This document shows positions 1 through 64,000 of a DNA stretch of 64,000 nt, piece by piece. The notes under the pieces were generated by a model. It had not been told where the DNA came from. It made no database searches and worked only from the letters and a program-made list of their open reading frames with translations. This DNA comes from Quatrionicoccus australiensis (GTDB lineage: Bacteria > Pseudomonadota > Gammaproteobacteria > Burkholderiales > Rhodocyclaceae), in contig NZ_CP075188.1 in the NCBI RefSeq assembly GCF_020510525.1, forward strand, positions 2,976,001-3,040,000. The letters are read 5' to 3'. Position 1 is the stretch's first letter, and the number at the start of each line of letters is the position of its first letter. Both the position numbers and the translations under genes were made by a program.

Positions 1-2
1 TG

Positions 3-473
3 AAACTGGCGAGCGGCATTGCCCCTGTGGCAAGAATGAGACAACTGGACATCAATATCGGACTCGGCACGGACGGTGCGGCGAGCAACAACCGCCTCGA
101 CCTGTTCGGTGAAATGCGTCTGGCCGCCCTGCTCGCCAAGGGCAGCACCGGTGACGCCAGCGCCCTGCCCGCCCATGCCGCGCTGCGCATGGCCACCCTG
201 AACGGCGCCATCGCGCTGGGTCTCGGCCATGAAATCGGCTCCATCACCCCTGGCAAGGCCGCCGATCTTTGCGCAGTCAGCCTTGGCACCCTGGAAACCC
301 AACCCTGTTTCGACCCGGTGTCACATCTCGTACATGTTGCAGGACGAGAATGCGTCACGCATGTCTGGGTGGCCGGAAAGTGTTGCGTAGAGCACAAAAC
401 TTTACTCTCCAACGGCCAAAATGACTTGGAATCAGCGATTGCCCTATGGCAAAATAGGTTGGAAGTCCGCTAG
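3..473 (+). CDS. mtaD: Amidohydrolase, MtaD/TRZ-ATZ family, 3' part only
   Basis: The gene enters from the left edge of the window, so only the C-terminal about 157 residues are visible. The reading frame is open from the first full codon (KLASGIAPVARM). The segment GLGTDGAASNN is the metal-site region of cytosine-deaminase-like amidohydrolases, and the C-terminal part (GSITPGKAADLCAV) is the small beta-domain that returns to the barrel in this fold. Family members deaminate 5'-methylthioadenosine or S-adenosylhomocysteine. Finding it upstream of ompA and ubiG, a methyltransferase that releases S-adenosylhomocysteine, fits that role. The exact substrate cannot be read from this fragment. Confidence 0.8.
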   Translation, partial: KLASGIAPVARMRQLDINIGLGTDGAASNNRLDLFGEMRLAALLAKGSTGDASALPAHAALRMATLNGAIALGLGHEIGSITPGKAADLCAVSLGTLETQPCFDPVSHLVHVAGRECVTHVWVAGKCCVEHKTLLSNGQNDLESAIALWQNRLEVR

Positions 474-540
474 GCGTCCTGTTTTCAGGTCAATTCGCGG
501 GTCAAAGAGATTTTCAAATTTTCTTCAACGAGGGAAAACA

Positions 541-1203
541 ATGATCAAGAACATCGCCAAGAAATCACTGGTTGTCGCACTGCTGGCCGGTATCGGCTTC
601 TCCGCTGTTGCCCAGGAACGCGTTTACGCCATCGACCAACGCGACACCGTCGTCAAGAGCGGTTTCGGCCTGTGCTGGCGTGATGGCTACTGGACCCCGG
701 CTGCTGCCGCCAAGGACAAGGCCGGTTGCGAATGCGACAAGGACCTGCTGCCGGCTGAAGCCTGTGCCGCCCCGGCCGCCAAGACCGCCGCTGCAGCTCC
801 GGCCGTTGCCGGTGTGAAGCCGTCCGGCGAAAAGATCACCGTCGCTGCCGACGCCCTGTTCGACTTCAACAAGGCTGTCCTGCGCCCTGAAGGCAAGGCC
901 AAGCTCGACGACGTCGTTGCCAAGTCCAAGGCCATCAAGCTCGAAGTGATCCTGGCCGTTGGCCACACCGACCGTATCGGTGGTGACGCCTACAACCAGA
1001 AGCTGTCGGAAAAGCGCGCTGCTGCCGTCAAGGAATACCTGGTTGCCAAGGGTATCGAAGCCAACCGTGTTTACACCGAAGGCAAGGGCGAAAAGCAACC
1101 GGTCACCGGCGACAAGTGCAAGGGCAATGCCAAGACCAAGGCCCTGATCGACTGCCTGCAGCCGGATCGTCGCGTTGACATCGAAGTCATCGGCACCAAG
1201 TAA
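541..1203 (+). CDS. OmpA family outer membrane protein
   Basis: A 220-residue exported protein. The start is chosen at 541 because GAGGGAAAACA lies just before it and a clear signal peptide follows ([25 protein letters not shown]); an earlier in-frame ATG at 421 would put a long basic leader in front of it. Residues about 28-75 form a short cysteine-containing linker ([16 protein letters not shown]) and an Ala-rich stretch. The C-terminal domain is peptidoglycan-binding Omp[18 protein letters not shown], then [20 protein letters not shown], and RRVDIEV at the end. It lacks an N-terminal eight-strand barrel, so it probably tethers the envelope to peptidoglycan. A strong terminator follows at once. 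Confidence 0.93.
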
Positions 1204-1223
1204 TCTGCCGACGCTTCAACAAA

Positions 1224-1250
1224 AGCCCCGCAGTGCGGGGCTTTTTCTTT
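1224..1250 (+). terminator. Rho-independent terminator after the OmpA gene
   Basis: An 8-bp perfect stem (AGCCCCGC / GCGGGGCT) with a 3-nt loop is followed by TTTTCTTTT. It lies 20 bases after the ompA-type stop codon and before ubiG, so ubiG probably has separate transcription or depends on read-through. Confidence 0.9.
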
Positions 1251-1273
1251 TCAACCCCTTTTTTGTGACTCCC

Positions 1274-1972
1274 ATGCTCAACGCCGATCCTGCCGAACTG
1301 GACAAATTTGGTGAACTCGCCCACCGCTGGTGGGACCCGAACAGCGAATTCAAGCCGCTGCACGAGATCAATCCGCTGCGCCTCGACTGGATCGACCAGA
1401 ACATCGGCCTGGCCGGCAAACGCGTACTCGACGTCGGCTGCGGTGGCGGCCTGCTCTCCGAGGGCATGGCGGCACGAGGCGCCGAAGTCACCGGTATCGA
1501 CCTCTCGGAAAAGCCGCTCGGCGTGGCCAAGCTGCATCTGCTCGAAACCGGACAGAAAGTCGACTATCGCAAGATCGCGGTCGAACAGCTGGCGGAAGAA
1601 ATGCCCGGCGCCTTTGATGCGGTGACCTGTCTCGAAATGCTTGAGCACGTACCGAACCCGTCGAGCATCGTCAGTGCCTGCGCCCGCCTGGTCAAACCCG
1701 GTGGCCAGGTCTTCTTCTCGACCTTGAACCGCAACCCGAAGTCCTACCTGTTCGCGGTGATCGGTGCCGAGTACATCCTCAACATGCTGCCCAAGGGTAC
1801 GCACGATTACGCCAAGTTCATCAAGCCGTCCGAGCTTTCGCGCTGGGCCAAGCTGGCCGGCCTGGAGCCGGAAGAGCTGATCGGCATGAGCTACAACCCG
1901 CTGACGCAGCAGTATTCGCTCGGCCGCGACAGCAGCGTCAATTATCTGCTGCGCAGCATCCGGAATGTTTGA
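1274..1972 (+). CDS. ubiG: UbiG, ubiquinone O-methyltransferase
   Basis: A 232-residue class I SAM-dependent methyltransferase that does both O-methylations in ubiquinone biosynthesis. The start at 1274 gives [22 protein letters not shown], the typical UbiG beginning; the open frame runs further upstream through the terminator and is not used. Motif I is [16 protein letters not shown], followed by the acidic GIDLSE, and the UbiG signature LEMLEHVP and [19 protein letters not shown] are present. The stop overlaps the start of gph by 8 bases, which suggests translational coupling. The length matches the family. Confidence 0.96.
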
Positions 1973-2633
1973 AGCGGTTCTTTTCGACCTCGACGGAACC
2001 CTGGCCGACACCGCTCCCGACCTCGGCGGTGCGGCCAATATTTTGCTGCTCCAGGAAGGTCGACCGGAACAGCCGCTCGCAGCCCTGCGCCCGTACACGT
2101 CGCAAGGGGTACGCGGCATGCTGCGCGCCGGGTTCGGCATCGAAAACACGCACCCGGATTACGAACGCCTGGCCGCTGCCTTTCTCGAAATCTACGCCGC
2201 CCGCCTGTGCGATGAAAGCCAGCTGTTTGCCGGCATTCCCGAACTCCTCGACCGGATTGAAAATCTCAAGCTCGGCTGGGGCATCGTCACCAACAAGCGC
2301 ATGCGCTTCACCGATCCGCTGGTCGAATTGCTGCAGCTTTCACCGCGCACGCGCTGCGTGGTCAGCGGCGATACGACAGCCGCAGCCAAGCCCTCGCCAC
2401 TGCCCATCCTGCATGCCTGCGCCCTGCTCGGCTGCGCTCCGGAGAAAGCCATCTACGTCGGCGACGACCAGCGCGACATCATCGCCGGCCGCGCCGCCGG
2501 TTGCTTCACCGTCGCAGCCGCCTACGGCTACCTCGGCAACGGCGAAGCGCCGGATGCCTGGGGGGCCGACCTGGTCATCGAACAACCGGAACAACTGGCG
2601 ACCTACCTCAGTCAGCGCGTTCAGCCGAAATAA
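1965..2633 (+). CDS. gph: Phosphoglycolate phosphatase (Gph), HAD family
   Basis: A 222-residue haloacid-dehalogenase phosphatase that removes phosphate from 2-phosphoglycolate. HAD motif I is [10 protein letters not shown] at the N-terminus, motif II is in WGIVTNK, and the motif III/IV region is [13 protein letters not shown] then YVGDDQRDI. The cap domain lies between motifs I and II. It overlaps ubiG by 8 bases, a gene order common in Gammaproteobacteria and Betaproteobacteria. Its 3' end overlaps the end of the convergent methyltransferase gene by 26 bases. A pyrimidine-nucleotidase or related HAD activity cannot be excluded by sequence alone. Confidence 0.9.
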
Positions 2634-3783
2634 GCAGATTGCGCGGCGTCAAGCGCTGGTCGCAAAAGCTTTGCAGGTTCACTGCATAGCCCTGCTGCTC
2701 GAGATAGACCGCGAGGTCGAGCACCAGCCAGATTTCCAGCGCCCGCCGGAAAGCCTGGCGCGGCAGGGAAAGGCGCATGACCTCACGATGACGCTGCCAG
2801 CCGGCAAGCTCCCATTGCGCACAATCCGCATCAACCGGCACCGCCAGCCCCTCACGCACTGCCATCTGCTGCAGAAATCCGGAAAAATCACCGGCAAACC
2901 AGGCCGATGGCACCGGCTTGAAATTCTGGTACGCCGCTGCCGACAAGGCATGACGATAGGCATCGAAGCCCAGCTTCCAGGCCATCTCCCGATCGCGACG
3001 CCGGGCCAGGCGGGGCGAAGCGGTCACGGTTTCGGTCACGGCCAGACGCACATCGTCGCGCGTCAGCGCCAGGCCGGAACCACTCGACAAGGGCTGATAG
3101 AAGTCCCCCACCCCGCGGTGATAGCAGCACGGCGCCACATCGAAACGGCGAACCCCCTGCACCACGCCACGTTGCAGCAAACGCCGGTGCAAGTCGCCGC
3201 AGGCATGCAGGGCCACCGCATGCTGCCCCGGTTGCGGCCACGCGGTGGTGGCCAGCGCATCGGCCACGACGAAATGCTGCCCCGCTGCCTGGCGTGAGGC
3301 CAGTCGCTCACCAGCGGCACAGAGTACGGCATCGATTTCCAGCGTATGCACGGTCTGCCCCCATTGTCCGGCAAGCAGGCGCCCAAGATGTCCCTTGCCG
3401 CCGCACCAGTCGACAACCGGCTGTCCACAGCATCGGGCAGAAGCCGCGAAAGCCTCGATCTGCGCCCGTTTGCGCCCGGGAATCTCCCAGGCCCAACGCT
3501 CGCCTGCGGCCGAGACCGGCGCTGCCGGGGCCTGCGCCAGGCGAATCAGGGAACGCAATTCGCCAAGCTCGGGCAGGTATGGCGTCAGCCAGGCCAGCGC
3601 AGCGTCGTTGTCGGCACTCAGGGCTTCCAGCCCGGACTGATCGAGTGCCAGCAAATCAGCAGTCAGGGCCGGATAGGCATGACACCAGTCCGGCCGCAAC
3701 TCGCGAAAGGGTTGCGGATGCCAGCAATCGCGATAGTGCCGCAGGAGACCTTCGAGCTGCCGCTGCTGCTCGCCCGGGCTCAC
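2608..3783 (-). CDS. SAM-dependent methyltransferase, Methyltransf_32-like
   Basis: A 391-residue protein starting at a GTG that overlaps the stop of the upstream solute-binding gene (GTGA). The nucleotide-binding motif is VVDWCGGKGHLGRLLA, near residue 135, followed by an acidic LEID. The later HACGDLHRRL and APCCYHRG are the hallmark of the METTL25/RRNAD1-related Methyltransf_32 family, whose substrates in bacteria are mostly unknown. Residues 1-120 are a helical N-terminal extension (QQRQLEGLLRHYRDCWHP). The gene is probably cotranscribed with the binding protein; no functional link between the two is evident. Confidence 0.75.
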   Translation of the reverse strand: MSPGEQQRQLEGLLRHYRDCWHPQPFRELRPDWCHAYPALTADLLALDQSGLEALSADNDAALAWLTPYLPELGELRSLIRLAQAPAAPVSAAGERWAWEIPGRKRAQIEAFAASARCCGQPVVDWCGGKGHLGRLLAGQWGQTVHTLEIDAVLCAAGERLASRQAAGQHFVVADALATTAWPQPGQHAVALHACGDLHRRLLQRGVVQGVRRFDVAPCCYHRGVGDFYQPLSSGSGLALTRDDVRLAVTETVTASPRLARRRDREMAWKLGFDAYRHALSAAAYQNFKPVPSAWFAGDFSGFLQQMAVREGLAVPVDADCAQWELAGWQRHREVMRLSLPRQAFRRALEIWLVLDLAVYLEQQGYAVNLQSFCDQRLTPRNLLISAERAD

Positions 3784-5924
3784 GTCAGACCTGCCCGCCG
3801 CTCACGCCGGCGATAAGCAAGCAGGGCGGGCAGCAAGGCAGAAAGAAGCAGCACCAGGCCAACGACGAAGGGCCAGACCACCGGCGCATTCCAGGCTTGC
3901 CGCGCCGCCATGCGGTCGACCGCATCAATTCGCTGATATTTGAGGATATTGTTGCCGACCTCGCTTGGCTTGCGATTCTTCAGCCAGCGGTGGGTCAGCG
4001 TGTAGCTCTTCGGATGCAGCCCGAAGACCCAGGGTGCATCGTGCTGCAGGATGTGGTTCATCTGGCGAACGATAGCCAGCCGCTCCGGCGTGTTGTCCAT
4101 GTTTTTCATGCGCAGGAAGAGGCGGTCAAACTCGGGATTGGCATAGTTCGAGGCATTCTCGCCGCCGTGCGCCACCTTGCCCTCGTTGCCATCGAGCAGA
4201 AAGAAGAAATTTTCGGGATCGGGGTAATCGGCATTCCAGCCCAGGGAATAGAGCTGGACATTGCCCTTGCGCAACTTGTCCTGGAAACGGTTGTAATCGG
4301 TGCCCCGGACCACAAGCTGGATGTCGATGCCAGCCAATTGCCGGGTCAGCCAGTCAAGGTAAGACTTGTCGCCACCACTGCCGCCCGTGCTGTCGAGATA
4401 GACGACCAGCGGCTCGCCCGTGCGGGCGTCGCGGCCATTCGGATAGCCGGCCTCGGCAAGCAGCTTCTTTGCCGCTTCGAGCGCCTTGCGTTTCGGCTTG
4501 CCATCGATCCAGTCGTACACGACCCGATTGATCCCCGCCTCGCCGTTTTCGTAGCCAAAGATGCCGGGCGGCAGCGCACCTTGCGCAGCGATACCGCGGC
4601 CATTGGCAAATATTGAGATGTACTCTTCTTGATCGATGGCGATTGAAATTGCCTGCCGAATCCGGGTCGACCGCTCGGACAAACCACCCACCACCGGATC
4701 GAGCATGTTGAAGCCCATGTAGAAAATTGACGCCTTGACCGTCGTCAGCAGACGGATGCCGCGCGCCTGCATCTCGTCGCTGAGTGCCACATCGCCGCCG
4801 ACATTGACGCGCACCGCCTGGTCGAAGCTGTCGGAGGAAATGCCCGAGGCGTCGTAGTAGCCCTGCAGGAACTTGTTCCAGTAGGGAATTGCCTCCTTCT
4901 CGCGGGTGAACACCGCCTGCTCGATAAAGGGCAGCGCCTTGCCACAATCCGCGAGCAGGCCGGCGGCGCGGTCAGCAGCCTCACCGTCGCAGGGATAATG
5001 CTGGGCGTGGAAATTCGGATTGCGGCTGAGCACCATGCGCCGGTTCGGATCGTTCTCGCTCAACATGTACGGGCCGCTGCCGACCGGCCACCAGTCGAGC
5101 GTCAGGTTCTTTTCGGCCATGCCGGGCTGGGCGTAGAAACGCTCGGCTTCGCGCGGCACCGGCGCGAAGAAGGGCATCGCCAGCCAGTACAGGAATTGCG
5201 GATACTTGCCCTTGATACGGATGCGCCAGGTGCGCTGATCGACCTTCTCGACGCCGCTCAGCGGATATTGGTCAAGATCCAGCCACTCGCCGGCCGGCGC
5301 CTTTTTCGCGGCCTGTGCCAGGCTGGCGCCGAGTTCTTTCAGGCCAACGATCTTGTCGGCCATCATGCCGAAAATCGGCGAATGCAGACGCGGATGGGCG
5401 AGACGCTTGATCTGGTAGATGTAGTCGTCAGCCGTCACTTCGCGACTGGCCGTTTGCGCAAAATCGGCCAGCGTCTGACGCCCCTCGGCGGCATTTTTGC
5501 CCAAATACAACGGTCGACCGTCTGGCGTCTGCACAAATGCCGGATGCGGCTGGAAGCGCACGCCAGCCTGCAACTTCAGTTCATAGACGCTTTCGGCAAT
5601 GCGCTCGGCCGGCGCATCGGCGGCCAGCTCACGCCCCGCCGCATCGAAATAACGCGGCACGGGAACCTGTTCGACAGTCGCCGGCTCGAGCACGTACGGG
5701 CGCTTCAGGTAGTGATACTGCAACGGCGGCTCGTAGATCTGGCCGGTGAAAACCAGCTCATCCTCGCTGTAGGACTGGGCCGGGTCGAGATGCTTGGGCC
5801 GCTCGGTAAACGCCGTGTACAGGATGTTTTTGCCCGCATCGGCCGCCGGATAGGGATCATTCCAGGACTGGCCACAAGCCGACAGGCAAGCAAGGAGAAC
5901 GAGACTGGCGCAAATTTTTCGCAT
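3780..5924 (-). CDS. ABC-type oligopeptide/solute-binding lipoprotein (SBP_bac_5) with C-terminal membrane helix
   Basis: The start at 5924 gives MRKICASLVLLACLSACGQS, a lipoprotein signal with lipobox LSAC. An open frame continues upstream into the bcp region but lacks a plausible leader. The 714-residue protein is a family-5 periplasmic binding protein of peptide and nickel importers: DPAQSYSEDELVFTGQIYEP, then a middle with LDWWPVGSGPYMLSENDPN, and IRQAISIAIDQEEYI. It is longer than DppA or OppA (about 530 residues). The end holds a hydrophobic segment, WPFVVGLVLLLSALLPALLA, followed by YRRRERR, so it may be anchored at both ends. No permease or ATPase lies nearby; the ligand is unknown. 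Confidence 0.85.
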   Translation of the reverse strand: MRKICASLVLLACLSACGQSWNDPYPAADAGKNILYTAFTERPKHLDPAQSYSEDELVFTGQIYEPPLQYHYLKRPYVLEPATVEQVPVPRYFDAAGRELAADAPAERIAESVYELKLQAGVRFQPHPAFVQTPDGRPLYLGKNAAEGRQTLADFAQTASREVTADDYIYQIKRLAHPRLHSPIFGMMADKIVGLKELGASLAQAAKKAPAGEWLDLDQYPLSGVEKVDQRTWRIRIKGKYPQFLYWLAMPFFAPVPREAERFYAQPGMAEKNLTLDWWPVGSGPYMLSENDPNRRMVLSRNPNFHAQHYPCDGEAADRAAGLLADCGKALPFIEQAVFTREKEAIPYWNKFLQGYYDASGISSDSFDQAVRVNVGGDVALSDEMQARGIRLLTTVKASIFYMGFNMLDPVVGGLSERSTRIRQAISIAIDQEEYISIFANGRGIAAQGALPPGIFGYENGEAGINRVVYDWIDGKPKRKALEAAKKLLAEAGYPNGRDARTGEPLVVYLDSTGGSGGDKSYLDWLTRQLAGIDIQLVVRGTDYNRFQDKLRKGNVQLYSLGWNADYPDPENFFFLLDGNEGKVAHGGENASNYANPEFDRLFLRMKNMDNTPERLAIVRQMNHILQHDAPWVFGLHPKSYTLTHRWLKNRKPSEVGNNILKYQRIDAVDRMAARQAWNAPVVWPFVVGLVLLLSALLPALLAYRRRERRAGLT

Positions 5925-6009
5925 GGGCAGGAGTTTAGCAAATGACCGGTTGACCGTTCTGCCGGGATTTGCCGACAATGAGGCCAATCCGACGACAAAA
6001 GGCAGGCAC

Positions 6010-6465
6010 ATGCTCGATACCAAAATCCCCGACTTCTCACTGCCCGCCACCAGCGGCCAGACCTTCACGCTGTCGGCCCAGGCCGGCAAGATCGTGGTGA
6101 TCTACTTCTACCCCAAGGACAGCACGCCGGGCTGCACCACCGAAGGCCAGAACTTCCGCGACCTGTACGCCGAGTTCTCGGCGGTCGACGCCGTCATTCT
6201 CGGCATTTCCCGCGACAGCCTGAAATCGCACGAAAACTTCAAGGCCAAGCAATCCTTCCCCTTCGAACTCGGCTCGGATGCCGATGAAACGGTATGTAAC
6301 CTGTTCGGCGTCATCAAGCAGAAGATGATGTACGGCAAACAGTGCCGCGGCATCGAACGCAGCACTTTCGTCATCGACCGCAACGGCGTTTTGCGCCGCG
6401 AATGGCGCGGCCTCAAGGTCGCCGGCCATGTTCAGGAAGTACTGGATTTCGTCAAAACCCTTTAA
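6010..6465 (+). CDS. bcp: Peroxiredoxin, Bcp/PrxQ type
   Basis: A 151-residue thiol peroxidase that reduces hydrogen peroxide and organic peroxides. The start at 6010 gives MLDTKIPDFSLPATSGQTF, the usual Bcp beginning. The peroxidatic site is PKDSTPGCTTEGQNF with Cys42. Position +5 after it, which is the resolving cysteine in E. coli Bcp, is Asn/Gln-rich here, so any resolving cysteine would be Cys97 or Cys116 region residues, or the enzyme acts as 1-Cys type. It is divergent from the solute-binding gene with an 85-base gap, and phoH follows 30 bases downstream. Confidence 0.93.
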   Translation: MLDTKIPDFSLPATSGQTFTLSAQAGKIVVIYFYPKDSTPGCTTEGQNFRDLYAEFSAVDAVILGISRDSLKSHENFKAKQSFPFELGSDADETVCNLFGVIKQKMMYGKQCRGIERSTFVIDRNGVLRREWRGLKVAGHVQEVLDFVKTL

Positions 6466-6495
6466 ACCTCCCAACCCCAACCAAAGGCCCATTTC

Positions 6496-7920
6496 ATGCC
6501 GCGCAAACCCGCAGCCGTCAAGAAGCCCGCCGTTACCAAACTTTTCGTCCTCGACACCAACGTGCTGATGCACGACCCAAGCAGTCTTTTCCGCTTCGAG
6601 GAACATGATGTCTTCCTGCCCATCATGACGCTGGAGGAACTCGACAACAACAAGAAGGGCATGTCGGAAATTGCCCGCAACGCCCGCCAGACCTCGCGCA
6701 TGCTCGACGAGTTGCTGGCCGCCGGCGATGACATCGATGAAGGCATCGATCTCTACCCGCCGTCGAACAAGCTCGCCAGCGGCCGCCTCTTCCTGCAGAC
6801 CGAGGCGATCAGCAGCGAACTGCCGCAAGGCCTGCCGACCTCCAAGGTCGACAACCAGATTCTCTCGGTGGTCATCCACCTGCAGAAGAAATTCCCCAAG
6901 CGGCCGGTCATCCTGGTGTCGAAAGACATCAACATGCGCATCAAGTCGCGGGCACTGAACCTGCTCGCCGAAGACTATTTCAACGACAAGGTGCTGGAAG
7001 ACACCGACATCCTGTACACCGGCACCCGCGCCCTGCCCGAGAACTTCTGGGACAAGCACGGCAAGGGCATGGAATCGTGGAAGAAGGAAGCCAAGACCTA
7101 CTACAAGGTGAATGGCCCGCTCTGTCCGCAAATGCTGGTCAACGAGTTCGTCTGGCTGGAAAAGGACGGCTTCTCGGCCATCGTCAAGGAAACCGCCGGC
7201 AAGAGCGCAGTGCTGGAAACCCTGGTCGATTACACGCATCCGAAGAATGCCGTGTGGGGCATCACGGCGCGCAATCGCGAACAGAATTTTGCGATGAACC
7301 TGCTGATGAACCCGGATATCGACTTCGTCACCCTGCTCGGCCAGGCCGGCACCGGCAAGACCCTGCTGACGCTGGCCGCCGGTCTGACCCAGGTCCTCGA
7401 AAGCAAGCAGTTTGCCGAAATCATCATGACCCGCGCCACCGTGCCGGTCGGCGAGGATATCGGCTTCCTGCCCGGCACCGAAGAAGAAAAGATGGCACCG
7501 TGGATGGGCGCACTCGAAGACAATCTCGACGTCCTTACCCATACCGACGAAGCGAGCAGCGGCGCCTACGGCGGCGACTGGGGCAAGGCGGCGACCAACG
7601 ACATCATCCGCTCGCGGATCAAGGTCAAGTCGATGAACTTCATGCGCGGCCGTACCTTCCTCAAGAAGTACCTGATCATCGACGAGGCGCAGAACCTGAC
7701 GCCGAAGCAGATGAAGACGCTGGTCACGCGCGCCGGCCCGGGCACCAAGGTGGTCTGTCTCGGCAACATCGCGCAGATCGACACGCCCTACCTGACCGAA
7801 GGCAGTTCCGGCCTGACTTACGTCGTCGACCGCTTCAAGGGCTGGCCGCATTCCGGTCACATCACGTTACAACGTGGCGAGCGTTCCCGCTTGGCTGACC
7901 ACGCGGCTGAAGTGCTATAA
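6496..7920 (+). CDS. PIN domain plus PhoH-family ATPase
   Basis: A 474-residue protein with an N-terminal PIN ribonuclease fold (LFVLDTNVLMHDPSSLFRF; acidic LEELDNNKKG) and a C-terminal PhoH ATPase domain. Walker A is GQAGTGKTLL near residue 282 and Walker B is LIIDEAQNLTP near residue 395; GRTFLKKY is the usual lead-in to Walker B. This PIN-PhoH arrangement (PhoH2/YlaK type) is proposed to couple RNA unwinding to RNA cleavage. The start at 6496 follows a short linker after bcp. A strong terminator follows the stop. Confidence 0.92.
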   Translation: MPRKPAAVKKPAVTKLFVLDTNVLMHDPSSLFRFEEHDVFLPIMTLEELDNNKKGMSEIARNARQTSRMLDELLAAGDDIDEGIDLYPPSNKLASGRLFLQTEAISSELPQGLPTSKVDNQILSVVIHLQKKFPKRPVILVSKDINMRIKSRALNLLAEDYFNDKVLEDTDILYTGTRALPENFWDKHGKGMESWKKEAKTYYKVNGPLCPQMLVNEFVWLEKDGFSAIVKETAGKSAVLETLVDYTHPKNAVWGITARNREQNFAMNLLMNPDIDFVTLLGQAGTGKTLLTLAAGLTQVLESKQFAEIIMTRATVPVGEDIGFLPGTEEEKMAPWMGALEDNLDVLTHTDEASSGAYGGDWGKAATNDIIRSRIKVKSMNFMRGRTFLKKYLIIDEAQNLTPKQMKTLVTRAGPGTKVVCLGNIAQIDTPYLTEGSSGLTYVVDRFKGWPHSGHITLQRGERSRLADHAAEVL

Positions 7921-7936
7921 TCGACCGCAATCAAGC

Positions 7937-7967
7937 AAAGGGGCCGTGTCAGTGACACGGCCCTTTC
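7937..7967 (+). terminator. Rho-independent terminator after phoH
   Basis: A 10-bp GC-rich stem (GGGCCGTGTC / GACACGGCCC) with loop AGT ends in CTTTCGTTT. It separates phoH from the following transglutaminase-like gene. Confidence 0.85.
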
Positions 7968-8003
7968 GTTTCAGCCACGGGCTGTCTCTGCCGGAGGAAT
8001 TTT

Positions 8004-9272
8004 TTGAAACGCCGCACTTTTCTCGCATCAGCCGCCGCCCTTTCAGCCATCATTTCCGATGCCTGGGCTGCCAAGAAATCAAGCCCGGCCAAGGCGTCGA
8101 CCGCCAAGCCCGGAACCGCGAAAGCCAAATCCGGACGCAGCGCCAAGCCCAGCCGCAAACCGTCGAGCCGCTCATCCCAGCGCTACGCGCCGATTTCGGC
8201 GCCGGTTGCGCACACGGCCGACGACCCGGTCATAGAGAGCCCGCCGCCCGGCACGACAGCCAGCCGACTGCCCCCGGTCAAAGCGGCCGAACCACCCAGC
8301 GAATGGCGCACCTACGAGATCACGACCACGGTCAACCTGAAAAGCGCAGGCACCAGCAAGCTGTGGCTGCCCCTGCCACTCAACCAGGACACCCTGTTCC
8401 AGCGCACGCTGGGCCACTCCTGGGAGGGCAACGAGAACAACGCCGGCATGCGCCGCCTGCCCGATGGCGATCTTGAAGTCTTTCATTGCGAATGGCGGGA
8501 TAGCGGCGAAGGCAAGTTGCAGCTGAAAACCCTGGTCACGACGGCCGACCGCCACTTCGACGTCACCCGGCGCACGGTTGCGCCGGAGCGCGAGGACATC
8601 CTGCGCCGCAACCTGCAGGCCTCGCGCCTGATTCCCAATGATGGCCTGGCTTACCAGCTTGGCGAGCGCATCCTCGGTCGCATCAAGGATCCGGTCGCCC
8701 AGGCCAAGGCCATCTATGACTGGGTCGTGGACAACTCGATTTATGACCCATCCCTGCCCGGCTGCGGCACCGGCGATGTCCGGCAGCAACTGGTACGAGG
8801 TCAGTATGGCGGTCGCTCGGCCGACATCAATGGGCTGTTCGTCGGCATTTGCCGCGCCATCGGCATCCCGGCACGCTGCGTCTATGGCTTGCGGGTCGGT
8901 CCGTCACGACTGTTCCGCAGCCTCGGATTGACCAGCGACGATGCAACGCGTGGCCAGCATGTCCGTGCCGAATTCTACATTCCGGGTTACGGCTGGATTC
9001 CGGTCGACCCCAGCGATGTGCGCCGCGCCATCTCCATGGAAGTCCTTTCGGATCGCGACAGCAAGCTGTCTTCGCTGAAAAAGATCCTGTTCGGCGTCTG
9101 GGAAATGAACTGGATCGCCTACAACGTCGGCAGCGATATCACGCTGCCCGGCAAGAATTTCAGCCAGCCCTTCCTGCTGCACCCGCAAATGGAGTCGCGC
9201 GAAAGTCTCTACCGCGATCAGGGCACAGCACAAGCGCCATATACCATCAGCGCACGCCGGGTCGAACTCTGA
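8004..9272 (+). CDS. Secreted transglutaminase-like protein, catalytic Cys apparently replaced
   Basis: A 422-residue protein. The start is a TTG at 8004, supported by GGAGGA 6-10 bases upstream and a twin-arginine-like signal (MKRRTFLASAAALSA). A Lys/Ser/Pro-rich linker follows to about residue 110. The transglutaminase-like core is GGRSADINGLFVGICRAIGI, then GQHVRAEFYIPGYGWIPVDP, which supplies the His and Asp. The place where related proteins carry Cys (GGKCAD type) reads GGRSAD with a TCG serine codon, so thiol catalysis may be lost. The gene ends 12 bases before the left end of the mobile element and would converge with dnaB if the element were absent. Confidence 0.82.
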   Translation: MKRRTFLASAAALSAIISDAWAAKKSSPAKASTAKPGTAKAKSGRSAKPSRKPSSRSSQRYAPISAPVAHTADDPVIESPPPGTTASRLPPVKAAEPPSEWRTYEITTTVNLKSAGTSKLWLPLPLNQDTLFQRTLGHSWEGNENNAGMRRLPDGDLEVFHCEWRDSGEGKLQLKTLVTTADRHFDVTRRTVAPEREDILRRNLQASRLIPNDGLAYQLGERILGRIKDPVAQAKAIYDWVVDNSIYDPSLPGCGTGDVRQQLVRGQYGGRSADINGLFVGICRAIGIPARCVYGLRVGPSRLFRSLGLTSDDATRGQHVRAEFYIPGYGWIPVDPSDVRRAISMEVLSDRDSKLSSLKKILFGVWEMNWIAYNVGSDITLPGKNFSQPFLLHPQMESRESLYRDQGTAQAPYTISARRVEL

Positions 9273-9283
9273 AGCAGGCCGGT

Positions 9284-9308
9284 TTCGTCAGTTCTGTGAG
9301 CTGACGAA
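9284..9308. repeat. Left attachment site of the element
   Basis: The 16-bp direct repeat TTCGTCAGTTCTGTGA is followed here by GCTGACGAA. The left copy is an inverted repeat with 8-bp arms (TTCGTCAG / CTGACGAA) around a 9-base centre, the layout of a tyrosine-recombinase core site. Confidence 0.85.
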
Positions 9309-9641
9309 TATATCCGCAATCGCCTTTATTGGCGGGCGTTCGACGACAGCTTAACGAATTAATACCCCCAGCAATACCCCCTAGAAAGAGGTGCAACCCC
9401 TCGTTGGGCTGCTGATCGAAAGTACCCGAAACTGCATTCTCTTACGTGCAAGCACGAGGGGCTTCTGTAAATTCCATCCATTGATGCCGGCGTGCTGCGA
9501 GCTGGGCCTACCTTAGGGCGGCCCCCACTACCAGATGGAACGCCGTGGTTTTCTCCGATTCGGCCGGAGGGCTTCATGACTACAGATCGGCTTGGCCCGA
9601 GCGCTCTGTCGTCATGACCCAAGGGCCTGACGGAGAAACAA
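9309..9641. promoter_or_regulatory. Non-coding left end of the element with ATACCCCC arm-type repeats
   Basis: No gene is supported in these 333 bases. Two direct ATACCCCC copies lie at 9362-9369 and 9374-9381, 12 bases apart. The same motif with the same 12-base spacing occurs near the other end (33073 and 33085), which suggests integrase arm-binding sites. A short hairpin (CTCCG / CGGAG) lies further right, and GACGGAG before 9642 serves as the ribosome binding site of the first gene. Confidence 0.6.
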
Positions 9642-9809
9642 ATGAATACCTCTCAATATGCCCGCGAACTGGGCATCCAACCTGAATCACTTCGCAAGTC
9701 TGTTGCCAAGAATGGCAGCTATTTCGGCGTCGTTCCGACCAAGGCCTTGAATGGTCGCTTGATCTGGCCACCGGCCGAGCTCGATCGCCTGAAAGGCGGT
9801 GTGCGATGA
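9642..9809 (+). CDS. Small putative DNA-binding protein, 55 residues
   Basis: The frame starts at ATG 9642 after GACGGAGAAACAA and encodes 55 residues. The N-terminal YARELGIQPESLRKSVAKNG reads like a helix-turn-helix, followed by a basic segment with NGRLIWPPAELDRL, a pattern seen in excisionase or AlpA-type proteins that set a DNA-binding helix beside a small wing. Its stop overlaps the next start (ATGA), so the two are probably translated together. Its place next to the left attachment site fits a recombination directionality factor, but this is an inference. Confidence 0.6.
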   Translation: MNTSQYARELGIQPESLRKSVAKNGSYFGVVPTKALNGRLIWPPAELDRLKGGVR

Positions 9810-10321
9810 TCCGCACCCGCATGCGCGACAAAGAGTTCGCCGACAACCTCCCCCTTCGCCTTCCTCTGAAAATGTACCAGCCGCTGTTGCCCCACCACGA
9901 CTATGTCGAAGGCCAGTTTGTTACGCGCAACTCCTTCGCAGAAGATGGCGCAACGCGGATTCACCAGAATATGCTTCGCCTGATCGCGATCTGCGATTCG
10001 CTCGAACTGACACCGGTCGCCAACGTCGGCGCCCTGCTCGGTGAAGACGCCTCATTCTTCTACAGGCCGCTGGGGTTCAAGACCGACACCGGCGACATTC
10101 TGATCCTCGATGTCCCGTGTTACGTGAATGAACTGGCCTGGCACGAAGATCTGACGGAGCGTGACTGGTTGTACTCGGAGATCGACCCAGCTCTTTTCGG
10201 GTTGCAGTTCAAGTACGAGGAGCAACATATTCGTATTTCTACGCCGTTTGAATCCGGTCTCGACATCGACGACACTGCAAAAGCTATCGCAAATTCACTT
10301 GCGATTTTCAATAACTATTGA
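9806..10321 (+). CDS. Hypothetical protein, 171 residues
   Basis: I do not recognise this family. The 171-residue product starts at ATG 9806, overlapping the previous stop by 4 bases. It is soluble in character, without signal peptide or membrane segment; the middle has a hydrophobic strand-rich part (TGDILILDVPCYVNELAW) and the C-terminus is acidic (SGLDIDDTAKAIANSL). A hairpin terminator follows 45 bases downstream, so the two-gene unit 9642-10321 is complete. Translational coupling to a putative DNA-binding protein suggests a shared role in the mobile element. Confidence 0.6.
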   Translation: MIRTRMRDKEFADNLPLRLPLKMYQPLLPHHDYVEGQFVTRNSFAEDGATRIHQNMLRLIAICDSLELTPVANVGALLGEDASFFYRPLGFKTDTGDILILDVPCYVNELAWHEDLTERDWLYSEIDPALFGLQFKYEEQHIRISTPFESGLDIDDTAKAIANSLAIFNNY

Positions 10322-10366
10322 TATCGTGCATCTGCTGCCCGGTTATTAGCGTAGCTCAGGTGGCAG

Positions 10367-10392
10367 AACGGCGCCCGAGAGCGCCGTTTTTC
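10367..10392 (+). terminator. Rho-independent terminator of the two-gene left-end unit
   Basis: An 8-bp stem (AACGGCGC / GCGCCGTT) with a 6-base loop is followed by TTTTT. It stands between the plus-strand unit ending at 10321 and the minus-strand gene ending at 10415. Confidence 0.8.
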
Positions 10393-10414
10393 ATTGGGAG
10401 TACGCCTTTTGTCT

Positions 10415-11434
10415 CTACGTATTGCAGTACTGTTTTCGGAAATATTCAACGCTCGAATCCGGGTGTGGTTCGCTAAGCACGGAAGGGATTTTATCTTCGA
10501 ACACCTTCTCACCAATTCCCATGCGTTGTCGAAACCCAGTCACACTCACAAATCGACCAAGATTCCGTGAGCAACTAACCTCCATCTCAAAAACCGTTGA
10601 GAACGCACCGTACTGATCTGGTGATGCCTGATCAGCAAGCCATGAGAACGAGACTTTGCCGTCAAAAAGTACAATCGAGTTGGCATCATAGTACCCAATG
10701 GACTCATTTGACCGGGACAGCTCCCTCCAATCACGCGGAAGTCGATGAACAGCACTTTCTCCGGAAGCATTAGGAAGACGGTCGTACTTATCGAAAGGAT
10801 TGAAGGGCTTCGCGGTTGTCGTCTCAGAAGCCAAACTACCCTCTGAGGATTTCGCGGGTGCTGACCCGGATTCTGCATCAAGACGATGGTCACCCCTAGA
10901 TTCGGGCGACCACGAAAGATCCGGGCCAGGCGCACCGGCTCTGGTTTCCATTGCCTCCTGTAGTGCAGAAGCGACGAAGATCACCCCGAAGATCGCAGTC
11001 ACGACAATCGAGGTTATTCGAAGCCAAGTCACGTCGCCCTTGCGAAAATTCCACACTAGGCAAACACCTACCGGGATCAAACAGACACCCAAGGCGCGCG
11101 CCAAACTGAAGACAGAAAATCCGTACTTCTGAGCAATGCCGTAGGCGACTGCCAGATACAGGGCCAGAACAAGCACGTTCGGAATTGACACTACAGATTT
11201 CACGCTATCGTTCTGGGCGTCCCCCTCGGAGGTCGAGGCTGCATGCTTTACAGGCGGCGCATCCGTCTCAACTGGTCGCTGCATTTTCTCGACCCGAAGC
11301 CGAATGTAGTGAGCCTTAGTTCTGGCTTCGTCACCACTCTCCAGAGCAAAAGCCTTGGTCCACAAGGCCTCATCACGAACATTGGCGGTCAGTTCCTTGG
11401 CTACCGCCAGATACAACGAGTCATCTGATGACAT
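10415..11434 (-). CDS. Three-helix membrane protein with adhesin-E-like C-terminal domain
   Basis: The start at 11434 is chosen because AGGCGGA precedes it and it clears the small gene upstream; in-frame starts exist at 11452 and 11548. The 339-residue protein has an N-terminal helical part (LWTKAFALESGDEARTKAHY, a module seen at the N-terminus of many uncharacterised membrane proteins), three probable membrane segments around residues 85-165 (IPNVLVLALYLAVAYGIA; ARALGVCLIPVGVCLVW; ITSIVVTAIFGVIFVASAL), a Ser-rich linker, and a C-terminal domain (DWRELSRSNESIGYYDANSI) resembling surface-adhesin protein E domains. It is third in a minus-strand unit after the Sir2 gene and the 61-residue gene. 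Confidence 0.65.
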   Translation of the reverse strand: MSSDDSLYLAVAKELTANVRDEALWTKAFALESGDEARTKAHYIRLRVEKMQRPVETDAPPVKHAASTSEGDAQNDSVKSVVSIPNVLVLALYLAVAYGIAQKYGFSVFSLARALGVCLIPVGVCLVWNFRKGDVTWLRITSIVVTAIFGVIFVASALQEAMETRAGAPGPDLSWSPESRGDHRLDAESGSAPAKSSEGSLASETTTAKPFNPFDKYDRLPNASGESAVHRLPRDWRELSRSNESIGYYDANSIVLFDGKVSFSWLADQASPDQYGAFSTVFEMEVSCSRNLGRFVSVTGFRQRMGIGEKVFEDKIPSVLSEPHPDSSVEYFRKQYCNT

Positions 11435-11465
11435 GGATTTCCGCCTATTCATTTGTGCTAATTGA

Positions 11466-11651
11466 TTATGCCCCAGTTGCTGTTTTATGAGGCGCCTGAT
11501 CATCAGACTGAACTGGGTCAGCATCTTCCCGGCCGCCACCACCCTCACGAGGATCCTCGACCGGCGACGGCACAGGCCGTTTCACAAAGCTGATCTGATT
11601 GTTTCCTAGCGGATGCGTTGCCGGGATTTCTCCCTTGCCCTCGTAGCCCAT
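11466..11651 (-). CDS. Small hypothetical protein, 61 residues
   Basis: The frame starts at ATG 11651, 12 bases after the Sir2 stop, with GAGGAGAAGGGG just upstream, a strong ribosome binding site. The product is hydrophilic, Pro/Gly/Asp-rich (DPREGGGGREDADPVQSDDQ) and probably disordered. I do not recognise a family. Its placement between the Sir2-like gene and the membrane-protein gene, with short gaps on both sides, argues that it is a real member of a three-gene unit. Confidence 0.55.
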   Translation of the reverse strand: MGYEGKGEIPATHPLGNNQISFVKRPVPSPVEDPREGGGGREDADPVQSDDQAPHKTATGA

Positions 11652-11663
11652 GACCCCTTCTCC

Positions 11664-12467
11664 TCAGACCAGTTGTTCGATCGCGCGCAAGGCATCCTGG
11701 GCGCCAGCACGTAACGATATGCCACCTTCTGGCACCCGATCATCGCGCGGATTGATTCGTACCAGCTGGCCACCGGCTTTCTCGCTGTAGTTCCGCACGG
11801 TGGCGATGTCCCGCCCGGCGCCAAGCTCGATCACAACAAGGCGCTTCACCGTCTGCCGCCAGACATGCAGCCTGACGCTCTGCTCGTTCGAGCGCGTTCG
11901 CACCCAACTCCAGTCTCCGAACATCAGGATGTTGGGCCGAGCAATTCCGCCGCAGTGCGGGCAAATCGGGAACTCGCTGAGCAGCTCGCAGCTTTCCTCG
12001 TCGACTACAGGGTGAAAAGCATCCCCCGGCCAGATATCCCCACGGCAGCCGTTCAGGCACTGGAGGTGATGAATCGAACCATGAACCTCTGATATCCGAT
12101 CAGGATCAAAACCGGCTTTCTGAAACTGGCCATCGACGTTCGACGTAAAGACACAGGCCCCGTGCTCGACCTTTGCCGCCAGCGTTCGAAGAATCTGGAA
12201 GCCGTCATGCGGTACCGTTTCGCGGTAGAGATTCAGGCGATGGCCGTAGAACCCCCAGGCCCGATGGGGCGAATTCGTAAAGGCGTTTGGGCAGGCGATG
12301 TCCTGGAAGTTAATCCCCGACTCGGCCAGGGCCGGGTAGGCTTTCCAAAAACCTTGATTGCCGCGAAAGTCTGGCAGCCCTGAATCGACTCCCAGGCCGG
12401 CGCCTGCAGTGATGAGAAGGCCATCTGCTCGCTCTATTGCTGCGACAGCTCGATCAATTGCGTACAT
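11664..12467 (-). CDS. Sir2-family NAD-dependent protein (deacylase or NADase)
   Basis: The start at 12467 has AGGAGA 8 bases upstream; the open frame continues further but without a matching signal. The 267-residue protein carries the Sir2 NAD-binding motif GAGLGVDSGLPDFRG (residues 22-36), TSNVDGQFQKAG in place of TQNID, the catalytic HG pair at His129, and a probable zinc site Cys137, Cys141, Cys169, Cys172. Having both His and four Cys fits an active deacylase fold. Sir2 proteins on mobile elements often act as NAD-consuming defence effectors, and the linked membrane-protein gene makes that a possibility here, but the sequence does not decide. Confidence 0.85.
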   Translation of the reverse strand: MYAIDRAVAAIERADGLLITAGAGLGVDSGLPDFRGNQGFWKAYPALAESGINFQDIACPNAFTNSPHRAWGFYGHRLNLYRETVPHDGFQILRTLAAKVEHGACVFTSNVDGQFQKAGFDPDRISEVHGSIHHLQCLNGCRGDIWPGDAFHPVVDEESCELLSEFPICPHCGGIARPNILMFGDWSWVRTRSNEQSVRLHVWRQTVKRLVVIELGAGRDIATVRNYSEKAGGQLVRINPRDDRVPEGGISLRAGAQDALRAIEQLV

Positions 12468-12553
12468 GGTCACGCTCTCCTGTTTAGCTGTTTGCCGAAT
12501 CGGCTGGCCAGCAAGTTGGTGTAAAGCGCCAAGCTCGTAGGTGAGCCACCCCC

Positions 12554-12591
12554 AAAAACAAAACCCGTTCAGCATTGATTGCTAGAACGGG
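12554..12591 (-). terminator. Minus-strand terminator-like hairpin upstream of the Sir2 unit
   Basis: Read on the minus strand, a 7-bp stem (CCCGTTC / GAACGGG) with a 14-base loop is followed by TTTTGTTTTT. It would shield the Sir2 unit from transcription entering from the right. Confidence 0.6.
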
Positions 12592-12911
12592 CTCCACGCC
12601 GCTTTAGCAAGAATTTGTATGGCGCCCTGCAAGCTGAATCAAATCGGCGCGCGGTCATTCTGTTCTCAGGAAATTACGTTGTCAATGCACTCCGGCCCAT
12701 CGGTCGGTCCGCAACGGCCTGATCATCTCAAGCGTACCAGCGGAGTTTCCCCTTTCGGCGACCAGGTAAGCCAGTCCAACCCGGTGTTAGCGACACTAAC
12801 AAAAAGTAAGCAATGCTTTCATAACGTATTGTTTATTAACGATATTTAATTAATCGGCCACAAAATTTCCGTGTATGATCCATCCCACGCAACCAACACA
12901 GGGAGAACGCC
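12592..12911 (+). promoter_or_regulatory. AT-rich intergenic region with a promoter for the 58-residue gene
   Basis: No gene is supported in most of this 320-base stretch. Its right half is clearly AT-rich against the surroundings (12815-12870). A good -10 candidate TATGAT lies at 12874-12879, and AGGGAG at 12900-12905 is the ribosome binding site of the small gene. I see no convincing -35 element. Confidence 0.5.
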
Positions 12912-13088
12912 ATGGAAGACCGCCTCGAAACCGCAGCAGCAACGCTGGACATCATCGAATCCATGATCACCAGTATCGCCGCCAGTCTGAGCTCAGCCGG
13001 TGGCATCCCGGCAGCCACAACAACGTTTAATAGCCTGCTGGGCGTCCGATCCATGGTCAGCCAGGTCAAGACAGAGCTCGGCGTCTAG
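12912..13088 (+). CDS. Small helical protein, 58 residues, with its own promoter and terminator
   Basis: The frame starts at ATG 12912 after CAGGGAGAACGCC and ends at TAG 13086-13088, then a strong terminator follows 20 bases later. The product begins MEDRLETAAATLDIIESMIT and ends QVKTELGV. It has two amphipathic helical stretches (about 1-30 and 38-58) separated by a Gly/Pro turn, no cysteines, and an acidic balance. I do not recognise a family. A private promoter, ribosome site and terminator support a real, independently expressed gene. Confidence 0.6.
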   Translation: MEDRLETAAATLDIIESMITSIAASLSSAGGIPAATTTFNSLLGVRSMVSQVKTELGV

Positions 13089-13107
13089 ATCCACCAAGCC
13101 CCGCCAC

Positions 13108-13131
13108 AGGCCGCTCTCAGCGGCCTTTTTT
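13108..13131 (+). terminator. Rho-independent terminator of the 58-residue gene
   Basis: An 8-bp stem (AGGCCGCT / AGCGGCCT) with loop CTC is followed directly by TTTTTT. Confidence 0.88.
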
Positions 13132-13192
13132 GTTACCCACCCTACGGCCTAGCCTCGTCTGTATCCAACTAGGCCGCCATGCCCTTGGGTGA

Positions 13193-13504
13193 TCAGGCAG
13201 CGACCAAGTGGTCACCACCAGGCGTAGCATGTAATTTAATTTTCAGCGCCTTGATAACCTTCAGGATCGTCGAAAACTCCGGATTGCCGGCTGGCGACAA
13301 TGCTTTGTACAGGCCCTCTCGAGTCAGCCCAGTGTCACGGGCAAGCTGGCTCATGCCTTGCGCTCTGGCGATGTCGTTAAGAGCGGCACGCACCACACTT
13401 CCATCGCCGTTGTCTTCGTCTAGGCAGGCGTCAAGGTAGAGGGCCATGTCTTCACCACTCAGCAACTGATCAACAGGGTCCCAACGGGTAAATTTCTCTG
13501 TCAT
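13193..13504 (-). CDS. Antitoxin of a RelE/HigB-type module (HTH, addiction-module antidote)
   Basis: A 103-residue protein. The start at 13504 overlaps the toxin stop as ATGA; another ATG lies 9 bases upstream. The C-terminal half is an XRE-like helix-turn-helix (MSQLARDTGLTREGLYKALS) of the TIGR02684-type antidote family, and the N-terminal part with EDMALYLDACLDED is typical of the same family. Toxin precedes antitoxin, as in higBA-like pairs. The product should neutralise the toxin and bind the palindrome upstream of the operon. Confidence 0.85.
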   Translation of the reverse strand: MTEKFTRWDPVDQLLSGEDMALYLDACLDEDNGDGSVVRAALNDIARAQGMSQLARDTGLTREGLYKALSPAGNPEFSTILKVIKALKIKLHATPGGDHLVAA

Positions 13505-13800
13505 GGCTTCCACTCCTTGGAAATATCGATGGCACGTTTGATGTCGGCATCCTGAGTATTCTTGTCGCCACCGGCGAGCAAGACCACCAACACCGGACCG
13601 TTCTGGACAAAGTAGAGACGATAACCAGGGCCGTAGTCGATCCTCATTTCGCTAACACCTTCGCGAACAGGCTTCACGTCGCCGAAGTTGCCGGTCTCCG
13701 TCAAGCGACGAAGCCGGGCGTTGATCCGCATAACCGCGGACCGGTCCTTTAGCTTGCCCAGCCACCGGGCGAAGGTCTCGCTCTGGATGATTTCGATCAT
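13501..13800 (-). CDS. RelE/ParE-superfamily toxin (addiction-module killer protein)
   Basis: A 99-residue protein of the TIGR02683-type killer family: MIEIIQSETFARWLGKLKDR at the N-terminus, RINARLRRLTETGNFGDVKP in the middle, then GPGYRLYF and LLAGGDKNTQDADIKRA, the conserved core and C-terminal helix of small RelE-like mRNA interferases. It probably cleaves mRNA at the ribosome. It starts 9 bases from an 18-bp palindrome that is the likely operator and overlaps the antitoxin by 4 bases. The module sits just after the end of the polyvalent-protein gene on the same strand. Confidence 0.87.
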   Translation of the reverse strand: MIEIIQSETFARWLGKLKDRSAVMRINARLRRLTETGNFGDVKPVREGVSEMRIDYGPGYRLYFVQNGPVLVVLLAGGDKNTQDADIKRAIDISKEWKP

Positions 13801-13808
13801 AGGTCAAG

Positions 13809-13826
13809 TGTAATCCATGGATTACA
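13809..13826. promoter_or_regulatory. 18-bp perfect palindrome, likely operator of the toxin-antitoxin operon
   Basis: TGTAATCCATGGATTACA is its own reverse complement. It lies 9 bases upstream of the toxin start, where the antitoxin of such operons binds, and between the toxin gene and the end of the polyvalent-protein gene. Confidence 0.8.
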
Positions 13827-13837
13827 TATATGCAAGG

Positions 13838-16800
13838 TTACTCCACGTTCGAGAACCGCCCTTCCGCCCGCAAATCCTGCCGACGCTTCTGCAAATACAC
13901 CCCGTCCTTGATCATCGCCTGATTCCGCAGCTTCGTCTGCAGGCTGTGCTGTAGCGAGTCTGCCCGGATCGCCAGGCCCGGGTTCGCCAGGTTGAAACGC
14001 ATCGCCATCTGCATCGCTTCGGCCTGCATCGCCTGGTCACCGGCAATCGTTGCGGCCATCCACTGATTGACGATCCCCTCACGCCGGCCGGTCAATTTTG
14101 TCTCGCGCCCCTTGATCGCCGCCCTGCCCTCGTTCATCTCGGCCACTTTCGTCGGATTGAAGCCCAGCGCTGTGCCGAGGATGTCGCCGGTGTCCAGCGC
14201 CACGCCCATATCATCGCCGCGCCAAGACTTCACACCCTCGGTTTCGTAGCGAGTTGCCTTCAGCGGAGCGGCCAGCATCTTCGGGAGCATCGCTTCCAGA
14301 CCGCGGCCCGTCTTGCCCTCGTTGAACGCGCCGACCGCCGTGCCGATGTTGGCAGCGTAACCGGCGACCGGGCCGAGCAGCGTCAACATCCAGGCCTCGA
14401 CAAGATCACGGCCCTCCTGCTCACCCTGCGGACTGCGGACCCAAAGGTCGCCCAGGCCGACACGGGAAGCGAAATCGACATTCAGCAGCGTGCGCAGCGG
14501 TCCGTGGGCAATCGCCTCGCCGCCAGCCTTGCCGAAGACATCGGCCAGCATGTTGCGGAACTCGGTCTGCCAGTCCCATGGATCGTCACCGTCTCCCATT
14601 CCCATGGACAACAGGCCAAGCAGCGGCGTAATGCCGAACACGCCCAACGGCAGGCCAAGCGCGCCGGCCGCGCTGAAGTGCATAGCAGCGACGCCAAGCA
14701 ACATCCGGCGGGCCTCGCGCCGAACCTCCGGCGACTCGCCCTTCAGTGCCTGGTGGGCGTTGCGCCAGAGCAGGTAGGTCATCTGCTGGCTGTACTGCTT
14801 GAACATCGTCACCACGCGGGTGAAGTTGCCGGCCATCCAGCGGCTACGGTTGCTGGCCGAGTAGTCGAAGTGCGTCCGGCGCAACGTCTCCAGGGCTGTC
14901 TCGACTGCCTCATCGTGGGTCTGCCCCTTCTCGACGGCCAGGCGGTAGGCGGCCAGCGCCGACACCTGCCTGTTGAACACCTCCGGCACGGAAAACGTCC
15001 AACCGATGATCTTCATCGCCCGATTGATCGCCCAGGACCGGCTACTCGATGCACTGTCCGTCGTCGCCGTGCTGGCCAGATCGCTGGTCTGCGTGAGGGT
15101 AACGAGACCAGCGTCTTCGAGCTGCTGCAGCGCGCGCTTCTCGTCGCCGGTCAGCGCCTTGTTGTCCTTCAGCACGAAGCCCGACCACTTGTCCCAACGG
15201 CCGCCGAAGTAGTCCTTGCTGGCCTTGGTCAGCGCGCCGGCCGCCTTGTCGAAACCAAACTTGGCGCCAAGCCAGGGGAAGGTGATCAACGGCATCTGAG
15301 ACAAGTTAGTGATCCCAGAGGCCACACTGCCACCGAGCGACATCACAAAGCCGACTTGGCCGAGGGCCGCCGTAACCGGGTGTGTAGTCGGGTTCATCAT
15401 CAGATCGAGTCGCTTGGCCAGTTCGTTGGCGACCTGCTGCTGCACGGTCGTATCGACGTCGCCGGTGGTCTCGCTGATCTGTTTGTTGAGGCTGTCGAGG
15501 AGTAGCGTCAGCTCGTCACCATGCAGCACCCGGGCAACGTGATGGCCGACGTGTTGCATCGAGGCGGCGAACGCCCGCATAGCGTCCTGGCTGTACCCGG
15601 GCGTGCCCTTGCGGTGGGTGAAGTGCCGACGATACGACTGGTCCGGCAGGCTGCTGATCGCCAATTGGTTGAGCGAGTCCATCAGGGCGCCCTTCTCCTT
15701 GGCATCCATCTCCAGGCCATCGACCAGCTTCAGCACGTCGCCGACGAACTCGCCGGCCGGGCCGTCCTTCGTCGCCGAGTAGGCCTTCTTCGCTGTCAGT
15801 TTGGTTGTCCAGCCACTGACTCGCAGTTGGCGAGCGCGCTTCTCACGGGCGGCCGAGCTCTCGAAGGCCTCGACGATCCGCTCGGCGCCCTTGTCGGCAA
15901 TGAGAACGAAGTCGCCGAACCGGGCGAGCGGGAAGTACGGGCCTTCCGCCAGGTACTTGTCGAACTGCAGCCGGATCTCGGCGGCGATACGCTGCCCGTT
16001 GGTACCGGCGCGCTCTGCCCGTTTCGACAAGCCATTGCGCAGTTTGGCCAGCGTGGCGGCGTACTGGTCGCGGACATCACGGTAGAGCTGCTGCGCTTCC
16101 GGACTCAGCGTCTCCCAGTTGGCCAGGAGCTCGGCTTGTTCGGGTGACTCGGCCGCTATGACCAGATCCGGATCAAACTGAGCCAGCGTAGCCTGGTGCA
16201 TCAGATCAGCCAGCTGGTCAGCCTCTGGCCCCTTCAGCTTGCGCCAACGCTCAATGATGGCATCAGCCTGCTCTGCGATGACGTTGCGGGCTTGGTCCAT
16301 CTCCTGGACAACGCGGTCGAACTGCGCCACCTCGGGCATACGCTCACCGTAGATGTCGGCCAGTTGATCGCGAGTCAATGCGCCGAGCGCCCAACTACGC
16401 TGGTTGGCCAGTTGGTGGCCCAGCCAGTCCTTGACGGTCAGCCGATCGGCGTCGTCGACCACATTGAAACGCAGGTCGGGATAGGTCGCGTCAAACGAGC
16501 CAGCATTTTGTGTGGCGGACTTCAATTGCTTGGGGTCGAAGGCGATAAAGATGTCCGCCGGCGTCTCGACATCGGTCATATCGGGCAGGTCGCCCCCGTC
16601 GTCGATGAGGTTGCGCAAAATTGCGCCATCGTTGCCTGCTTTCCGAGCCTGTTTGCCCAAAATATCAGTTTGCGCATCCATGCCTTCACTCGCCAGCGTG
16701 TTGTAGTTCGCGCCACCGAAGTCCTTTTCCAACGGACTACGGATATTGAGGAACAACGGAATCACACCGCGCTGCTTCGTTGCGTTGTTCAGGTCGACAT

Positions 16801-19800
16801 CGGTGTCACGGCCGGCATAAGAGGCCGCGGTTTCCCGGGTCGATGCCGCGAAAATCAGACCGCGCTCGTTCGGTTGGAACTCAGTGAAGGTGCCGCCATC
16901 TCGCGTGCCGTGGAAGACCACCAGCGGCTCACCGTTTTCATCAATTACCTTTGACGTTGCACCCTTGAAGGTCAGCGCCTGGTGCAGTATATTGTGAACG
17001 TCTCCTGAAGGAACTGCCCCCGGAGTGCTCTGCCGGTCACTGACCGGAGCGCCGGATTGCTTAGGCTTCAGGAGATTGTCTTTTGTGGAAACGCTGTGCA
17101 GGTAAAAGCGTTGCGTGTTCGGATCCCGATGGACCAACACGGTAACCACGTCATCCACATCATTGATTCGCACTGGCGCCGAGATGTAGATGCTATCCAT
17201 CAAGCCGCGCGTTGCCACATGCACAATCCGGCCATTTTCAATGACGTCAGGCACAGCCTTGAATGCCACAGCTTTGGCAGGGCTGATCCGGTGACCCATA
17301 CTATCGCGCACCGCTCGCTCGTCCATCTGAACCTCGCCAATGACGGGATGGACCGCTTTGAAGCCGTAGTCGCGAAAAATACCAACGGCCCACTCCCGCA
17401 ACGCTGCATAGCCTCGGTGCGGCGCCTCTGATGTCTGAAGATCAGCGAGAGGCGAGCCATTCAAGAAGTCCCTAAGAGCTGCAGTTTCCCAGTCGCCAAA
17501 CCATGCTTTGAATTGGGGAGTCCGAACCTGCTGGTACTGCTCGTCATCCAATTTCGACGGCTTGCCGTTTGGCGCAAGTCGCTCAGAGTTGAACCGACTC
17601 AGGACGTCTGCTGATTTCACTGCTGGCGCCATCAGATCAACACCGAGCTCGAGCGCGCGAGACAGAGCCGACTCACTTTGTGCATCCATGCCGAGAATGC
17701 CCCGGACAATCCGAAGGAACCAATGCCAGGCGCTGGTCAGTCCAGAGCTGCTGCTGTCAGGTGCTGCCATCCGAGACAGAACCTGCTGAAACTTCCGATT
17801 CGTGAACGCCTCGGCCAGGAACTCCTCAGCATTCGTCAGGCCGTAGTGACTGCGTTTGCCCAGTTTGGTCTGCACATGGTGGAACAACGCCTTGAGCTGA
17901 CCGCTGGCCAGGCTCTTCTGGCCGAGCGCATCAAGCGTGGCAGCGTGCACCATCTCGTGCAACAGGTGCCGCTCGGCACTCGCCGGCCTGAACAATGAAG
18001 CAGTGTTGGTCTTCGGGTTGTAGGCCGCGGCGTAGTTGTTGCTGGGACCGGCATGGATAGCCCACCCCTTGGCATCTCCGACCGTTACCTTGGCCGATAC
18101 CCCCTTCGCGATGAGCAGACGGGCCAGTTGGCGATTGAACGGAACTGCGGACGTCTTGACGATAGCCTGCAGGATCTCGTTCGAGGATTTGCCTTCAGCA
18201 GCCAGGCCATAGACCAGTTGGTCGAGACGGCCGATCTGGTCGGACTCTCCTGCCTTGTTGAAGAAATCGTGGCCGTTCGAGGCGTCGAGGCCTTTCTCGG
18301 CCAGTGACTCTGCGGGGGCAGCCCCTTCGTTCTGGTACCGGATCCCATCCAGAACTTTGACGTCGATCGTGCCAAGCGCGCCTTTCACATTGGAAAACTG
18401 CTGGCCGGTCACCTTGCCATCTGGCATAGCCACGAACGCCGCGGCACCACCTGCTTTCGATGCCGCCCTGAACAGACGCATCAGCCTGTCACCACTGCGC
18501 AGCTCACCCATCTCCTGGGGATCGAACGGAACGAAGGCGCTGACCGCATTCTGAGCGGTCAGAAAGACGATACCCGGCTGGTCCTTGGCAATTGTGGAAA
18601 CCAAGCCCTTCGCCGCAGACGGACTCGAGATTGCTGCGCCGGGGTTGGACTCGGTAATTTCCCGCTCAACCATGGGTACCTTGAAGGCTGTCGGCTGATC
18701 GACCGAAACCGTCCCGTTGTCGTACTTGTCGTTCATCCAGGAAATGGTGTCACCAGTACGGGCTAGAGCAGCCAGTCCGTGGTATTCCACGTTCGATCCG
18801 CGCAGAGTGCTCTCAAAGCTCGAGGACAGCATCCTGTCAGCGTTCGATAGGTCGGGCGTTCCGCTCGGGTGGTTGTGGGCCATCCATACATGGGCCGCGC
18901 CTTTGATCCTTGCCAGCTCCATCAGTACCGTTGAGGGATAGACCGAGGCCTGGGTCGGCGCCCCTTTGAACCCACCGATAATGGCAAGCGGCTTACCCGC
19001 CTTGTCGGTAACCAGAACATCGAGGTGCTCCACCGCGAATCGCGACAGGCCAGCGAAAACTTTGGCAGCACCTTCCCAGGAAGCGACCTTCGAGACAGGG
19101 AGGTGCCGCTCGCCTACGGTAACGAGCTGAGTGCTGACGTGATAGATACCGGGAAGGTCGGGGGCTTGGCGGACAGCGAGTACCTTGGTTGCTCGGGACG
19201 AAGCTGCAGAGCGCCCTTGGGCGCCCTTCCCTTTCCGAGGTACAGTTTTTCTGGTGGCTTTGGGTATTTCATTTTCGCCCTCGATTACCGTGTCGCCGGA
19301 AATGGCGTCAGGTTTGACAACACCATCGGCGACCTTGGCGGGTTCAGTCGGCACAGGCTGAGCTGGGATACTGGCCGGCAACTTGGTGTCGCCATTCCGG
19401 ACCCAGTCCTTGAACTGCTCGGCACTCATCTTGGTCACCGTCTGCCGGCGCTTCGGACCAGAGCCATCGGCAAAGTGTACGTCGTAGGCCTTGATGGCGG
19501 CGCCCTTGAGCTTGTAGCCGATCATGGCCTTGTGTTCGTCAAACTTGCCGGTAGCAGGGTCGAACTGGTCCACAACAAACACCGGGCCAGTGTGGTTCTC
19601 CGCGGTCCCGCCCTTCACATAGACGTCGACCTGGTCGCCGTCGGCGCCTTCGGTGCGCTTCACGTAGCCGTAGTGGTCGGACATCGTGACAGACCACGCT
19701 TTACCATCCGGACCAGTACCGCTTCTGGTGCTACCGATAGGGTTTTCGACGGCGATATCCAGCCCGCCGACCTTGATATGGCCCTTGGCGTAATTGCCGG

Positions 19801-21340
19801 CGGCCTTCTGGGCTTCACTCGGCTCAGTGTTGGCTTGATGGGCGGCCTGGTCGATCGACTGAATCGGGCTCTCGCCGGCCAATGCCTTGGCAATCGCCTC
19901 GGGCGGGTGGGCGAAGATTTTTTCCTGGGCGTTCTTGTTGGTGACCAGCCCCTTGGTGCCCAGACGCTTGGCCAGTGCGCGCTGCTCGGCAACCGGCAAG
20001 GCAGCGACCTGTTCGACAAGCGGATCAACCGCTGGCACCGGTGCTTGCAGCGCCTCGGCGGCCTGCTGCTGGCTGGCTGACAACCAGTCGCGCGGAACAA
20101 CGGTGTGCCCGCCCCCGGCTGGATGCTCGACCACCATCAGGTCAGGTCTGCTGGCAGCGATTGTCTGGGCGTGCTCCAGCGGCAAAACATTGGCGCGCTC
20201 GCCCCATGCGGCGAGATTCTCACGCCCGAGGCGGTCGTTTTCATCCTCCTCCGGCACCAAGTCCGCGAACAGATCGGAGGAGGCCTGCGGCGTTACAGGC
20301 ACAGCATCAGCCTCTTCAACAGGTGCCGAAGGAGGCATGCTGGCAGGCTGCTGAGATTGAATGTGCTCAGCCGCGGCAGCGGACAACGGACCGGTGGCAG
20401 GATCGATAGTCGTGGCACCTTGCCCATCTGCGCGGAGAACGCTAACCGGTGCCGGGGCTTGATGTGATAGACCTGCAATCGGACCACCAAACATGCCACC
20501 GCCAAGTGAGCCCATCGCTCCACTGAAAACAGTGTCCTTCACATTTTCCGGAGTCGTCGGATCTTGGAACCCCGCCAGTTGCTCAATCGGATTTTGAACG
20601 AGCTCTTCACCCCCTTCGACCGCGGCACCGTGGAGCATCCCCTTGCCAATGCTTCCGGCCAGGCTTATTGCTGCAAATTTTTCAACCAGTTTGTCGCGGC
20701 CTGTCTTGGTCAGCGCGGACAGCACCCACTCATTGGGACCAAACCTGTTTTCGATGGCCCCAACCGCGCCAGCGCCCAACGCAGCAACCGCTTTGCCGGT
20801 AGTCGAATCAGCCATTTCCGGATTGTCTTGGATCTGCTGTTCTCGAATACCGCCAAAACTCGGCAGGGCGGCAACTACATACGGCCCCGCCCAACTGATG
20901 GCTTGCCCCGCCCCAGCGACCAGAGGGGCAGCTGGACCAGCCAATGGCGCGGCGGCGGTAACCCCTTGGCCAATGAGGCGAGCACCAACCATGCCGGCAT
21001 AAGAGCCGGCCGCATTGCCGGTTGCCTCTTTGAGTGCCGTTCCGGGCATGGCGGCAATGTCATCCAGCGTATGCACCGCCAGCGGATTACTGTCGATAAC
21101 CTCCTGGCCATAGCGTTTGACCGGGTTGTCTTGACCGACACCAGGGACGAAGTCACCGGCAAACTGGCCAGCCCCTTTGACGAGAGCGCCGACTGACTGC
21201 TTGGCGGATGCGACGAAACCTCCATCGCCTTGTGCCGCTTGAAGGATCTTGCTGCCTGACGATGGGACAAGGTCATCGAACACGTCAGCGGATGCGCGTT
21301 GCTGTTGGCCAGCGCCAGCCGGGATCAGGTCTTCGAACAT
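13838..21340 (-). CDS. Giant polyvalent phage-type protein (PLxRFG family), 2500 residues
   Basis: It starts at ATG 21340 right after the stop of the partner gene, with GGAGGTGAAATAA upstream. Segments in order: repeated F-D/E-D-L-I/V-P motifs at the N-terminus; a Gly/Ala-rich hydrophobic region to about residue 300; an inorganic-pyrophosphatase-like polyvalent domain about 515-650 (DHYGYVKRTEGADGDQVDVY); a RadC/JAB-like domain about 725-875 with AHNHPSGTPDLSNADR; HEMVHA near 1128, a zinc-protease-type HExxH; an LPD3-like domain about 1260-1420; an ADP-ribosyltransferase-like domain about 1470-1625 beginning VVFHGTRDGG; PLARFGDF near 1802, the PLxRFG motif; then long helical C-terminal parts. 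Such proteins are known from podophage virions and are thought to be ejected into the cell. Domain functions are family inference. Confidence 0.85.
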   Translation of the reverse strand: MFEDLIPAGAGQQQRASADVFDDLVPSSGSKILQAAQGDGGFVASAKQSVGALVKGAGQFAGDFVPGVGQDNPVKRYGQEVIDSNPLAVHTLDDIAAMPGTALKEATGNAAGSYAGMVGARLIGQGVTAAAPLAGPAAPLVAGAGQAISWAGPYVVAALPSFGGIREQQIQDNPEMADSTTGKAVAALGAGAVGAIENRFGPNEWVLSALTKTGRDKLVEKFAAISLAGSIGKGMLHGAAVEGGEELVQNPIEQLAGFQDPTTPENVKDTVFSGAMGSLGGGMFGGPIAGLSHQAPAPVSVLRADGQGATTIDPATGPLSAAAAEHIQSQQPASMPPSAPVEEADAVPVTPQASSDLFADLVPEEDENDRLGRENLAAWGERANVLPLEHAQTIAASRPDLMVVEHPAGGGHTVVPRDWLSASQQQAAEALQAPVPAVDPLVEQVAALPVAEQRALAKRLGTKGLVTNKNAQEKIFAHPPEAIAKALAGESPIQSIDQAAHQANTEPSEAQKAAGNYAKGHIKVGGLDIAVENPIGSTRSGTGPDGKAWSVTMSDHYGYVKRTEGADGDQVDVYVKGGTAENHTGPVFVVDQFDPATGKFDEHKAMIGYKLKGAAIKAYDVHFADGSGPKRRQTVTKMSAEQFKDWVRNGDTKLPASIPAQPVPTEPAKVADGVVKPDAISGDTVIEGENEIPKATRKTVPRKGKGAQGRSAASSRATKVLAVRQAPDLPGIYHVSTQLVTVGERHLPVSKVASWEGAAKVFAGLSRFAVEHLDVLVTDKAGKPLAIIGGFKGAPTQASVYPSTVLMELARIKGAAHVWMAHNHPSGTPDLSNADRMLSSSFESTLRGSNVEYHGLAALARTGDTISWMNDKYDNGTVSVDQPTAFKVPMVEREITESNPGAAISSPSAAKGLVSTIAKDQPGIVFLTAQNAVSAFVPFDPQEMGELRSGDRLMRLFRAASKAGGAAAFVAMPDGKVTGQQFSNVKGALGTIDVKVLDGIRYQNEGAAPAESLAEKGLDASNGHDFFNKAGESDQIGRLDQLVYGLAAEGKSSNEILQAIVKTSAVPFNRQLARLLIAKGVSAKVTVGDAKGWAIHAGPSNNYAAAYNPKTNTASLFRPASAERHLLHEMVHAATLDALGQKSLASGQLKALFHHVQTKLGKRSHYGLTNAEEFLAEAFTNRKFQQVLSRMAAPDSSSSGLTSAWHWFLRIVRGILGMDAQSESALSRALELGVDLMAPAVKSADVLSRFNSERLAPNGKPSKLDDEQYQQVRTPQFKAWFGDWETAALRDFLNGSPLADLQTSEAPHRGYAALREWAVGIFRDYGFKAVHPVIGEVQMDERAVRDSMGHRISPAKAVAFKAVPDVIENGRIVHVATRGLMDSIYISAPVRINDVDDVVTVLVHRDPNTQRFYLHSVSTKDNLLKPKQSGAPVSDRQSTPGAVPSGDVHNILHQALTFKGATSKVIDENGEPLVVFHGTRDGGTFTEFQPNERGLIFAASTRETAASYAGRDTDVDLNNATKQRGVIPLFLNIRSPLEKDFGGANYNTLASEGMDAQTDILGKQARKAGNDGAILRNLIDDGGDLPDMTDVETPADIFIAFDPKQLKSATQNAGSFDATYPDLRFNVVDDADRLTVKDWLGHQLANQRSWALGALTRDQLADIYGERMPEVAQFDRVVQEMDQARNVIAEQADAIIERWRKLKGPEADQLADLMHQATLAQFDPDLVIAAESPEQAELLANWETLSPEAQQLYRDVRDQYAATLAKLRNGLSKRAERAGTNGQRIAAEIRLQFDKYLAEGPYFPLARFGDFVLIADKGAERIVEAFESSAAREKRARQLRVSGWTTKLTAKKAYSATKDGPAGEFVGDVLKLVDGLEMDAKEKGALMDSLNQLAISSLPDQSYRRHFTHRKGTPGYSQDAMRAFAASMQHVGHHVARVLHGDELTLLLDSLNKQISETTGDVDTTVQQQVANELAKRLDLMMNPTTHPVTAALGQVGFVMSLGGSVASGITNLSQMPLITFPWLGAKFGFDKAAGALTKASKDYFGGRWDKWSGFVLKDNKALTGDEKRALQQLEDAGLVTLTQTSDLASTATTDSASSSRSWAINRAMKIIGWTFSVPEVFNRQVSALAAYRLAVEKGQTHDEAVETALETLRRTHFDYSASNRSRWMAGNFTRVVTMFKQYSQQMTYLLWRNAHQALKGESPEVRREARRMLLGVAAMHFSAAGALGLPLGVFGITPLLGLLSMGMGDGDDPWDWQTEFRNMLADVFGKAGGEAIAHGPLRTLLNVDFASRVGLGDLWVRSPQGEQEGRDLVEAWMLTLLGPVAGYAANIGTAVGAFNEGKTGRGLEAMLPKMLAAPLKATRYETEGVKSWRGDDMGVALDTGDILGTALGFNPTKVAEMNEGRAAIKGRETKLTGRREGIVNQWMAATIAGDQAMQAEAMQMAMRFNLANPGLAIRADSLQHSLQTKLRNQAMIKDGVYLQKRRQDLRAEGRFSNVE

Positions 21341-23218
21341 TTATTTCACCTCCGGCAGGCCTGCAGCGCGCAGACGGGCGTTCACCGCCTTGGGGTCAGC
21401 CCCCCGAGAAATGGCACTCTTTGCCTGTGCTGCGATATCGGCTGGATTTGCCTGGCCTTGTTGCAACATCGGCCGACTCTGGCCGGTGCGCGGGTCGAAC
21501 ACAAAGGGGATTTTCCGGTTACCAAGTAGCGGCTGTTTCGGGTCGATCGGCTCTTCAACATCAATCGCCTGCAGACCCGCCGGCTTCTCTTCGCGCCCGC
21601 TGAGTGCCGCAAACGCTTGCTGCACAGCCTTGCGACGTTCAGGCGTGGTCGCCGGGTCGAGCATCTCGCTCCGCAAGCTGGCCAGTTGTTTGCCTTGCTC
21701 GACCTGTTGCTGACCAAGCTGATTGTGGTTACCCGCGGCCTGTGCCTGTGCATCCCCTGCCCGCGCTGCCTGGAGGATCTGGGCGCCGCGAACTGCTTCA
21801 GCCTTGGTGCTGGGGTCGGTGATCGTCGAGTCAGTCGCATCAGACACCATGCGGCTCGACTGCATGCGCGCGAGCTGGGCGGCCGGGTTGTAGGTGCTGT
21901 TCTTCTGGTCGATCAGTGCGGACGCCGAGTCATCGACAGCCCGCTTGTTCGGATCGGTCAGAGCTTCGGTACCGACGTTCGTCACGTTCAGCTGGCCGTT
22001 CTTGCCGCGCTGGGCGAGGATGCCGTTGCCGCGGTCAAGATAGCCACCCGGCACGATGTCCTTTGTGGTCAGCGGATGCGCCGGCGTGTTGTCGATCGGC
22101 TCGCCAGCGGCCTCCTTAATCGAGTCACCGGGCTGGGCCGGCGCTGCGGCTGGCGGGGCTTGTTTTACCGTGGGGCTTGTCGTCTCGCCAGTTGCATCGA
22201 GTTCGGAGCGGTTCGCAGCGAGGCGAGCTTCTGTGTTCGGTGTGATCTGAAGTACCTTGTTGGCTACGGCACCGTAGCCTTGGGCCAGCATTGCGAGGGG
22301 ACTGGCCGGAGTCGGAGTCGCTTGGTACCGAACACCGTCGATCACTTGCCCGGCGGCCTGCTTGATCGCATCACCAGGCTGTTCAGGAGCCATACCAGTC
22401 GCTGCGGCAGCCTTCCCGCCCTTGATCGTCGGGCCGACCGGCTTGCCGGTGCCGGACTCGAGGAGCGCATCGACCGTCTCGAAGCCCAACGCCTTCGCGA
22501 TACGCAGCAGCAGGTCGTCCTGTGCCTTGGACAGGATTCGCTCGTCCGTCGAGACCGCGATCGGCTCGCCGGTCTCACGGACCTGGGCGGGGATCGTGTC
22601 GGAGGTCGGCGTACCAGGGCCCTTGATCTTGCCGCCGGGAGACTTGTCACCGCCTGCGCGCAGGTGGTGGCGGTGCGCCAGACCGGATCTGCGAATTTGC
22701 TCAGACACACCAGGCTTTCCGGAAACAGCACCGCGAATCATGCTACCCGGCTCGGGCTTACCACCGTCCGCGAAGGCTTGAACAGGCGTGCTGATCGCGG
22801 CCTGGTAGATGCCCTGCTTGCGACGGGATGCTCCTGCCCCTTGGTCGAGAAGATCATCCTGGCGCCAGCGTGCAGACCGCTCCGCATTGAGCTGGTCAGT
22901 CTCACTCAGGATCGGAGTCATGGGCGAGACCCTTTGAGTCGGTCCGGGTGCCGACATGGCGGCCTGGTAGATGCCCTGCTTCCGGCCCGACGCGCCCTGT
23001 GCTTGATCGATCAGGTCGTCCTGGCGCCAGCGCGCGGTCCGCTCTGCGTTAATGCCAGCGGTGTCTGACTGCAGAACACCAGCTTGGCCGGTATTCTCCT
23101 GTGCTTTGGTCCGCGCAGCGTAGTCGGCGAGCATGCCGGCCTCACCGGCAGTCGGTGTGTAGGTGTTCTGGCCGGGGATCGTCCTCGGCGTTTTTGAGTC
23201 AATAAGATCTTCAGGCAT
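21341..23218 (-). CDS. Repeat-bearing phage-type protein, partner of the giant protein, 625 residues
   Basis: It starts at 23218 after GTGAGGTAGCACC and its stop abuts the start of the 2500-residue gene. The product is low in aromatic residues and rich in Ala, Gln, Gly and Asp, so largely disordered or helical. Two copies of a roughly 38-residue unit (NAERTARWRQDDLIDQ, then RKQGIYQAA) lie at about residues 58-95 and 110-150. A second motif, PGDAIKQAAG / PGDSIKEAAG, occurs twice further on. AFADGGKPEPGSMI resembles the FADGG motifs common in phage structural proteins. Coupling to the giant protein suggests the two work in the same particle or process. Confidence 0.6.
   Translation of the reverse strand: MPEDLIDSKTPRTIPGQNTYTPTAGEAGMLADYAARTKAQENTGQAGVLQSDTAGINAERTARWRQDDLIDQAQGASGRKQGIYQAAMSAPGPTQRVSPMTPILSETDQLNAERSARWRQDDLLDQGAGASRRKQGIYQAAISTPVQAFADGGKPEPGSMIRGAVSGKPGVSEQIRRSGLAHRHHLRAGGDKSPGGKIKGPGTPTSDTIPAQVRETGEPIAVSTDERILSKAQDDLLLRIAKALGFETVDALLESGTGKPVGPTIKGGKAAAATGMAPEQPGDAIKQAAGQVIDGVRYQATPTPASPLAMLAQGYGAVANKVLQITPNTEARLAANRSELDATGETTSPTVKQAPPAAAPAQPGDSIKEAAGEPIDNTPAHPLTTKDIVPGGYLDRGNGILAQRGKNGQLNVTNVGTEALTDPNKRAVDDSASALIDQKNSTYNPAAQLARMQSSRMVSDATDSTITDPSTKAEAVRGAQILQAARAGDAQAQAAGNHNQLGQQQVEQGKQLASLRSEMLDPATTPERRKAVQQAFAALSGREEKPAGLQAIDVEEPIDPKQPLLGNRKIPFVFDPRTGQSRPMLQQGQANPADIAAQAKSAISRGADPKAVNARLRAAGLPEVK
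22797..23043 (-). repeat. Two diverged copies of an about 86-bp coding repeat
   Basis: The segments about 22797-22883 and 22959-23043 share a first block GCGGCCTGGTAGATGCCCTG and a later CCTGGCGCCAGCG block, with differences in between. They encode the two RWRQDD...RKQGIYQAA units of the 625-residue protein. Confidence 0.75.
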
Positions 23219-23306
23219 GGTGCTACCTCACAGTACAAAGATTCGCTGCCGTGGTGGAAATGGGCAAGCTGGTGATTTCGTTCATGGTGCTACCTCACAG
23301 TACAAA
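23216..23306 (-). repeat. 24-bp direct repeat carrying a ribosome binding site, 67 bp apart
   Basis: The 24-base segments 23216-23239 and 23283-23306 are identical (both begin CATGGTGCTACCTCACAGTA on the plus strand). Read on the minus strand each contains GTGAGGTAGCACC followed by ATG, so each is a complete translation start. The left copy starts the 625-residue gene; the right copy starts a 20-residue frame. Confidence 0.85.
23223..23285 (-). CDS. Possible 20-residue leader peptide
   Basis: From ATG 23285, behind the duplicated ribosome binding site, a frame encodes MNEITSLPISTTAANLCTVR and stops at TAG inside the second repeat copy, 5 bases before the start of the 625-residue gene. It may be a small coupling peptide or a by-product of the duplication. 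There is no family evidence. Confidence 0.4.
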   Translation of the reverse strand: MNEITSLPISTTAANLCTVR

Positions 23307-23774
23307 AAGTGCTTCATCGATGATTCGTTGCGCATCGGGTGGCAAAAGGTTCTTCTCCGGAACCCATTGCCAGGGGAGATTTGCCCAATAGCGATGTGAT
23401 TTTTCAAGTTCTGACACGGCATATCCGGCATCACGCAAAACCTTGATCTCCGCGGCGCGGATCTCATAGAAATCAGAGTGGAAACCTTGCTTAACTTCAT
23501 GAACCAGCAAGTTGTGAAGGTTCTCGCCCACCTCAGGAGTTCCTCGGTACTCGGCTGGGACAAAAGGCATTGCCGCTTTATTTCTCTTACGTTCGATCTT
23601 GCCCAGCATGTGCGCGATCTTCTCAAGTGGCGGCAGTGCAGCGACACGCGCGGTCTCTTCTACGATCCCCCGGACCAGTTCGCCAAAGTCGACCGCCGGT
23701 CGCTCGGCCTGTGCCGGGGCCGGTGGTGGCATGCGCGACAGCAACTTGTCGAGGCGAACTGACAACGCGCTCAT
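23295..23774 (-). CDS. Hypothetical protein, 159 residues
   Basis: I do not recognise this family. The product starts at ATG 23774, overlapping the upstream stop by 4 bases (ATGA). It begins with a helical segment (MSALSVRLDKLLSRMPPP), then a Pro/Ala stretch, then a longer helical region with PPLEKIAHMLGKIERKRNKA and a C-terminal part containing SHRYWANLPWQWVPEKNLLP. There is no signal peptide or membrane segment. It belongs to the operon that leads to the giant polyvalent protein. Its stop TGA lies inside the right copy of the 24-bp repeat. Confidence 0.6.
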   Translation of the reverse strand: MSALSVRLDKLLSRMPPPAPAQAERPAVDFGELVRGIVEETARVAALPPLEKIAHMLGKIERKRNKAAMPFVPAEYRGTPEVGENLHNLLVHEVKQGFHSDFYEIRAAEIKVLRDAGYAVSELEKSHRYWANLPWQWVPEKNLLPPDAQRIIDEALFVL

Positions 23775-24175
23775 TTCATCCGATCCTCGAGTTCGTCCAT
23801 GCGCTTGGCCAGATCCTCGACCTCTGTCACGCGAGCCAGCCCGCTGAGGACGCCCATCAAGTCGGCGGCGACACTGCTCGGAATCTCGCCAGCCAGGGTG
23901 GCGGCAGTGATCTCCTCAGCACGCTCGACCAAGCTGGTCGCCGTTGCCTGGATCGACTGGGCCTGTGACTCCGGCCGCAGAGGCGGGAGAGCCCGGCTAA
24001 GCAGCAGTGATGCCGCCGAAACATCACCAGCCTTGGCCTGGCGGACCAGCGCCTTAATTATGTCCTCGACATGATCCTCGATAGCGGCACGGTACTTCTG
24101 CGCTTTGGTCGGAATGCCTTTTGGGCGACCGGCCGGGTTGCCAGATTGACCAGGTTGAAAACGAACGGAGGTCAT
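23771..24175 (-). CDS. DUF5681-like small phage-type protein, 134 residues
   Basis: The start at 24175 overlaps the upstream stop by 4 bases. The N-terminus RFQPGQSGNPAGRPKGIPTK is the conserved opening of DUF5681-type proteins, a short basic motif found in many phage and mobile-element genes. The rest is helical, with AGDVSAASLLLSRALPPLRP and an acidic C-terminus EDLAKRMDELEDRMK that could form a coiled coil. DUF5681 proteins sit near packaging or replication genes in phages, but their role is unknown, so a DNA-related function is only an inference. Confidence 0.65.
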   Translation of the reverse strand: MTSVRFQPGQSGNPAGRPKGIPTKAQKYRAAIEDHVEDIIKALVRQAKAGDVSAASLLLSRALPPLRPESQAQSIQATATSLVERAEEITAATLAGEIPSSVAADLMGVLSGLARVTEVEDLAKRMDELEDRMK

Positions 24176-24873
24176 CTGATATCACCCTGATGTAAACAGG
24201 ACTTAGCTTGCTCTAGCCGGAGGTCGTCGAGCGTGCCGCGGTAATTTTCCCGGGCAGAATCGACTGCCTGCGCGGCATACCCACAATCAGCGATCAGGAC
24301 CGCCAACCGCTTCTGGCTTTCAGCGATCTGCTCGCGCAGTGCAACCGCTTGGGCCGCCCGTGACGTGAGCCGCTCCTCTGCCTCGGCGAGTCGCTGTTTC
24401 GCGTCCACGACGTCCTGGTGGTCGAGAAGCTGCTCATCCTCAATAGCCAGGTAGGCAGCACGAACACCAGGCTCCAACTCGACGATATCTTCTTCAGTCA
24501 TGGCGAGCTTGTCCTTGAAAATCGCGTTGGTCATGCGGCCAGGAACAAAGCGCGCGAATCGCTGATCGACCGGGTAGAACGGCGGCTCCAACCAGGCCGG
24601 CAACCTGGCGCGGACTGGCGTATCTGGGGGCAGGCTCACCCTGTATTCGAAGCGGCGCCTGGTCCTTGACCGCCCTGCCCGGAACTCGACGGTCCGCTGC
24701 TCGATCCGCCCCGTCGCTGCCAGACGCTGCGCGAATTTCGCGGCCTGTTTCTCCGGAATTCCACGGCACTGCGCAGCTTCCACAGCAGTGACCCAGAGGC
24801 TTGGCAGTTCTTCCAACAGCGCGACAATCTTGGCGCTGGCTGCTGCAATAGCGATCTCCCGGGCGGATGCCAT
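24172..24873 (-). CDS. Hypothetical protein with coiled-coil C-terminus, 233 residues
   Basis: I do not recognise this family. The product starts at ATG 24873, 5 bases after the stop of the upstream HTH gene. The N-terminal third (LWVTAVEAAQCRGIPEKQAA, then RIEQRTVEFRAGRSRTRRRF) has the feel of a winged-helix fold with a basic strand pair. Residues about 150-215 are strongly helical and charged (DAKQRLAEAEERLTSRAAQA), consistent with a coiled coil. The position as second gene of the long operon and overlap with the DUF5681-like gene suggest a structural or DNA-binding role. Confidence 0.6.
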   Translation of the reverse strand: MASAREIAIAAASAKIVALLEELPSLWVTAVEAAQCRGIPEKQAAKFAQRLAATGRIEQRTVEFRAGRSRTRRRFEYRVSLPPDTPVRARLPAWLEPPFYPVDQRFARFVPGRMTNAIFKDKLAMTEEDIVELEPGVRAAYLAIEDEQLLDHQDVVDAKQRLAEAEERLTSRAAQAVALREQIAESQKRLAVLIADCGYAAQAVDSARENYRGTLDDLRLEQAKSCLHQGDIR

Positions 24874-24878
24874 GAGGG

Positions 24879-25076
24879 CTATCGCTTCCCATCGATGAAC
24901 GCCTCCAGATGATCCCTGCGGATTCGAAGCGAGCTGCCAATACGGCTGACAATGTCAGGAAATCCGTGACTGCCCCGCTTCAACCAACACCGCATCGTGT
25001 TTGGATTCAGCGCACCAGGGAATGCATCGGCGGCCTGCTTGAAGTTCAAGTAGTCGAGACGCGGCTCGGGGGTCAT
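24879..25076 (-). CDS. HTH (excisionase/AlpA-like) protein, first gene of the long operon
   Basis: A 65-residue protein starting at ATG 25076 with GAGGAGTACC upstream. LNFKQAADAFPGALNPNTMR followed by SRIGSSLRIRRDHLEAFIDG has the shape of a MerR/excisionase-type helix-turn-helix with a wing, as in AlpA and many mobile-element regulators. A perfect inverted repeat lies 14 bases upstream of its start, between it and the divergent IHF-like gene, so it may regulate the operon it heads. Confidence 0.65.
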   Translation of the reverse strand: MTPEPRLDYLNFKQAADAFPGALNPNTMRCWLKRGSHGFPDIVSRIGSSLRIRRDHLEAFIDGKR

Positions 25077-25089
25077 GTTGGTACTCCTC

Positions 25090-25106
25090 GGTGCAAGTGA
25101 TGCACC
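25090..25106. promoter_or_regulatory. Inverted repeat GGTGCA-N5-TGCACC, candidate operator
   Basis: Two perfect 6-bp arms flank AGTGA. It is in the space between the divergent HTH operon (start 25076) and the IHF-like gene (start 25205), where a shared regulator would bind. Confidence 0.5.
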
Positions 25107-25204
25107 AAGTCTGGAACAGCCCCTCCTGCTTGCGTGCCCTCTACGGCAACAAAATTTTCAAGCGTTAGAAGCACTTACGCTTTGGCCGGATAGAATTCAT
25201 ATCC

Positions 25205-25486
25205 ATGACCAAGTCCGAACTCACCAGCCTGCTGGCAGCCCGCTTCCCTCAACTTGTCCGACCCGATGCTGACATGGCTGTCGGGGAGATTCTCGGAGCC
25301 ATCAGCAACACGCTACGCACTGGCGGAAGAATCGAAATTCGTGGGTTCGGGGTGTTCTGTTTGAGCTATCGACCACCCCGTACCGGAAGAAATCCGAAGA
25401 CCGGCGAGAAGGTCGATGTGCCTGGCCGGTATGTGCCGCATTTCCGGGCGGGGAAGGAATTGCGGGAAGCTGTGGACGCTGGGTGA
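25205..25486 (+). CDS. HU/IHF-family DNA-bending protein (IHF-beta type)
   Basis: A 93-residue histone-like protein: [17 protein letters not shown] at the N-terminus, [20 protein letters not shown] around the bend-arm region, and [20 protein letters not shown], the DNA-arm signature with the conserved NPKTG. IHF-beta also normally carries the equivalent VLFKPSKELR end; here it is [12 protein letters not shown]. It would bend DNA at attachment sites, the origin or packaging sites of the element. It lies alone on the plus strand, divergent from the long minus-strand operon. Being inside the element suggests a self-supplied host factor. Confidence 0.9.
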
Positions 25487-25644
25487 CATTCCACTCCTCG
25501 TTGCAGTCGCTGAAAGCAATGCTGCCCTAGCTACGAAATGGCCAATGCCAGACGATGCAACTTACTCAAGTCAGCCTTTGCCGCCGTTGGAATAGCGCCA
25601 GAGCTAGGTCAGCAATGCGTTGGGTTGCTGACGATGCCAAGTCG

Positions 25645-27426
25645 TCAGCCAAGCTCAAGCCCCGCGGAGATGGCGTCGAGCAGGGTTGCGCGTACCGCTC
25701 GCCATTGATCGGCGATCACGTCATAGCCTGCGACTGGCAGGTGTTGATTAGCGCCGAATGACTGAAGAAGATCGAGCGCCCTACCACGCGCCTCGAAGCT
25801 GAACTTGCCAGCCGCTGCCAGATAACGGGCAAAGCTGCCGCTGATGCTCGGATTGACGTCATTCCCGATCCTTGCACTCAGCAAGCCTTCAAGCTTAGCG
25901 TCCCATTGGAGTCTTTCTTCGACCGCCAGATTGGTCACCAGTTGAGCATCGAATTTTGAGCGCCACCGCCGGGTGACCATGGCCTCAAGCAATTTACAAA
26001 AGGTGGCGCTGTCGGCACGGCAGGCCGCCACATGCACGGCCACGGTCCAATCGGCGAACTCGTGACCGAGCATGTCGAAATCGATGGGGAGCTGCAGTTC
26101 CTCTGCGTCAGGCGCAAAGATGGCAAGCGGGATCGCGGTCGTGGTGAATGGGGTTTTCTTAAACTGCGCAACAAGCCGTTGACGCACGCCTGCATCACCA
26201 GAAAAGTGTTCGCGCAGAATAAGCCCGACTTCAGCATTAAACATCGCGCGGCCGTTGTGGTGATCACGGTTGTCGAGCGTGTCGAAGCAACGTGCGAGGA
26301 GGAGTGTGCTGTGGGGACGCTCGGCCGCAAGCGCGCGCAGCGCTTGCGGCGTGCGCGGGATTTCGCCACGTTCGGCGAGCGCGAGGAAAGCCGCTCGGGC
26401 GTTGGGGGAGGCGCTCGGCGCCGCCGAGAGAATCTCGGCGAGCCGGTTGTTGTGGACAAGCGACGTGAAACGCATTGGCAAGCTGTCGCCGAAGGCTGCC
26501 TCAAAATCGGCGAAGCGCTCGCAAATCAGACGCTCGAGTGAGGGGATGCCTTCAGTGAGGCCACTGGTCTCAAGCGCCACCGGTTTGCCGCGGTCTTCGA
26601 GAGTCGCAAGCGCGTCGAGCGCGCCGATTGTCACCAGCCCGGCAAGAGCCGCGGCGCGGACAGATTCATATTCGGTGCCGACCGCGACCGCTTTGGCAAG
26701 GAGCAATTGCCGAGCTGCCTCTTGGGTTTCCGGCGGCAGGGCGCGGTAATGTGCGATGACCATGCGTACGCGGAGTTCGGGATCTGTCTCGAGCATGGCC
26801 TGAACCAACACAGCCTCAAGCGCTGTGCCGGTCGCGCCCGTCGCGGCGATCTCCACGACTTGGGCGCGCAGATCAACAGGCAAGGGCACCGCTGCATCGA
26901 ACAGTGTAGGCGCGAGCTTGGGGTCGTCCGCGTAACCGGCGGCGATTGTCGCGAGCGGCCCATCTGCCTCGCGGATGCGCTTCAGCGCGAGCGTGCGGAC
27001 ATTGGCATGCGCGCCAAACGTGCGAAACAGTATATCGGAGGGGTCGTAGAGGCCGCACAGCTGCTCGGGAAAAGCGAGGATTGCCGCTACGGCTTCGTTG
27101 TCAGCAGCATCACAGTTGCACGCTTCCAATCCAATGGCCAGCAGGTCGCGTCGCACCTCCGCGCGCGCCCCCATCCGAATCAGCCGCTCGCGCGCCACAG
27201 CCTTGTCGGGCACGATCTCGGGAAGCAGGGCGGCTAAATCGTCTAGATCCTCGTCGGGGGCGTCGGCGAGCGCGATCAGTCGGTGGCAGAGACGCTCAAA
27301 ATTCTCCCAGCTCAGAGCATCGAACGGCAGCAGCTGGACGCGCGTGGCGACAGGATGCACGGTGGGCACAGCGTCGGGCGGGCTCAGTACGACAAGCGGG
27401 GCAAGGGTGGACGGCGAAGCGGACAT
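25645..27426 (-). CDS. HEAT-repeat-like protein with an N-terminal LSWENFERLC motif
   Basis: The start at 27426 places the conserved motif near the N-terminus; the frame is open to 27609 but no start has a clear ribosome site, so the start is uncertain. The protein is 593 residues. LLPFDALSWENFERLCHRLI matches the opening of large NTPase proteins with a restriction-endonuclease-like N-terminal domain linked to anti-phage defence. In those, a nuclease and NTPase follow; here the motif runs straight into helical repeats (DDLAALLPEIVPDKAVARER; TLALKRIREADGPLATIAAG) that continue to the end. No Walker A or nuclease core is seen. It may be an internally deleted defence gene or a separate helical scaffold. 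Confidence 0.5.
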   Translation of the reverse strand: MSASPSTLAPLVVLSPPDAVPTVHPVATRVQLLPFDALSWENFERLCHRLIALADAPDEDLDDLAALLPEIVPDKAVARERLIRMGARAEVRRDLLAIGLEACNCDAADNEAVAAILAFPEQLCGLYDPSDILFRTFGAHANVRTLALKRIREADGPLATIAAGYADDPKLAPTLFDAAVPLPVDLRAQVVEIAATGATGTALEAVLVQAMLETDPELRVRMVIAHYRALPPETQEAARQLLLAKAVAVGTEYESVRAAALAGLVTIGALDALATLEDRGKPVALETSGLTEGIPSLERLICERFADFEAAFGDSLPMRFTSLVHNNRLAEILSAAPSASPNARAAFLALAERGEIPRTPQALRALAAERPHSTLLLARCFDTLDNRDHHNGRAMFNAEVGLILREHFSGDAGVRQRLVAQFKKTPFTTTAIPLAIFAPDAEELQLPIDFDMLGHEFADWTVAVHVAACRADSATFCKLLEAMVTRRWRSKFDAQLVTNLAVEERLQWDAKLEGLLSARIGNDVNPSISGSFARYLAAAGKFSFEARGRALDLLQSFGANQHLPVAGYDVIADQWRAVRATLLDAISAGLELG

Positions 27427-27914
27427 CGGCACATTCTGGCATCGCGACGCGGACCCCGCCAGAGTAAATTGCGCCGATGTATGGCTTTGGACTTCGCGAA
27501 CAGTGGCCTGGATGACAGAAATGAGTCGGAAGTTAACGTCCCCAATGGCCGAGCAGTTCACATTCAGGACATACCCCTTCATCGCCGGGTGTAGGCGCGA
27601 GCCAGCCATTCATCAGGACTTCTAACCGAACTTCTAACCAGCCTCTTAACCTCTACAAGACATTGAAAAACAACAACTTTTATATATTTAGTTAGAAGTT
27701 AGAAGATAAATATAAAAGATACGTATAGAGATTAGGTATTGATGTCGATATATGCACACCTCCCATACTCCCCGATATATCTCTCCCTGGGATACCACCG
27801 GTAGGGGGGAAACCTCTAACCTCTAACCAAACTCTGAAGACCATTGTGTCACAACAGTCTTCGAGGTTAGAACCCTTGAAGGCGGACTACTAACCTCCGC
27901 CCCCAAGGCAATGC
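27427..27914. other. Iteron-bearing AT-rich region, probable replication origin of the element
   Basis: This 488-base gap has no supported gene. Three 12-bp-spaced direct repeats (ACTTCTAACC at 27618, ACTTCTAACC at 27630, CCTCTTAACC at 27642) are followed by an AT-rich stretch about 27664-27740, two reversed copies GTTAGAAGTTAGAAG at 27691-27705, two tandem CCTCTAACC copies at 27813-27828, GAGGTTAGAA at 27863 and ACTACTAACC at 27886. Iterons plus an AT-rich core directly downstream of a primase-helicase gene are the layout of a replication origin. Confidence 0.6.
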
Positions 27915-30900
27915 TCAATCGGAAAACTCACTCTCAAGCTGCGCAGCTTCACGGCCTGCTTCGAGCTCAACAGCCAACCTGCCGGGGTGGGCAGGCTTCT
28001 CGCCGCGGAAATACCACGTGTAGAGTTTCCCCCGAAACTTAACGGTAGTCGTCTTCATCCGACCGTCGGCGCCCTCCTCTTGATAGGTAGTGAACCCGAG
28101 GTTCTTCAGTGCCGCAGCGATCCTGTTTGTATTGAGATCCTTCCCATGCTTTTCCCGAAGTCCAACCCGAAGAGGCAGCACAGCAACCAGGTTCGGATAA
28201 ATGCCGAGCCCACCGTCTGAAATTACGTCTTCGACCAAAACATCATCGTCTGACCGAGACAGATCAACGATCATGTCGCGCGACTCCGACTCCGGCGCGC
28301 GGCCATCGGCACGGAAGTCCTCAGAGATCGGATGGTCGAGCAGCCAACGGCGCAGGCCGCGCGCGTGGGTCTTGATCGCGAAGTCGAACAGATCGTCGAA
28401 GTAGGCTGCATCCGACATGCCGGTCACTGCCTTGATCTTGGCGAAGAGCTCGGCCTTGGTCGTGAAGGGGGATCGAAGGAAGAAGATCCGGCGGTCGTTA
28501 TCAGTGAGCGGCACCGCGTCGTCGAAGTTCGAGAACAGGATGTAGTTGGTCATGTTCGGCCCGTTGTACGGGTCGATGCCTTTGGGATGGATGTCGATCA
28601 CACTGTTCGAGATGAACGGCTTCAGCTTGTTGAAGATGTCGTAGCGATTGACCCCGTGCATCTTCACTTCCTCAATGCCGATCACACAGGATCCGGCAGA
28701 CCAGCCAGAAAATGACGACCCTTCCAGCGTCGAGTTGTCCAGCACCTTCACGTTCTTACTGCCCATCACCATGCCGAGCAGGATCACGAAGGCCGACTTG
28801 CCGTCGCCCTCGACGCCCTTCAGGAGTGGCGCCCAGCGGATCTTCGTGCCGGGGTTCTGGACACAGAACGCCAGGTAATCGAGGAAGTGGGTCCGGTCAG
28901 ACTTGTTCGGGATGAGCAGCTCCAAGTGACGCTGCACTATGGCGACGGCACGCTTGTCCTCGGGGGTCAGCTCCTTCCTGTCCTTCGGCAGGAGGTCCGG
29001 CCGGTAGGTGTTGAAGAAGAACGAGCCCTCGCGCGCGAACGAGCAGCCGTCGCTGTCCTTGTGCTTGATCGCCATGTAATAGGCTGGCGGGTTGTACTCA
29101 GCGACTGAGAAAAAGGGCATATCCCAGGTGTTGAGGCACATGTCGCTGGCCTTCGGGATCGGGCCATCTTCAACAGCGTAGGCACCCATATGGCGGTTGT
29201 ACATGGCGTTGAAGCTGGTGATCGACACGGTCTCCTTCGTGACCCGGTGGGTGAAGCAATCAAGCGCATTGATCCAGACCCATTCCTGCGCCCACTCCGG
29301 CGCATCGCCTGCTACCACGCGCCGGCGTGCTGGTTCGACCAAGCGACGGATATTGGCGATCGGCACGCGCGTCCCGACGAATTCCTCCAGTTTCCGCTTG
29401 AACAGGTTCGTGACGGCTTCCCGGTCGCCGACGGACAGGTCTGCGTTCTGGATGACCACAGCGATCTGGTCCTCCAGCTCGTACTGGTCGGCAGCCTCTT
29501 CGATCATCAAGGTGATCTCTTTCAGGGCGGACGTCTTCTCCTCCCGCTGCGCCGCAACCACCTTGTCCAGCGTCTTGACCCAGTCGAGCATCGCCAGGTT
29601 GCTGGGCAGGCCGCCGATGCCGCGGCTCTCCAGGTCCATCTGTTCGAAGTCGTCATCCGCCTTGTCGAGATGACCGTAGCGGAACACACGGCACAGATCC
29701 CACAAGTTGGCGATACCGCTGATCGGCCAGGTGTTGTGACTACTACCGACGTGGAGGCCGTCATCATGGACCCAGACCCCCTCCGGCGTGCCGCCACCCT
29801 CGTGCCAGGTGTAGCGGCGGTCAGTGACCCGCTCGAATCCGTGGTCTTGCAGGAGCTCAAGCAGCACTTCGTCCGCCGCGTAGAGCTGATGAAACAGACC
29901 GACCAGGCCTTCCTTCTCGGACGGGTCGACCAGCTTCATGTCGTTCCCGCCCTCGCCGGCGCCCTGCTCCCTGGCCAGAGCCAGGAGGCCTGGGTCGATC
30001 ACCAGATCCACCTCGTCCGTGGCGCCCTGGTAGAAGCCAGATCGCTGCGGCACGGGGTCGATGCGGCCTTCTTCGAAGATCGGGCTGGCCGTGTAGTGGA
30101 TCTGGACGCGGCGATAGACCGCCTTGTCGATCATCGGGCCGATCACCTTGGCCCACTCATAGAGCTGCGCGCAGGTATAGGGCGTCTTCAGCCAGGTCCA
30201 GAGGTGACACTTGAGGATGTCCTCCTTGCCAGGCATGCCGGCCGACGAGGAGAGCTGCCAGTGGAACGAGACGTCCCGGAAGCAGGCCGGCAGGACCGAT
30301 ACGATGAACAGCTTCACCGCGTCCTCGGTCTCAGTGACCGGGTCGATCATGTCGGGCCGGTAGCCGTCGATGTCGATCACCAGCAGGTGCTGCTCCTGGT
30401 CTTCGAAGTTGGCGTTGGTCCGAGGGTAGGCGTTCGGGTACGGGCCCTTGGTCGCGCGCTCCTTACCGACGAACTTGCCGTGGATCTGGCAACGCTGTGG
30501 CTGGTCCTCGAGTTTCTTCGCGAAGGCTGACCACTCCTTGATGCCGTTGATCTCGACGGTCCTGACCTTGTAGTTGGCCGCGTCACCGTAAGAGTCGGTG
30601 GTCCCGTCCGCCTTGTAGGTTTTTGTGAGGGATGGCCCGAGAGTCTCGAGGATGGTGATCATGTTGAAGCCTTGATCGACAACCAACGCCACGGCGTCTG
30701 CAGCACCGTCACAAAAACCAACCGCCCCTTCCAACGAGATCAACTGTGCAAGCGAGAACCCATACCTCCCACCAAATAGGGCAGATCCAGGCAGCGCCTT
30801 TGACCAAGTTTTAAGCTGTGAAACGGTCACAGGGTCCTCGAGCCAGAAAAACACAGTGACATTGGATTTACGTTCCGGATCGAGGGCCCAGACGAACTTG

Positions 30901-31226
30901 GCCGAGTGAAACTGTTGCGGGAGGGCCTTTTCTACAGCCGCGCGGACTGAGGCCTCCGAGCCATTAAGTTCGCCGGTGATCGTGAAGAGAGCCAGATGGT
31001 TCGGCGCGTCCTTGAAACCATCGCCGACACGACGACCGCGGGTGATCGCCAAGTCCTTGCCGTGCATCTCACGAACCAGACGTGCGACCTCGTTGATGCC
31101 TACCGGCGAGAGTTCGCTGTAGGAGTCATCGAACAGCGAGAAGGTCGTGATAAACTTGCAACTGTCTGATGTTGCAGCATTTTTCTGGGTCGCTTTCGGG
31201 GCGGCCCTTTTCTTTTTGGAGTCCAT
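27915..31226 (-). CDS. Primase-helicase (SF3/DUF5906-type), 1103 residues
   Basis: It starts at ATG 31226 with GGGAG upstream, 14 bases after the AlpA-like gene. The C-terminal half is a helicase of the phage/plasmid SF3 type: Walker A PLLKGVEGDGKSAFVILLG near residue 801, Walker B SCVIGIEEV near 845, then KLKPFISNSVIDIHPKG and TNYILFSNFDDAVPLTDNDR, as in DUF5906 proteins. The N-terminal 700 residues include acidic clusters (LLVIDIDGYRPDMIDP) that may be a primase core, but the motif is not certain. The gene ends at a repeat-rich AT-rich region, so it probably initiates replication of the excised element. Confidence 0.85.
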   Translation of the reverse strand: MDSKKKRAAPKATQKNAATSDSCKFITTFSLFDDSYSELSPVGINEVARLVREMHGKDLAITRGRRVGDGFKDAPNHLALFTITGELNGSEASVRAAVEKALPQQFHSAKFVWALDPERKSNVTVFFWLEDPVTVSQLKTWSKALPGSALFGGRYGFSLAQLISLEGAVGFCDGAADAVALVVDQGFNMITILETLGPSLTKTYKADGTTDSYGDAANYKVRTVEINGIKEWSAFAKKLEDQPQRCQIHGKFVGKERATKGPYPNAYPRTNANFEDQEQHLLVIDIDGYRPDMIDPVTETEDAVKLFIVSVLPACFRDVSFHWQLSSSAGMPGKEDILKCHLWTWLKTPYTCAQLYEWAKVIGPMIDKAVYRRVQIHYTASPIFEEGRIDPVPQRSGFYQGATDEVDLVIDPGLLALAREQGAGEGGNDMKLVDPSEKEGLVGLFHQLYAADEVLLELLQDHGFERVTDRRYTWHEGGGTPEGVWVHDDGLHVGSSHNTWPISGIANLWDLCRVFRYGHLDKADDDFEQMDLESRGIGGLPSNLAMLDWVKTLDKVVAAQREEKTSALKEITLMIEEAADQYELEDQIAVVIQNADLSVGDREAVTNLFKRKLEEFVGTRVPIANIRRLVEPARRRVVAGDAPEWAQEWVWINALDCFTHRVTKETVSITSFNAMYNRHMGAYAVEDGPIPKASDMCLNTWDMPFFSVAEYNPPAYYMAIKHKDSDGCSFAREGSFFFNTYRPDLLPKDRKELTPEDKRAVAIVQRHLELLIPNKSDRTHFLDYLAFCVQNPGTKIRWAPLLKGVEGDGKSAFVILLGMVMGSKNVKVLDNSTLEGSSFSGWSAGSCVIGIEEVKMHGVNRYDIFNKLKPFISNSVIDIHPKGIDPYNGPNMTNYILFSNFDDAVPLTDNDRRIFFLRSPFTTKAELFAKIKAVTGMSDAAYFDDLFDFAIKTHARGLRRWLLDHPISEDFRADGRAPESESRDMIVDLSRSDDDVLVEDVISDGGLGIYPNLVAVLPLRVGLREKHGKDLNTNRIAAALKNLGFTTYQEEGADGRMKTTTVKFRGKLYTWYFRGEKPAHPGRLAVELEAGREAAQLESEFSD

Positions 31227-31240
31227 GGTGCGACTCCCGA

Positions 31241-31438
31241 TCAGGCGATGCCGTTGGCTACGAGCTTCTCGAGACTCTCACGTTTTACGCGGGTGCTCCG
31301 GGCGCCGAGCTTCACAGTTTCGAGCTTTCCAGCTTTCACAAGCGCATAGAAGGAAGTGCGGCCGATCTTCAGGAATTCGCACGTCTCGCGTACGGTCGGC
31401 ATGCCAGAAATGGCTGACAGAATGGTGCTGTGGGTCAT
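31241..31438 (-). CDS. AlpA/excisionase-like HTH protein
   Basis: The start at 31438 has a near-perfect AGGAGGTCAC ribosome site; an earlier in-frame start gives only eight extra residues without one. The 65-residue product has GMPTVRETCEFLKIGRTSFY followed by VKAGKLETVKLGARSTRVKR, the helix-turn-helix and basic wing of AlpA/MerR-type mobile-element regulators. It precedes the primase-helicase gene by 14 bases and lies a few hundred bases from the integrase gene, so it may act as excisionase or as regulator of replication and excision. Confidence 0.8.
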   Translation of the reverse strand: MTHSTILSAISGMPTVRETCEFLKIGRTSFYALVKAGKLETVKLGARSTRVKRESLEKLVANGIA

Positions 31439-31462
31439 GTGACCTCCTGGGCGTGTTGCCAT

Positions 31463-31749
31463 CAGCGCACAAGATGGGAGCGCACTGGCAGCAGGATATT
31501 CACCAGAAGGCAGGCTCTCCTACAGCAATGTTTCCGAGGCGGTGTAGAACTCAGAAGCCATCATCACAGTAGGTCGCACCTAAGAAGCAGGTGCCGTTTA
31601 GAGTTGGGTATTACAGTTAGCTGGCTAGAAAACGAACCATGGAGCCAATAGCCAGTTTGGACACCATGGGCGAAATCATATACAACGAAATCTGAACATT
31701 CAAGAACAATATTGTATTAATTCAATATGTTAGAAAAACTAACGGCTCA
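31463..31749. other. Non-coding region between the integrase and AlpA-like genes
   Basis: No gene is supported here. The part nearest the integrase is AT-rich and contains the inverted repeat ATATTG-N8-CAATAT at 31709-31728 and a small TTAG-AAAAA-CTAA hairpin, which could help end integrase transcription on the minus strand. Confidence 0.35.
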
Positions 31750-32973
31750 TCACGCAGCACCACGCTCGAGAGCAATCACCTCCGCGCCAGCTTTTAACTT
31801 GTCGAGGTAATCGGCCCATCGCTGCATCATGTCCCTGCGCTCAACCAGAAAAGCGGTCCGGTTGTATGCCCGCCCATTCGGATCTACCACGTTGTGGGCC
31901 AACTGATGTTCAATCAGATCAACTCGGAATCCAAGCACCTCATCAAGGATCGTTCGAGCCATAGCCCGGAAACCGTGAGCTGTCATTTCCTCTGCCGTGA
32001 CGCCCATCGCGCGAAGGGCAACGCGCACTGTATTCGATGACATAGGCCTCTTGTCTCCTCCCCAACTCGGGAAAACATGTTTCCCATGCCCAGTCATTTC
32101 GTGAAGCTCGCGGAGAATCGCAACGGCCTGGGCCGGCAATGGCACCACATGGGGGTTCCGCATCTTCATTTTCTTGGCCGGTAGCTCCCACACGGCCGCG
32201 TCTAGATTCATCTCAGACCATTCGGCAATCCGCAACTCACCAGGCCGAACGAAGAGCATCGGCGAAAGCTTCAACGCAGCGGAGACAATAGCCGTTCCTT
32301 GATAGGCATCGATCATGCGCATCAGCTCGCCAACCCTCTTGGGATCGGTGATTGCCGCGAAATGCTCGACCTGGGGCTTCTTTACCAATGCGTCCCGGAG
32401 ATCAGCCGCGGTGTCTCGCTCGCATCGGTCACTAGCCACGCCATAACGGAACACTTGGCCGCACTGGGTGAGTAGGCGGTGTGCTGTCGACAGCGTGCCC
32501 CGCTTCTCAACCCTGCGAAGACACTCTAACAACTCACGCGGCTTGATCTCGTTGATTGGCTTCCCACCAATGAATGGGAAAAGGTCACGCTCAAAAAGCT
32601 TCATTGTCCGTACGGCGTGCTTTTCGATCCACTCCCCCTTCACGTTCTCATGCCACTCGCAAGCAACCAGTTCAAAAGTATTGGTCGCTCGCTCCTTTGC
32701 CTCGGCCTCGTCAGACTTTTTCTTTTGTGCCGGATCGATACCGGCGGCGATCAGCTTCCTGGCCTCGTCACGTTTGTCGCGAGCATCCTTCAGGCCCACG
32801 TCGGGGTAGGCGCCCAGAGCCATGAGCTTTTCTTTGCCATCGATCCTGTACTTCAGACGCCAGAGTCTTGAGCCCCCAGGATTGACCAAGAGGAATAGTC
32901 CTTTTTCATCCGCGACTTTGTAGGCCTTCTCGCGCGGCTTGCTGGCTCGGATACCGGTATCGCTAAGCGGCAT
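31750..32973 (-). CDS. P4-type tyrosine integrase
   Basis: The start at 32973 gives MPLSDTGIRASKPREKAYKV, the standard beginning of P4-like integrases, with AGGAGA 8 bases upstream; the frame stays open for 21 more residues. The 407-residue protein has the N-terminal DUF4102-type arm-binding domain (NPGGSRLWRLKYRIDGKEK), a central core-binding domain and the catalytic C-terminus: first Arg in LFVRPGELRIAEW, HxxR box in MTAHGFRAMARTIL, LIEHQLAHNV, and the probable nucleophile Tyr in NGRAYNRTAFL. It lies next to the right attachment site and should move the element between the circular form and the dnaB site. Confidence 0.95.
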   Translation of the reverse strand: MPLSDTGIRASKPREKAYKVADEKGLFLLVNPGGSRLWRLKYRIDGKEKLMALGAYPDVGLKDARDKRDEARKLIAAGIDPAQKKKSDEAEAKERATNTFELVACEWHENVKGEWIEKHAVRTMKLFERDLFPFIGGKPINEIKPRELLECLRRVEKRGTLSTAHRLLTQCGQVFRYGVASDRCERDTAADLRDALVKKPQVEHFAAITDPKRVGELMRMIDAYQGTAIVSAALKLSPMLFVRPGELRIAEWSEMNLDAAVWELPAKKMKMRNPHVVPLPAQAVAILRELHEMTGHGKHVFPSWGGDKRPMSSNTVRVALRAMGVTAEEMTAHGFRAMARTILDEVLGFRVDLIEHQLAHNVVDPNGRAYNRTAFLVERRDMMQRWADYLDKLKAGAEVIALERGAA

Positions 32974-33008
32974 GACTTGTTCTCCTAGCAACGGTTTCAG
33001 GGCACTCT

Positions 33009-33091
33009 GGGGGTATAGACCAAGAGGGACTCCCAACTCTTCGACCGGTCATATACCCCCATCGAAAAATCCATACCCCCAACAATACCCC
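33009..33091. promoter_or_regulatory. ATACCCCC arm-type repeats near the right end
   Basis: Copies lie at 33009-33016 (reversed), 33053-33060, 33073-33080 and, with one change at the last base, 33085-33092. The 12-base spacing of the last two equals that of the pair at 9362 and 9374. They sit upstream of the integrase start, so binding could also control its promoter. Confidence 0.65.
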
Positions 33092-33149
33092 AACAAGGAT
33101 CCGAATTCTAGAGAACAACCACGAACAATTTAGAACAGTAATCCAATAA

Positions 33150-33174
33150 AAAACCCGCACTTAGCGGGTTTTAT
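33150..33174. terminator. Two-way hairpin at the right end of the element
   Basis: An 8-bp stem (AAACCCGC / GCGGGTTT) around ACTTA, flanked by A- and T-rich stretches. It is inside the element and would end dnaB transcription on the minus strand, replacing the native downstream DNA. Confidence 0.7.
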
Positions 33175-33203
33175 AGACAACGCCAAACAACAGCGAATTT
33201 CAG

Positions 33204-33228
33204 TTCGTCAGTTCTGTGAATCGACGAA
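33204..33228. repeat. Right attachment site of the element, overlapping the dnaB stop
   Basis: The right copy of TTCGTCAGTTCTGTGA encodes, on the minus strand, the last DnaB residues S-Q-N and the stop TGA. It is followed by ATCGACGAAACC from the dnaB gene. Joining the left flank to this flank gives an inverted repeat GGTTTCGTC / GACGAAACC around a 13-base centre, the inferred empty site. Confidence 0.85.
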
Positions 33229-34617
33229 ACCGCCGCTCGCCAGATTCTGGAAGCGGGTGAATTCGCCGACGAAGTTCAGGCGGACCGTACCGGTCGGACC
33301 ATTACGCTGCTTGCCGATAATCACTTCGGCCAAGCCCTTGTTATCCTGGCTTTCCTTGTTGTAGTACTCGTCGCGGTACATCATCAGGATCACGTCGGCA
33401 TCCTGCTCGATAGCGCCGGATTCGCGCAAGTCGGACATCATCGGGCGCTTGTCGGTACGCTCTTCGACCTTACGCGAGAGCTGTGACAGCGCCACGATGG
33501 GCACCTGCAACTCCTTGGCCAGCGACTTGATCGAGCGGGAAATTTCGGAAACTTCGGTCGCCCGGTTCTCGCCCTGCTTGTTGCCGCTCATCAGCTGGAT
33601 GTAGTCGATGACCAGCAGACCAAGCTTGCCGCCGTACTGGCGCGCCAGGCGCCGGGCGCGGGCACGCAGGTTGGCCGGGCTCAAACCGCCGGTCTCATCG
33701 ATATAGAGCGGCGCCTCATGCAGTTTGCCAAGCGCGAAGGACAGCTTGGACCACTCCTCGTCGTTCATGCGCCCGGTACGCAGGCTCTGCGAATTCAGGC
33801 GGCCAATCGAGGCGAGCATCCGCATCGCCAGCTGGGCGCCGCCCATTTCCATCGAGAACACGCCCACCGGTAAACCACTTTCAACGGCCACATTTTCGGC
33901 AATGTTCAGCGCGAATGCCGTCTTTCCCATCGAAGGACGACCAGCAACAATGATCAGATCCCCTGGCTGGAAACCCGACGTCTTCTGATCGAGGTCGATG
34001 AAGCCGGTCGGCACACCGGTGATGTCGGACGGATTGTCGCGATCGTGCAACTCCTGGATACGCTCGACGACCTGGGTCAGCAGCGGATTGATGTGCACGA
34101 AACCTTCGTTGTGACCGGCCCCGGCTTCGGCAATCTTGAAAATTTTCGACTCTGCTTCATCGAGTAGGGTCTCGGCATCACGACCAAGTGGATTGAGCGC
34201 ATCCGCAGCAATTTCATCGGCGGTGGCGACCAGCTGGCGTAGCACGGCACGTTCGCGCACGATTTCGGCATAGCGCTTGATATTGGCCGCCGAAGGGGTA
34301 TTCGCTGCCAGCTCGCCGAGATAAGCGAGGCCGCCGGTCTGTTCGCCTTCCCCTGCCGCATCGAGCGCTTCGGCGACGGTAACGACGTCGGCCGGTTTGG
34401 CACGCTCCAGCAGGTTGCGGATCTGGCGAAAAATCCGCCTATGTTCATCGCGATAAAAGTCACTGTCGGTCAGCAAATCGCCGATCCGGTCCCAGGCCTG
34501 GTTATCGAGCAACAGACCGCCCAGCACCGACTGCTCGGCTTCAATGGAATGCGGCGGCACGCGCAGATGGGCGAGCGATGGATCGATGGCTTTGGGTTTT
34601 TGCGGGCGTTGATTCAT
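33208..34617 (-). CDS. dnaB: Replicative DNA helicase DnaB
   Basis: A 469-residue hexameric 5'-3' helicase of the replication fork. The N-terminal domain holds PHSIEAEQSVLGGLLLDNQA. The RecA-like C-terminal domain has Walker A IVAGRPSMGKTAFALN, the Walker B LLVIDYIQLMSG and the arginine-finger region NGPTGTVRLNF near the end, as usual. Length matches the family and no intein is present. It follows rplI on the minus strand after a terminator. Its stop codon lies within the attachment site, so the insertion changes nothing in the protein. Confidence 0.97.
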   Translation of the reverse strand: MNQRPQKPKAIDPSLAHLRVPPHSIEAEQSVLGGLLLDNQAWDRIGDLLTDSDFYRDEHRRIFRQIRNLLERAKPADVVTVAEALDAAGEGEQTGGLAYLGELAANTPSAANIKRYAEIVRERAVLRQLVATADEIAADALNPLGRDAETLLDEAESKIFKIAEAGAGHNEGFVHINPLLTQVVERIQELHDRDNPSDITGVPTGFIDLDQKTSGFQPGDLIIVAGRPSMGKTAFALNIAENVAVESGLPVGVFSMEMGGAQLAMRMLASIGRLNSQSLRTGRMNDEEWSKLSFALGKLHEAPLYIDETGGLSPANLRARARRLARQYGGKLGLLVIDYIQLMSGNKQGENRATEVSEISRSIKSLAKELQVPIVALSQLSRKVEERTDKRPMMSDLRESGAIEQDADVILMMYRDEYYNKESQDNKGLAEVIIGKQRNGPTGTVRLNFVGEFTRFQNLASGGFVDSQN

Positions 34618-34634
34618 GGCGGACAGTTTAAATT

Positions 34635-34664
34635 AAAAAGGCCCCGCCTTCGCGGAGCCTTTTT
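34635..34664 (-). terminator. Terminator between rplI and dnaB
   Basis: A symmetrical hairpin AAAAAGGC-CCCGC / GCGGA-GCCTTTTT with loop CTTC. On the minus strand it ends the rpsF-priB-rpsR-rplI transcript; its sequence would work in both directions. Confidence 0.85.
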
Positions 34665-34683
34665 GAGTGGGCAGCAACCGGTA

Positions 34684-35130
34684 TTAAGCGGCAACCACAA
34701 CCACGGTGATGTTGGCCAGCACATCGGTGTGCAGGGCAACGTCAAGCGGGAACTCGCCAATTGCCTTGAGCGGACCTTCCGGCATGCGGACGGACGACTT
34801 GTCGACAACAAAGCCAGCAGCCTTGAGGGCTTCGGCGACATCGGCATTGCCGACGGAACCGAACAGACGACCATCCATACCGGCCTTGCGGGCAACGGAA
34901 ACGGACAGACCGGCCATCTTTTCGGCAACGCCCTGGGCAGCGGCCAGCTTTTCAGCAGCCAGCTTTTCCAGTTCGGCGCGACGGGCTTCGAATTCAGCCA
35001 TGGCAGCCGGCGTGGCACGCTTGGCCATGCGCTTCGGGATCAGGAAGTTACGGGCGTAACCGTCCTTGACCTTGACGACTTCACCGAGGTTACCGAGGTT
35101 AACAACCTTTTCGAGCAGAATGATTTGCAT
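34684..35130 (-). CDS. rplI: 50S ribosomal protein L9
   Basis: A 148-residue protein of the large subunit that stabilises the L1 stalk region. [20 protein letters not shown] and the signature [20 protein letters not shown] open the protein, the long connecting helix follows, and the C-terminal domain contains [20 protein letters not shown]. The gene is the last of the rpsF operon, 18 bases after rpsR. Confidence 0.98.
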
Positions 35131-35148
35131 GTTTCGTCTCCCCGAAAA

Positions 35149-35424
35149 TTATTGATGGTTATCGGTAAAAGGCAGCAGGGCCAGGAAGCGGGCGCGCTTG
35201 ATAGCGGTGCCCAGCTGGCGCTGATAGCCGGCCTTGGTACCGGTCAGACGAGCCGGCATGATCTTGGCGTTTTCCTGGATGTATTCCTTCAGGACGTCAA
35301 CATCCTTGTAGTCGATCTGTTCGACCTTTTCTGCCGTGAAGCGGCAGAACTTGCGGCGCTTGAAGAGACCACCACCGCGTTTCTTTTTCTTGTCGTCATC
35401 CTTCTTCTTGAAGAATCGAGCCAT
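35149..35424 (-). CDS. rpsR: 30S ribosomal protein S18
   Basis: A 91-residue small-subunit protein that pairs with S6. The core [20 protein letters not shown] and [20 protein letters not shown] is standard. The N-terminus [19 protein letters not shown] is a basic extension longer than in E. coli S18. Its start overlaps the end of priB by 29 bases, which implies coupled translation. Confidence 0.97.
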
Positions 35425-35725
35425 TTTCGTTTCCTTCCAAAAATTCTATTGAATTCACATGCAGCACGGGCAGTTTGCTGGTGCGACTTTTTGCAGCCAG
35501 AAATCCGGTAATTTTTACCGCCCCGCCAAGGGGGGCTGCCTGAAGCCAGCGGGCAGATTCGCCCAGAGCCAGCACAGCAATTTCCAGTTCTACCTGTCGC
35601 TCCGCACCGTTTTCAGTTTGCGGGGCGCTGTGTTGCAGCCACCCTTCGCTTACTGGAACCCCGGCTGGCGTGTAGCGCAATGCTTTGCGCTCAACCAGGT
35701 TGCCGGAGAGTTCGATGCGGTTCAG
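35396..35725 (-). CDS. priB: Primosomal replication protein N (PriB), apparent CTG start
   Basis: A single-stranded-DNA-binding OB-fold protein that helps restart stalled forks. Homology runs up to [20 protein letters not shown], and the codon aligned with the expected initiator is CTG at 35725. Upstream in frame come only CGG TTA GAA CGG GTA TTT ATA CGG and then TAA, so no ATG, GTG or TTG is available; the first in-frame TTG (35680) would delete 15 conserved residues. A weak ribosome site ACGGGAA precedes the CTG. The 109-residue product ends in [10 protein letters not shown], overlapping rpsR. Position between rpsF and rpsR is diagnostic. Confidence 0.88.
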
Positions 35726-35749
35726 CCGTAATTCCCGTACAAATATCCG

Positions 35750-36136
35750 TTAGGCAGCCGGGGCTTCGGCAGCAGCCGGAGCAGCAGCAACTTCACCACC
35801 AAGCAGGGACTTGGACTTTTCTTCCTTCATCATCGGGGAAGGAGTCGTCACGGCAGCCTTCATCTTGACGGTGAGGTGGCGCAGCACGGCGTCATTGAAC
35901 TTGAAGGAATGTTCGAGTTCGTTCAGCGTTTCGCCGTCGCACTCGATATTCATCATGACGTAGTGGGCCTTGTGGATCTTCTGGATCGGGTAAGCCAGTT
36001 GACGGCGACCCCAGTCTTCCAGACGGTGAATCGTACCGTTCTTGGCGGTGACGATGGCACGGTAACGTTCAACCATGCCGGGCACTTGTTCGCTTTGGTC
36101 CGGGTGGACGATAAAGACGATTTCGTAATGGCGCAT
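35750..36136 (-). CDS. rpsF: 30S ribosomal protein S6
   Basis: A 128-residue protein that binds S18 in the platform of the small subunit. The start at 36136 has AAGGAGT upstream; the frame continues 34 codons further without support. The sequence [20 protein letters not shown], then [20 protein letters not shown] and [10 protein letters not shown] is standard S6, and the Ala/Pro/Glu-rich tail is common in Betaproteobacteria. It heads the rpsF-priB-rpsR-rplI operon. A TATAGT box lies in the loop of the hairpin upstream and may be its -10. Confidence 0.97.
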
Positions 36137-36193
36137 GCAAACTCCTTTTGGCAAATACCCCCCGTCATGCGTTCGCGGTGGGGCAAGGTGGAA

Positions 36194-36225
36194 AAGCCCG
36201 CGACTATAACAGAAATCGCGGGCTT
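36194..36225 (-). terminator. Terminator of the acyl-CoA dehydrogenase unit, with a possible rpsF promoter in its loop
   Basis: On the minus strand a 10-bp stem (AAGCCCGCGA / TCGCGGGCTT) is followed by TTCC. The 12-base loop contains TTATAGT, so the same short segment may carry the -10 of the rpsF operon promoter. Confidence 0.65.
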
Positions 36226-36246
36226 GCGGGCAAAACAAAGAGGGAA

Positions 36247-38028
36247 TCAGAAGCTGTCGTCAGCTATCTCAAGTGCACCGGCCGCGCCGGAGATCACGGA
36301 CTCAGCCAGACCAGCCGCCTGGGTCAGGAAATGATCGGCATAGAAACGGGCTGTTGCCAGCTTGGCGGCCCAGAAGGGGTCATTCTCTCCGGCAGCGATC
36401 CGGGCACGCGCGATGACGGCCGCTCGCCCCATCTGCCAGCCACCGGCCACAATCCCCAGCAGATACAGGAAAGGAACCGCGCCGGCGTGAGCCGCCTTGG
36501 GATCACCGGCAAAATTGGCAACGATCCAGGAAACCGCCTTTTCCAGGGCGTCGACCGCTACGGACTGACGCGCTCCGATAGCCTGCAAATCGCCATCCAG
36601 GGACAGCAACGCAGCACGCATGTCGGCAATCACCGCCGCGATCGTGACACCCTTTTCACGCGCAATCTTGCGGCCGATCAGGTCATTCGCCTGAATCGCT
36701 GTTGTACCTTCGTAAATCGCGGTGATGCGCGCATCGCGCAGATGCTGGGCCGCACCGGTTTCCTCGATATAACCCATGCCGCCATGCACCTGCACGCCCA
36801 GCGAGGCGATATCGATTGCGCTTTCGGTACTCCAGCCCTTGACGACCGGAATCATCAGATCGGCAAATGCCTGCCCGACCTTGCGCCCGGCTTCGTCGGG
36901 ATGATTGTGGGCATTGTCCTGCGCGGCAGCGGTAACGTAAGCCAGCGCCCGCATCGCTTCAATGCGCGCCCGCATCGACATCAACATGCGCCGCACGTCC
37001 GGATGCTTGATGATCGGCACCTTAGGACCGCCGCGCACACCCACCTCTGTCCCTTGCACCCGTTCCTTTGCATAGACAACGGCACGCTGATAGGCACGCT
37101 CGGCATCGCCCAGACCTTCGAGGCCGACATTGAAACGGGCGGCGTTCATCATGATGAACATGTACTCAAGGCCGCGATTCTCCTCGCCAACCAGCGTACC
37201 AATCGCGCCACCATGATCACCGAATGCCAGTACCGCCGTCGGACTGCCGTGAATACCCAGCTTGTGTTCAATCGAGACACAATAAACATCATTGCGCTCA
37301 CCCGGTGTTCCGTCCGCCTTGAGCAGGAACTTGGGCACCACGAACAGGGAAATCCCCTTGACGCCTTCAGGCGCCCCCGGGGTGCGTGCCAACACGAGAT
37401 GGACAATATTGTCCGTCATGTCGTGTTCACCGTAGGTAATGAATATCTTCTGCCCGAAAATCCTGTAGCTGCCGTCACCCACAGGCTCGGCGCGACTGCG
37501 CACCGCAGCAAGGTCCGACCCGGCGGAAGGCTCGGTCAGGTTCATGGTACCGGTCCATTCGCCGGAAACCAGGTTCGGCAGGTAAGCCGCCTTCTGCGCA
37601 TCGGTGCCGGCAATCATCAGCGCCTCGATGGCACCTTGCGTCAGCATCGGGCACAGCGAGAAAGCATGATTGGCGGCTTTCCACATTTCACTGACCGCAG
37701 TGGACAGCAGCTTGGGCAAACCCTGGCCACCGAACTCCGGATCACACCCCAGGCCATTCCAGCCGTTATCGACGAATTGCCGATAAGCCTCCTTGAACCC
37801 GGGGGAGGTCGTGACAACCGTATCTTTCCACTTGGCCCCGTCGCGGTCACCCACGCGATTCAGCGGCGACAGAACCTCTCCGGAAAAACGGGCCGCCTCT
37901 TCGAGAATGGCATCCACCACATCCGGCGTAGCCTCTTCATATCCGGGCAAGGCGACGACCTCCGTCAAGCCGGCGAGATCCTGCATGACAAAACGAATAT
38001 CCTTGAGCGGTGCGATGTATTCACTCAT
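36247..38028 (-). CDS. Acyl-CoA dehydrogenase (long form with C-terminal extension)
   Basis: A 593-residue FAD enzyme that oxidises acyl-CoA to 2-enoyl-CoA and passes electrons to electron-transfer flavoprotein. The length is that of the long acyl-CoA dehydrogenase group (AcdB/DmdC type), well above the usual 380. Seen are the [20 protein letters not shown] substrate region, [40 protein letters not shown], and [20 protein letters not shown] in the FAD-binding C-terminal bundle, followed by an extra domain to the end. The start overlaps the upstream FimV-like stop (ATGA). etfA and etfB lie 2.5 kb upstream. Confidence 0.93.
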
Positions 38029-39815
38029 GACGCGACATTTTCCTTTTCGATACGATGAGCCGTTTCCTTCAGTTCGATGAGGAACAGGATTTCCTCAACG
38101 ACAGGAAGTGCAAAGCCGACACGTTGGCCACCCCGGTTGTCACGCAGGAGCTGATAGAGGTAACCGACCACATCGCCTGTGCTCCAGAGATCACAAACCA
38201 TGCCCATCAAGCGCGGCATGTCCTCCAGACACTCAGGCTTGGGGGCCTGCGGCACAGCCGCCGCAGGCTCGGCAACGTCATCGAGTACCAGATCCAGCGT
38301 ATGCGAGCCGGCCGCCGCATTGGCACCACTCCACTGCTGAACTTCGACGTTGAAATTCTGGTTCAGGTTGCGCGAGACCGCCTCGAACTCGTTACGCATA
38401 CCCGCCATGCGATAAACATCCATCAGGCGAATCCAGGGTTGCAAGGCTTCCTGCGGATTATTGTCGATGTACTCCTGGAGGGCCTGCGCAGCACCCTTGA
38501 CCCGTCCGAATGACAACATGATGTCGGCCAGTTCCATGACAGGATTGGCCTCGAAATGTTCATCCAGCGTCGTTGCCGAAATGGAAAGCACCGAGTCCAT
38601 GGACTCGGAAGAAGAGGACGCCGCAGCCGCGGGGGAAACCGCAGGCGCCTCGCCGCCATCCAGCTCAAGATCGACGGCCATCGGTGCAGCAGAAACATTC
38701 GGCTCGACCGCAAGATCAACCACACCGGACTCTTCACGCTCATCTTCGCGTTTCGGATCAACCTTCAGATCGGGAGCGGCAACCTGGTAGTCAACATCGG
38801 CCTCATCCAGCCGTCGCTCCTGGTATTTCCGCCAGCCAAACCAGCCACCAAGACCAAGCACTACACCAAGAATGACGCCATAGAAGCTCCAGTCCGAAAT
38901 ACCGGAGGAATCCTCTTCCGGATTTGCGACTGCCACCGACGGCACGGCAACTGGTGCTACCTCGGGCTTCGCAACGGGGGCCTCAGCCGATGCTCCTTTT
39001 TCTACCCGCTGGGAAAACTCGGCAGCGCGTTGCTGCAAGTCTCCCAGAGTACTTTCCATGTTGCGCAATTTTTCCGCCGTCGCCAGCTGGCTTGTCGCCT
39101 GCTCATTCATCGACAGCAACATGCGGAACTCGAGGCGCAGAATTTCGCGCTGAGCTTCTGTCGCCTCAGCCGTCTTCGCCCCGACCGATAGCGAAAGAAG
39201 ATCTGTCGCCAGACGCAGGGATGGTTCGCCAACATCTTCGCCATTGGACAGCAACAGACGATCCGGCACCGGATTGGGCGCCATCCGTTTTTCCGCAACG
39301 CGCGGCTTCAGGCGCTCCGGCACATCGGCCTGGCGCGGTGCCAGATTTCTCGGCCGAACAAGCGGCGTCGGCTTTTTGGCAGACGCCCCGGGGTTCGACG
39401 AGAGCGGGACTTCCTGGCGAACAGGCAAATCCGGCGGGGCCGCCTTGGGCGGCGAAGCGAATATCACATACTCCCGCCCCACCTCGTGCCCACAAGCCAT
39501 TTGCAGCGCAAGCACGGTCACCGGATCGCGCAACGGCGTATCGGAACTGATCTCGAGAATGGAGGGGGAACCCTTGCGAATACTGAGCGAAGCTTTTTTC
39601 AGCCAGGGAAGATCGCCACCACTTGCAGGTGGTATCAGACGAAAGCAGGAAGGATCCAGCGCCGCCTTGCCATCTCCAAGGATTTCAACCTCAAGCCGAA
39701 AACGCTCTCCCAGGCTAGGTTGACCGCGCAACTCTCCCAAGCCGAGCGCATAAGCAGCGCCCGACAAGGCAAAAAGCAAAACGGGCAACGAATACCGAAA
39801 AGCCAAACGATTCAA
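38025..39815 (-). CDS. FimV/HubP-like polar protein
   Basis: The start is set at TTG 39815 because AAGGAG lies 7 bases before it; a TTG at 39836 is less well placed. The 596-residue protein has a signal peptide (MNRLAFRYSLPVLLFALSGA), the FimV N-terminal periplasmic domain (LGLGELRGQPSLGERFRLEV), a Pro-rich linker, one membrane helix (WSFYGVILGVVLGLGGWFGW, near residue 290) and an acidic cytoplasmic part with TPR-like ALQEYIDNNPQEALQPWIRL. FimV/HubP proteins organise the cell pole and type IV pili. The stop overlaps the acyl-CoA dehydrogenase start by 4 bases. Confidence 0.85.
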   Translation of the reverse strand: MNRLAFRYSLPVLLFALSGAAYALGLGELRGQPSLGERFRLEVEILGDGKAALDPSCFRLIPPASGGDLPWLKKASLSIRKGSPSILEISSDTPLRDPVTVLALQMACGHEVGREYVIFASPPKAAPPDLPVRQEVPLSSNPGASAKKPTPLVRPRNLAPRQADVPERLKPRVAEKRMAPNPVPDRLLLSNGEDVGEPSLRLATDLLSLSVGAKTAEATEAQREILRLEFRMLLSMNEQATSQLATAEKLRNMESTLGDLQQRAAEFSQRVEKGASAEAPVAKPEVAPVAVPSVAVANPEEDSSGISDWSFYGVILGVVLGLGGWFGWRKYQERRLDEADVDYQVAAPDLKVDPKREDEREESGVVDLAVEPNVSAAPMAVDLELDGGEAPAVSPAAAASSSSESMDSVLSISATTLDEHFEANPVMELADIMLSFGRVKGAAQALQEYIDNNPQEALQPWIRLMDVYRMAGMRNEFEAVSRNLNQNFNVEVQQWSGANAAAGSHTLDLVLDDVAEPAAAVPQAPKPECLEDMPRLMGMVCDLWSTGDVVGYLYQLLRDNRGGQRVGFALPVVEEILFLIELKETAHRIEKENVAS

Positions 39816-39858
39816 CGAGGGACTCCTTGAAAACAAGAATTCGCCTTAATTGTAATCG

Positions 39859-40524
39859 TTATTTATCCGCAAGATAACGGGAATCATCAAAAGTAATAAC
39901 CCAATCTGGCCGATAAACGACAAATAGCGTCATTAACATCCCCGAAAGCCACGCCTCGGAAAAACCCAAAAGCATGAAATATGGGAAATACTCATCAATC
40001 AAGTACTCCCAAGTGTAAACACCGGAAAAAAATAGAAAAACAGTAATGGAAAAACCAACCGCAATAATTGTCAGCGCCGCCCCCAGGAAAGCATTGACGA
40101 AAACATACACAAAAAAATGCGGCGGCAGCAAGCGGACAATCACGCGATGACAAAGCTGGGCAAAGACAACGCCCCCACCTGCCAGCAACAAGGCATTGGC
40201 TGCATAAGCAAAAGGCCCGGCTGCGCCATTCAGGGTAATGCCGGCAAGTACCAGGCAAAGCCCGACAAAGGCCAGGTGCGGACCAAAACTCAGGGTAAAA
40301 ACGGTGGCGCCGAGAAGATGAAACCCCAGGCCCGGCTTGACCCCGGCTTTCAGACTCCAGACTAGGGTCAGCAAGACGACCATGCCCAGCCAGACATTCA
40401 GCAAATCAGGAGACTTCAATCGTCCCCATGGCGCCCGTAAAAGACTGCGGGCGAAAAGCGGTATCCAGATGACCCAAGCCATCCAGTACCACGTTTCGCC
40501 CAGCAGGTTATCCGGTAGATTCAC
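39859..40524 (-). CDS. CbiM-like (COG3235) membrane protein
   Basis: A 221-residue polytopic protein with about six membrane segments, related to the substrate-binding subunit of energy-coupling-factor metal transporters: NVWLGMVVLLTLVWSLKAGV, PGLGFHLLGATVFTLSFGPH and the C-terminal GFSEAWLSGMLMTLFVVYRP. The N-terminus MNLPDNLLGETWY lacks the Met-His-Ile start that binds cobalt or nickel in CbiM, so metal transport is uncertain. No ATPase or energising subunit lies next to it. It is on the minus strand, just upstream of the FimV-like gene. Confidence 0.72.
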   Translation of the reverse strand: MNLPDNLLGETWYWMAWVIWIPLFARSLLRAPWGRLKSPDLLNVWLGMVVLLTLVWSLKAGVKPGLGFHLLGATVFTLSFGPHLAFVGLCLVLAGITLNGAAGPFAYAANALLLAGGGVVFAQLCHRVIVRLLPPHFFVYVFVNAFLGAALTIIAVGFSITVFLFFSGVYTWEYLIDEYFPYFMLLGFSEAWLSGMLMTLFVVYRPDWVITFDDSRYLADK

Positions 40525-40560
40525 CCGGCTATTCTAGTACCAGCTTTCGGCTTTGGGGAG

Positions 40561-41493
40561 TCAGCCGAGTGCGGCACCCAGTTGCGGCACAACGTCGAAC
40601 AGGTCACCGACCAGGCCGTAATCGGCGACCTGGAAGATCGGGGCGTCCGGATCCTTGTTGATCGCGACGATCACCTTCGAATCCTTCATGCCGGCCAGGT
40701 GCTGGATCGCACCCGAAATGCCGACCGCGATATAGAGCTGCGGCGCGACGATCTTGCCGGTCTGGCCGACCTGGTAGTCGTTCGGCACGAAGCCGGCATC
40801 GACCGCGGCGCGGCTGGCGCCCAGGGCGGCACCGAGCTTGTCGGCGAGCGGCTCGAGCAGCTGGTGATAGTTTTCACCGCTGCCCAGGCCACGCCCGCCG
40901 GAGACGATGATCTTGGCGGCGCCCAGTTCCGGGCGTTCCGACTTGGTCAGCTCGCGGTTGGTCAGTTGCGCCTGGTTGGTATCGGCGGCCGCAGCGATGG
41001 CTTCGATTTCGGCATTGTTTCCGGCGTTGACCGCATCGAAGGCGGTGGTCCGCACGGTGATCACCTTGACCGCATCGGCGCTCTTCACCGTGGCCAGCGC
41101 ATTGCCGGCGTAGATCGGGCGCACGAAGGTGTCAGCGGCTTCGACGCCGGTGATTTCCGAAATCTGGGCAACATCGAGCAGCGCGGCGACGCGCGGCAGC
41201 AGGTTCTTGCCGAAGGTCGTGGCCGGCGCCAGGATGTGGCTGTAACCGGCGGCGTTGGCAATGACCAGCGCCGTCAGGTTCTCGGCCGTCTGGCTGGCGT
41301 AGTGCGCGGCATCGGCCAGCTTGACCTTGGCCACGCCTTGCAGGCCGGCGGCTTGCTGCGCGGCGGCGGCACAGTTGCTGCCGGCGACCAGCACGTGGAT
41401 GTCGCCACCGATTTTGGCGGCAGCCGCGACAGTGTTCAGGGTGGCCGCCTTGAGGCTGGCGTGATCGTGTTCAGCGATAACTAATATAGGCAT
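40561..41493 (-). CDS. etfA: Electron transfer flavoprotein, alpha subunit
   Basis: A 310-residue FAD-binding subunit that takes electrons from acyl-CoA and similar dehydrogenases. The N-terminal domain begins [20 protein letters not shown]. The FAD-binding C-terminal domain has [20 protein letters not shown], the ETF-alpha signature, [20 protein letters not shown] and [20 protein letters not shown]. It follows etfB on the minus strand with a 118-base gap that holds two hairpins. Length matches the family. Confidence 0.97.
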
Positions 41494-41507
41494 TCGATTC
41501 TTCCTCA

Positions 41508-41598
41508 GGCCGCCTCAGTGCGGCCAGTGCTTGATTGAAGACCAGGGGTTCGGCGGCGTATCGCGATTCGCTTTACGCGCATCCCCGCACGCGGGGCC
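41508..41598. other. Hairpins in the etfB-etfA gap
   Basis: Two GC-rich hairpins lie in the 118-base space: GGCCGC / GCGGCC (41508-41525) and CCCCGC / GCGGGG (41583-41596). They are not followed by a T-run on the minus strand, so they are more likely message-stabilising or processing elements than terminators. Confidence 0.4.
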
Positions 41599-41611
41599 CC
41601 TGCTTGGTAGC

Positions 41612-42367
41612 TCACGCGATTACCTTGGCTTCGTTCTTGAGTTTGCTCACCAGTTCGGCGACATCGGCCACCATCACGCCGGCGCTGCGCTTGGCCGGTT
41701 CGGCGACTTTCAGCGTGCTCAGGCGCGGTGCGACATCAACGCCGAGGTCGGCCGGCTTGACGGTGTCGAGCGGCTTCTTCTTGGCCTTCATGATGTTGGG
41801 CAGGGTCGCGTAGCGCGGCTCGTTCAGGCGCAGATCGGTCGACACCACCGCAGGCAAGGAAATGGCCAGGGTTTCCAGGCCGCCGTCGATTTCACGGGTA
41901 ACCGTGGCCTTGCCGTCGGCAATCACGACCTTGGAGGCGAAGGTGGCTTGCGGCCAGCCGGCGAGTGCGGCGAGCATCTGGCCGGTCTGATTGGCATCGT
42001 CGTCGATCGCCTGCTTGCCGCAGATGACCAGACCCGGTGCTTCCTTGTCGCAGAGTGCCTTGAGCAGCTTGGCCACAGCCAGCGGCTGCAGGTCAACATC
42101 ACCGCAATCAACCAGAATGCCGCGATCGGCACCGATCGCCATCGCCGTGCGCAGGGTTTCCTGGCAGGCGGCCACACCACACGACACCGCGATCACTTCC
42201 GTCGCAATGCCGGCTTCCTTCAGACGCACCGCTTCTTCAACCGCGATTTCGTCAAACGGGTTCATGCTCATCTTGACGTTGGCCAGATCGACGCCCGAGC
42301 CATCCGCCTTGACGCGGACCTTTACGTTGTAATCAACCACCCGCTTTACGGGGACGAGAATTTTCAT
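41612..42367 (-). CDS. etfB: Electron transfer flavoprotein, beta subunit
   Basis: A 251-residue AMP-binding subunit. [20 protein letters not shown] opens the protein and [20 protein letters not shown] follows; [20 protein letters not shown] is the ETF-beta core near residue 120, and [20 protein letters not shown] is the signature. It is the first gene of the etfBA pair and is divergent from a tetR gene, with 126 bases of shared control region. AcdA-type dehydrogenase and the acyl-CoA dehydrogenase downstream are plausible electron sources. Confidence 0.97.
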
Positions 42368-42427
42368 AGTCTCTCCTTTTCGGTCATGAATATCGGCAGC
42401 GTCTTTGTACTACATCCTGACGCCTGT

Positions 42428-42496
42428 TTGACATAGCTTGAGTCATTACGCACAATGACCATACTGTGTCGTATGGAATGCATACGGTAGCGTATG
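42428..42496 (+). promoter_or_regulatory. tetR promoter and clustered CGTATG palindromes
   Basis: A -35 TTGACA (42428-42433) and a -10 CACAAT (42451-42456) are 17 bases apart. Downstream, overlapping inverted repeats run to the tetR start: CCATAC-N6-GTATGG, CGTATG-GAATG-CATACG (42470-42486), and CATACG-GTAG-CGTATG reaching into the ATG at 42494. This is a good self-repression operator between etfB and tetR. Confidence 0.6.
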
Positions 42497-43105
42497 GAAA
42501 ACATCTCTGTCAAGTCCTCCCCCAAGCCGGCGCGCAAGAAATTGGCGGTGCCGCGCACGCAGCTTGATCCGGAACAATGGATCGAGACGGCGACTGACGT
42601 CCTCGCCCGCGAGGGCGTGGCCGGCCTGCGCGTCGAAGTTCTGGCCAAGCTGTGCGGCGTTACCAAGGGCAGTTTCTACTGGCACTTCAAGGACCGGCGC
42701 GCCCTCCTCGACGCCGTTCTTGAACGCTGGAAGGAAGGCCGCATCCGCGACATCGAGAAAACCACCTCGGTTGCGCCGGGCAAAGAACGCGACCAGTTGC
42801 ATTACGCCATTGAAGTCTATGGTGCCAGCCGCAACCGCAAGGGCATGTCGATCGAACTGGCAGTCCGTGACTGGGCGCGACACGATGCGCCGGCTGCGGC
42901 CGTCGTCGAATCGGTCGACCTGTATCGGCTGGAATGCACACGCAAGCTGTTTGTCGCGGCCGGCATGTCCGACGCCGAGGCCAAAAGCCGCAGCCTGCTG
43001 CTCTACGCTTGCGTCTTCGGACTGTCGCTGATGCATTACAGCCCGTTCGACGACAACCCGGGTGACCTCAAGCAACGCATCGCCGAGCGCATCATCGCCG
43101 ATTAA
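42494..43105 (+). CDS. TetR-family transcriptional regulator
   Basis: A 203-residue repressor. A basic tail (SVKSSPKPARKKLAVPRTQL) is followed by the TetR HTH with AGLRVEVLAKLCGVTKGSFY and WHFKDRRALLDAVLERWKEG, which is diagnostic. The C-terminal ligand domain is diverse and the ligand is unknown. Divergence from etfB suggests control of fatty-acid or acyl-CoA oxidation genes. Its start codon lies within a cluster of CGTATG palindromes. The 3' end overlaps the convergent lipoprotein gene by 4 bases. Confidence 0.93.
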   Translation: MENISVKSSPKPARKKLAVPRTQLDPEQWIETATDVLAREGVAGLRVEVLAKLCGVTKGSFYWHFKDRRALLDAVLERWKEGRIRDIEKTTSVAPGKERDQLHYAIEVYGASRNRKGMSIELAVRDWARHDAPAAAVVESVDLYRLECTRKLFVAAGMSDAEAKSRSLLLYACVFGLSLMHYSPFDDNPGDLKQRIAERIIAD

Positions 43106-43701
43106 CGACGACAGGTGGCGAGCTGGCCACCAACCAACAATTCGCCTTCCCAACTGCGCAGCAGGGCAGTCAGTTGCCCAACCGAAGCGGTCAACGCAGC
43201 CACACCCGCCTGGGAATTACTCTCCCCGGCCGCAATCCCAATATTGATTTCCCGTTCAGCCAGCTGACTGCGACTGCGATCCAGCCATTGCGCCCGCCCC
43301 GTCAGCACACCCCGACTGACGGCCGGAGAATCAAAGACCTGGCTGAACTCGGCAATATCGATCCGGAGCAGACAGGCAGTTCGCCCCTGGCCGCTTGAAA
43401 TCAGCCCCAATTCGCGCGTCAACCGCTGCTGGATCAGACTGGCCGGCGATCCGGCCCAGCGGGCGCGGGCGTATTCGCGCAAGCGCGCCGGTTCGGCATA
43501 GAGCAGCCGGTAATTGATGCCGAGCGAGTCGAACCACAAGGGCGCCCGCACTTCGATCGCCAGTGATAGCGCTGATGGTTTTTCAGCAGCAGCCGCTGAC
43601 GGACCGAGATCATAGATCGCCAGCGCCGCCTCACCCCGCTTGCCCGCGGAGAAGCAGCCGGCGAGCATCAGCACGAGCAGGAATCCGGAAAAGAGACGCA
43701 T
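43102..43701 (-). CDS. ABC-type transport auxiliary lipoprotein
   Basis: The start at 43701 has GGAGG 8 bases upstream and gives the signal MRLFSGFLLVLMLAGCFSAG, with lipobox LAGC. The 199-residue protein fits the ABC-type transport auxiliary lipoprotein family (PqiC/YmbA type): ALSLAIEVRAPLWFDSLGIN, YRLLYAEPARLREYARARWA and LIQQRLTRELGLISSG. Such lipoproteins bind the outer face of MCE systems. It follows mlaD by 1 base in the same operon. Confidence 0.85.
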   Translation of the reverse strand: MRLFSGFLLVLMLAGCFSAGKRGEAALAIYDLGPSAAAAEKPSALSLAIEVRAPLWFDSLGINYRLLYAEPARLREYARARWAGSPASLIQQRLTRELGLISSGQGRTACLLRIDIAEFSQVFDSPAVSRGVLTGRAQWLDRSRSQLAEREINIGIAAGESNSQAGVAALTASVGQLTALLRSWEGELLVGGQLATCRR

Positions 43702-43702
43702 G

Positions 43703-44629
43703 CTATTTGCCTCCATCCGCAGCAAATCCGGCCTCGCCCGGCCCGGGCTGCAGCGCCGGCGCGCCGAAGACCAGGCCCTGCGGCGTGTCTTCGAGGATGC
43801 GCAAGACCCGGCTCAACTGGCGCGACGTCTGCGAAAAGTCGCTGGCCAACTCGTTGAGGCGCGGCATCAGGCCGGAAGCGCCACCGGTCGACGCGTCGCC
43901 AATGGCAATATCGAACTTGTCGGTCGCCGCCTGCATCTTGCCGATCAGCACGCGCGTATCGGCGAGTAGCGGCCCCACCTCGCCAGTCGCCTGCGCCAGG
44001 TTTTTCAGATTGCGGTCATCGAGCAGCTTGCGCATCTGCTGCAGCGTGCCGTTGAGGTTTTCCAGGGTCGGCTTCATGTTGGCGGATGCAGCCTCAAGAT
44101 TGACCAGCGTCGCCGTCAGGTGCCGGGCATTCTCTTCGCTGAGCATCGCGTTGGCGCTGACCATCAACTGTTTGGCCTGACGCAGGGTTGCGGCGCCGGT
44201 TTCACCCAGTTCGTCGAATAGCGACGGAATCATCGTGATACGCGGCGGCTTGTCGTCGTCCGGCTCCAGCGGCTCACTGTTCTTGCCGGTTTCGAGCAAC
44301 AGGATGTGAGCCAGCCCGGTGACACCCTGATAATTCAGCTTGGCGACCGTACCATGCGTGAGCGGCACATCCTCACTGACCGAAATGGTGACCAGGATAT
44401 TGGCGTAATCATCCGGATCAAGCCGGATGTCACTGACCTTGCCGACCCGGATGCCACGGTAGCGAACCTGGGCCTGCGGATTCAGGCCGCCGATATTCTG
44501 CTTGGTCACCACCACGTAATCGTGCGTTTCCTCGCGCGACCCGCCCAGCCAGTAGAGCGCCAGCAGGCCGGCCAGACCAAGCAGGAGGGCGAAGAGTCCG
44601 GCCACGAAGGCATGTGATTTGTTTTCCAT
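43703..44629 (-). CDS. MlaD-type MCE-domain protein
   Basis: The start at 44629 gives MENKSHAFVAGLFALLLGLA, the usual opening with a membrane anchor; a TTG 9 bases upstream is also possible. The 308-residue protein has the MCE domain at about residues 37-120 (VVVTKQNIGGLNPQAQVRYR, then GIRVGKVSDIRLDPDD), a lipid-binding barrel that rings between membranes, and a long helical C-terminal part (LEAASANMKPTLENLNGTLQ). It belongs to a five-gene unit with the permease, ATPase, lipoprotein and ppx, and should carry phospholipid or another lipid across the periplasm. Confidence 0.92.
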   Translation of the reverse strand: MENKSHAFVAGLFALLLGLAGLLALYWLGGSREETHDYVVVTKQNIGGLNPQAQVRYRGIRVGKVSDIRLDPDDYANILVTISVSEDVPLTHGTVAKLNYQGVTGLAHILLLETGKNSEPLEPDDDKPPRITMIPSLFDELGETGAATLRQAKQLMVSANAMLSEENARHLTATLVNLEAASANMKPTLENLNGTLQQMRKLLDDRNLKNLAQATGEVGPLLADTRVLIGKMQAATDKFDIAIGDASTGGASGLMPRLNELASDFSQTSRQLSRVLRILEDTPQGLVFGAPALQPGPGEAGFAADGGK

Positions 44630-44638
44630 GAGCGTCAA

Positions 44639-45394
44639 TTAAAGCAGCTTCCGGCGGTCTGCGCCAAAAAAGCCGGTGACAAAGGGGTGATCGACCGTCA
44701 TCACTTCCGCTTTCGGACCGCAAGCAACGATGCGCTGCTCGGCGAGCACGGCGACATGCGTCGCCAGTCCGGCCAGTGTATTGAGATCGTGGGTGACCAT
44801 GATGATGCTCAGACCGAGCGCCTGCTGCAGGGAGCCAAGCAGGTCGACAAAATTCTGGCTGCGGTCCGGATCAAGGCCGGCTGTCGGCTCATCGAGCAGC
44901 AACAGTTCGGGTTCGAGCGCCAGTGCCCGCGCCAGTGCGACACGCTTGACCATGCCGCCGGACAACTCGGCCGGCATCAGCCTGCCGTGCGCCGCTTCCA
45001 TTTCGACCATGGCCAGCTTGAGATGCACCAGTCGACGAATCCAGTCTTCATCGAGACATTTCAGTTCGCGCAGCGGAAAGGCGATGTTGTCGAATACCGA
45101 AAGTGCCGAAAACAGCGCACCATGCTGGAACAACATGCCGAGGCGGCGGCGGATGGCACGCTGCGCAATGATGTCCGGATCATCGAGATCGAAGCCGAAC
45201 AAGCGCACCTTGCCCGCATTCGGGCGCAACAAGCCGAGCATTTCGCGCAACAGGGTCGTCTTGCCGCTGCCCGAACCACCAAGCAGACCGAGTATCTGAC
45301 CGGCCTCGACACGCAAGTCGAGCTGGCGATGCACGTACTGGCCAGCAAATACCGTATCGATGCCGCACAGCTCGACGACCGGTGGCGTTCTCAT
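44639..45394 (-). CDS. ABC transporter ATPase, MlaF-type
   Basis: A 251-residue ATPase: Walker A LLGGSGSGKTTLLREMLGL, Q-loop LGMLFQHGALFSALSVFDNI, signature AELSGGMVKRVALARALALE, Walker B LLLLDEPTAGLDP and H-loop IMVTHDLNTLAGLATHVAVL. The motif LFQHGALFSALSVFDNIAFP is typical of MlaF/MkL. The start overlaps the permease stop as ATGA, which supports a joint complex. Confidence 0.95.
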   Translation of the reverse strand: MRTPPVVELCGIDTVFAGQYVHRQLDLRVEAGQILGLLGGSGSGKTTLLREMLGLLRPNAGKVRLFGFDLDDPDIIAQRAIRRRLGMLFQHGALFSALSVFDNIAFPLRELKCLDEDWIRRLVHLKLAMVEMEAAHGRLMPAELSGGMVKRVALARALALEPELLLLDEPTAGLDPDRSQNFVDLLGSLQQALGLSIIMVTHDLNTLAGLATHVAVLAEQRIVACGPKAEVMTVDHPFVTGFFGADRRKLL

Positions 45395-46497
45395 AATTGC
45401 GGCATGCCGATCTGGCGGGTCAGCACAGCAAACACGGCATCAACCAGGATGACCGCGGTGATCGCCGTGACCACGGCGCTGGTCGTATTAGCCGACAGGC
45501 TCTCGGTATTCGGTTTGACGCGCAGCCCGAAATGGCAGGCGACCAGCGCGATGACGAAACCAAACAGCACCCCCTTGCCCAGACCGATCAGCAAGTTGGC
45601 CATCGGCACCGCACGCGGCAGGTTTTCGAAGAAATAATAAAGCGACAGGTCAAGTTGCAACAGCGCCGCCAGCATGCCGCCAAACAGCGCGACAAACGAG
45701 GTCCACAGCACAAGCAAAGGCATCGCAGCGGTCAACCCGAGAATTTTGGGCAAAACGATGCGCAGCGTGCGCGAAATGCCCATCGTCGACAAGGCATCGA
45801 TTTCCTCGGTGACCCGCATGACACCGATCTGCGCCGTCATCGCCGAGCCGGAACGCCCGGCCACCAGCACGGCGACCAGCACCGGCCCGAGTTCGCGGAT
45901 GATCGAGATGCCAAGAATATTGACGATGAAAAGATCGGCACCAAAACCTTTCAACTGCAGCGCCGACAAATAGCTGATTGTCACGCCAATCAGGAAACCG
46001 ACCAGCGCTGTCACCGGCAGCGCCTGAGCACCTGCCTTGTAAATATTGGCCGTGAACTCGCGCCACGGCACATCGTCCGGGTGACGAAACAAATAAGCCA
46101 GATCAAGGAGCAATTGCCCGAACAGGGTCAACATGCCGCGCAGATTGACGGCCGCCTTCAGCAACAGACTGCCGAGCACTTCAATCAACCGGAAGGAGCG
46201 CGCTTCCGGCGCCTCGATTTCATCGGGCAGCACGGCAACCCGCTCGATCACCTGACGATGCAACGGCAGAATTTCCAGGCCTGGCGGCCAGGCCTGCTGC
46301 CAGACCCGCCAGAGCAGAACAGCGGCGGCACTGTCCAGGCGACTCAGCGCGGAAAGATCCCACTGCCGGCTGGTCTGTTTCAATGCCTCCAGATCAGCCT
46401 GCAGTTCGGCCAGATGGGGCAGCATGGCGGCCAGCGTCCACTGTCCGGACAGCACGATTTTCCCCGGCTCGACCTGCAAGCTGGGGATGTCGTTCAC
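45391..46497 (-). CDS. MlaE-type permease with N-terminal STAS domain
   Basis: The start at GTG 46497 overlaps the ppx stop (GTGA) and has GAGGAAG upstream; a longer frame upstream has no support. The 368-residue protein has an N-terminal STAS-like domain (LQVEPGKIVLSGQWTLAAML, then WDLSALSRLDSAAAVLLWRV) and a C-terminal MlaE permease with about five membrane helices: ALPVTALVGFLIGVTISYLS, then LGPVLVAVLVAGRSGSAMTA and the EIDALSTMGISRTLRIVLPK signature. In E. coli these two parts are separate MlaB and MlaE proteins, so this is a fusion seen in several Betaproteobacteria. Confidence 0.92.
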   Translation of the reverse strand: MNDIPSLQVEPGKIVLSGQWTLAAMLPHLAELQADLEALKQTSRQWDLSALSRLDSAAAVLLWRVWQQAWPPGLEILPLHRQVIERVAVLPDEIEAPEARSFRLIEVLGSLLLKAAVNLRGMLTLFGQLLLDLAYLFRHPDDVPWREFTANIYKAGAQALPVTALVGFLIGVTISYLSALQLKGFGADLFIVNILGISIIRELGPVLVAVLVAGRSGSAMTAQIGVMRVTEEIDALSTMGISRTLRIVLPKILGLTAAMPLLVLWTSFVALFGGMLAALLQLDLSLYYFFENLPRAVPMANLLIGLGKGVLFGFVIALVACHFGLRVKPNTESLSANTTSAVVTAITAVILVDAVFAVLTRQIGMPQL

Positions 46498-47996
46498 GCG
46501 AGCTTCCTCACCGTCCGCGACTTGACCTGGTAATCGCGCCCGACCTGCTTCCAGATTGCGGCTTCCTCGCCGAGTGCGGCAGCCGTCCAGGGATTTTCGG
46601 CAAGCCACTCGGCCGGCAATTCAAGCAGGAAACCATTGTCATTGAGACGCACCGTCCAGGCCGGCAAAGCCCGGTCATCGCGTGTGCGATGCAGCAGGAC
46701 AGCGAGGCGCAGACAGAAAACAAGCAACCAGGCACTGTCGACCGCCGGAATCGCACTCAGCTTTTCCAGCTTGCCGCGATGACCGAGCACCAGCATGGCC
46801 AGTCGCGCCTGATCCTTCTTCGAAAAACCAGGCATGTCGGCGTAGGTCAGGATGTAGGCGCCATGCTTGTGATAGGCGTTATGCGCTACCGAAATACCGA
46901 TTTCGTGCAGGCGCGTCGCCCAGGTCAGGAACTGGATGTCGGCCTCTTCCGGCGAGCCTTCGGCCAACTGGGTCAGCGCCGAAAGCGCCGTCGCCGTGAC
47001 CCGCTCCGCCTGATCGGCCTCGACCTGATAACGCCGGCGGAACTGCGCCACCGTCGAATCGCGCATGTCGTGATGATGGAAACGCCCGAGCAGATCGTAG
47101 AGCACACCGAGGCGCAAGGCACCATCGGCATAGGTCATGCGCTCGATCTCGAGCTCTTCGAAAATTGCCGACATGATGGCGATGCCGCCCGGCAGCACCG
47201 GCAAGCGGTCGCCCTTGACGCCAGGCAGATCAAGCGCTTCGGCCGAGCCGGCCTTGACCAGCAGCAGACAGAGCTTGTCCAGGCCTTCACGGGTGATGCC
47301 GCTCTCGCCATTCGGGTTCAGGCCATTAAGTTCGAGGATGTCGGCGATCGCGCGCGCCGTACCCGACGATCCAACTGCCTCCTTCCAGCCCAGGCGCTGG
47401 TAATCGGCAGCGATCAGCTCGATTTCCTTGGCGGCCGCGACCTGCGCATCGCGCAGGCGCTTCTTGTCGATCTTGCCGTCGGGAAAGAAGCGCAGCGTAT
47501 AGCTGACGCAGCCCATGTACAGCGACTCCATCAGTTGCGGCTCATGCCGCTTGCCAATGATGAACTCGGTCGAGCCACCGCCGATATCGACGACCAGCCG
47601 CTTGTGCGCCACCGAAGGCAGCGAGTGCGAAGCGCCGATGTAGATCAGGCGCGCCTCTTCACGGCCGGCGATGATCTCGATCGGGAAGCCGAGCGCTTCT
47701 TCCGCCAGCGGCAGGAAGTCCATCGCATTCTTGGCAACGCGCAGGGTATTGGTCGCCACCGCCCGCACCGCGCCCTGATCGAGACCGCGCAAACGCTCGC
47801 CAAAACGGCGCAGGCCGTCCAGCGCACGCATCTGCGAGCTCAGATCGAGGGTTTTGTCAGGGGTCAGTCCGGAGGCCAGGCGCACCGGCTCCTTCATCGA
47901 GTCCAGCGTATAGATCTGGTTATCCACGACCCGCCCGACCTGCAGACGAAAGCTGTTGGAACCCAGATCGACAGCGGCAACGGTTTCGTAAATCAT
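46494..47996 (-). CDS. ppx: Ppx/GppA exopolyphosphatase-family protein
   Basis: A 500-residue enzyme that removes terminal phosphate from polyphosphate or from pppGpp. The ASKHA fold is seen in AVDLGSNSFRLQVGRVVDNQ near the start and VVDIGGGSTEFIIGKRHEPQ near residue 140. The C-terminal HD-like domain has THLHE-type ATRLHEIGISVAHNAYHKHG, then TYADMPGFSKKDQARLAMLV. Ppx and GppA cannot be told apart by length alone. The stop overlaps the permease start, so ppx heads the lipid-transport unit. Confidence 0.93.
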   Translation of the reverse strand: MIYETVAAVDLGSNSFRLQVGRVVDNQIYTLDSMKEPVRLASGLTPDKTLDLSSQMRALDGLRRFGERLRGLDQGAVRAVATNTLRVAKNAMDFLPLAEEALGFPIEIIAGREEARLIYIGASHSLPSVAHKRLVVDIGGGSTEFIIGKRHEPQLMESLYMGCVSYTLRFFPDGKIDKKRLRDAQVAAAKEIELIAADYQRLGWKEAVGSSGTARAIADILELNGLNPNGESGITREGLDKLCLLLVKAGSAEALDLPGVKGDRLPVLPGGIAIMSAIFEELEIERMTYADGALRLGVLYDLLGRFHHHDMRDSTVAQFRRRYQVEADQAERVTATALSALTQLAEGSPEEADIQFLTWATRLHEIGISVAHNAYHKHGAYILTYADMPGFSKKDQARLAMLVLGHRGKLEKLSAIPAVDSAWLLVFCLRLAVLLHRTRDDRALPAWTVRLNDNGFLLELPAEWLAENPWTAAALGEEAAIWKQVGRDYQVKSRTVRKLA

Positions 47997-48079
47997 CAGC
48001 GTGAAACAACCTGAAAGGTAGGATAGACGGCGATTCTAACACCCACCCCCGCGCCGGATTCTTACAAGACCGGCGTAAA

Positions 48080-48110
48080 AAAACCCGCCGGCTTGCACCG
48101 ACGGGTTTTT
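48080..48110 (-). terminator. Terminator after prpE
   Basis: On the minus strand AAAACCCG / CGGGTTTTT with an inner CCGG / CCGA mismatch stem and a loop TGCA. It follows the prpE stop (48129) and works in both directions by base composition. Confidence 0.75.
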
Positions 48111-48128
48111 GTGAGAAGACGCAGGCGT

Positions 48129-50021
48129 TTAGCTGGCCAGCGCGTTCTTGATCTGCTCCAGCGTGGACGGATCGTCGATGGTCGTCAGATCGCCCGGATC
48201 ACGACCTTCGGCGAGCGCCTGCAGCGAACGGCGCAGCATCTTGCCGGAACGGGTTTTCGGCAAGCCGGTCACGAAATGCACGCGGGCCGGACGACCAATC
48301 GCACCGAGAATTCCGTCGACCGTAGCGAACACTTCCTTCTCCAGGGCCTTGACCAGTTCGGGCGTAGCGACCTTGGAAGCATCCTTGACGACGGCGAAGG
48401 CCATCGGCACCTGGCCCTTGAGCTTGTCCTCGACGCCAACCACGGCCACTTCGGCAATTGCCACGTGGTTCTGGATGGCTTCCTCGATTTCACGGGTGCC
48501 CAGACGGTGGCCGGCGACGTTGATCACGTCATCGGTACGGCCGAGGATGGTGAAGTAACCATCGTCGTCCTTGATCGCCCAGTCATACGACGAGTAAACC
48601 AGCGGCTCCTTGAACAGCGTGAAGTAAGTCGACACGAAACGGTCGTCCTGGCCCCACACGGTGGACAAGCAACCCGGCGGCAGCGGCGGAATCACGGCGG
48701 CGATACCCTTTTCGTTGGCATCGCAGACCGAGCCGTCCTCACGGAAAATCTGCAGGTTGTAGCCGTAGACCGGGAAGGACGGCGAACCGTACTTGATCGG
48801 GGTTTGCTCGACACCCGGCAGCGCGGCCAGCATCGGCCAGCCGGTTTCAGTCTGCCAGTAGTTGTCGATGACCGGCTTTTGCAGTTCGGTCATGAACCAT
48901 TCGTGAGTCGGCTGATCAAGCGGCTCGCCGGCCATGAAGACGTGCTTCAGGGACGACAGGTCGTACTTGTGCATGAAGGCCGGATCCTGCTTCTTCAGCA
49001 CGCGGGCGGCGGTCGGTGCCGAGAACATCACGGTGACCTTGTACTTCTCGACGATCTGCCACCAGATGCCGGCGTCCGGGCGCAGCGGCGTACCTTCGTA
49101 CATCACGGTGGCCATGCCGGCAATCAGCGGGCCGTAGATGATGTAGGAGTGGCCGACCACCCAGCCGATATCGGAGGTGGAGAAGAAGGTTTCGCCCTCG
49201 CCACCGCAGTAGATGTGCTTCATCGACGAAGCCAGTGCCACGGCATAACCACCGGTGTCGCGTTGCACGCCCTTCGGCTTGCCGGTCGTGCCGGAGGTGT
49301 AGAGGATGTAGGAAGGCTCGGAGGATTCCAGCCATTCGCAAGGCACCTGGGCATCCATGAACTGGGCGCGCAGCGTGGCGTAGTCGACATCGCGACCGGC
49401 GACCTTGTTGAATTCCTTGTCCAGGCCACGGTCGACCATCAGCACCTTGGCCGGCTTGTGTTCGGCCAGCTCGATGGCTTCATCGAGCAGATGCTTGTAG
49501 GGCACAGCCTTGCCGCCGCGCATGCCGGCATCGGCAGAAACGATCAGCACCGGCTTGGCATCGTCGATGCGGGTTGCCAGCGAGCCGGAAGCGAAGCCAC
49601 CGAACACCACCGAGTGGATGGCGCCGATACGGGTGGCGGCGAGAATGGCGAAGGTTGCCTGGGCAATCATCGGCATGTAAATCAGGACGCGGTCGCCCTT
49701 CTTGACACCGAGGCTCTGGTAGATCGCTGCCATGCGCTCGATTTCGCGCTGCAGTTCGGCAAAGGAATAAACCTTCTCTTCGTCGGTTTCGGTCGATACG
49801 AAAATCAGCGCATTGGCGTCCGGACGCTTGGCCGCGTGGCGGTCAACAGCGTTGTAGCAAAGATTGGTCTTGCCGCCGACGAACCACTTGGCAAACGGCG
49901 GGCGCGAAAAATCGCAAACCTGGGTGAACGGTTCCTTCCAGTCGACAAGCTGGGCCTGCTCGGTCCAGAACTCGTTCGGCTTTTCGATGGAATACTGGTG
50001 AAACTCCTTGTACGTCGCCAT
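48129..50021 (-). CDS. prpE: Propionate--CoA ligase
   Basis: The start at 50021 has AGGGAG upstream and gives MATYKEFHQYSIEKPNEFWT. The 630-residue acyl-CoA synthetase carries the AMP-binding motif YILYTSGTTGKPKGVQRDTG, then FSTSDIGWVVGHSYIIYGPL and the acyl-adenylate signature DNYWQTETGWPMLA. The C-terminal catalytic lysine is in LPKTRSGKMLRR. Length and the GYAVAL segment favour PrpE over acetyl-CoA synthetase. acuI and a response-regulator gene lie upstream on the same strand. Confidence 0.9.
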   Translation of the reverse strand: MATYKEFHQYSIEKPNEFWTEQAQLVDWKEPFTQVCDFSRPPFAKWFVGGKTNLCYNAVDRHAAKRPDANALIFVSTETDEEKVYSFAELQREIERMAAIYQSLGVKKGDRVLIYMPMIAQATFAILAATRIGAIHSVVFGGFASGSLATRIDDAKPVLIVSADAGMRGGKAVPYKHLLDEAIELAEHKPAKVLMVDRGLDKEFNKVAGRDVDYATLRAQFMDAQVPCEWLESSEPSYILYTSGTTGKPKGVQRDTGGYAVALASSMKHIYCGGEGETFFSTSDIGWVVGHSYIIYGPLIAGMATVMYEGTPLRPDAGIWWQIVEKYKVTVMFSAPTAARVLKKQDPAFMHKYDLSSLKHVFMAGEPLDQPTHEWFMTELQKPVIDNYWQTETGWPMLAALPGVEQTPIKYGSPSFPVYGYNLQIFREDGSVCDANEKGIAAVIPPLPPGCLSTVWGQDDRFVSTYFTLFKEPLVYSSYDWAIKDDDGYFTILGRTDDVINVAGHRLGTREIEEAIQNHVAIAEVAVVGVEDKLKGQVPMAFAVVKDASKVATPELVKALEKEVFATVDGILGAIGRPARVHFVTGLPKTRSGKMLRRSLQALAEGRDPGDLTTIDDPSTLEQIKNALAS

Positions 50022-50073
50022 AAAACTCCCTCTAGCTAGATTTTCCTGCACTACAGATAATCGGGCGGACTGT

Positions 50074-51186
50074 TTATTTTTGTCCTGTCCGCTCGTTCAA
50101 ACGGTGTTCGATCTCTGCCAGCGGCAGAGCCAAACCCAATTCCTTGTCCAGCAGTTGCAGCAGGGGACCAAGCTGCTTCGCCAGGGCCACCAGATGCGGC
50201 TTGACGGCATCAGCCCGGTTACTGGCCAGCAACTCCAGCGCGTGGTGGATCGAGATGGTTCTTGTCGCCGGTGCCACACCACCGGAAACGATGCGGTTGC
50301 CACCGGCCTGCATCGCCTCCTGCATGCGATGCCCGGCGAGATCGAGCAAGGCACCGGCCGAGGTCACATGATCGGCCGGCACACCGGCCAGGCCAATACT
50401 GACGGTGACCGAGAGCGGCTGCCCCTGGACGGAAAGTCGTGATACTTCGACCGCCTGCCGCACCCGCTCGGCAAAGGTCGCGCAATACGACAGCGCGGTG
50501 CCCGGCGAAACGATGGCGTACTGACCCGCGCCAAAATGGCCAAGACTGTCTTCCTGACGAATCTTGCCGGCCAGCATGCGGGCAAAACGGTGGCCAACCT
50601 CGGCCGCGGTATCAGCCCCCAGTCGCTCGCACATGCCCTGGTAGCCATCAAAACCAAAGACCAGCAAACTGCTGTCACCACCGTGCCGTGCCGAATGCGA
50701 CAGCGCCTGTGCCGTCTGCAACTCGAGAAACTTGCGGGTAAACAGGCCACTCAGCGGATCCTGCACCATGCGCTCGCGGCCGGCGTCGAGATCCTCGCGC
50801 GCCTCCGACAAGGCCAGCAGATGCTTCAGACGCAGCAGTATCTCCGCACTGCCCACGCCCTTGGTCACGAAATCAGAAACCCCGGCATCCGTCGCCCGCT
50901 GGCGATCTTCCTCGGTTTCCTCACCGGAAACCAGGATGAAAGGCAATTCCTGCAAACGCCGCAACTTCGACGCGCGGATACGCTCAACCAGCTCCAGGCC
51001 GTTCAGCTTCGGCATGTGCAGATCGGAGATCACCGCCTGGATCGAGTGATCCAGCACCAGCGTCTGCCAGGCTGCGTCGCCATCGGCCTCCTCGCGCACC
51101 TCGTAATAACCCTTCAGATGCTGCATCAGGGTCGCGCGCACAACGCGCGAATCATCGACGATCAGGATATGCGGCAAACCGGCCAT
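50074..51186 (-). CDS. Response regulator with degenerate GGDEF domain
   Basis: The start at 51186 lies 1 base after the acuI stop. The 370-residue protein has a receiver domain with the acidic pair Asp11-Asp12, phosphoacceptor Asp55 in AVISDLHMPKLNG and the conserved Lys in DFVTKGVG. A GGDEF-like domain follows (DPLSGLFTRKFLELQTAQAL), but the active-site loop reads HFGAGQYAIV in place of GGDEF, so diguanylate cyclase activity is not expected. It could bind GTP or a partner protein. The last third is helical. The context with prpE and acuI suggests a role linked to their expression. Confidence 0.85.
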   Translation of the reverse strand: MAGLPHILIVDDSRVVRATLMQHLKGYYEVREEADGDAAWQTLVLDHSIQAVISDLHMPKLNGLELVERIRASKLRRLQELPFILVSGEETEEDRQRATDAGVSDFVTKGVGSAEILLRLKHLLALSEAREDLDAGRERMVQDPLSGLFTRKFLELQTAQALSHSARHGGDSSLLVFGFDGYQGMCERLGADTAAEVGHRFARMLAGKIRQEDSLGHFGAGQYAIVSPGTALSYCATFAERVRQAVEVSRLSVQGQPLSVTVSIGLAGVPADHVTSAGALLDLAGHRMQEAMQAGGNRIVSGGVAPATRTISIHHALELLASNRADAVKPHLVALAKQLGPLLQLLDKELGLALPLAEIEHRLNERTGQK

Positions 51187-51187
51187 C

Positions 51188-52183
51188 TCAGCCACCGGCC
51201 AGTTCGACGACGACGCGTCCCTTGGCCCGGCCGGCCATGAATTCAACGAAGGTCGCCGGCAGTTCTTCGAAAGCAATGCGCCGCGCCATCGAAGCCAGGT
51301 GCGGCGGCCGCAGGTCGCTTGCCAGGCGCTGCCAGACGCCGCTGCGATAAGGCTCGCGGATGTAGCCGGAGTCGATGCCGAGCAGCGAAACGCCGCGCAG
51401 GATGAACGGCGCCACCGTCGTATTGAGCGACATGCTGGCGGCCAGGCCAATGCTGGCAATCGTGCCGCCCTGCTCCATGGTGCTGGCAATCCAGGCCAGA
51501 ACATCGCCGCCCAGGTTGTCGACCGCACCAGCCCAGCGACCACGATCAAGCGGGCGAATTTTTGTCAGGTCAAGATTCTGGCGCAGCATCACCTCGGCCG
51601 CACCGAGACTGCGCAGATAGTCGGCTTCGCTTTCCTTGCCGGTCAGCGCGACGACGTGATAGCCGATCTTGGCCAGCATATCGACTGCCAGACTGCCGAC
51701 ACCTCCGGTCGCGCCGGTGACGATGACCGGGCCTTTTTCCGGGCGCAGGCCGTTTTCTTCCATGCGCACGATGCCCAGCGCCGCGGTAAAGCCGGCCGTA
51801 CCCAGCGCCATCGCCTCGAACAGTGACAAGCCGGCCGGCAAGGGCACAACCCAGGCCGCTGGTACACGGGCGATCTCGGCGTAACCGCCATGATGCGCGA
51901 CGCCGATGTCGAAACTGGTCGCAATGACCGGATCACCCGCCTTGAAACGCGCGTCGCTGCTGCTGATGACCGTCCCCGAGAGATCAATGCCACCGACGCA
52001 GGGAAAGCGCCGGATGATCTTGCCGGATCCCGTCGCCGCCAGCGCATCCTTGAAGTTGACGCTGGAGTAGGCAACCCGGATGGTCACTTCGCCGGCATCA
52101 AGCCGACTCTCGTCCATCTGGACAAAATCGCTACTGACTTTGCCGTCGCGTTCTTCAATCAGCAGTGCCTTGAAGGAATCCAT
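51188..52183 (-). CDS. acuI: Acrylyl-CoA reductase/quinone oxidoreductase (AcuI/YhdH type)
   Basis: A 331-residue zinc-independent medium-chain reductase that uses NADPH. MDSFKALLIEERDGKVSSDF opens it, then YSSVNFKDALAATGSGKIIR and FPCVGGIDLSGTVISS; the dinucleotide motif is VIVTGATGGVGSLAVDMLA near residue 150, followed by VALTGKESEADYLRSLGAAE. This set is diagnostic for YhdH/AcuI. It converts acryloyl-CoA to propionyl-CoA, which matches the nearby prpE. It is divergent from the NlpC/P60 gene. Confidence 0.93.
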   Translation of the reverse strand: MDSFKALLIEERDGKVSSDFVQMDESRLDAGEVTIRVAYSSVNFKDALAATGSGKIIRRFPCVGGIDLSGTVISSSDARFKAGDPVIATSFDIGVAHHGGYAEIARVPAAWVVPLPAGLSLFEAMALGTAGFTAALGIVRMEENGLRPEKGPVIVTGATGGVGSLAVDMLAKIGYHVVALTGKESEADYLRSLGAAEVMLRQNLDLTKIRPLDRGRWAGAVDNLGGDVLAWIASTMEQGGTIASIGLAASMSLNTTVAPFILRGVSLLGIDSGYIREPYRSGVWQRLASDLRPPHLASMARRIAFEELPATFVEFMAGRAKGRVVVELAGG

Positions 52184-52303
52184 GGTGCTCCTCGGTTTTC
52201 GGGAAATAAATTGTATTCATAATTACGGATTATGAACATAGTTGCAGCCGTCGTTTTTACCGCATCTTTACAGCGGACTGTTTTTCAAATACATTTCGCC
52301 GCT

Positions 52304-52807
52304 ATGCAAAAAGTCTTAGCTACCCTTTTCCTTGCTTCCGCCCTGTTTGCCGGCGGAATCAACTCGGCCTGCGCGGCTGAGCAGATTCGCAAGGAAGAGC
52401 AGCAGTCCTTCTTCGAACGCTACACCAATGCCGCCCAGGATGTCATCCTGCAAGGCCTCAAACTGGTTGGCGTGCGCTACCGCTGGGGTGGCAACGACGA
52501 GGACAGCGGTCTCGATTGCAGCGGTTTTGTCCGCCTCGTTTTCAAGGACAGCGTCGGCACCTCTCTGCCGCGCACCGCCAAGGAAATGAGCGAAATCGGG
52601 CAGCGTATCGACTCCAGCCAGCTCAAGCCGGGCGATCTGGTGTTCTTCAACACCATGCGCCGCACTTTCTCGCATGTCGGCATCTATCTCGGCGACAACC
52701 ATTTCCTGCACGCACCACGCACCGGCGCTGAAGTCCGCGTCGAGAACATGGAAAACAGCTACTGGATGCAGCGCTACAACGGCGCGCGTCGCATCATCGA
52801 CAACTGA
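52304..52807 (+). CDS. Secreted C40 (NlpC/P60) peptidase
   Basis: The start at 52304 gives a signal peptide MQKVLATLFLASALFAGGIN and avoids a long uncharacterised leader; no strong ribosome site is seen. The 167-residue protein has an NlpC/P60 catalytic domain: VRYRWGGNDEDSGLDCSGFV with the active-site Cys, and TFSHVGIYLGDNHFLHAPRT with the two histidines. Such enzymes cut D-gamma-glutamyl-meso-diaminopimelate bonds in peptidoglycan. Terminator follows directly. Confidence 0.92.
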   Translation: MQKVLATLFLASALFAGGINSACAAEQIRKEEQQSFFERYTNAAQDVILQGLKLVGVRYRWGGNDEDSGLDCSGFVRLVFKDSVGTSLPRTAKEMSEIGQRIDSSQLKPGDLVFFNTMRRTFSHVGIYLGDNHFLHAPRTGAEVRVENMENSYWMQRYNGARRIIDN

Positions 52808-52833
52808 GTCGTAGCGACAACAAAGAAAACATG

Positions 52834-52855
52834 AGCGGCCAAGCCGCTTTTTTTA
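52834..52855 (+). terminator. Rho-independent terminator after the C40 peptidase gene
   Basis: AGCGGC / GCCGCT around CAA is followed by seven T residues. Confidence 0.85.
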
Positions 52856-52863
52856 CGCCCGCT

Positions 52864-52882
52864 TGCAAGAACCGTTCTCATT
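52864..52882 (+). promoter_or_regulatory. Candidate Fur box upstream of the iron-binding protein gene
   Basis: The segment ends in TTCTCATT, the right half of the classic Fur consensus AATGAGAATNATTCTCATT, and matches 12 of 18 defined positions in all. It lies 53 bases upstream of the start of the ferric-iron binding protein gene. Confidence 0.45.
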
Positions 52883-52934
52883 CGCATAAACTGCAAACTC
52901 ACCGGATCGTTTTGCCATCACAGGAGATTGCCGC

Positions 52935-53939
52935 ATGAAGTTGCCCCTATCCTTCGCCGCCCTGGCCCTGCTCGCCAGCACCGCCCAGGCCGCCGAACTG
53001 AATCTGTACTCGGCCCGTCATTACCAGACGGACGAGGCGCTCTACAGCAACTTCACCAAACAGACCGGCATCAAGATCAACCGTATCGAAGGCAAGGAAG
53101 ACGAGTTGCTGGAGCGCATCCGCAACGAAGGCAGCAACAGTCCGGCCGACATCTTCCTGACCGTCGACGCGGCCCGCCTGGCCAAGGCGCATGAACTGGG
53201 CCTGTTTGCCCCGGTCAGCTCGAAAATCCTCGAGTCGCGCATCCCGGCCCACCTGCGCACCGAAGACTGGTTCTCCTTCTCGACCCGGGCCCGCGTCATC
53301 GTGTACAACAAGGCCACGGTCAAGGCAGAAGATGTCCAGAATTACGACGATCTTGCCAATCCGAAGCTGAAAGGCAAATTCTGCTCACGCTCGGGCTCCC
53401 ACCCCTACAACCTGTCGCTGATGGCTTCGGTCATTGCCAACCAGGGCGAAGCCAAGGCCGAGGAATGGGCCAAAGGCATGGTGGCGAACTTTGCCCGCGC
53501 CCCCAAGGGTGGCGACACCGACCAGATCAAGGCGGTTGCGGCCGGTGAATGCGGCGTTGCCGTTTCCAACACCTACTACGTCGCCCGCCTGCTGCGCTCG
53601 ACCAAGCCGGAAGACGTCAAGACCATGGAAAAGATCGGCATCGTCTGGCCGAACCAGAAAACCAGCGGCACCCACATCAACGTTTCCGGTGGCGGCATGC
53701 TGAAAACCGCGCCCAACAAGGCGGCTGCCGTGCGCTTTCTGGAATACCTGGCCTCCGACGCGGCGCAGGCCTATTTCGCCGATGGCAACAACGAGTGGCC
53801 AGCGGTCAACAGCGTGAAAATCGCCAATTCCGCCCTCGACTCACTCGGCAAGTTCAAGGCCGACAAGTTGCCGGTCAAGAATCTGGCGATGTACCAGGCG
53901 AAGGCACAGATCATCTACGATCGGGCCGGCTTCCGCTGA
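52935..53939 (+). CDS. fbpA: Ferric iron ABC transporter, periplasmic binding protein
   Basis: A 334-residue FbpA/FutA-type protein with a signal peptide (MKLPLSFAALALLASTAQAA). AELNLYSARHYQTDEALYSN opens the mature part; ADIFLTVDAARLAKAHELGL and GECGVAVSNTYYVARLLRST carry the tyrosine pair that binds Fe3+. FCSRSGSHPYNLSLMASVIA and TSGTHINVSGGGM complete the fold. It feeds the permease and ATPase at 54856-57699, which lie beyond an intervening ankyrin gene on the other strand and in reverse order. A Fur-box-like site precedes it. Confidence 0.93.
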   Translation: MKLPLSFAALALLASTAQAAELNLYSARHYQTDEALYSNFTKQTGIKINRIEGKEDELLERIRNEGSNSPADIFLTVDAARLAKAHELGLFAPVSSKILESRIPAHLRTEDWFSFSTRARVIVYNKATVKAEDVQNYDDLANPKLKGKFCSRSGSHPYNLSLMASVIANQGEAKAEEWAKGMVANFARAPKGGDTDQIKAVAAGECGVAVSNTYYVARLLRSTKPEDVKTMEKIGIVWPNQKTSGTHINVSGGGMLKTAPNKAAAVRFLEYLASDAAQAYFADGNNEWPAVNSVKIANSALDSLGKFKADKLPVKNLAMYQAKAQIIYDRAGFR

Positions 53940-54011
53940 GTACGGCAACATCTCGCCAAAGACAGCGCAATCGCATAGACTTTCCGCTCCAAGCAACAAC
54001 GGTAACGGGAA

Positions 54012-54863
54012 ATGTCAGGCAAAGTTTTGACTACGAGTGAATTGGTTGCCGCCATCCGCAGCGGCAGCCTGAGTGCCGTCATCAGTGCACTGGATGCCGG
54101 CGCCAACATCGAGGAAAGCGATGTTCACGGCCACTCCGGGCTGCCCTTGCGCACCGCCTGCTTTGGCGGCAAGCCGGAAATTGTCGCCGAACTGATCCGG
54201 CGCGGTGCCGACATCAATGCCCGCGGCGGCGACGGCCCCGGCCAGCCCTTGCGGCTGGCCGTGCGCACCCGGCAACGGGCAATCATCACGCTGCTGCTCG
54301 AGAGCGGTGCGAACATCCCGGCCGACCTGGAAATCAGCCACGAGTTTCTCGCCAGCGGCAAGACTCAGGATTTGCCTGCCCTGGAAATGCCGGTTGCGGA
54401 AAAGCCGGCCGTGCAGGCAGCCGAACCGCCCGCCCCGCCCAAACCGGAATTGCCGCCGCTTGAAATGACGCCGATGGAGAAGCTGGAACCGCCAGCCATC
54501 GCTGAACCGGCAGCCGCAGCCTACGAACTGCCACCGCTTGAACTGACCAGCTCCGCCACGTCATTTCCGGCAAGCAGCGCCGAACTGGCCGAACCCGATC
54601 TGCAGCTGGAAAACCCGGAACTGCCGCCGCTGGAAATGGACAGCCCGGCAAGAATGCCGGCACCGATCGATCCGGCCGACTTCGACATCATCGAAAATAT
54701 CGATATCGGACGCAGCTATGGCACCGACACCAATCTGCTGACCATGGACATGCTGCGTTACAACGAAGAACAGGAACAGGCTGCCGCCGCAGCCGAGGCT
54801 CCGCCCGCCAAAGCGGAAGCCGGCAAGACCAGCTTCTGGAAAAGCGGCCGCAATATCAGGTAG
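54012..54863 (+). CDS. Ankyrin-repeat protein with ELPPLE repeats
   Basis: A 283-residue protein. Residues about 8-115 contain three ankyrin repeats (LSAVISALDAGANIEESDVH; KPEIVAELIRRGADINARGG; QPLRLAVRTRQRAIITLLLE). The rest is low-complexity, Pro/Glu/Ala-rich, and carries three short repeated units (ELPPLEMTP, ELPPLELTS, ELPPLEMDS) between about residues 130 and 215. There is no signal peptide. The C-terminus has LLTMDMLRYNEEQEQ. It lies between iron-transport genes; its end overlaps the convergent permease gene by 8 bases. The function is unknown, and a scaffold role is only an inference. Confidence 0.85.
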   Translation: MSGKVLTTSELVAAIRSGSLSAVISALDAGANIEESDVHGHSGLPLRTACFGGKPEIVAELIRRGADINARGGDGPGQPLRLAVRTRQRAIITLLLESGANIPADLEISHEFLASGKTQDLPALEMPVAEKPAVQAAEPPAPPKPELPPLEMTPMEKLEPPAIAEPAAAAYELPPLELTSSATSFPASSAELAEPDLQLENPELPPLEMDSPARMPAPIDPADFDIIENIDIGRSYGTDTNLLTMDMLRYNEEQEQAAAAAEAPPAKAEAGKTSFWKSGRNIR

Positions 54864-56514
54864 CCGTACTGCCCGAAGCGCCTCGCCGCGAGGCGGAAAT
54901 CTGGCGCGACAAGGCGATCAGCGGCAGCAGGCCGACCGCAACGATGGCCAGTGCCGCCGTCGAGGCTTCCGCCAGACGCTCGTCGGAAGCCAGCGTGTAA
55001 GCCTGCGTCGCCAGCGTATCGAAATTGAACGGGCGCATGACCAGCGTCGCCGGCAACTCCTTCATCACATCGACAAAGACCAGCAGGCCGGCCGTAAACA
55101 GGCTGCCGCGCAGCAGCGGCGCATGCACGCGGCGCAGCGTCTCGCCCTGACCGAGGCCCAGGCTGCGTGCCGCGTCGTCCATGCTCGGCGTGATCTTGGC
55201 CAGACTCGATTCGACGGTATGCAGCGCCACCGCGAGAAAGCGCACCAGGTAGGCATAGATCAGGGCAGCGATGCCGCCGGTCAGCAACAGGCCGGGGTTA
55301 TAGCCGAACCAGCTTGTCCATTGTCCGGCCAGCCAGTTGTCGAGACGCGTCACCGGAATCAGCACGCCGACCGCAATGACCGCGCCGGGCACCGCATAGC
55401 CGAGGCCGACCAGGCGATTGAGGCCGGCAGCCAATGCCGATTTCGACAAGCGGGCGCCATAAGCGAGCAGCAGTGCGATCAGCACGCCGATCAGGGCGGT
55501 CGCGCCGGCCAGCACGAAGCTGTTGCGCGCCAGGATCAGGAAGCGCTCGCCAAACTGGGCATCGCCCTCGGTCAACGCCATTTTGAGCAGCAAAACCGCC
55601 GGCAGCACAAAACCGAGCAGCAGCGGCAGGCTGCAGGCAAGGATGGCAAACAAGGCCGGCCAGCCGCCGAGCCGGGCGCCGGCCAGCGGCCGGTTGCGGC
55701 CGGTGGTGTTGTGATAGCGGGCGCGGCCGCGCGACGTGCGCTCGGCCATCAGCAGGAAGAGCACAAAGCCGAGCAGCATCGCGGCCAGCTGGGCGGCGGC
55801 GACGCGGTCGCCGAGCGAGAACCAGGCGCGGTAAATGCCGGTCGTGAAGGTGTCGACCGCAAAATAGGCCACCGTGCCGTAATCGGCGAGGGTTTCCATT
55901 AGCGCGAGCGCGATGCCGGCGACGATGGCCGGCCGGGCGAGCGGCAGCGACACGGCAAAGAAGGCGCGCCACGGCCCCATGCCCAGCGTGCGGGCGGCTT
56001 CCAGCATGCCGCTGGCGCGCTCGATGAAAGCGGTGCGGGCAAGCAGATAGACGTAGGGATACAGCACGCAGACGAACATCAGCACCGCACCCGGCAGCGT
56101 CCGGATATCCGGGAACCAGTAATCGCCGTGCGCCCAGCCGAAACTCTCGCGCAAGGCGGTCTGCACCGGCCCGACGAACTGCAGGAAATCGGTATAGACA
56201 TAGGCCATGACATAAGCCGGCATCGCCAGCGGCAGGACCATCGCCCACTCGAAGAAGCGCCGCCCGGGAAAATCGTGCATCGCGGTCAGCCAGGCCGTCG
56301 CGACGCCAACCAGACCGACACCACAACCAACGCCCAGGCACAGCCACAGCGAATTGAGGATGTAATCCGGCAGCACCGTATGCACCAGATGCAGCCAGGT
56401 CTCCGACGTACCGCCGAGCAAAAGATTGAGGCCGACGCTGGCCACCGGCAGGCCGGCAAGCAAGGCAACGACGAGACCGACCAGGAGCAGGGGGGAGGAA
56501 TGGGCTGTACGCAT
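54856..56514 (-). CDS. fbpB: Iron(III) ABC transporter, fused permease
   Basis: The start at ATG 56514 gives MRTAHSSPLLLVGLVVALLA; a TTG 15 bases upstream is the only alternative. The 552-residue protein has about twelve membrane helices in two repeated halves, as in FbpB/AfuB: GGTSETWLHLVHTVLPDYIL and the EAA loop in LEAARTLGMGPWRAFFAVSL, then a second EAA-type loop DDAARSLGLGQGETLRRVHA. It is divergent from the ATPase gene with only 30 bases between the start codons and convergent with the ankyrin gene, so it is not in the same transcript as fbpA and fbpC. Confidence 0.93.
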   Translation of the reverse strand: MRTAHSSPLLLVGLVVALLAGLPVASVGLNLLLGGTSETWLHLVHTVLPDYILNSLWLCLGVGCGVGLVGVATAWLTAMHDFPGRRFFEWAMVLPLAMPAYVMAYVYTDFLQFVGPVQTALRESFGWAHGDYWFPDIRTLPGAVLMFVCVLYPYVYLLARTAFIERASGMLEAARTLGMGPWRAFFAVSLPLARPAIVAGIALALMETLADYGTVAYFAVDTFTTGIYRAWFSLGDRVAAAQLAAMLLGFVLFLLMAERTSRGRARYHNTTGRNRPLAGARLGGWPALFAILACSLPLLLGFVLPAVLLLKMALTEGDAQFGERFLILARNSFVLAGATALIGVLIALLLAYGARLSKSALAAGLNRLVGLGYAVPGAVIAVGVLIPVTRLDNWLAGQWTSWFGYNPGLLLTGGIAALIYAYLVRFLAVALHTVESSLAKITPSMDDAARSLGLGQGETLRRVHAPLLRGSLFTAGLLVFVDVMKELPATLVMRPFNFDTLATQAYTLASDERLAEASTAALAIVAVGLLPLIALSRQISASRRGASGSTAT

Positions 56515-56530
56515 GGCTGTGAATGGCAAT

Positions 56531-56536
56531 TATAAT
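56531..56536 (+). promoter_or_regulatory. -10 box TATAAT in the fbpB-fbpC gap
   Basis: A perfect TATAAT lies 9-14 bases before the fbpC start. With only 30 bases between divergent start codons, the messages of the two genes must begin within or very near each other's coding regions; a leaderless-like fbpC message is possible. Confidence 0.4.
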
Positions 56537-56544
56537 CGGCCGCT

Positions 56545-57699
56545 ATGGCTCAACTTGAACTAAATGGCGTCGTGCAACGCTACGGTCGGCAGACCGTCGT
56601 CGATGGCGTGGACTTTCGCCTCGAGGCCGGCCAGATCGCCTGCCTGCTCGGTCCTTCCGGCTGCGGCAAGACCACCCTGCTGCGCTGCATCGCCGGTTTC
56701 GAGGAAATTGCCGACGGCGAGATCCGCCTGCATGGCGAAGTGGTCAGCCGGGCCGGCCAGCGCCTGGCGCCGGAAAAGCGCCGGATCGGCATGGTCTTCC
56801 AGGATTACGCGCTGTTCCCGCACCTCAGCATCGCCCAGAACGTCGCCTTCGGGCTCGGGCGCAAGCCCTCCGAAGACGTGCATCGGCGCGTTCGCCAGTT
56901 GCTCGCCACGGTCGGCCTGTCCGGCCAGGGCGACAAGTACCCGCACGAACTCTCCGGCGGCCAGCAGCAGCGCGTCGCCCTGGCCCGCGCCCTGGCGCCG
57001 AGGCCCGAACTGATCCTGCTCGACGAGCCCTTCTCCAACCTCGATGTCGGCCTGCGCGAGCGGCTTTCGGTCGAAGTCCGCGAAATCCTCAAACGCGAGG
57101 GGTCGACCGCCGTGATGGTCACCCACGACCAGCACGAAGCCTTCGCCATCGCCGACGAGATCGGCATCATGTCGGAAGGCCGCATCCAGCAATGGGACGT
57201 GCCCTACAACCTCTACCACCGGCCGGCCAACCGCTTCGTCGCCGATTTCATCGGCCAGGGCGTCCTGCTCGCCGGCACGGTCGGCGACAACAACACGGTG
57301 CACATGGAACTCGGCAGCCTGGTGTCCGACACGCCGGTCGAATGCAACGAATCCTGTTCGGCCTGCGATCGCGGCTGCCGCGTCGACATCCTGCTGCGCC
57401 CGGACGACATCGTGCACGACGACGCCAGCCCGGTGCAGGCCGAAGTCCTGCACAAAGCCTTTCGCGGTGCCGACATCCTGTACACCCTGCGCCTGGCGAG
57501 CGGCAGCGAGGTCCTGTCACTGGTGCCCTCGCACCACAACCACGCACTGGGCGAAAAAATCGGCATCCGGCTCGATGCCGACCACGTGATCGCCTTCAAG
57601 AAACACGAGGAATGTACCGATCCGGCCTGCGAGATCCGTCTCGAACAACAGGCGCGCCCGCTCACCCGGCAGGACCCGGCGCCACGCAACGCCGCTTGA
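56545..57699 (+). CDS. fbpC: Iron(III) ABC transporter ATPase with cysteine-rich C-terminal domain
   Basis: A 384-residue importer ATPase: Walker A LLGPSGCGKTTLLRCIAGF, signature ELSGGQQQRVALARALAPRP, Walker B LILLDEPFSNLD, H-loop AVMVTHDQHEAFAIADEIGI. The C-terminal TOBE-type regulatory domain carries an unusual cysteine cluster CNESCSACDRGC (first Cys near residue 267) and ends with an extension containing EECTDPACE. FbpC usually has about 350 residues. The cysteines might bind iron or zinc and sense metal status; this is an inference from the spacing. Confidence 0.9.
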   Translation: MAQLELNGVVQRYGRQTVVDGVDFRLEAGQIACLLGPSGCGKTTLLRCIAGFEEIADGEIRLHGEVVSRAGQRLAPEKRRIGMVFQDYALFPHLSIAQNVAFGLGRKPSEDVHRRVRQLLATVGLSGQGDKYPHELSGGQQQRVALARALAPRPELILLDEPFSNLDVGLRERLSVEVREILKREGSTAVMVTHDQHEAFAIADEIGIMSEGRIQQWDVPYNLYHRPANRFVADFIGQGVLLAGTVGDNNTVHMELGSLVSDTPVECNESCSACDRGCRVDILLRPDDIVHDDASPVQAEVLHKAFRGADILYTLRLASGSEVLSLVPSHHNHALGEKIGIRLDADHVIAFKKHEECTDPACEIRLEQQARPLTRQDPAPRNAA

Positions 57700-57712
57700 G
57701 CGCCCGCCCGCG

Positions 57713-58417
57713 ATGATTCCCTTCCTCGGCCCGCACGACCCTTTTCCCCCGGTCGCCCAGGCCCGCGAAGACATGGGCGGCCTGCTCGCAGTCGGCGCCG
57801 ATCTGCGCCCGGATCGCCTGCTCGACGCCTACAGCCAGGGCATCTTTCCCTGGGGCACGGTCGAAGGCGAACCGATCTGGTACAGCCCGGACCCGCGCAT
57901 GGTGCTGTTTCCCGCCGAATTCCGCCTGCACCGCTCGCTGCACAAGACGCTGCGCAGCGGCAAGTTCGAAGTCCGCTTCGACAGCAACTTCGCCGGCGTC
58001 ATGGCCGGCTGTGCCGGCACACCGCGCCCCGGCCAGGACGGCACCTGGATCACCGATGAAATGATGGAGGCCTATATCAGGCTGCATGAACTTGGCTGGG
58101 CGCATTCGGTCGAAACCTGGGCAGAAGGCGAACTGGTCGGCGGTCTCTACGGTCTGGCGATCGGCCGCATGTTCTACGGCGAGTCGATGTTCGCGCGCCG
58201 CACCGATGCTTCCAAGGTCGCCTTCGCCCACCTGATCCGCCATCTTGAACGAGGAGAATTCGGCATGATCGACTGCCAGATGCGCACCGAGCACCTCGCC
58301 TCGCTGGGCGGGCGCGAAATTCCGCGCGCCGACTTCCTGGCCGGGGTACGCGCCCTGACCGCCGCCCCGACACTGCGCCAGTCCTGGCAGACGGTCGACG
58401 CCGTTTTTGACTGGTAA
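57713..58417 (+). CDS. aat: Leucyl/phenylalanyl-tRNA--protein transferase
   Basis: A 234-residue N-end-rule enzyme that adds Leu or Phe to proteins starting with Lys or Arg. It starts with MIPFLGPHDPFPPVAQARED, then DAYSQGIFPWGTVEGEPIWY and SPDPRMVLFPAEFRLHRSLH, the Aat signature, and ends in AAPTLRQSWQTVDAVFDW. Length matches the family. The arginyl-transferase-type gene starts 3 bases after it, so the two transferases share a transcript. Confidence 0.97.
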   Translation: MIPFLGPHDPFPPVAQAREDMGGLLAVGADLRPDRLLDAYSQGIFPWGTVEGEPIWYSPDPRMVLFPAEFRLHRSLHKTLRSGKFEVRFDSNFAGVMAGCAGTPRPGQDGTWITDEMMEAYIRLHELGWAHSVETWAEGELVGGLYGLAIGRMFYGESMFARRTDASKVAFAHLIRHLERGEFGMIDCQMRTEHLASLGGREIPRADFLAGVRALTAAPTLRQSWQTVDAVFDW

Positions 58418-58420
58418 ACC

Positions 58421-59167
58421 ATGGCCCAGCCCGACGACGCCGAACTGCCCTTCTCGCTGCTCCAGTTCTACGCCACCTCGCCCTACCCGTGCAGCTACCT
58501 CGAGGACCGCGAGGCGCGCTCGCAGGTCGCGACGCCGGCCCACCTGATCGACAGCGAGATCTACAGCACGCTGGTCCGCAACGGCTTCCGGCGCAGCGGC
58601 ATCTTCACCTACCGGCCGCATTGCGACGGCTGCAAGGCCTGCATCCCGGTCCGCCTGCCGGTGGCCGAACTGCAGCCCAAGCGCAGCCAGCGCCGCGCCC
58701 TCAAGAAGCACGCCGGCCTGGTTGCACGCGAACTGCCGCTGGTTGCCGTCGCCGAACACTATGCGCTCTACCAGCGCTACCAGCAGACCCGCCACGCCGG
58801 CGGCGGCATGGACGACGACAGCCACGACCAGTACGCGCAATTCCTGCTGCAAAGCCGTGTCGACACGCGGCTGATCGAATTCACCGAAAACGGCGTGGTG
58901 CGCATGGTCAGCCTGATCGACGTGCTCGACGACGGCCTCTCATCGGTCTACACCTTTTTTGACCCGGATTTGCCGGGCGCCAGTTTCGGCACCTACAACA
59001 TCCTGTGGCAGGCAGCGCAATGCATCACCCTCGGCCTGCCCTACCTCTACCTCGGTTACTGGATTGCCGAAAGCCGCAAAATGGCCTACAAATCCGGCTT
59101 CTCGCCCATCGAAGGCCTCATTGACGGCCAGTGGCGAACCTTCACCCCCGACCCGACGCCCCCATGA
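58421..59167 (+). CDS. bpt: Aspartate/glutamate leucyltransferase (Bpt, ATE family)
   Basis: A 248-residue member of the arginyl-tRNA-protein transferase fold that in bacteria mostly adds Leu to N-terminal Asp or Glu. The conserved cysteine-rich core is [20 protein letters not shown], followed by [20 protein letters not shown], and the C-terminal [20 protein letters not shown]. Standing next to aat completes both branches of the bacterial N-end rule. Its stop overlaps the start of the next gene. Confidence 0.95.
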
Positions 59168-59841
59168 CCCTGCGCCTTGCCCCCCTGCTTGCCCTGCTCT
59201 GCCTGCCCTTTGCCGCCCTCGCCCAGAGCGGCGAACGCACCGCCTATACCTGCGACAACGACAGCCGCATCGAAATCGCGTTTTCGACCGCCGCCGACGG
59301 TCGACCGCTCGCCGTGCTGCATTTTGCCGACGAGGCGATCACCCTGCCGCAAGTGCCGGCCGCCAGCGGCGCGCTCTACCGCAACGAGATCATCCTGCTG
59401 CACCTGCGCGACGACACGGCCGTCATCGAAGACAGCAAGGGCAACCGCCGCCGCTGCAGCCGCGGCGACCTCGCCCCGGCCCGGCCGGCCGCAAGCAGCG
59501 CCCCGGCTGCCGTGAGCAGCTTCATCGACGTCGCCGGCCAGGTCACTTACCGCCAGCGCAGCGCCCTGCCGCCCAACGCCGTGCTCATCATCCGCGTCCA
59601 GGACGGCAAGCGCACGCTCGCCGAACAGCGCATCGAACTCGCCGGCCAGCAGGTGCCGATCGGCTTCCAGACCAGCATCGACCGCGACCTGCTCGGCAAG
59701 AAATCGCGCGTCAGCGTGACTGCCCGCATCGAACAGGCCGGCCGCCTGCTTTTCGCCAATGCCCGCCCGCATCCGGCACCGCTCACCGAGCAGCCGCTCG
59801 ACATCCAGCTGCAGCCCGTCACCCATGCCCGGCCGCGCTAA
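59164..59841 (+). CDS. Secreted MliC-YbaY fusion protein
   Basis: The start at 59164 overlaps the bpt stop (ATGA) and gives the signal peptide [20 protein letters not shown]. The 225-residue product has an N-terminal MliC-like domain ([32 protein letters not shown], with the closing RRCSRGD), the fold of C-type lysozyme inhibitors, and a C-terminal YbaY-like domain ([20 protein letters not shown], then [15 protein letters not shown]). The two are joined by an Ala/Pro linker. It may act against lysozyme or in envelope protection; the pairing makes the inhibitor role plausible but unproven. Confidence 0.8.
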
Positions 59842-60226
59842 GTTCGCTGCACTTTTCGCCGGCCTGCTGCTCGCCCTGCCGGCCTCGGCGGCAAGCGTGC
59901 TCTGCCACATCACCTACGGCGGCACAACGCAGACCCTCAGCGCGCAACCAAGCGCCGCGCCCTACGCCGAGCCGGCGACGCAGATCGGCTCCTTCTTCCG
60001 CTTTCGCATCGTCGTCCGCGACGAACCGGTCGAACTCGCCAGCATCAAGCTCTACACCTACGCCGACCTCGACAGCGGCCCGACCCTGATCCACCAGGCC
60101 AGCCACGCCTACCCGCCGGTCAACCTGCCGACCTACGGCTTCAGCGGCCTGAACTACGTCTACGAACCGCTGCGCGACGGCGAGCTGCAATACTGGTGCG
60201 AGTTCCAGCCGGGAGCGGCAAAATGA
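59825..60226 (+). CDS. Small secreted hypothetical protein
   Basis: The start at 59825 gives [20 protein letters not shown], a clear signal peptide, and overlaps the previous gene by 17 bases. The 133-residue product is strand-rich, with two cysteines (SVLCHITYGGTTQ and LQYWCEFQPG), likely a disulfide in the periplasm, and the Tyr-rich PTYGFSGLNYVYEPLRDGEL end. I do not recognise a family. It is translationally linked to its neighbours, with the CapA gene starting at its stop (ATGA). Confidence 0.7.
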   Translation: MPGRAKFAALFAGLLLALPASAASVLCHITYGGTTQTLSAQPSAAPYAEPATQIGSFFRFRIVVRDEPVELASIKLYTYADLDSGPTLIHQASHAYPPVNLPTYGFSGLNYVYEPLRDGELQYWCEFQPGAAK

Positions 60227-61191
60227 GGCTTTTTCAACGGTTGACCGCTGCGGCCGCCCTGTTTTGCGCCGCCAGCCTGCATGCCGAACCGCTCACCCTG
60301 ATCTTTGCCGGCGACGTCATGCTCGACGACGGCCCCGGCCGCCTGATCGCCGCCGGCGGCGACCCGCTCGCCCCCTTTGCCGACATCCTCAAGGCCGCCG
60401 ACTACCGCATCGCCAATCTCGAATGCCCGGTCGGCGAAAGCGGCCAGCCGCTCGCCAACAAGATCTACAGCTTCCGCGCCAAACCGGAGGCGCTGCGCGT
60501 GCTGGCCGGGCGCTTCGACGCCGTGGCGCTCGCCAACAACCACTCCGGCGACTACGGCCGCGACGCCTTCCGCGAAACCCTGAACCACCTCGACCAGGCC
60601 GGCATCGCCCGCTTCGGCGGCGGCCTCAACCTGGCCGAAGCGCACCAGCCGCTGTGGATCAACAAGAATGACCTGAAAATCGCCGTCCTCGCCTACAACG
60701 AATTCAAGCCGCGCAGCTTCGAAGCCGGCCCCGACTGGCCCGGCGTCGCCTGGAGCGAAGACGATCAGGTGCTCACCGACATCCGCGCCGCGCAAGCGGC
60801 CGGCGCCGACCTCATCATCCCCTTCATGCACTGGGGCTGGGAGCGCGAAGGCAAGCCCGTCGAACGCCAACGCCAACTGGCGCGCAAGATGATAGACGCC
60901 GGCGCCGCACTCGTCGTCGGCGGCCACCCGCACGTCACGCAAGGCGCCGAAACCTACCAGGGCCGGCCGATCATCTACAGCCTGGGCAATTTCGTCTTCG
61001 ACGGCTTCGACTACCCGGAAGCGCAGCGCGGCTGGCTGCTGCGCGTCAAACTCGACCGCTCCGGCGTCATCTTCTGGGAAACCCTGGCCGCGCAAATGGA
61101 CGAAGACGGCACCCCGCACCCGCTCAGCGGCGCCTTCACGCCTTGCGGCCGCGGCCACGACGACACCATCCAGGAATGCCAGAATCCGTAA
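60223..61191 (+). CDS. CapA-family (poly-gamma-glutamate capsule-type) metallophosphatase-like protein
   Basis: The start at 60223 overlaps the previous stop and gives MRLFQRLTAAAALFCAASLH, a signal peptide. The 322-residue protein has the CapA/PgsA fold: LTLIFAGDVMLDDGP with the metal-site Asp, RIANLECPVGESG, VALANNHSGDYG and VVGGHPHVTQGAETYQGRPI, the full set of catalytic-type motifs. Such proteins act in extracellular poly-gamma-glutamate or glycan handling, but no capsule genes lie here, so the substrate is open. Confidence 0.9.
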   Translation: MRLFQRLTAAAALFCAASLHAEPLTLIFAGDVMLDDGPGRLIAAGGDPLAPFADILKAADYRIANLECPVGESGQPLANKIYSFRAKPEALRVLAGRFDAVALANNHSGDYGRDAFRETLNHLDQAGIARFGGGLNLAEAHQPLWINKNDLKIAVLAYNEFKPRSFEAGPDWPGVAWSEDDQVLTDIRAAQAAGADLIIPFMHWGWEREGKPVERQRQLARKMIDAGAALVVGGHPHVTQGAETYQGRPIIYSLGNFVFDGFDYPEAQRGWLLRVKLDRSGVIFWETLAAQMDEDGTPHPLSGAFTPCGRGHDDTIQECQNP

Positions 61192-61389
61192 GAGCCGGTT
61201 CACGCGCTTCCGAAAATCACGAAATCGCTCTGCTTATCCCGACCTCACCTTGACAAGGGAGGAGCCTCCCCGGATCGCGCCATCCGGCTCCCTCCCCTGA
61301 CAAGGGGAGGGCTGGGGAGGGGTTGCATGCGCAGCAACAGATCGAGGGCAGCCGCCAAGGCACAAATGCCGGGTTAGAATCCCGGCATC
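61192..61389. repeat. Intergenic GC-rich repeat with CCCTCCCCT palindrome
   Basis: The 198-base gap holds a hairpin-forming segment about 61246-61325. CCCTCCCCT and AGGGGAGGG (61290-61311) flank GACA as a perfect 9-bp inverted repeat, and CCGGAT / ATCCGG pairs occur just before it. The pattern resembles the short dispersed palindromic repeats that many Proteobacteria carry; no gene is supported. Confidence 0.5.
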
Positions 61390-64000
61390 ATGCAAATCGA
61401 CCAATTCCTCAGCCGCTGGCGCCATGCCGGCGGCTCCGAACGCGCCAATTACCAGCTTTTCATCGCCGATCTGTGCGATCTGCTGGAAGTCGACAAACCC
61501 CAGCCAGCCAACGTAGACACCCGCGACAACCCTTACGTCTTCGAGCGCCGCGTCGTCTTTCACCACGGCGACGGCAGCACCAGCAACGGTTTCATCGACT
61601 GCTACAAGCGCGGCAGCTTCATCGGCGAAGCCAAAAAAATCCGCGCCGGCGCCGAAACCCGCATGTTCGACGACGCCATGCTGCGCGCCCGCGGCCAGGC
61701 CGAAAACTACGCCCGCCACCTGCCCGCCGACGAAGGCCGCCCGCCCTTCCTGGTCGTCCTCGATGTCGGCCACGTCATCGAGCTTTACGCCGAATTCACC
61801 TGCACCGGCGGCAGCTACACGCCCTTCCCCGATCCGCGCAGCCACCGCATCAAGCTCGACGACCTCGCCAAACCGGAAATCCGCGCCCGCCTCAAGGCCG
61901 TCTGGAGCGACCCGCACAGCCTCGACCCGGCCCGCCGCACCGCCCGCGCCACGCGCGACATCGCCATCCGCCTGGCGCGCGTCGCCCAGTCGCTGGAAGG
62001 CAAATACCCACCCGAGCGCGTCGCAGCCTTTCTTTCGCGCTGCCTGTTCTCGATGTTTGCCGAAGACGTCGGCCTGCTGCCCAAGATCGACAACGAAGGC
62101 GCCTTCACCGGCCTGCTCAAGACCTTGCACAACGCGCCGGAACAATTCGTGCCGCTCGTCGCCGAACTCTGGAAGGCGATGGACGAAGGCCAGTTCTCGG
62201 TCGCCGTACGCGCCCAGCTGCCGCGCTTCAACGGCAAACTGTTCAAGAATCCCGAAGTTTTACCGGTCGACCGTGCGCAAATCGAACTTTTGCTCGAAGC
62301 CAGCCGCGCCGACTGGGCCGAAGTCGAACCGGCCATTTTCGGCACCCTGCTCGAAAGCGCGCTGAACCCGCTGGAGCGCCACGACCTCGGCGCGCATTAC
62401 ACGCCGCGCGCCTACGTCGACCGCCTGATCCTGCCCGCCGTCATCGAGCCGCTGCGCGCCGACTGGCACGACACCCAGGCCGCCGCGCTGCTCCTCGCCA
62501 ACGAAGGCAAGCTCAGTCAAGCCGCCGACCTCGTCCGCGCCTGGCACCACAAGCTGTGCAACATCCGCGTGCTCGACCCGGCTTGCGGCTCCGGCAACTT
62601 CCTCTACGTCACGCTCGAGCACATGAAGCGCCTCGAAGGCGAAGTGCTCGACACCCTGGCTCAGCTGGGCGACACGCAGCAACGCCTGGAAGTCGAGGGC
62701 CTGACCGTCGACCCGCACCAGTTCCTCGGCCTCGAAATCAACCCGCGCGCCGCCGCCATCGCCGAAATGGTGCTATGGATCGGCTACCTGCAATGGCATT
62801 TCCGCACCCAGGGCAGCGGCCTGCCGCCCAGCCCCATCCTGCGCGACTTCAAGAACATCGAATGCCGCGACGCCGTGCTCGCCAGCGATGCCGTCGAATT
62901 CGCCACGGACGCCTCCGGCAAGCTGCTCAGCCGCTGGGACGGCCGCACGACCAGGCCGCACCCGGTCACCGGCGAGCTGGTGCCGGACGAAAGCGCGCAA
63001 GTGCCGCTGGAGCGCTACAGCAACCCGCGCCCCGCCGCCTGGCCGCAGGCCGACTACATCGTCGGCAACCCGCCTTTCATCGGCGCTGCCAGCATGCGCC
63101 AGTCGCTCGGCGACGGCTACACCGAAGCCCTGCGCGCCGCCTGGCCGGAGGTGCCGGAATCGGCCGATTTCGTGATGTTCTGGTGGCACCACGCCGCCGG
63201 CCTGACCCGCCAGGGAAATGTCAGGCGCTTCGGCTTCATCACCACCAACAGCCTGAAACAGACCTTCAACCGCCGTGTACTGGAGCAGCACCTCAACGGC
63301 GAACCGCCGCTCAGCCTCGCCTGGGCCATTCCCGACCATCCCTGGGTCGATGCCGCCAGCGGTGCCGCCGTGCGCATCGCGATGACGGTCGGCAGCGCCG
63401 AAGACAAACCGGGCGTGCTGGAAACGGTCGTTGCCGAAGGCGGTGCCGAAGCCGATGCGGTCCACATCGAATTAAAGGCCAAAACCGGGCGCATTCATGC
63501 GGACTTGAGCATCGGCGCCGATGTCGTTGGTGCCAAGGCGCTGCGCGGCAACGGTGGCATCAGCTCGCCCGGCCTCAAGCTGCACGGAGCTGGTTTCATC
63601 GTCACCCCGGAAGATGCGACCAGGCTGCAACCCTGCGACCGCATTCGCGCCTATCGCAATGGCAAGGACCTAACCGACAAACCGCGCGGCGTTTCGGTCA
63701 TCGACCTTTACGGCTTGACGGCCGAAGAAGTGCGCAGCCGCTACCCGGCGACTTATCAATGGGTACTGGAACGGGTCAAACCGGAACGCGATCAGAACAA
63801 CCGGGCCATCTACCGCGACAACTGGTGGATATTCGGTGAACCCCGCAAAGACCTGCGCGCCATGCTGGCCGGTCTGCCCCGCTACATCGCCACCGTCGAA
63901 ACTGCCAAGCACCGTCTCTTCCAGTTCCTTGACGCCAGCATCGCCCCCGACAACAAGCTGATCTGCATCACACTGGCCGACGCGTACGCTCTCGGCGTGC
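61390..64000 (+). CDS. MmeI-like bifunctional restriction-modification enzyme, 3' end beyond the window
   Basis: The frame opens at ATG 61390 and stays open to the edge, so 870 residues are visible. It begins [21 protein letters not shown] nuclease site of the D...ExK kind is seen at Asp70 (GFIDCYKRG) and Glu80-Ala-Lys82 (GEAKKIRAG). The methyltransferase has motif [21 protein letters not shown] near residue 395, catalytic NPPF in [12 protein letters not shown] near 560 and [20 protein letters not shown] between. The order of nuclease, helical part, methylase and then target-recognition region fits type IIL/IIG enzymes such as MmeI. The proteins before it are ordinary, so this is the edge of a variable region. 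Confidence 0.85.

Follow-up and report, generated by a model that had tools for sequence, protein, structure and literature searches.

Known phage satellites act on helper particles by altering their size, their packaging or their release, and those of the PICI type combine an integrase, an HTH or AlpA-like gene, a primase, a small terminase subunit (TerS) without the large one (TerL), and cargo. In T7-like phages, the core proteins of the ejectosome are gp14, gp15 and gp16. Mulch and Flayer, which are satellites of Streptomyces phages, are described as encoding encapsidation machinery and as being without key replication genes (PMC10690885). Phage polyvalent proteins were reported by Iyer et al. 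2017 to lie typically near virion genes (PMC5512222), and the word 'satellite' is absent from the main text of that paper. The DarB-like gp69 of podovirus JC1 is given as a proven virion protein, detected by 51 unique peptides, and gp68, encoded upstream of it, was detected by 9 (PMC9144972).

The locus considered here lies in a window of 64,000 nucleotides (the whole stretch of DNA analysed) and is, on balance, probably a PICI-like integrative phage satellite that encodes ejection-type proteins, which would be packaged with its DNA in the particle of a helper podovirus.

Boundaries and gene content of the element

The element is bounded at window positions 9284-33219 (23.9 kb), and its insertion site is the 3' end of dnaB. 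An empty site, in which the two host genes at the dnaB locus are adjacent, is found in 21 of 24 relatives. Of 157 control zones, one shares a run (18) longer than the 16-bp attachment repeat. Besides an integrase and a primase, the element encodes toxin-antitoxin and cargo proteins; its features outside the pair discussed below are as follows:

9284..9299: left attachment repeat, 16 bp, directly 3' of host gene 8004-9272
9642..9809, + strand: 55-aa protein, whose Ferribacterium homologue (53%) adjoins the integrase there
11664..12575, - strand: Sir2-family protein, cargo (PF02146, 2e-19; phrog_2162, 3.4e-47)
13193..13513, - strand: antitoxin/repressor, presumably of HigA type (phrog_4268 transcriptional repressor, 3.2e-28)
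13501..13800, - strand: toxin, which we take to be of HigB type (phrog_3445 toxin, 6.5e-34; PF05973 below cut-off)
23295..23774, - strand: 159-aa protein, at the equivalent position in Ferribacterium (43%) and absent from all other compared elements
23771..24175, - strand: DUF5681 protein, 134 aa, weak candidate small terminase subunit (PF18932, 1e-13; phrog_9747, 2.4e-7)
24172..24873, - strand: 233-aa protein, at the equivalent position in Ferribacterium (35%)
24879..25076, - strand: 65-aa protein, kept in Ferribacterium (55%)
25205..25486, + strand: DNA-binding protein, assumed to be of HU/IHF-like type (phrog_379, 4.1e-19; homologues in G771 and one G051 element)
25645..27609, - strand: 654-aa protein, cargo, for which the Ferribacterium element shows no counterpart
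27915..31226, - strand: primase/DUF5906 replication protein (PF19263, 8.7e-17; phrog_16950, 5.5e-58)
31241..31462, - strand: AlpA/excisionase-like HTH protein, weak matches (phrog_10045, 4.8e-4; phrog_66, 0.0042)
31750..33036, - strand: tyrosine integrase (PF00589, PF13356, PF22022)
33204..33219: right attachment repeat, 16 bp, overlapping the end of dnaB

The primase reaches 45% to its Ferribacterium counterpart, and in G641 and G152 a homologue of the antitoxin/repressor is found close to the giant gene. The 654-aa cargo protein gave no match in Pfam, PHROG or PADLOC, and PADLOC gave none for the Sir2-family protein. Also encoded is a 377-aa protein whose end is adhesin-like.

A preliminary description of this DNA had recognised no terminase, portal or coat gene, and this was borne out with one caveat: among the proteins tested, from which some ORFs below 90 aa and antisense ORFs are excluded, no large terminase, portal or coat gene was found. 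No capsid, portal or TerL of its own, as expected of a capsid-forming PICI, was matched in the element; no set of TerL, portal, coat and tail genes, as expected of a complete prophage, was recognised between the att sites; and no capsid-size or interference gene was recognised in the element. The caveat concerns the 134-aa DUF5681 protein, because it may be a small terminase subunit. Its match, phrog_9747, also weakly matches the end of TerS in G059 (8.4e-4), and a relative in phiPMW (E 6e-3) stands three genes before TerL. Three related elements, those of G656, G641 and G059, encode a small terminase subunit unaccompanied by a large one.

The giant polyvalent protein and its partner

Two adjacent genes, claimed at the outset to be a polyvalent protein and a partner, are each single open frames at the positions first given. 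The pyrophosphatase-, JAB/RadC-, HExxH, LPD3-, ART-like and PLxRFG modules read in the larger product, P0001, agree with Pfam and motif searches, in which all five domain matches exceeded the family cut-offs:

13838..21340, - strand: P0001, polyvalent protein, 2500 aa, single open frame
19400..19816, - strand: inorganic pyrophosphatase-like domain (Pfam InPase, residues 509-647, E 1.1e-47)
18785..19075, - strand: RadC-like JAB domain (Pfam, residues 756-852, 2.4e-10)
17945..17959, - strand: HExxH motif (HEMVH), residue 1128
17102..17401, - strand: LPD3 domain (Pfam, residues 1314-1413, 3.9e-7)
16493..16942, - strand: ART-PolyVal domain (Pfam, residues 1467-1616, 4e-16)
13841..16453, - strand: residues 1630-2500 of P0001, its conserved C-terminal region, with LPD39, PLxRFG and DarB-like C terminus, the proposed particle/ejection part
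21341..23218, - strand: partner P0002, 625 aa, one open frame with three conserved blocks, a proposed second ejection-type protein
22379..22636, - strand: GPGTxTSDSIPA block of P0002, residues 195-280

P0001 thus joins several unrelated enzymatic domains and LPD domains in one chain, as polyvalent proteins do. Its JAB domain has the HxHP...D motif (HNHPSG...D at residue 822), LPD39 covers residues 1636-1784 (Pfam, 1.1e-29), and the PLxRFG motif reads PLARFG at residue 1804. The C-terminal region matches phrog_30335 (1.1e-217) and the DarB-like phrog_10089 (8.8e-178); this C terminus is common with DarB, whose DNA methylase and SNF2 helicase have no Pfam match in P0001. From residue 1701 on, the alignment of homologues has an occupancy of 0.99-1.00 and an identity of 0.59-0.84. 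Comparison of the C-terminal 869 codons with the Ferribacterium homologue gave dN 0.155 and dS 1.06 (NG86), a ratio near 0.15, and the frame is therefore not due to chance and is under purifying selection. The predicted fold of this region matches 'Internal virion protein D' in BFVD at rank 27 (E 2.4e-7, under the tool's bar), which may weakly link P0001 to a T7 core protein; a search of profile A3 against solved structures for similarity of the T7 gp16 type found no phage chain, the best hit being unrelated (E 0.43).

P0002 matched neither Pfam nor PHROG, and its clearest repeat is a duplicated 95-nt block that is 77% identical (22794-22888 and 22956-23050). A partner-like gene sits upstream of a giant gene in prophages and phage contigs, and P0002 and the 870-aa C-terminal part of P0001 look like the particle-associated part of the system.

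The two frames abut at TAAATG with a gap of 0, and the 233-, 134- and 159-aa genes upstream overlap by 4 nt each, followed by 76 nt before the partner. The giant gene, which had been placed at the end of a long coupled operon, does end such a run, of about 11 kb from the 65-aa gene onwards; this is not the whole element, since the end of the primase gene lies another 2.8 kb upstream, beyond a cargo gene.

Sister elements, a possible life cycle and its alternatives

Elements of similar plan occur in G771, G656, G641, G051 (two) and G059, at tRNA-Ser, tRNA-Arg, tmRNA, tRNA-Leu or other sites; four have direct repeats at both ends and measure 17-20.5 kb, and for two the second repeat was not found. 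The window's element is therefore not a lone wreck. In the four bounded ones, the called genes of at least 250 aa encode integrase, replication, partner-like or polyvalent proteins, bar one. That one, in G656, is an unassigned 282-aa gene beside dnaB. In the window's element, the remaining genes of this size encode the Sir2-family, 377-aa and 654-aa proteins.

It had been asked whether homologues of the pair always lie in complete prophages; the closest are instead found in small elements in which no head genes are recognised. Distant relatives stand behind head genes in intact prophages, including some in the same family and order, and G152, G584 (twice), G623 and G492 have a PHROG 156 portal close to the distant homologue, whereas none of the eight near genomes has such a portal. 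In the tree of C-terminal regions, those from four satellites and two reduced loci group together (100/100 support) with substantial inner branches, and intact phages fall outside this group.

An element that is capsid-less, yet carries a giant protein of the 'injected' type and a partner whose full-phage relatives sit with particle proteins, suggests a satellite that borrows the shell of another phage and contributes some of the material entering the next cell with its DNA. Of the initial proposal, a satellite that places its own effector in a helper particle, the bounded satellite-like island stands, but a single effector does not, since the partner too looks particle-associated. The att repeats and empty sites mark integration at the 3' end of dnaB, from which the satellite would also excise. 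A helper phage would then trigger replication by the satellite's own primase, and late in infection a satellite small terminase subunit, identified in three relatives and represented in the window by a candidate, would select satellite DNA for the helper podovirus head. The polyvalent protein could be brought into that head by the partner and its own C-terminal 870 residues, either joining the helper's ejection proteins or replacing them, because relatives in intact phages lie near head genes and a DarB-like protein has been proven to be part of the virion. Ejection of both would follow at infection, and in the new cell the satellite may be served by the variable N-terminal domains, which are ADP-ribosyltransferase-, JAB-, HExxH- and pyrophosphatase-like.

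More tentatively, and with rather less confidence, these elements could represent a class of satellites that steals the shell but brings the entry machine: head and tail would come from the podovirus, the internal ejection complex would be exchanged or supplemented by two satellite proteins, and the giant one would deliver satellite-specific enzymes before any gene is read. If true, a satellite choosing which proteins are injected into the next cell would make 'whose shell' and 'whose entry effectors' two separate questions, and would explain how a small parasite meets defence before expressing a gene. At 17-24 kb, against 55-66 kb for most phages with relatives, two to three copies per head would be allowed. 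These elements also offer a small natural system for the function of polyvalent C-terminal domains, in which it can be asked whether 870 residues are enough for a cargo to be taken into a podovirus head.

It is unlikely that the polyvalent protein stays unpackaged, being made in the lysogen for defence or superinfection exclusion, or kept for the host. Iyer et al. 2017 propose host capture of polyvalent proteins against incoming elements (PMC5512222), and the element does carry the Sir2 gene and other cargo; however, the best-conserved part is the C terminus common to virion-type phage proteins rather than the enzymes, and the giant gene follows a coupled run with the TerS candidate and the partner instead of standing alone with cargo. 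Still less probable is a decayed prophage, once a complete podovirus, in which the head and tail genes were deleted while the late polyvalent pair remained. In its favour, distant relatives of both genes occur in intact prophages from the same family and order, but five att-bounded elements at different sites have a common plan without recognised head genes, the carriers form the supported and well-branched group described above, P0001 is open over 2500 codons with its low dN/dS, and most relatives have an empty site. Given the bounded sister elements, a complete and a decayed prophage were rejected or down-weighted. A split phage, with head genes at another chromosomal locus and both parts forming one virus, is very improbable. 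In its favour, the host (G000), searched for a helper prophage, has one Terminase_6N match, 386 kb from the element (G000:C1:2598642); against it, the two families sought in the relatives as well, PHROG 156 portal and PHROG 2 TerL, were unmatched in G000, G771 and G051.

Comparison with known systems

Packaging in a helper particle, as favoured here, is best set against the systems introduced above. Like PICIs and other satellites with TerS but no TerL (for a review see PMC6893505), the element has an integrase, a primase and no recognised capsid set, and a putative HTH/AlpA-like gene with weak matches. The PICI-type likeness extends to TerS alone in three relatives, a size of 17-24 kb, and cargo with toxin-antitoxin genes. 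What sets it apart from these satellites is its giant polyvalent protein, together with a partner of virion-protein type, and we know of no satellite with two such ejection-type genes, a mid-size GPGTxTSDSIPA protein and a giant polyvalent one. It resembles Mulch and Flayer (PMC10690885) in bringing particle genes of its own, but the balance is reversed: it has a primase, and its particle genes are of ejection type only.

Among the polyvalent proteins described by Iyer et al. 2017, InPase-, RadC-, ART-, LPD3-, LPD39- and HExxH-type modules are likewise joined in one chain, whereas in contrast to the phage cases reported there no virion genes are recognised near P0001 (PMC5512222). With the DarB-like protein of Bcep22-like podoviruses, e.g. 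JC1, which lies outside the alignment, P0001 has in common the C-terminal 700-870 residues (PHROG 10089), large size and an upstream gene for a mid-size virion protein, but it has 2500 rather than about 4500 aa, neither a DNA methylase nor a helicase domain was found in it, and it has no head genes around it (PMC9144972). The ejectosomes of T7-like phages and PhiM1 (PMC11440229) offer the same small-medium-large order, a helical C-terminal region and a weak fold match; unlike the T7-like system, the pair here has no sequence match to it, a fold match under the tool's bar, and a small gene kept in one relative only.

Boundaries and gene content of the element

The window (G000:C1:2976001-3040000) derives from the 4.17-Mb single-contig genome of Quatrionicoccus australiensis (G000), and the following features of it are referred to below.

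8004-9272: host gene beside the left boundary
9284-9299: left copy of the 16-base run TTCGTCAGTTCTGTGA, directly behind that host gene
11664-12575: Sir2 protein
13838-21340, minus strand: giant gene, encoding a 2500-aa polyvalent protein (P0001; C-terminal region, residues 1630-2500)
21341-23218, minus strand: partner, 625 aa, abutting the giant gene and containing the GPGTxTSDSIPA (GPGT) block
25205-25486, opposite strand: HU/IHF-like gene
25645-27609: 654-aa protein
33204-33219: right copy of the 16-base run, over the end of dnaB

The 16-base run alone is modest evidence, since one of 157 control zones of equal size has a longer run (18 bases) in common with the left region. The boundaries are settled by the empty site: dnaB was matched in 38 of 40 genomes of the genus, which in the grouping used includes Dechloromonas denitrificans (G059) and Ferribacterium limneticum (G771), and a homologue of the left-hand host gene adjoins the dnaB end in 21 of the 24 dnaB loci retrieved besides the window's own, the other three being L191, L193 and L196. 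Between the two copies the element measures 23,936 bases.

The giant gene and its partner were found where the preliminary description had placed them, and its list of domains, which included pyrophosphatase-like, JAB/RadC-like and ART-like modules, was likewise borne out. Read from right to left, the element encodes an integrase, a weak AlpA/excisionase-like gene, a DUF5906 primase, the 654-aa gene and the HU/IHF-like gene, followed by a run of 65, 233, 134 (DUF5681), 159, 625 and 2500 aa, a toxin–antitoxin-like pair, the Sir2 protein, a 377-aa gene and two smaller genes. The Ferribacterium element has an HU/IHF-like gene (67%) at the same position. One end of the 377-aa protein resembles a surface adhesin (PF16747, 3.2e-9), but the protein has no match in the PHROG search, and the 654-aa protein is without any family match. 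Defence genes are often carried by satellites; the cargo here includes the 654-aa and Sir2 proteins, neither of which fits a PADLOC model.

None of the TerL, portal, coat or tail families was matched among the element proteins searched, a set that takes in neither several ORFs of <90 aa nor the 252-483-aa ORFs that run opposite to the primase, the partner and the giant gene. The pyrophosphatase-like domain of P0001 (residues 521-655) also occurs on portals: a phage portal protein of solved structure matches it at its end (9b41_L, E 1.3e-17).

Sister elements and the history of the lineage

Four other att-bounded elements were recovered. That of F. limneticum (20.5 kb, flanked by a tRNA-Ser end and a 14-base copy of that end) is collinear with the window through the primase, an HU-like gene, genes of 65, 288, 83 and 159 aa, the partner and the giant gene, with the integrase at the far end. 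The element of Thauera Sel9 (G656), 18.2 kb long and bounded on each side by a 16-base copy of a tRNA-Arg fragment, carries an integrase, a 282-aa gene, DnaB, the partner, the giant gene and TerS. Two further elements, of 17.4 and 18.7 kb, lie on one contig of G051 (L085 and L088). They carry a giant gene next to a partner-like one in their gene sets, and neither has recognised head genes; their giant proteins, mutually 72% alike over 1028 residues, have another type of C terminus (LPD38). Every called gene of ≥250 aa in these four elements falls into the integrase, replication, partner or giant class, except for the unassigned 282-aa gene of Thauera.

A similar plan, for which no second repeat was found, is seen in Pseudothauera (G641) and in D. 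denitrificans. In the former the integrase sits at tmRNA, and the element also has a helicase-like gene, the partner, the giant gene, TerS and counterparts of the toxin–antitoxin pair. In the latter the integrase sits at tRNA-Leu and is accompanied by RepO-like and DnaB genes, the partner, TerS and a 684-aa protein. The 684-aa protein (L115 11584-13638; phrog_5880, of unknown function) occupies the place of the giant protein. Reduced loci beside tRNA genes (L158 and L159 in G736, L164 in G767) have a conserved 178-aa gene, the giant gene and then 190-aa and 270-aa genes, with neither partner nor integrase seen at the locus; these may represent elements of even smaller size, or else remnants.

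In a midpoint-rooted tree of 25 C-terminal regions, in which long branches are present, four satellites group together with two reduced loci at 100/100 support, the four satellites alone being supported at 91/89, and intact phages are placed outside this group. The nearest row outside the satellite group is a 39-kb viral contig (L119) with a giant protein of 3704 aa. The G051 and D. denitrificans elements stand outside the tree, their giant or 684-aa proteins being without match to this C terminus. Within the lineage the insertion sites differ (dnaB end, tRNA-Ser, tRNA-Arg and tmRNA), as do the replication genes. That the lineage is a series of wrecked prophages is unlikely, because head genes go unrecognised across such divergence and the giant gene is under purifying selection. 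No satellite with polyvalent or ejection-type genes was found described at the level of titles and abstract openings, in a coverage from which subscription journals are mostly absent, and passages of PMC6893505, PMC12324425 and PMC12839542 describe nothing of such a kind.

Relatives of the pair and comparison with intact phages

Protein searches (about 8,000 candidates scored in each) gave at least 248 relatives of the partner and at least 452 of the giant protein, with the best 120 of each listed. Among the matches listed, many partner and giant proteins share an equal-sized longest contig (e.g. 16,755; 18,895; 24,106; 27,773), an indication, though no proof, that both genes lie on the same contig. 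The C-terminal region was matched at E 1e-20 or better in 15 of 395 genomes of the family, six of them, G000 included, with close regions (59-100% identity). A partner profile, built from close relatives and therefore leaning to them, was run on 390 genomes of the family. With additional fragments of one gene counted only once, it matched five places at an E value of 1.1e-57 or below, all five in capsid-less elements; the next two matches (E 2e-20 and 4e-20) lie in the G584 prophages.

The PHROG 156 portal, present in five of 18 genomes searched, was absent from all eight near genomes (G000, G771, G656, G641, G736, G767, G059 and G051). It lies 10-37 kb from the giant-homologue match in G152, G584 (two prophages), G623 and G492, and on a different contig from the giant homologue in G805. 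PHROG 2 TerL matches in the near genomes are on other contigs, or 85 kb off with internal stops (G641), or about 350 kb off and weak (G059), in a search that does not detect every TerL, since it missed the Terminase_6N gene of G000. This sole Terminase_6N match of the host genome (G000:C1:2598642-2599376; L107, L108) has a putative prophage around it.

Among phages, five viral contigs (L111, L112, L113, L114 and L116) have an Hc3 head-closure gene followed in turn by a 331-342-aa gene, a partner-like gene and a giant gene, the giant proteins having no match to the P0001 C terminus; in L009 a GPGT gene immediately precedes a giant gene that does match it. In a phage collection, the C-terminal region matched 38 records at E 1e-10, 36 of them of 55-66 kb and two of 43-45 kb. 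In the G152 prophage, counterparts of the pair come after the genes for TerS, TerL, a portal, the major head protein and one structural protein: first a 401-aa GPGT-block protein and, 0.46 kb on, a 2174-aa giant homologue.
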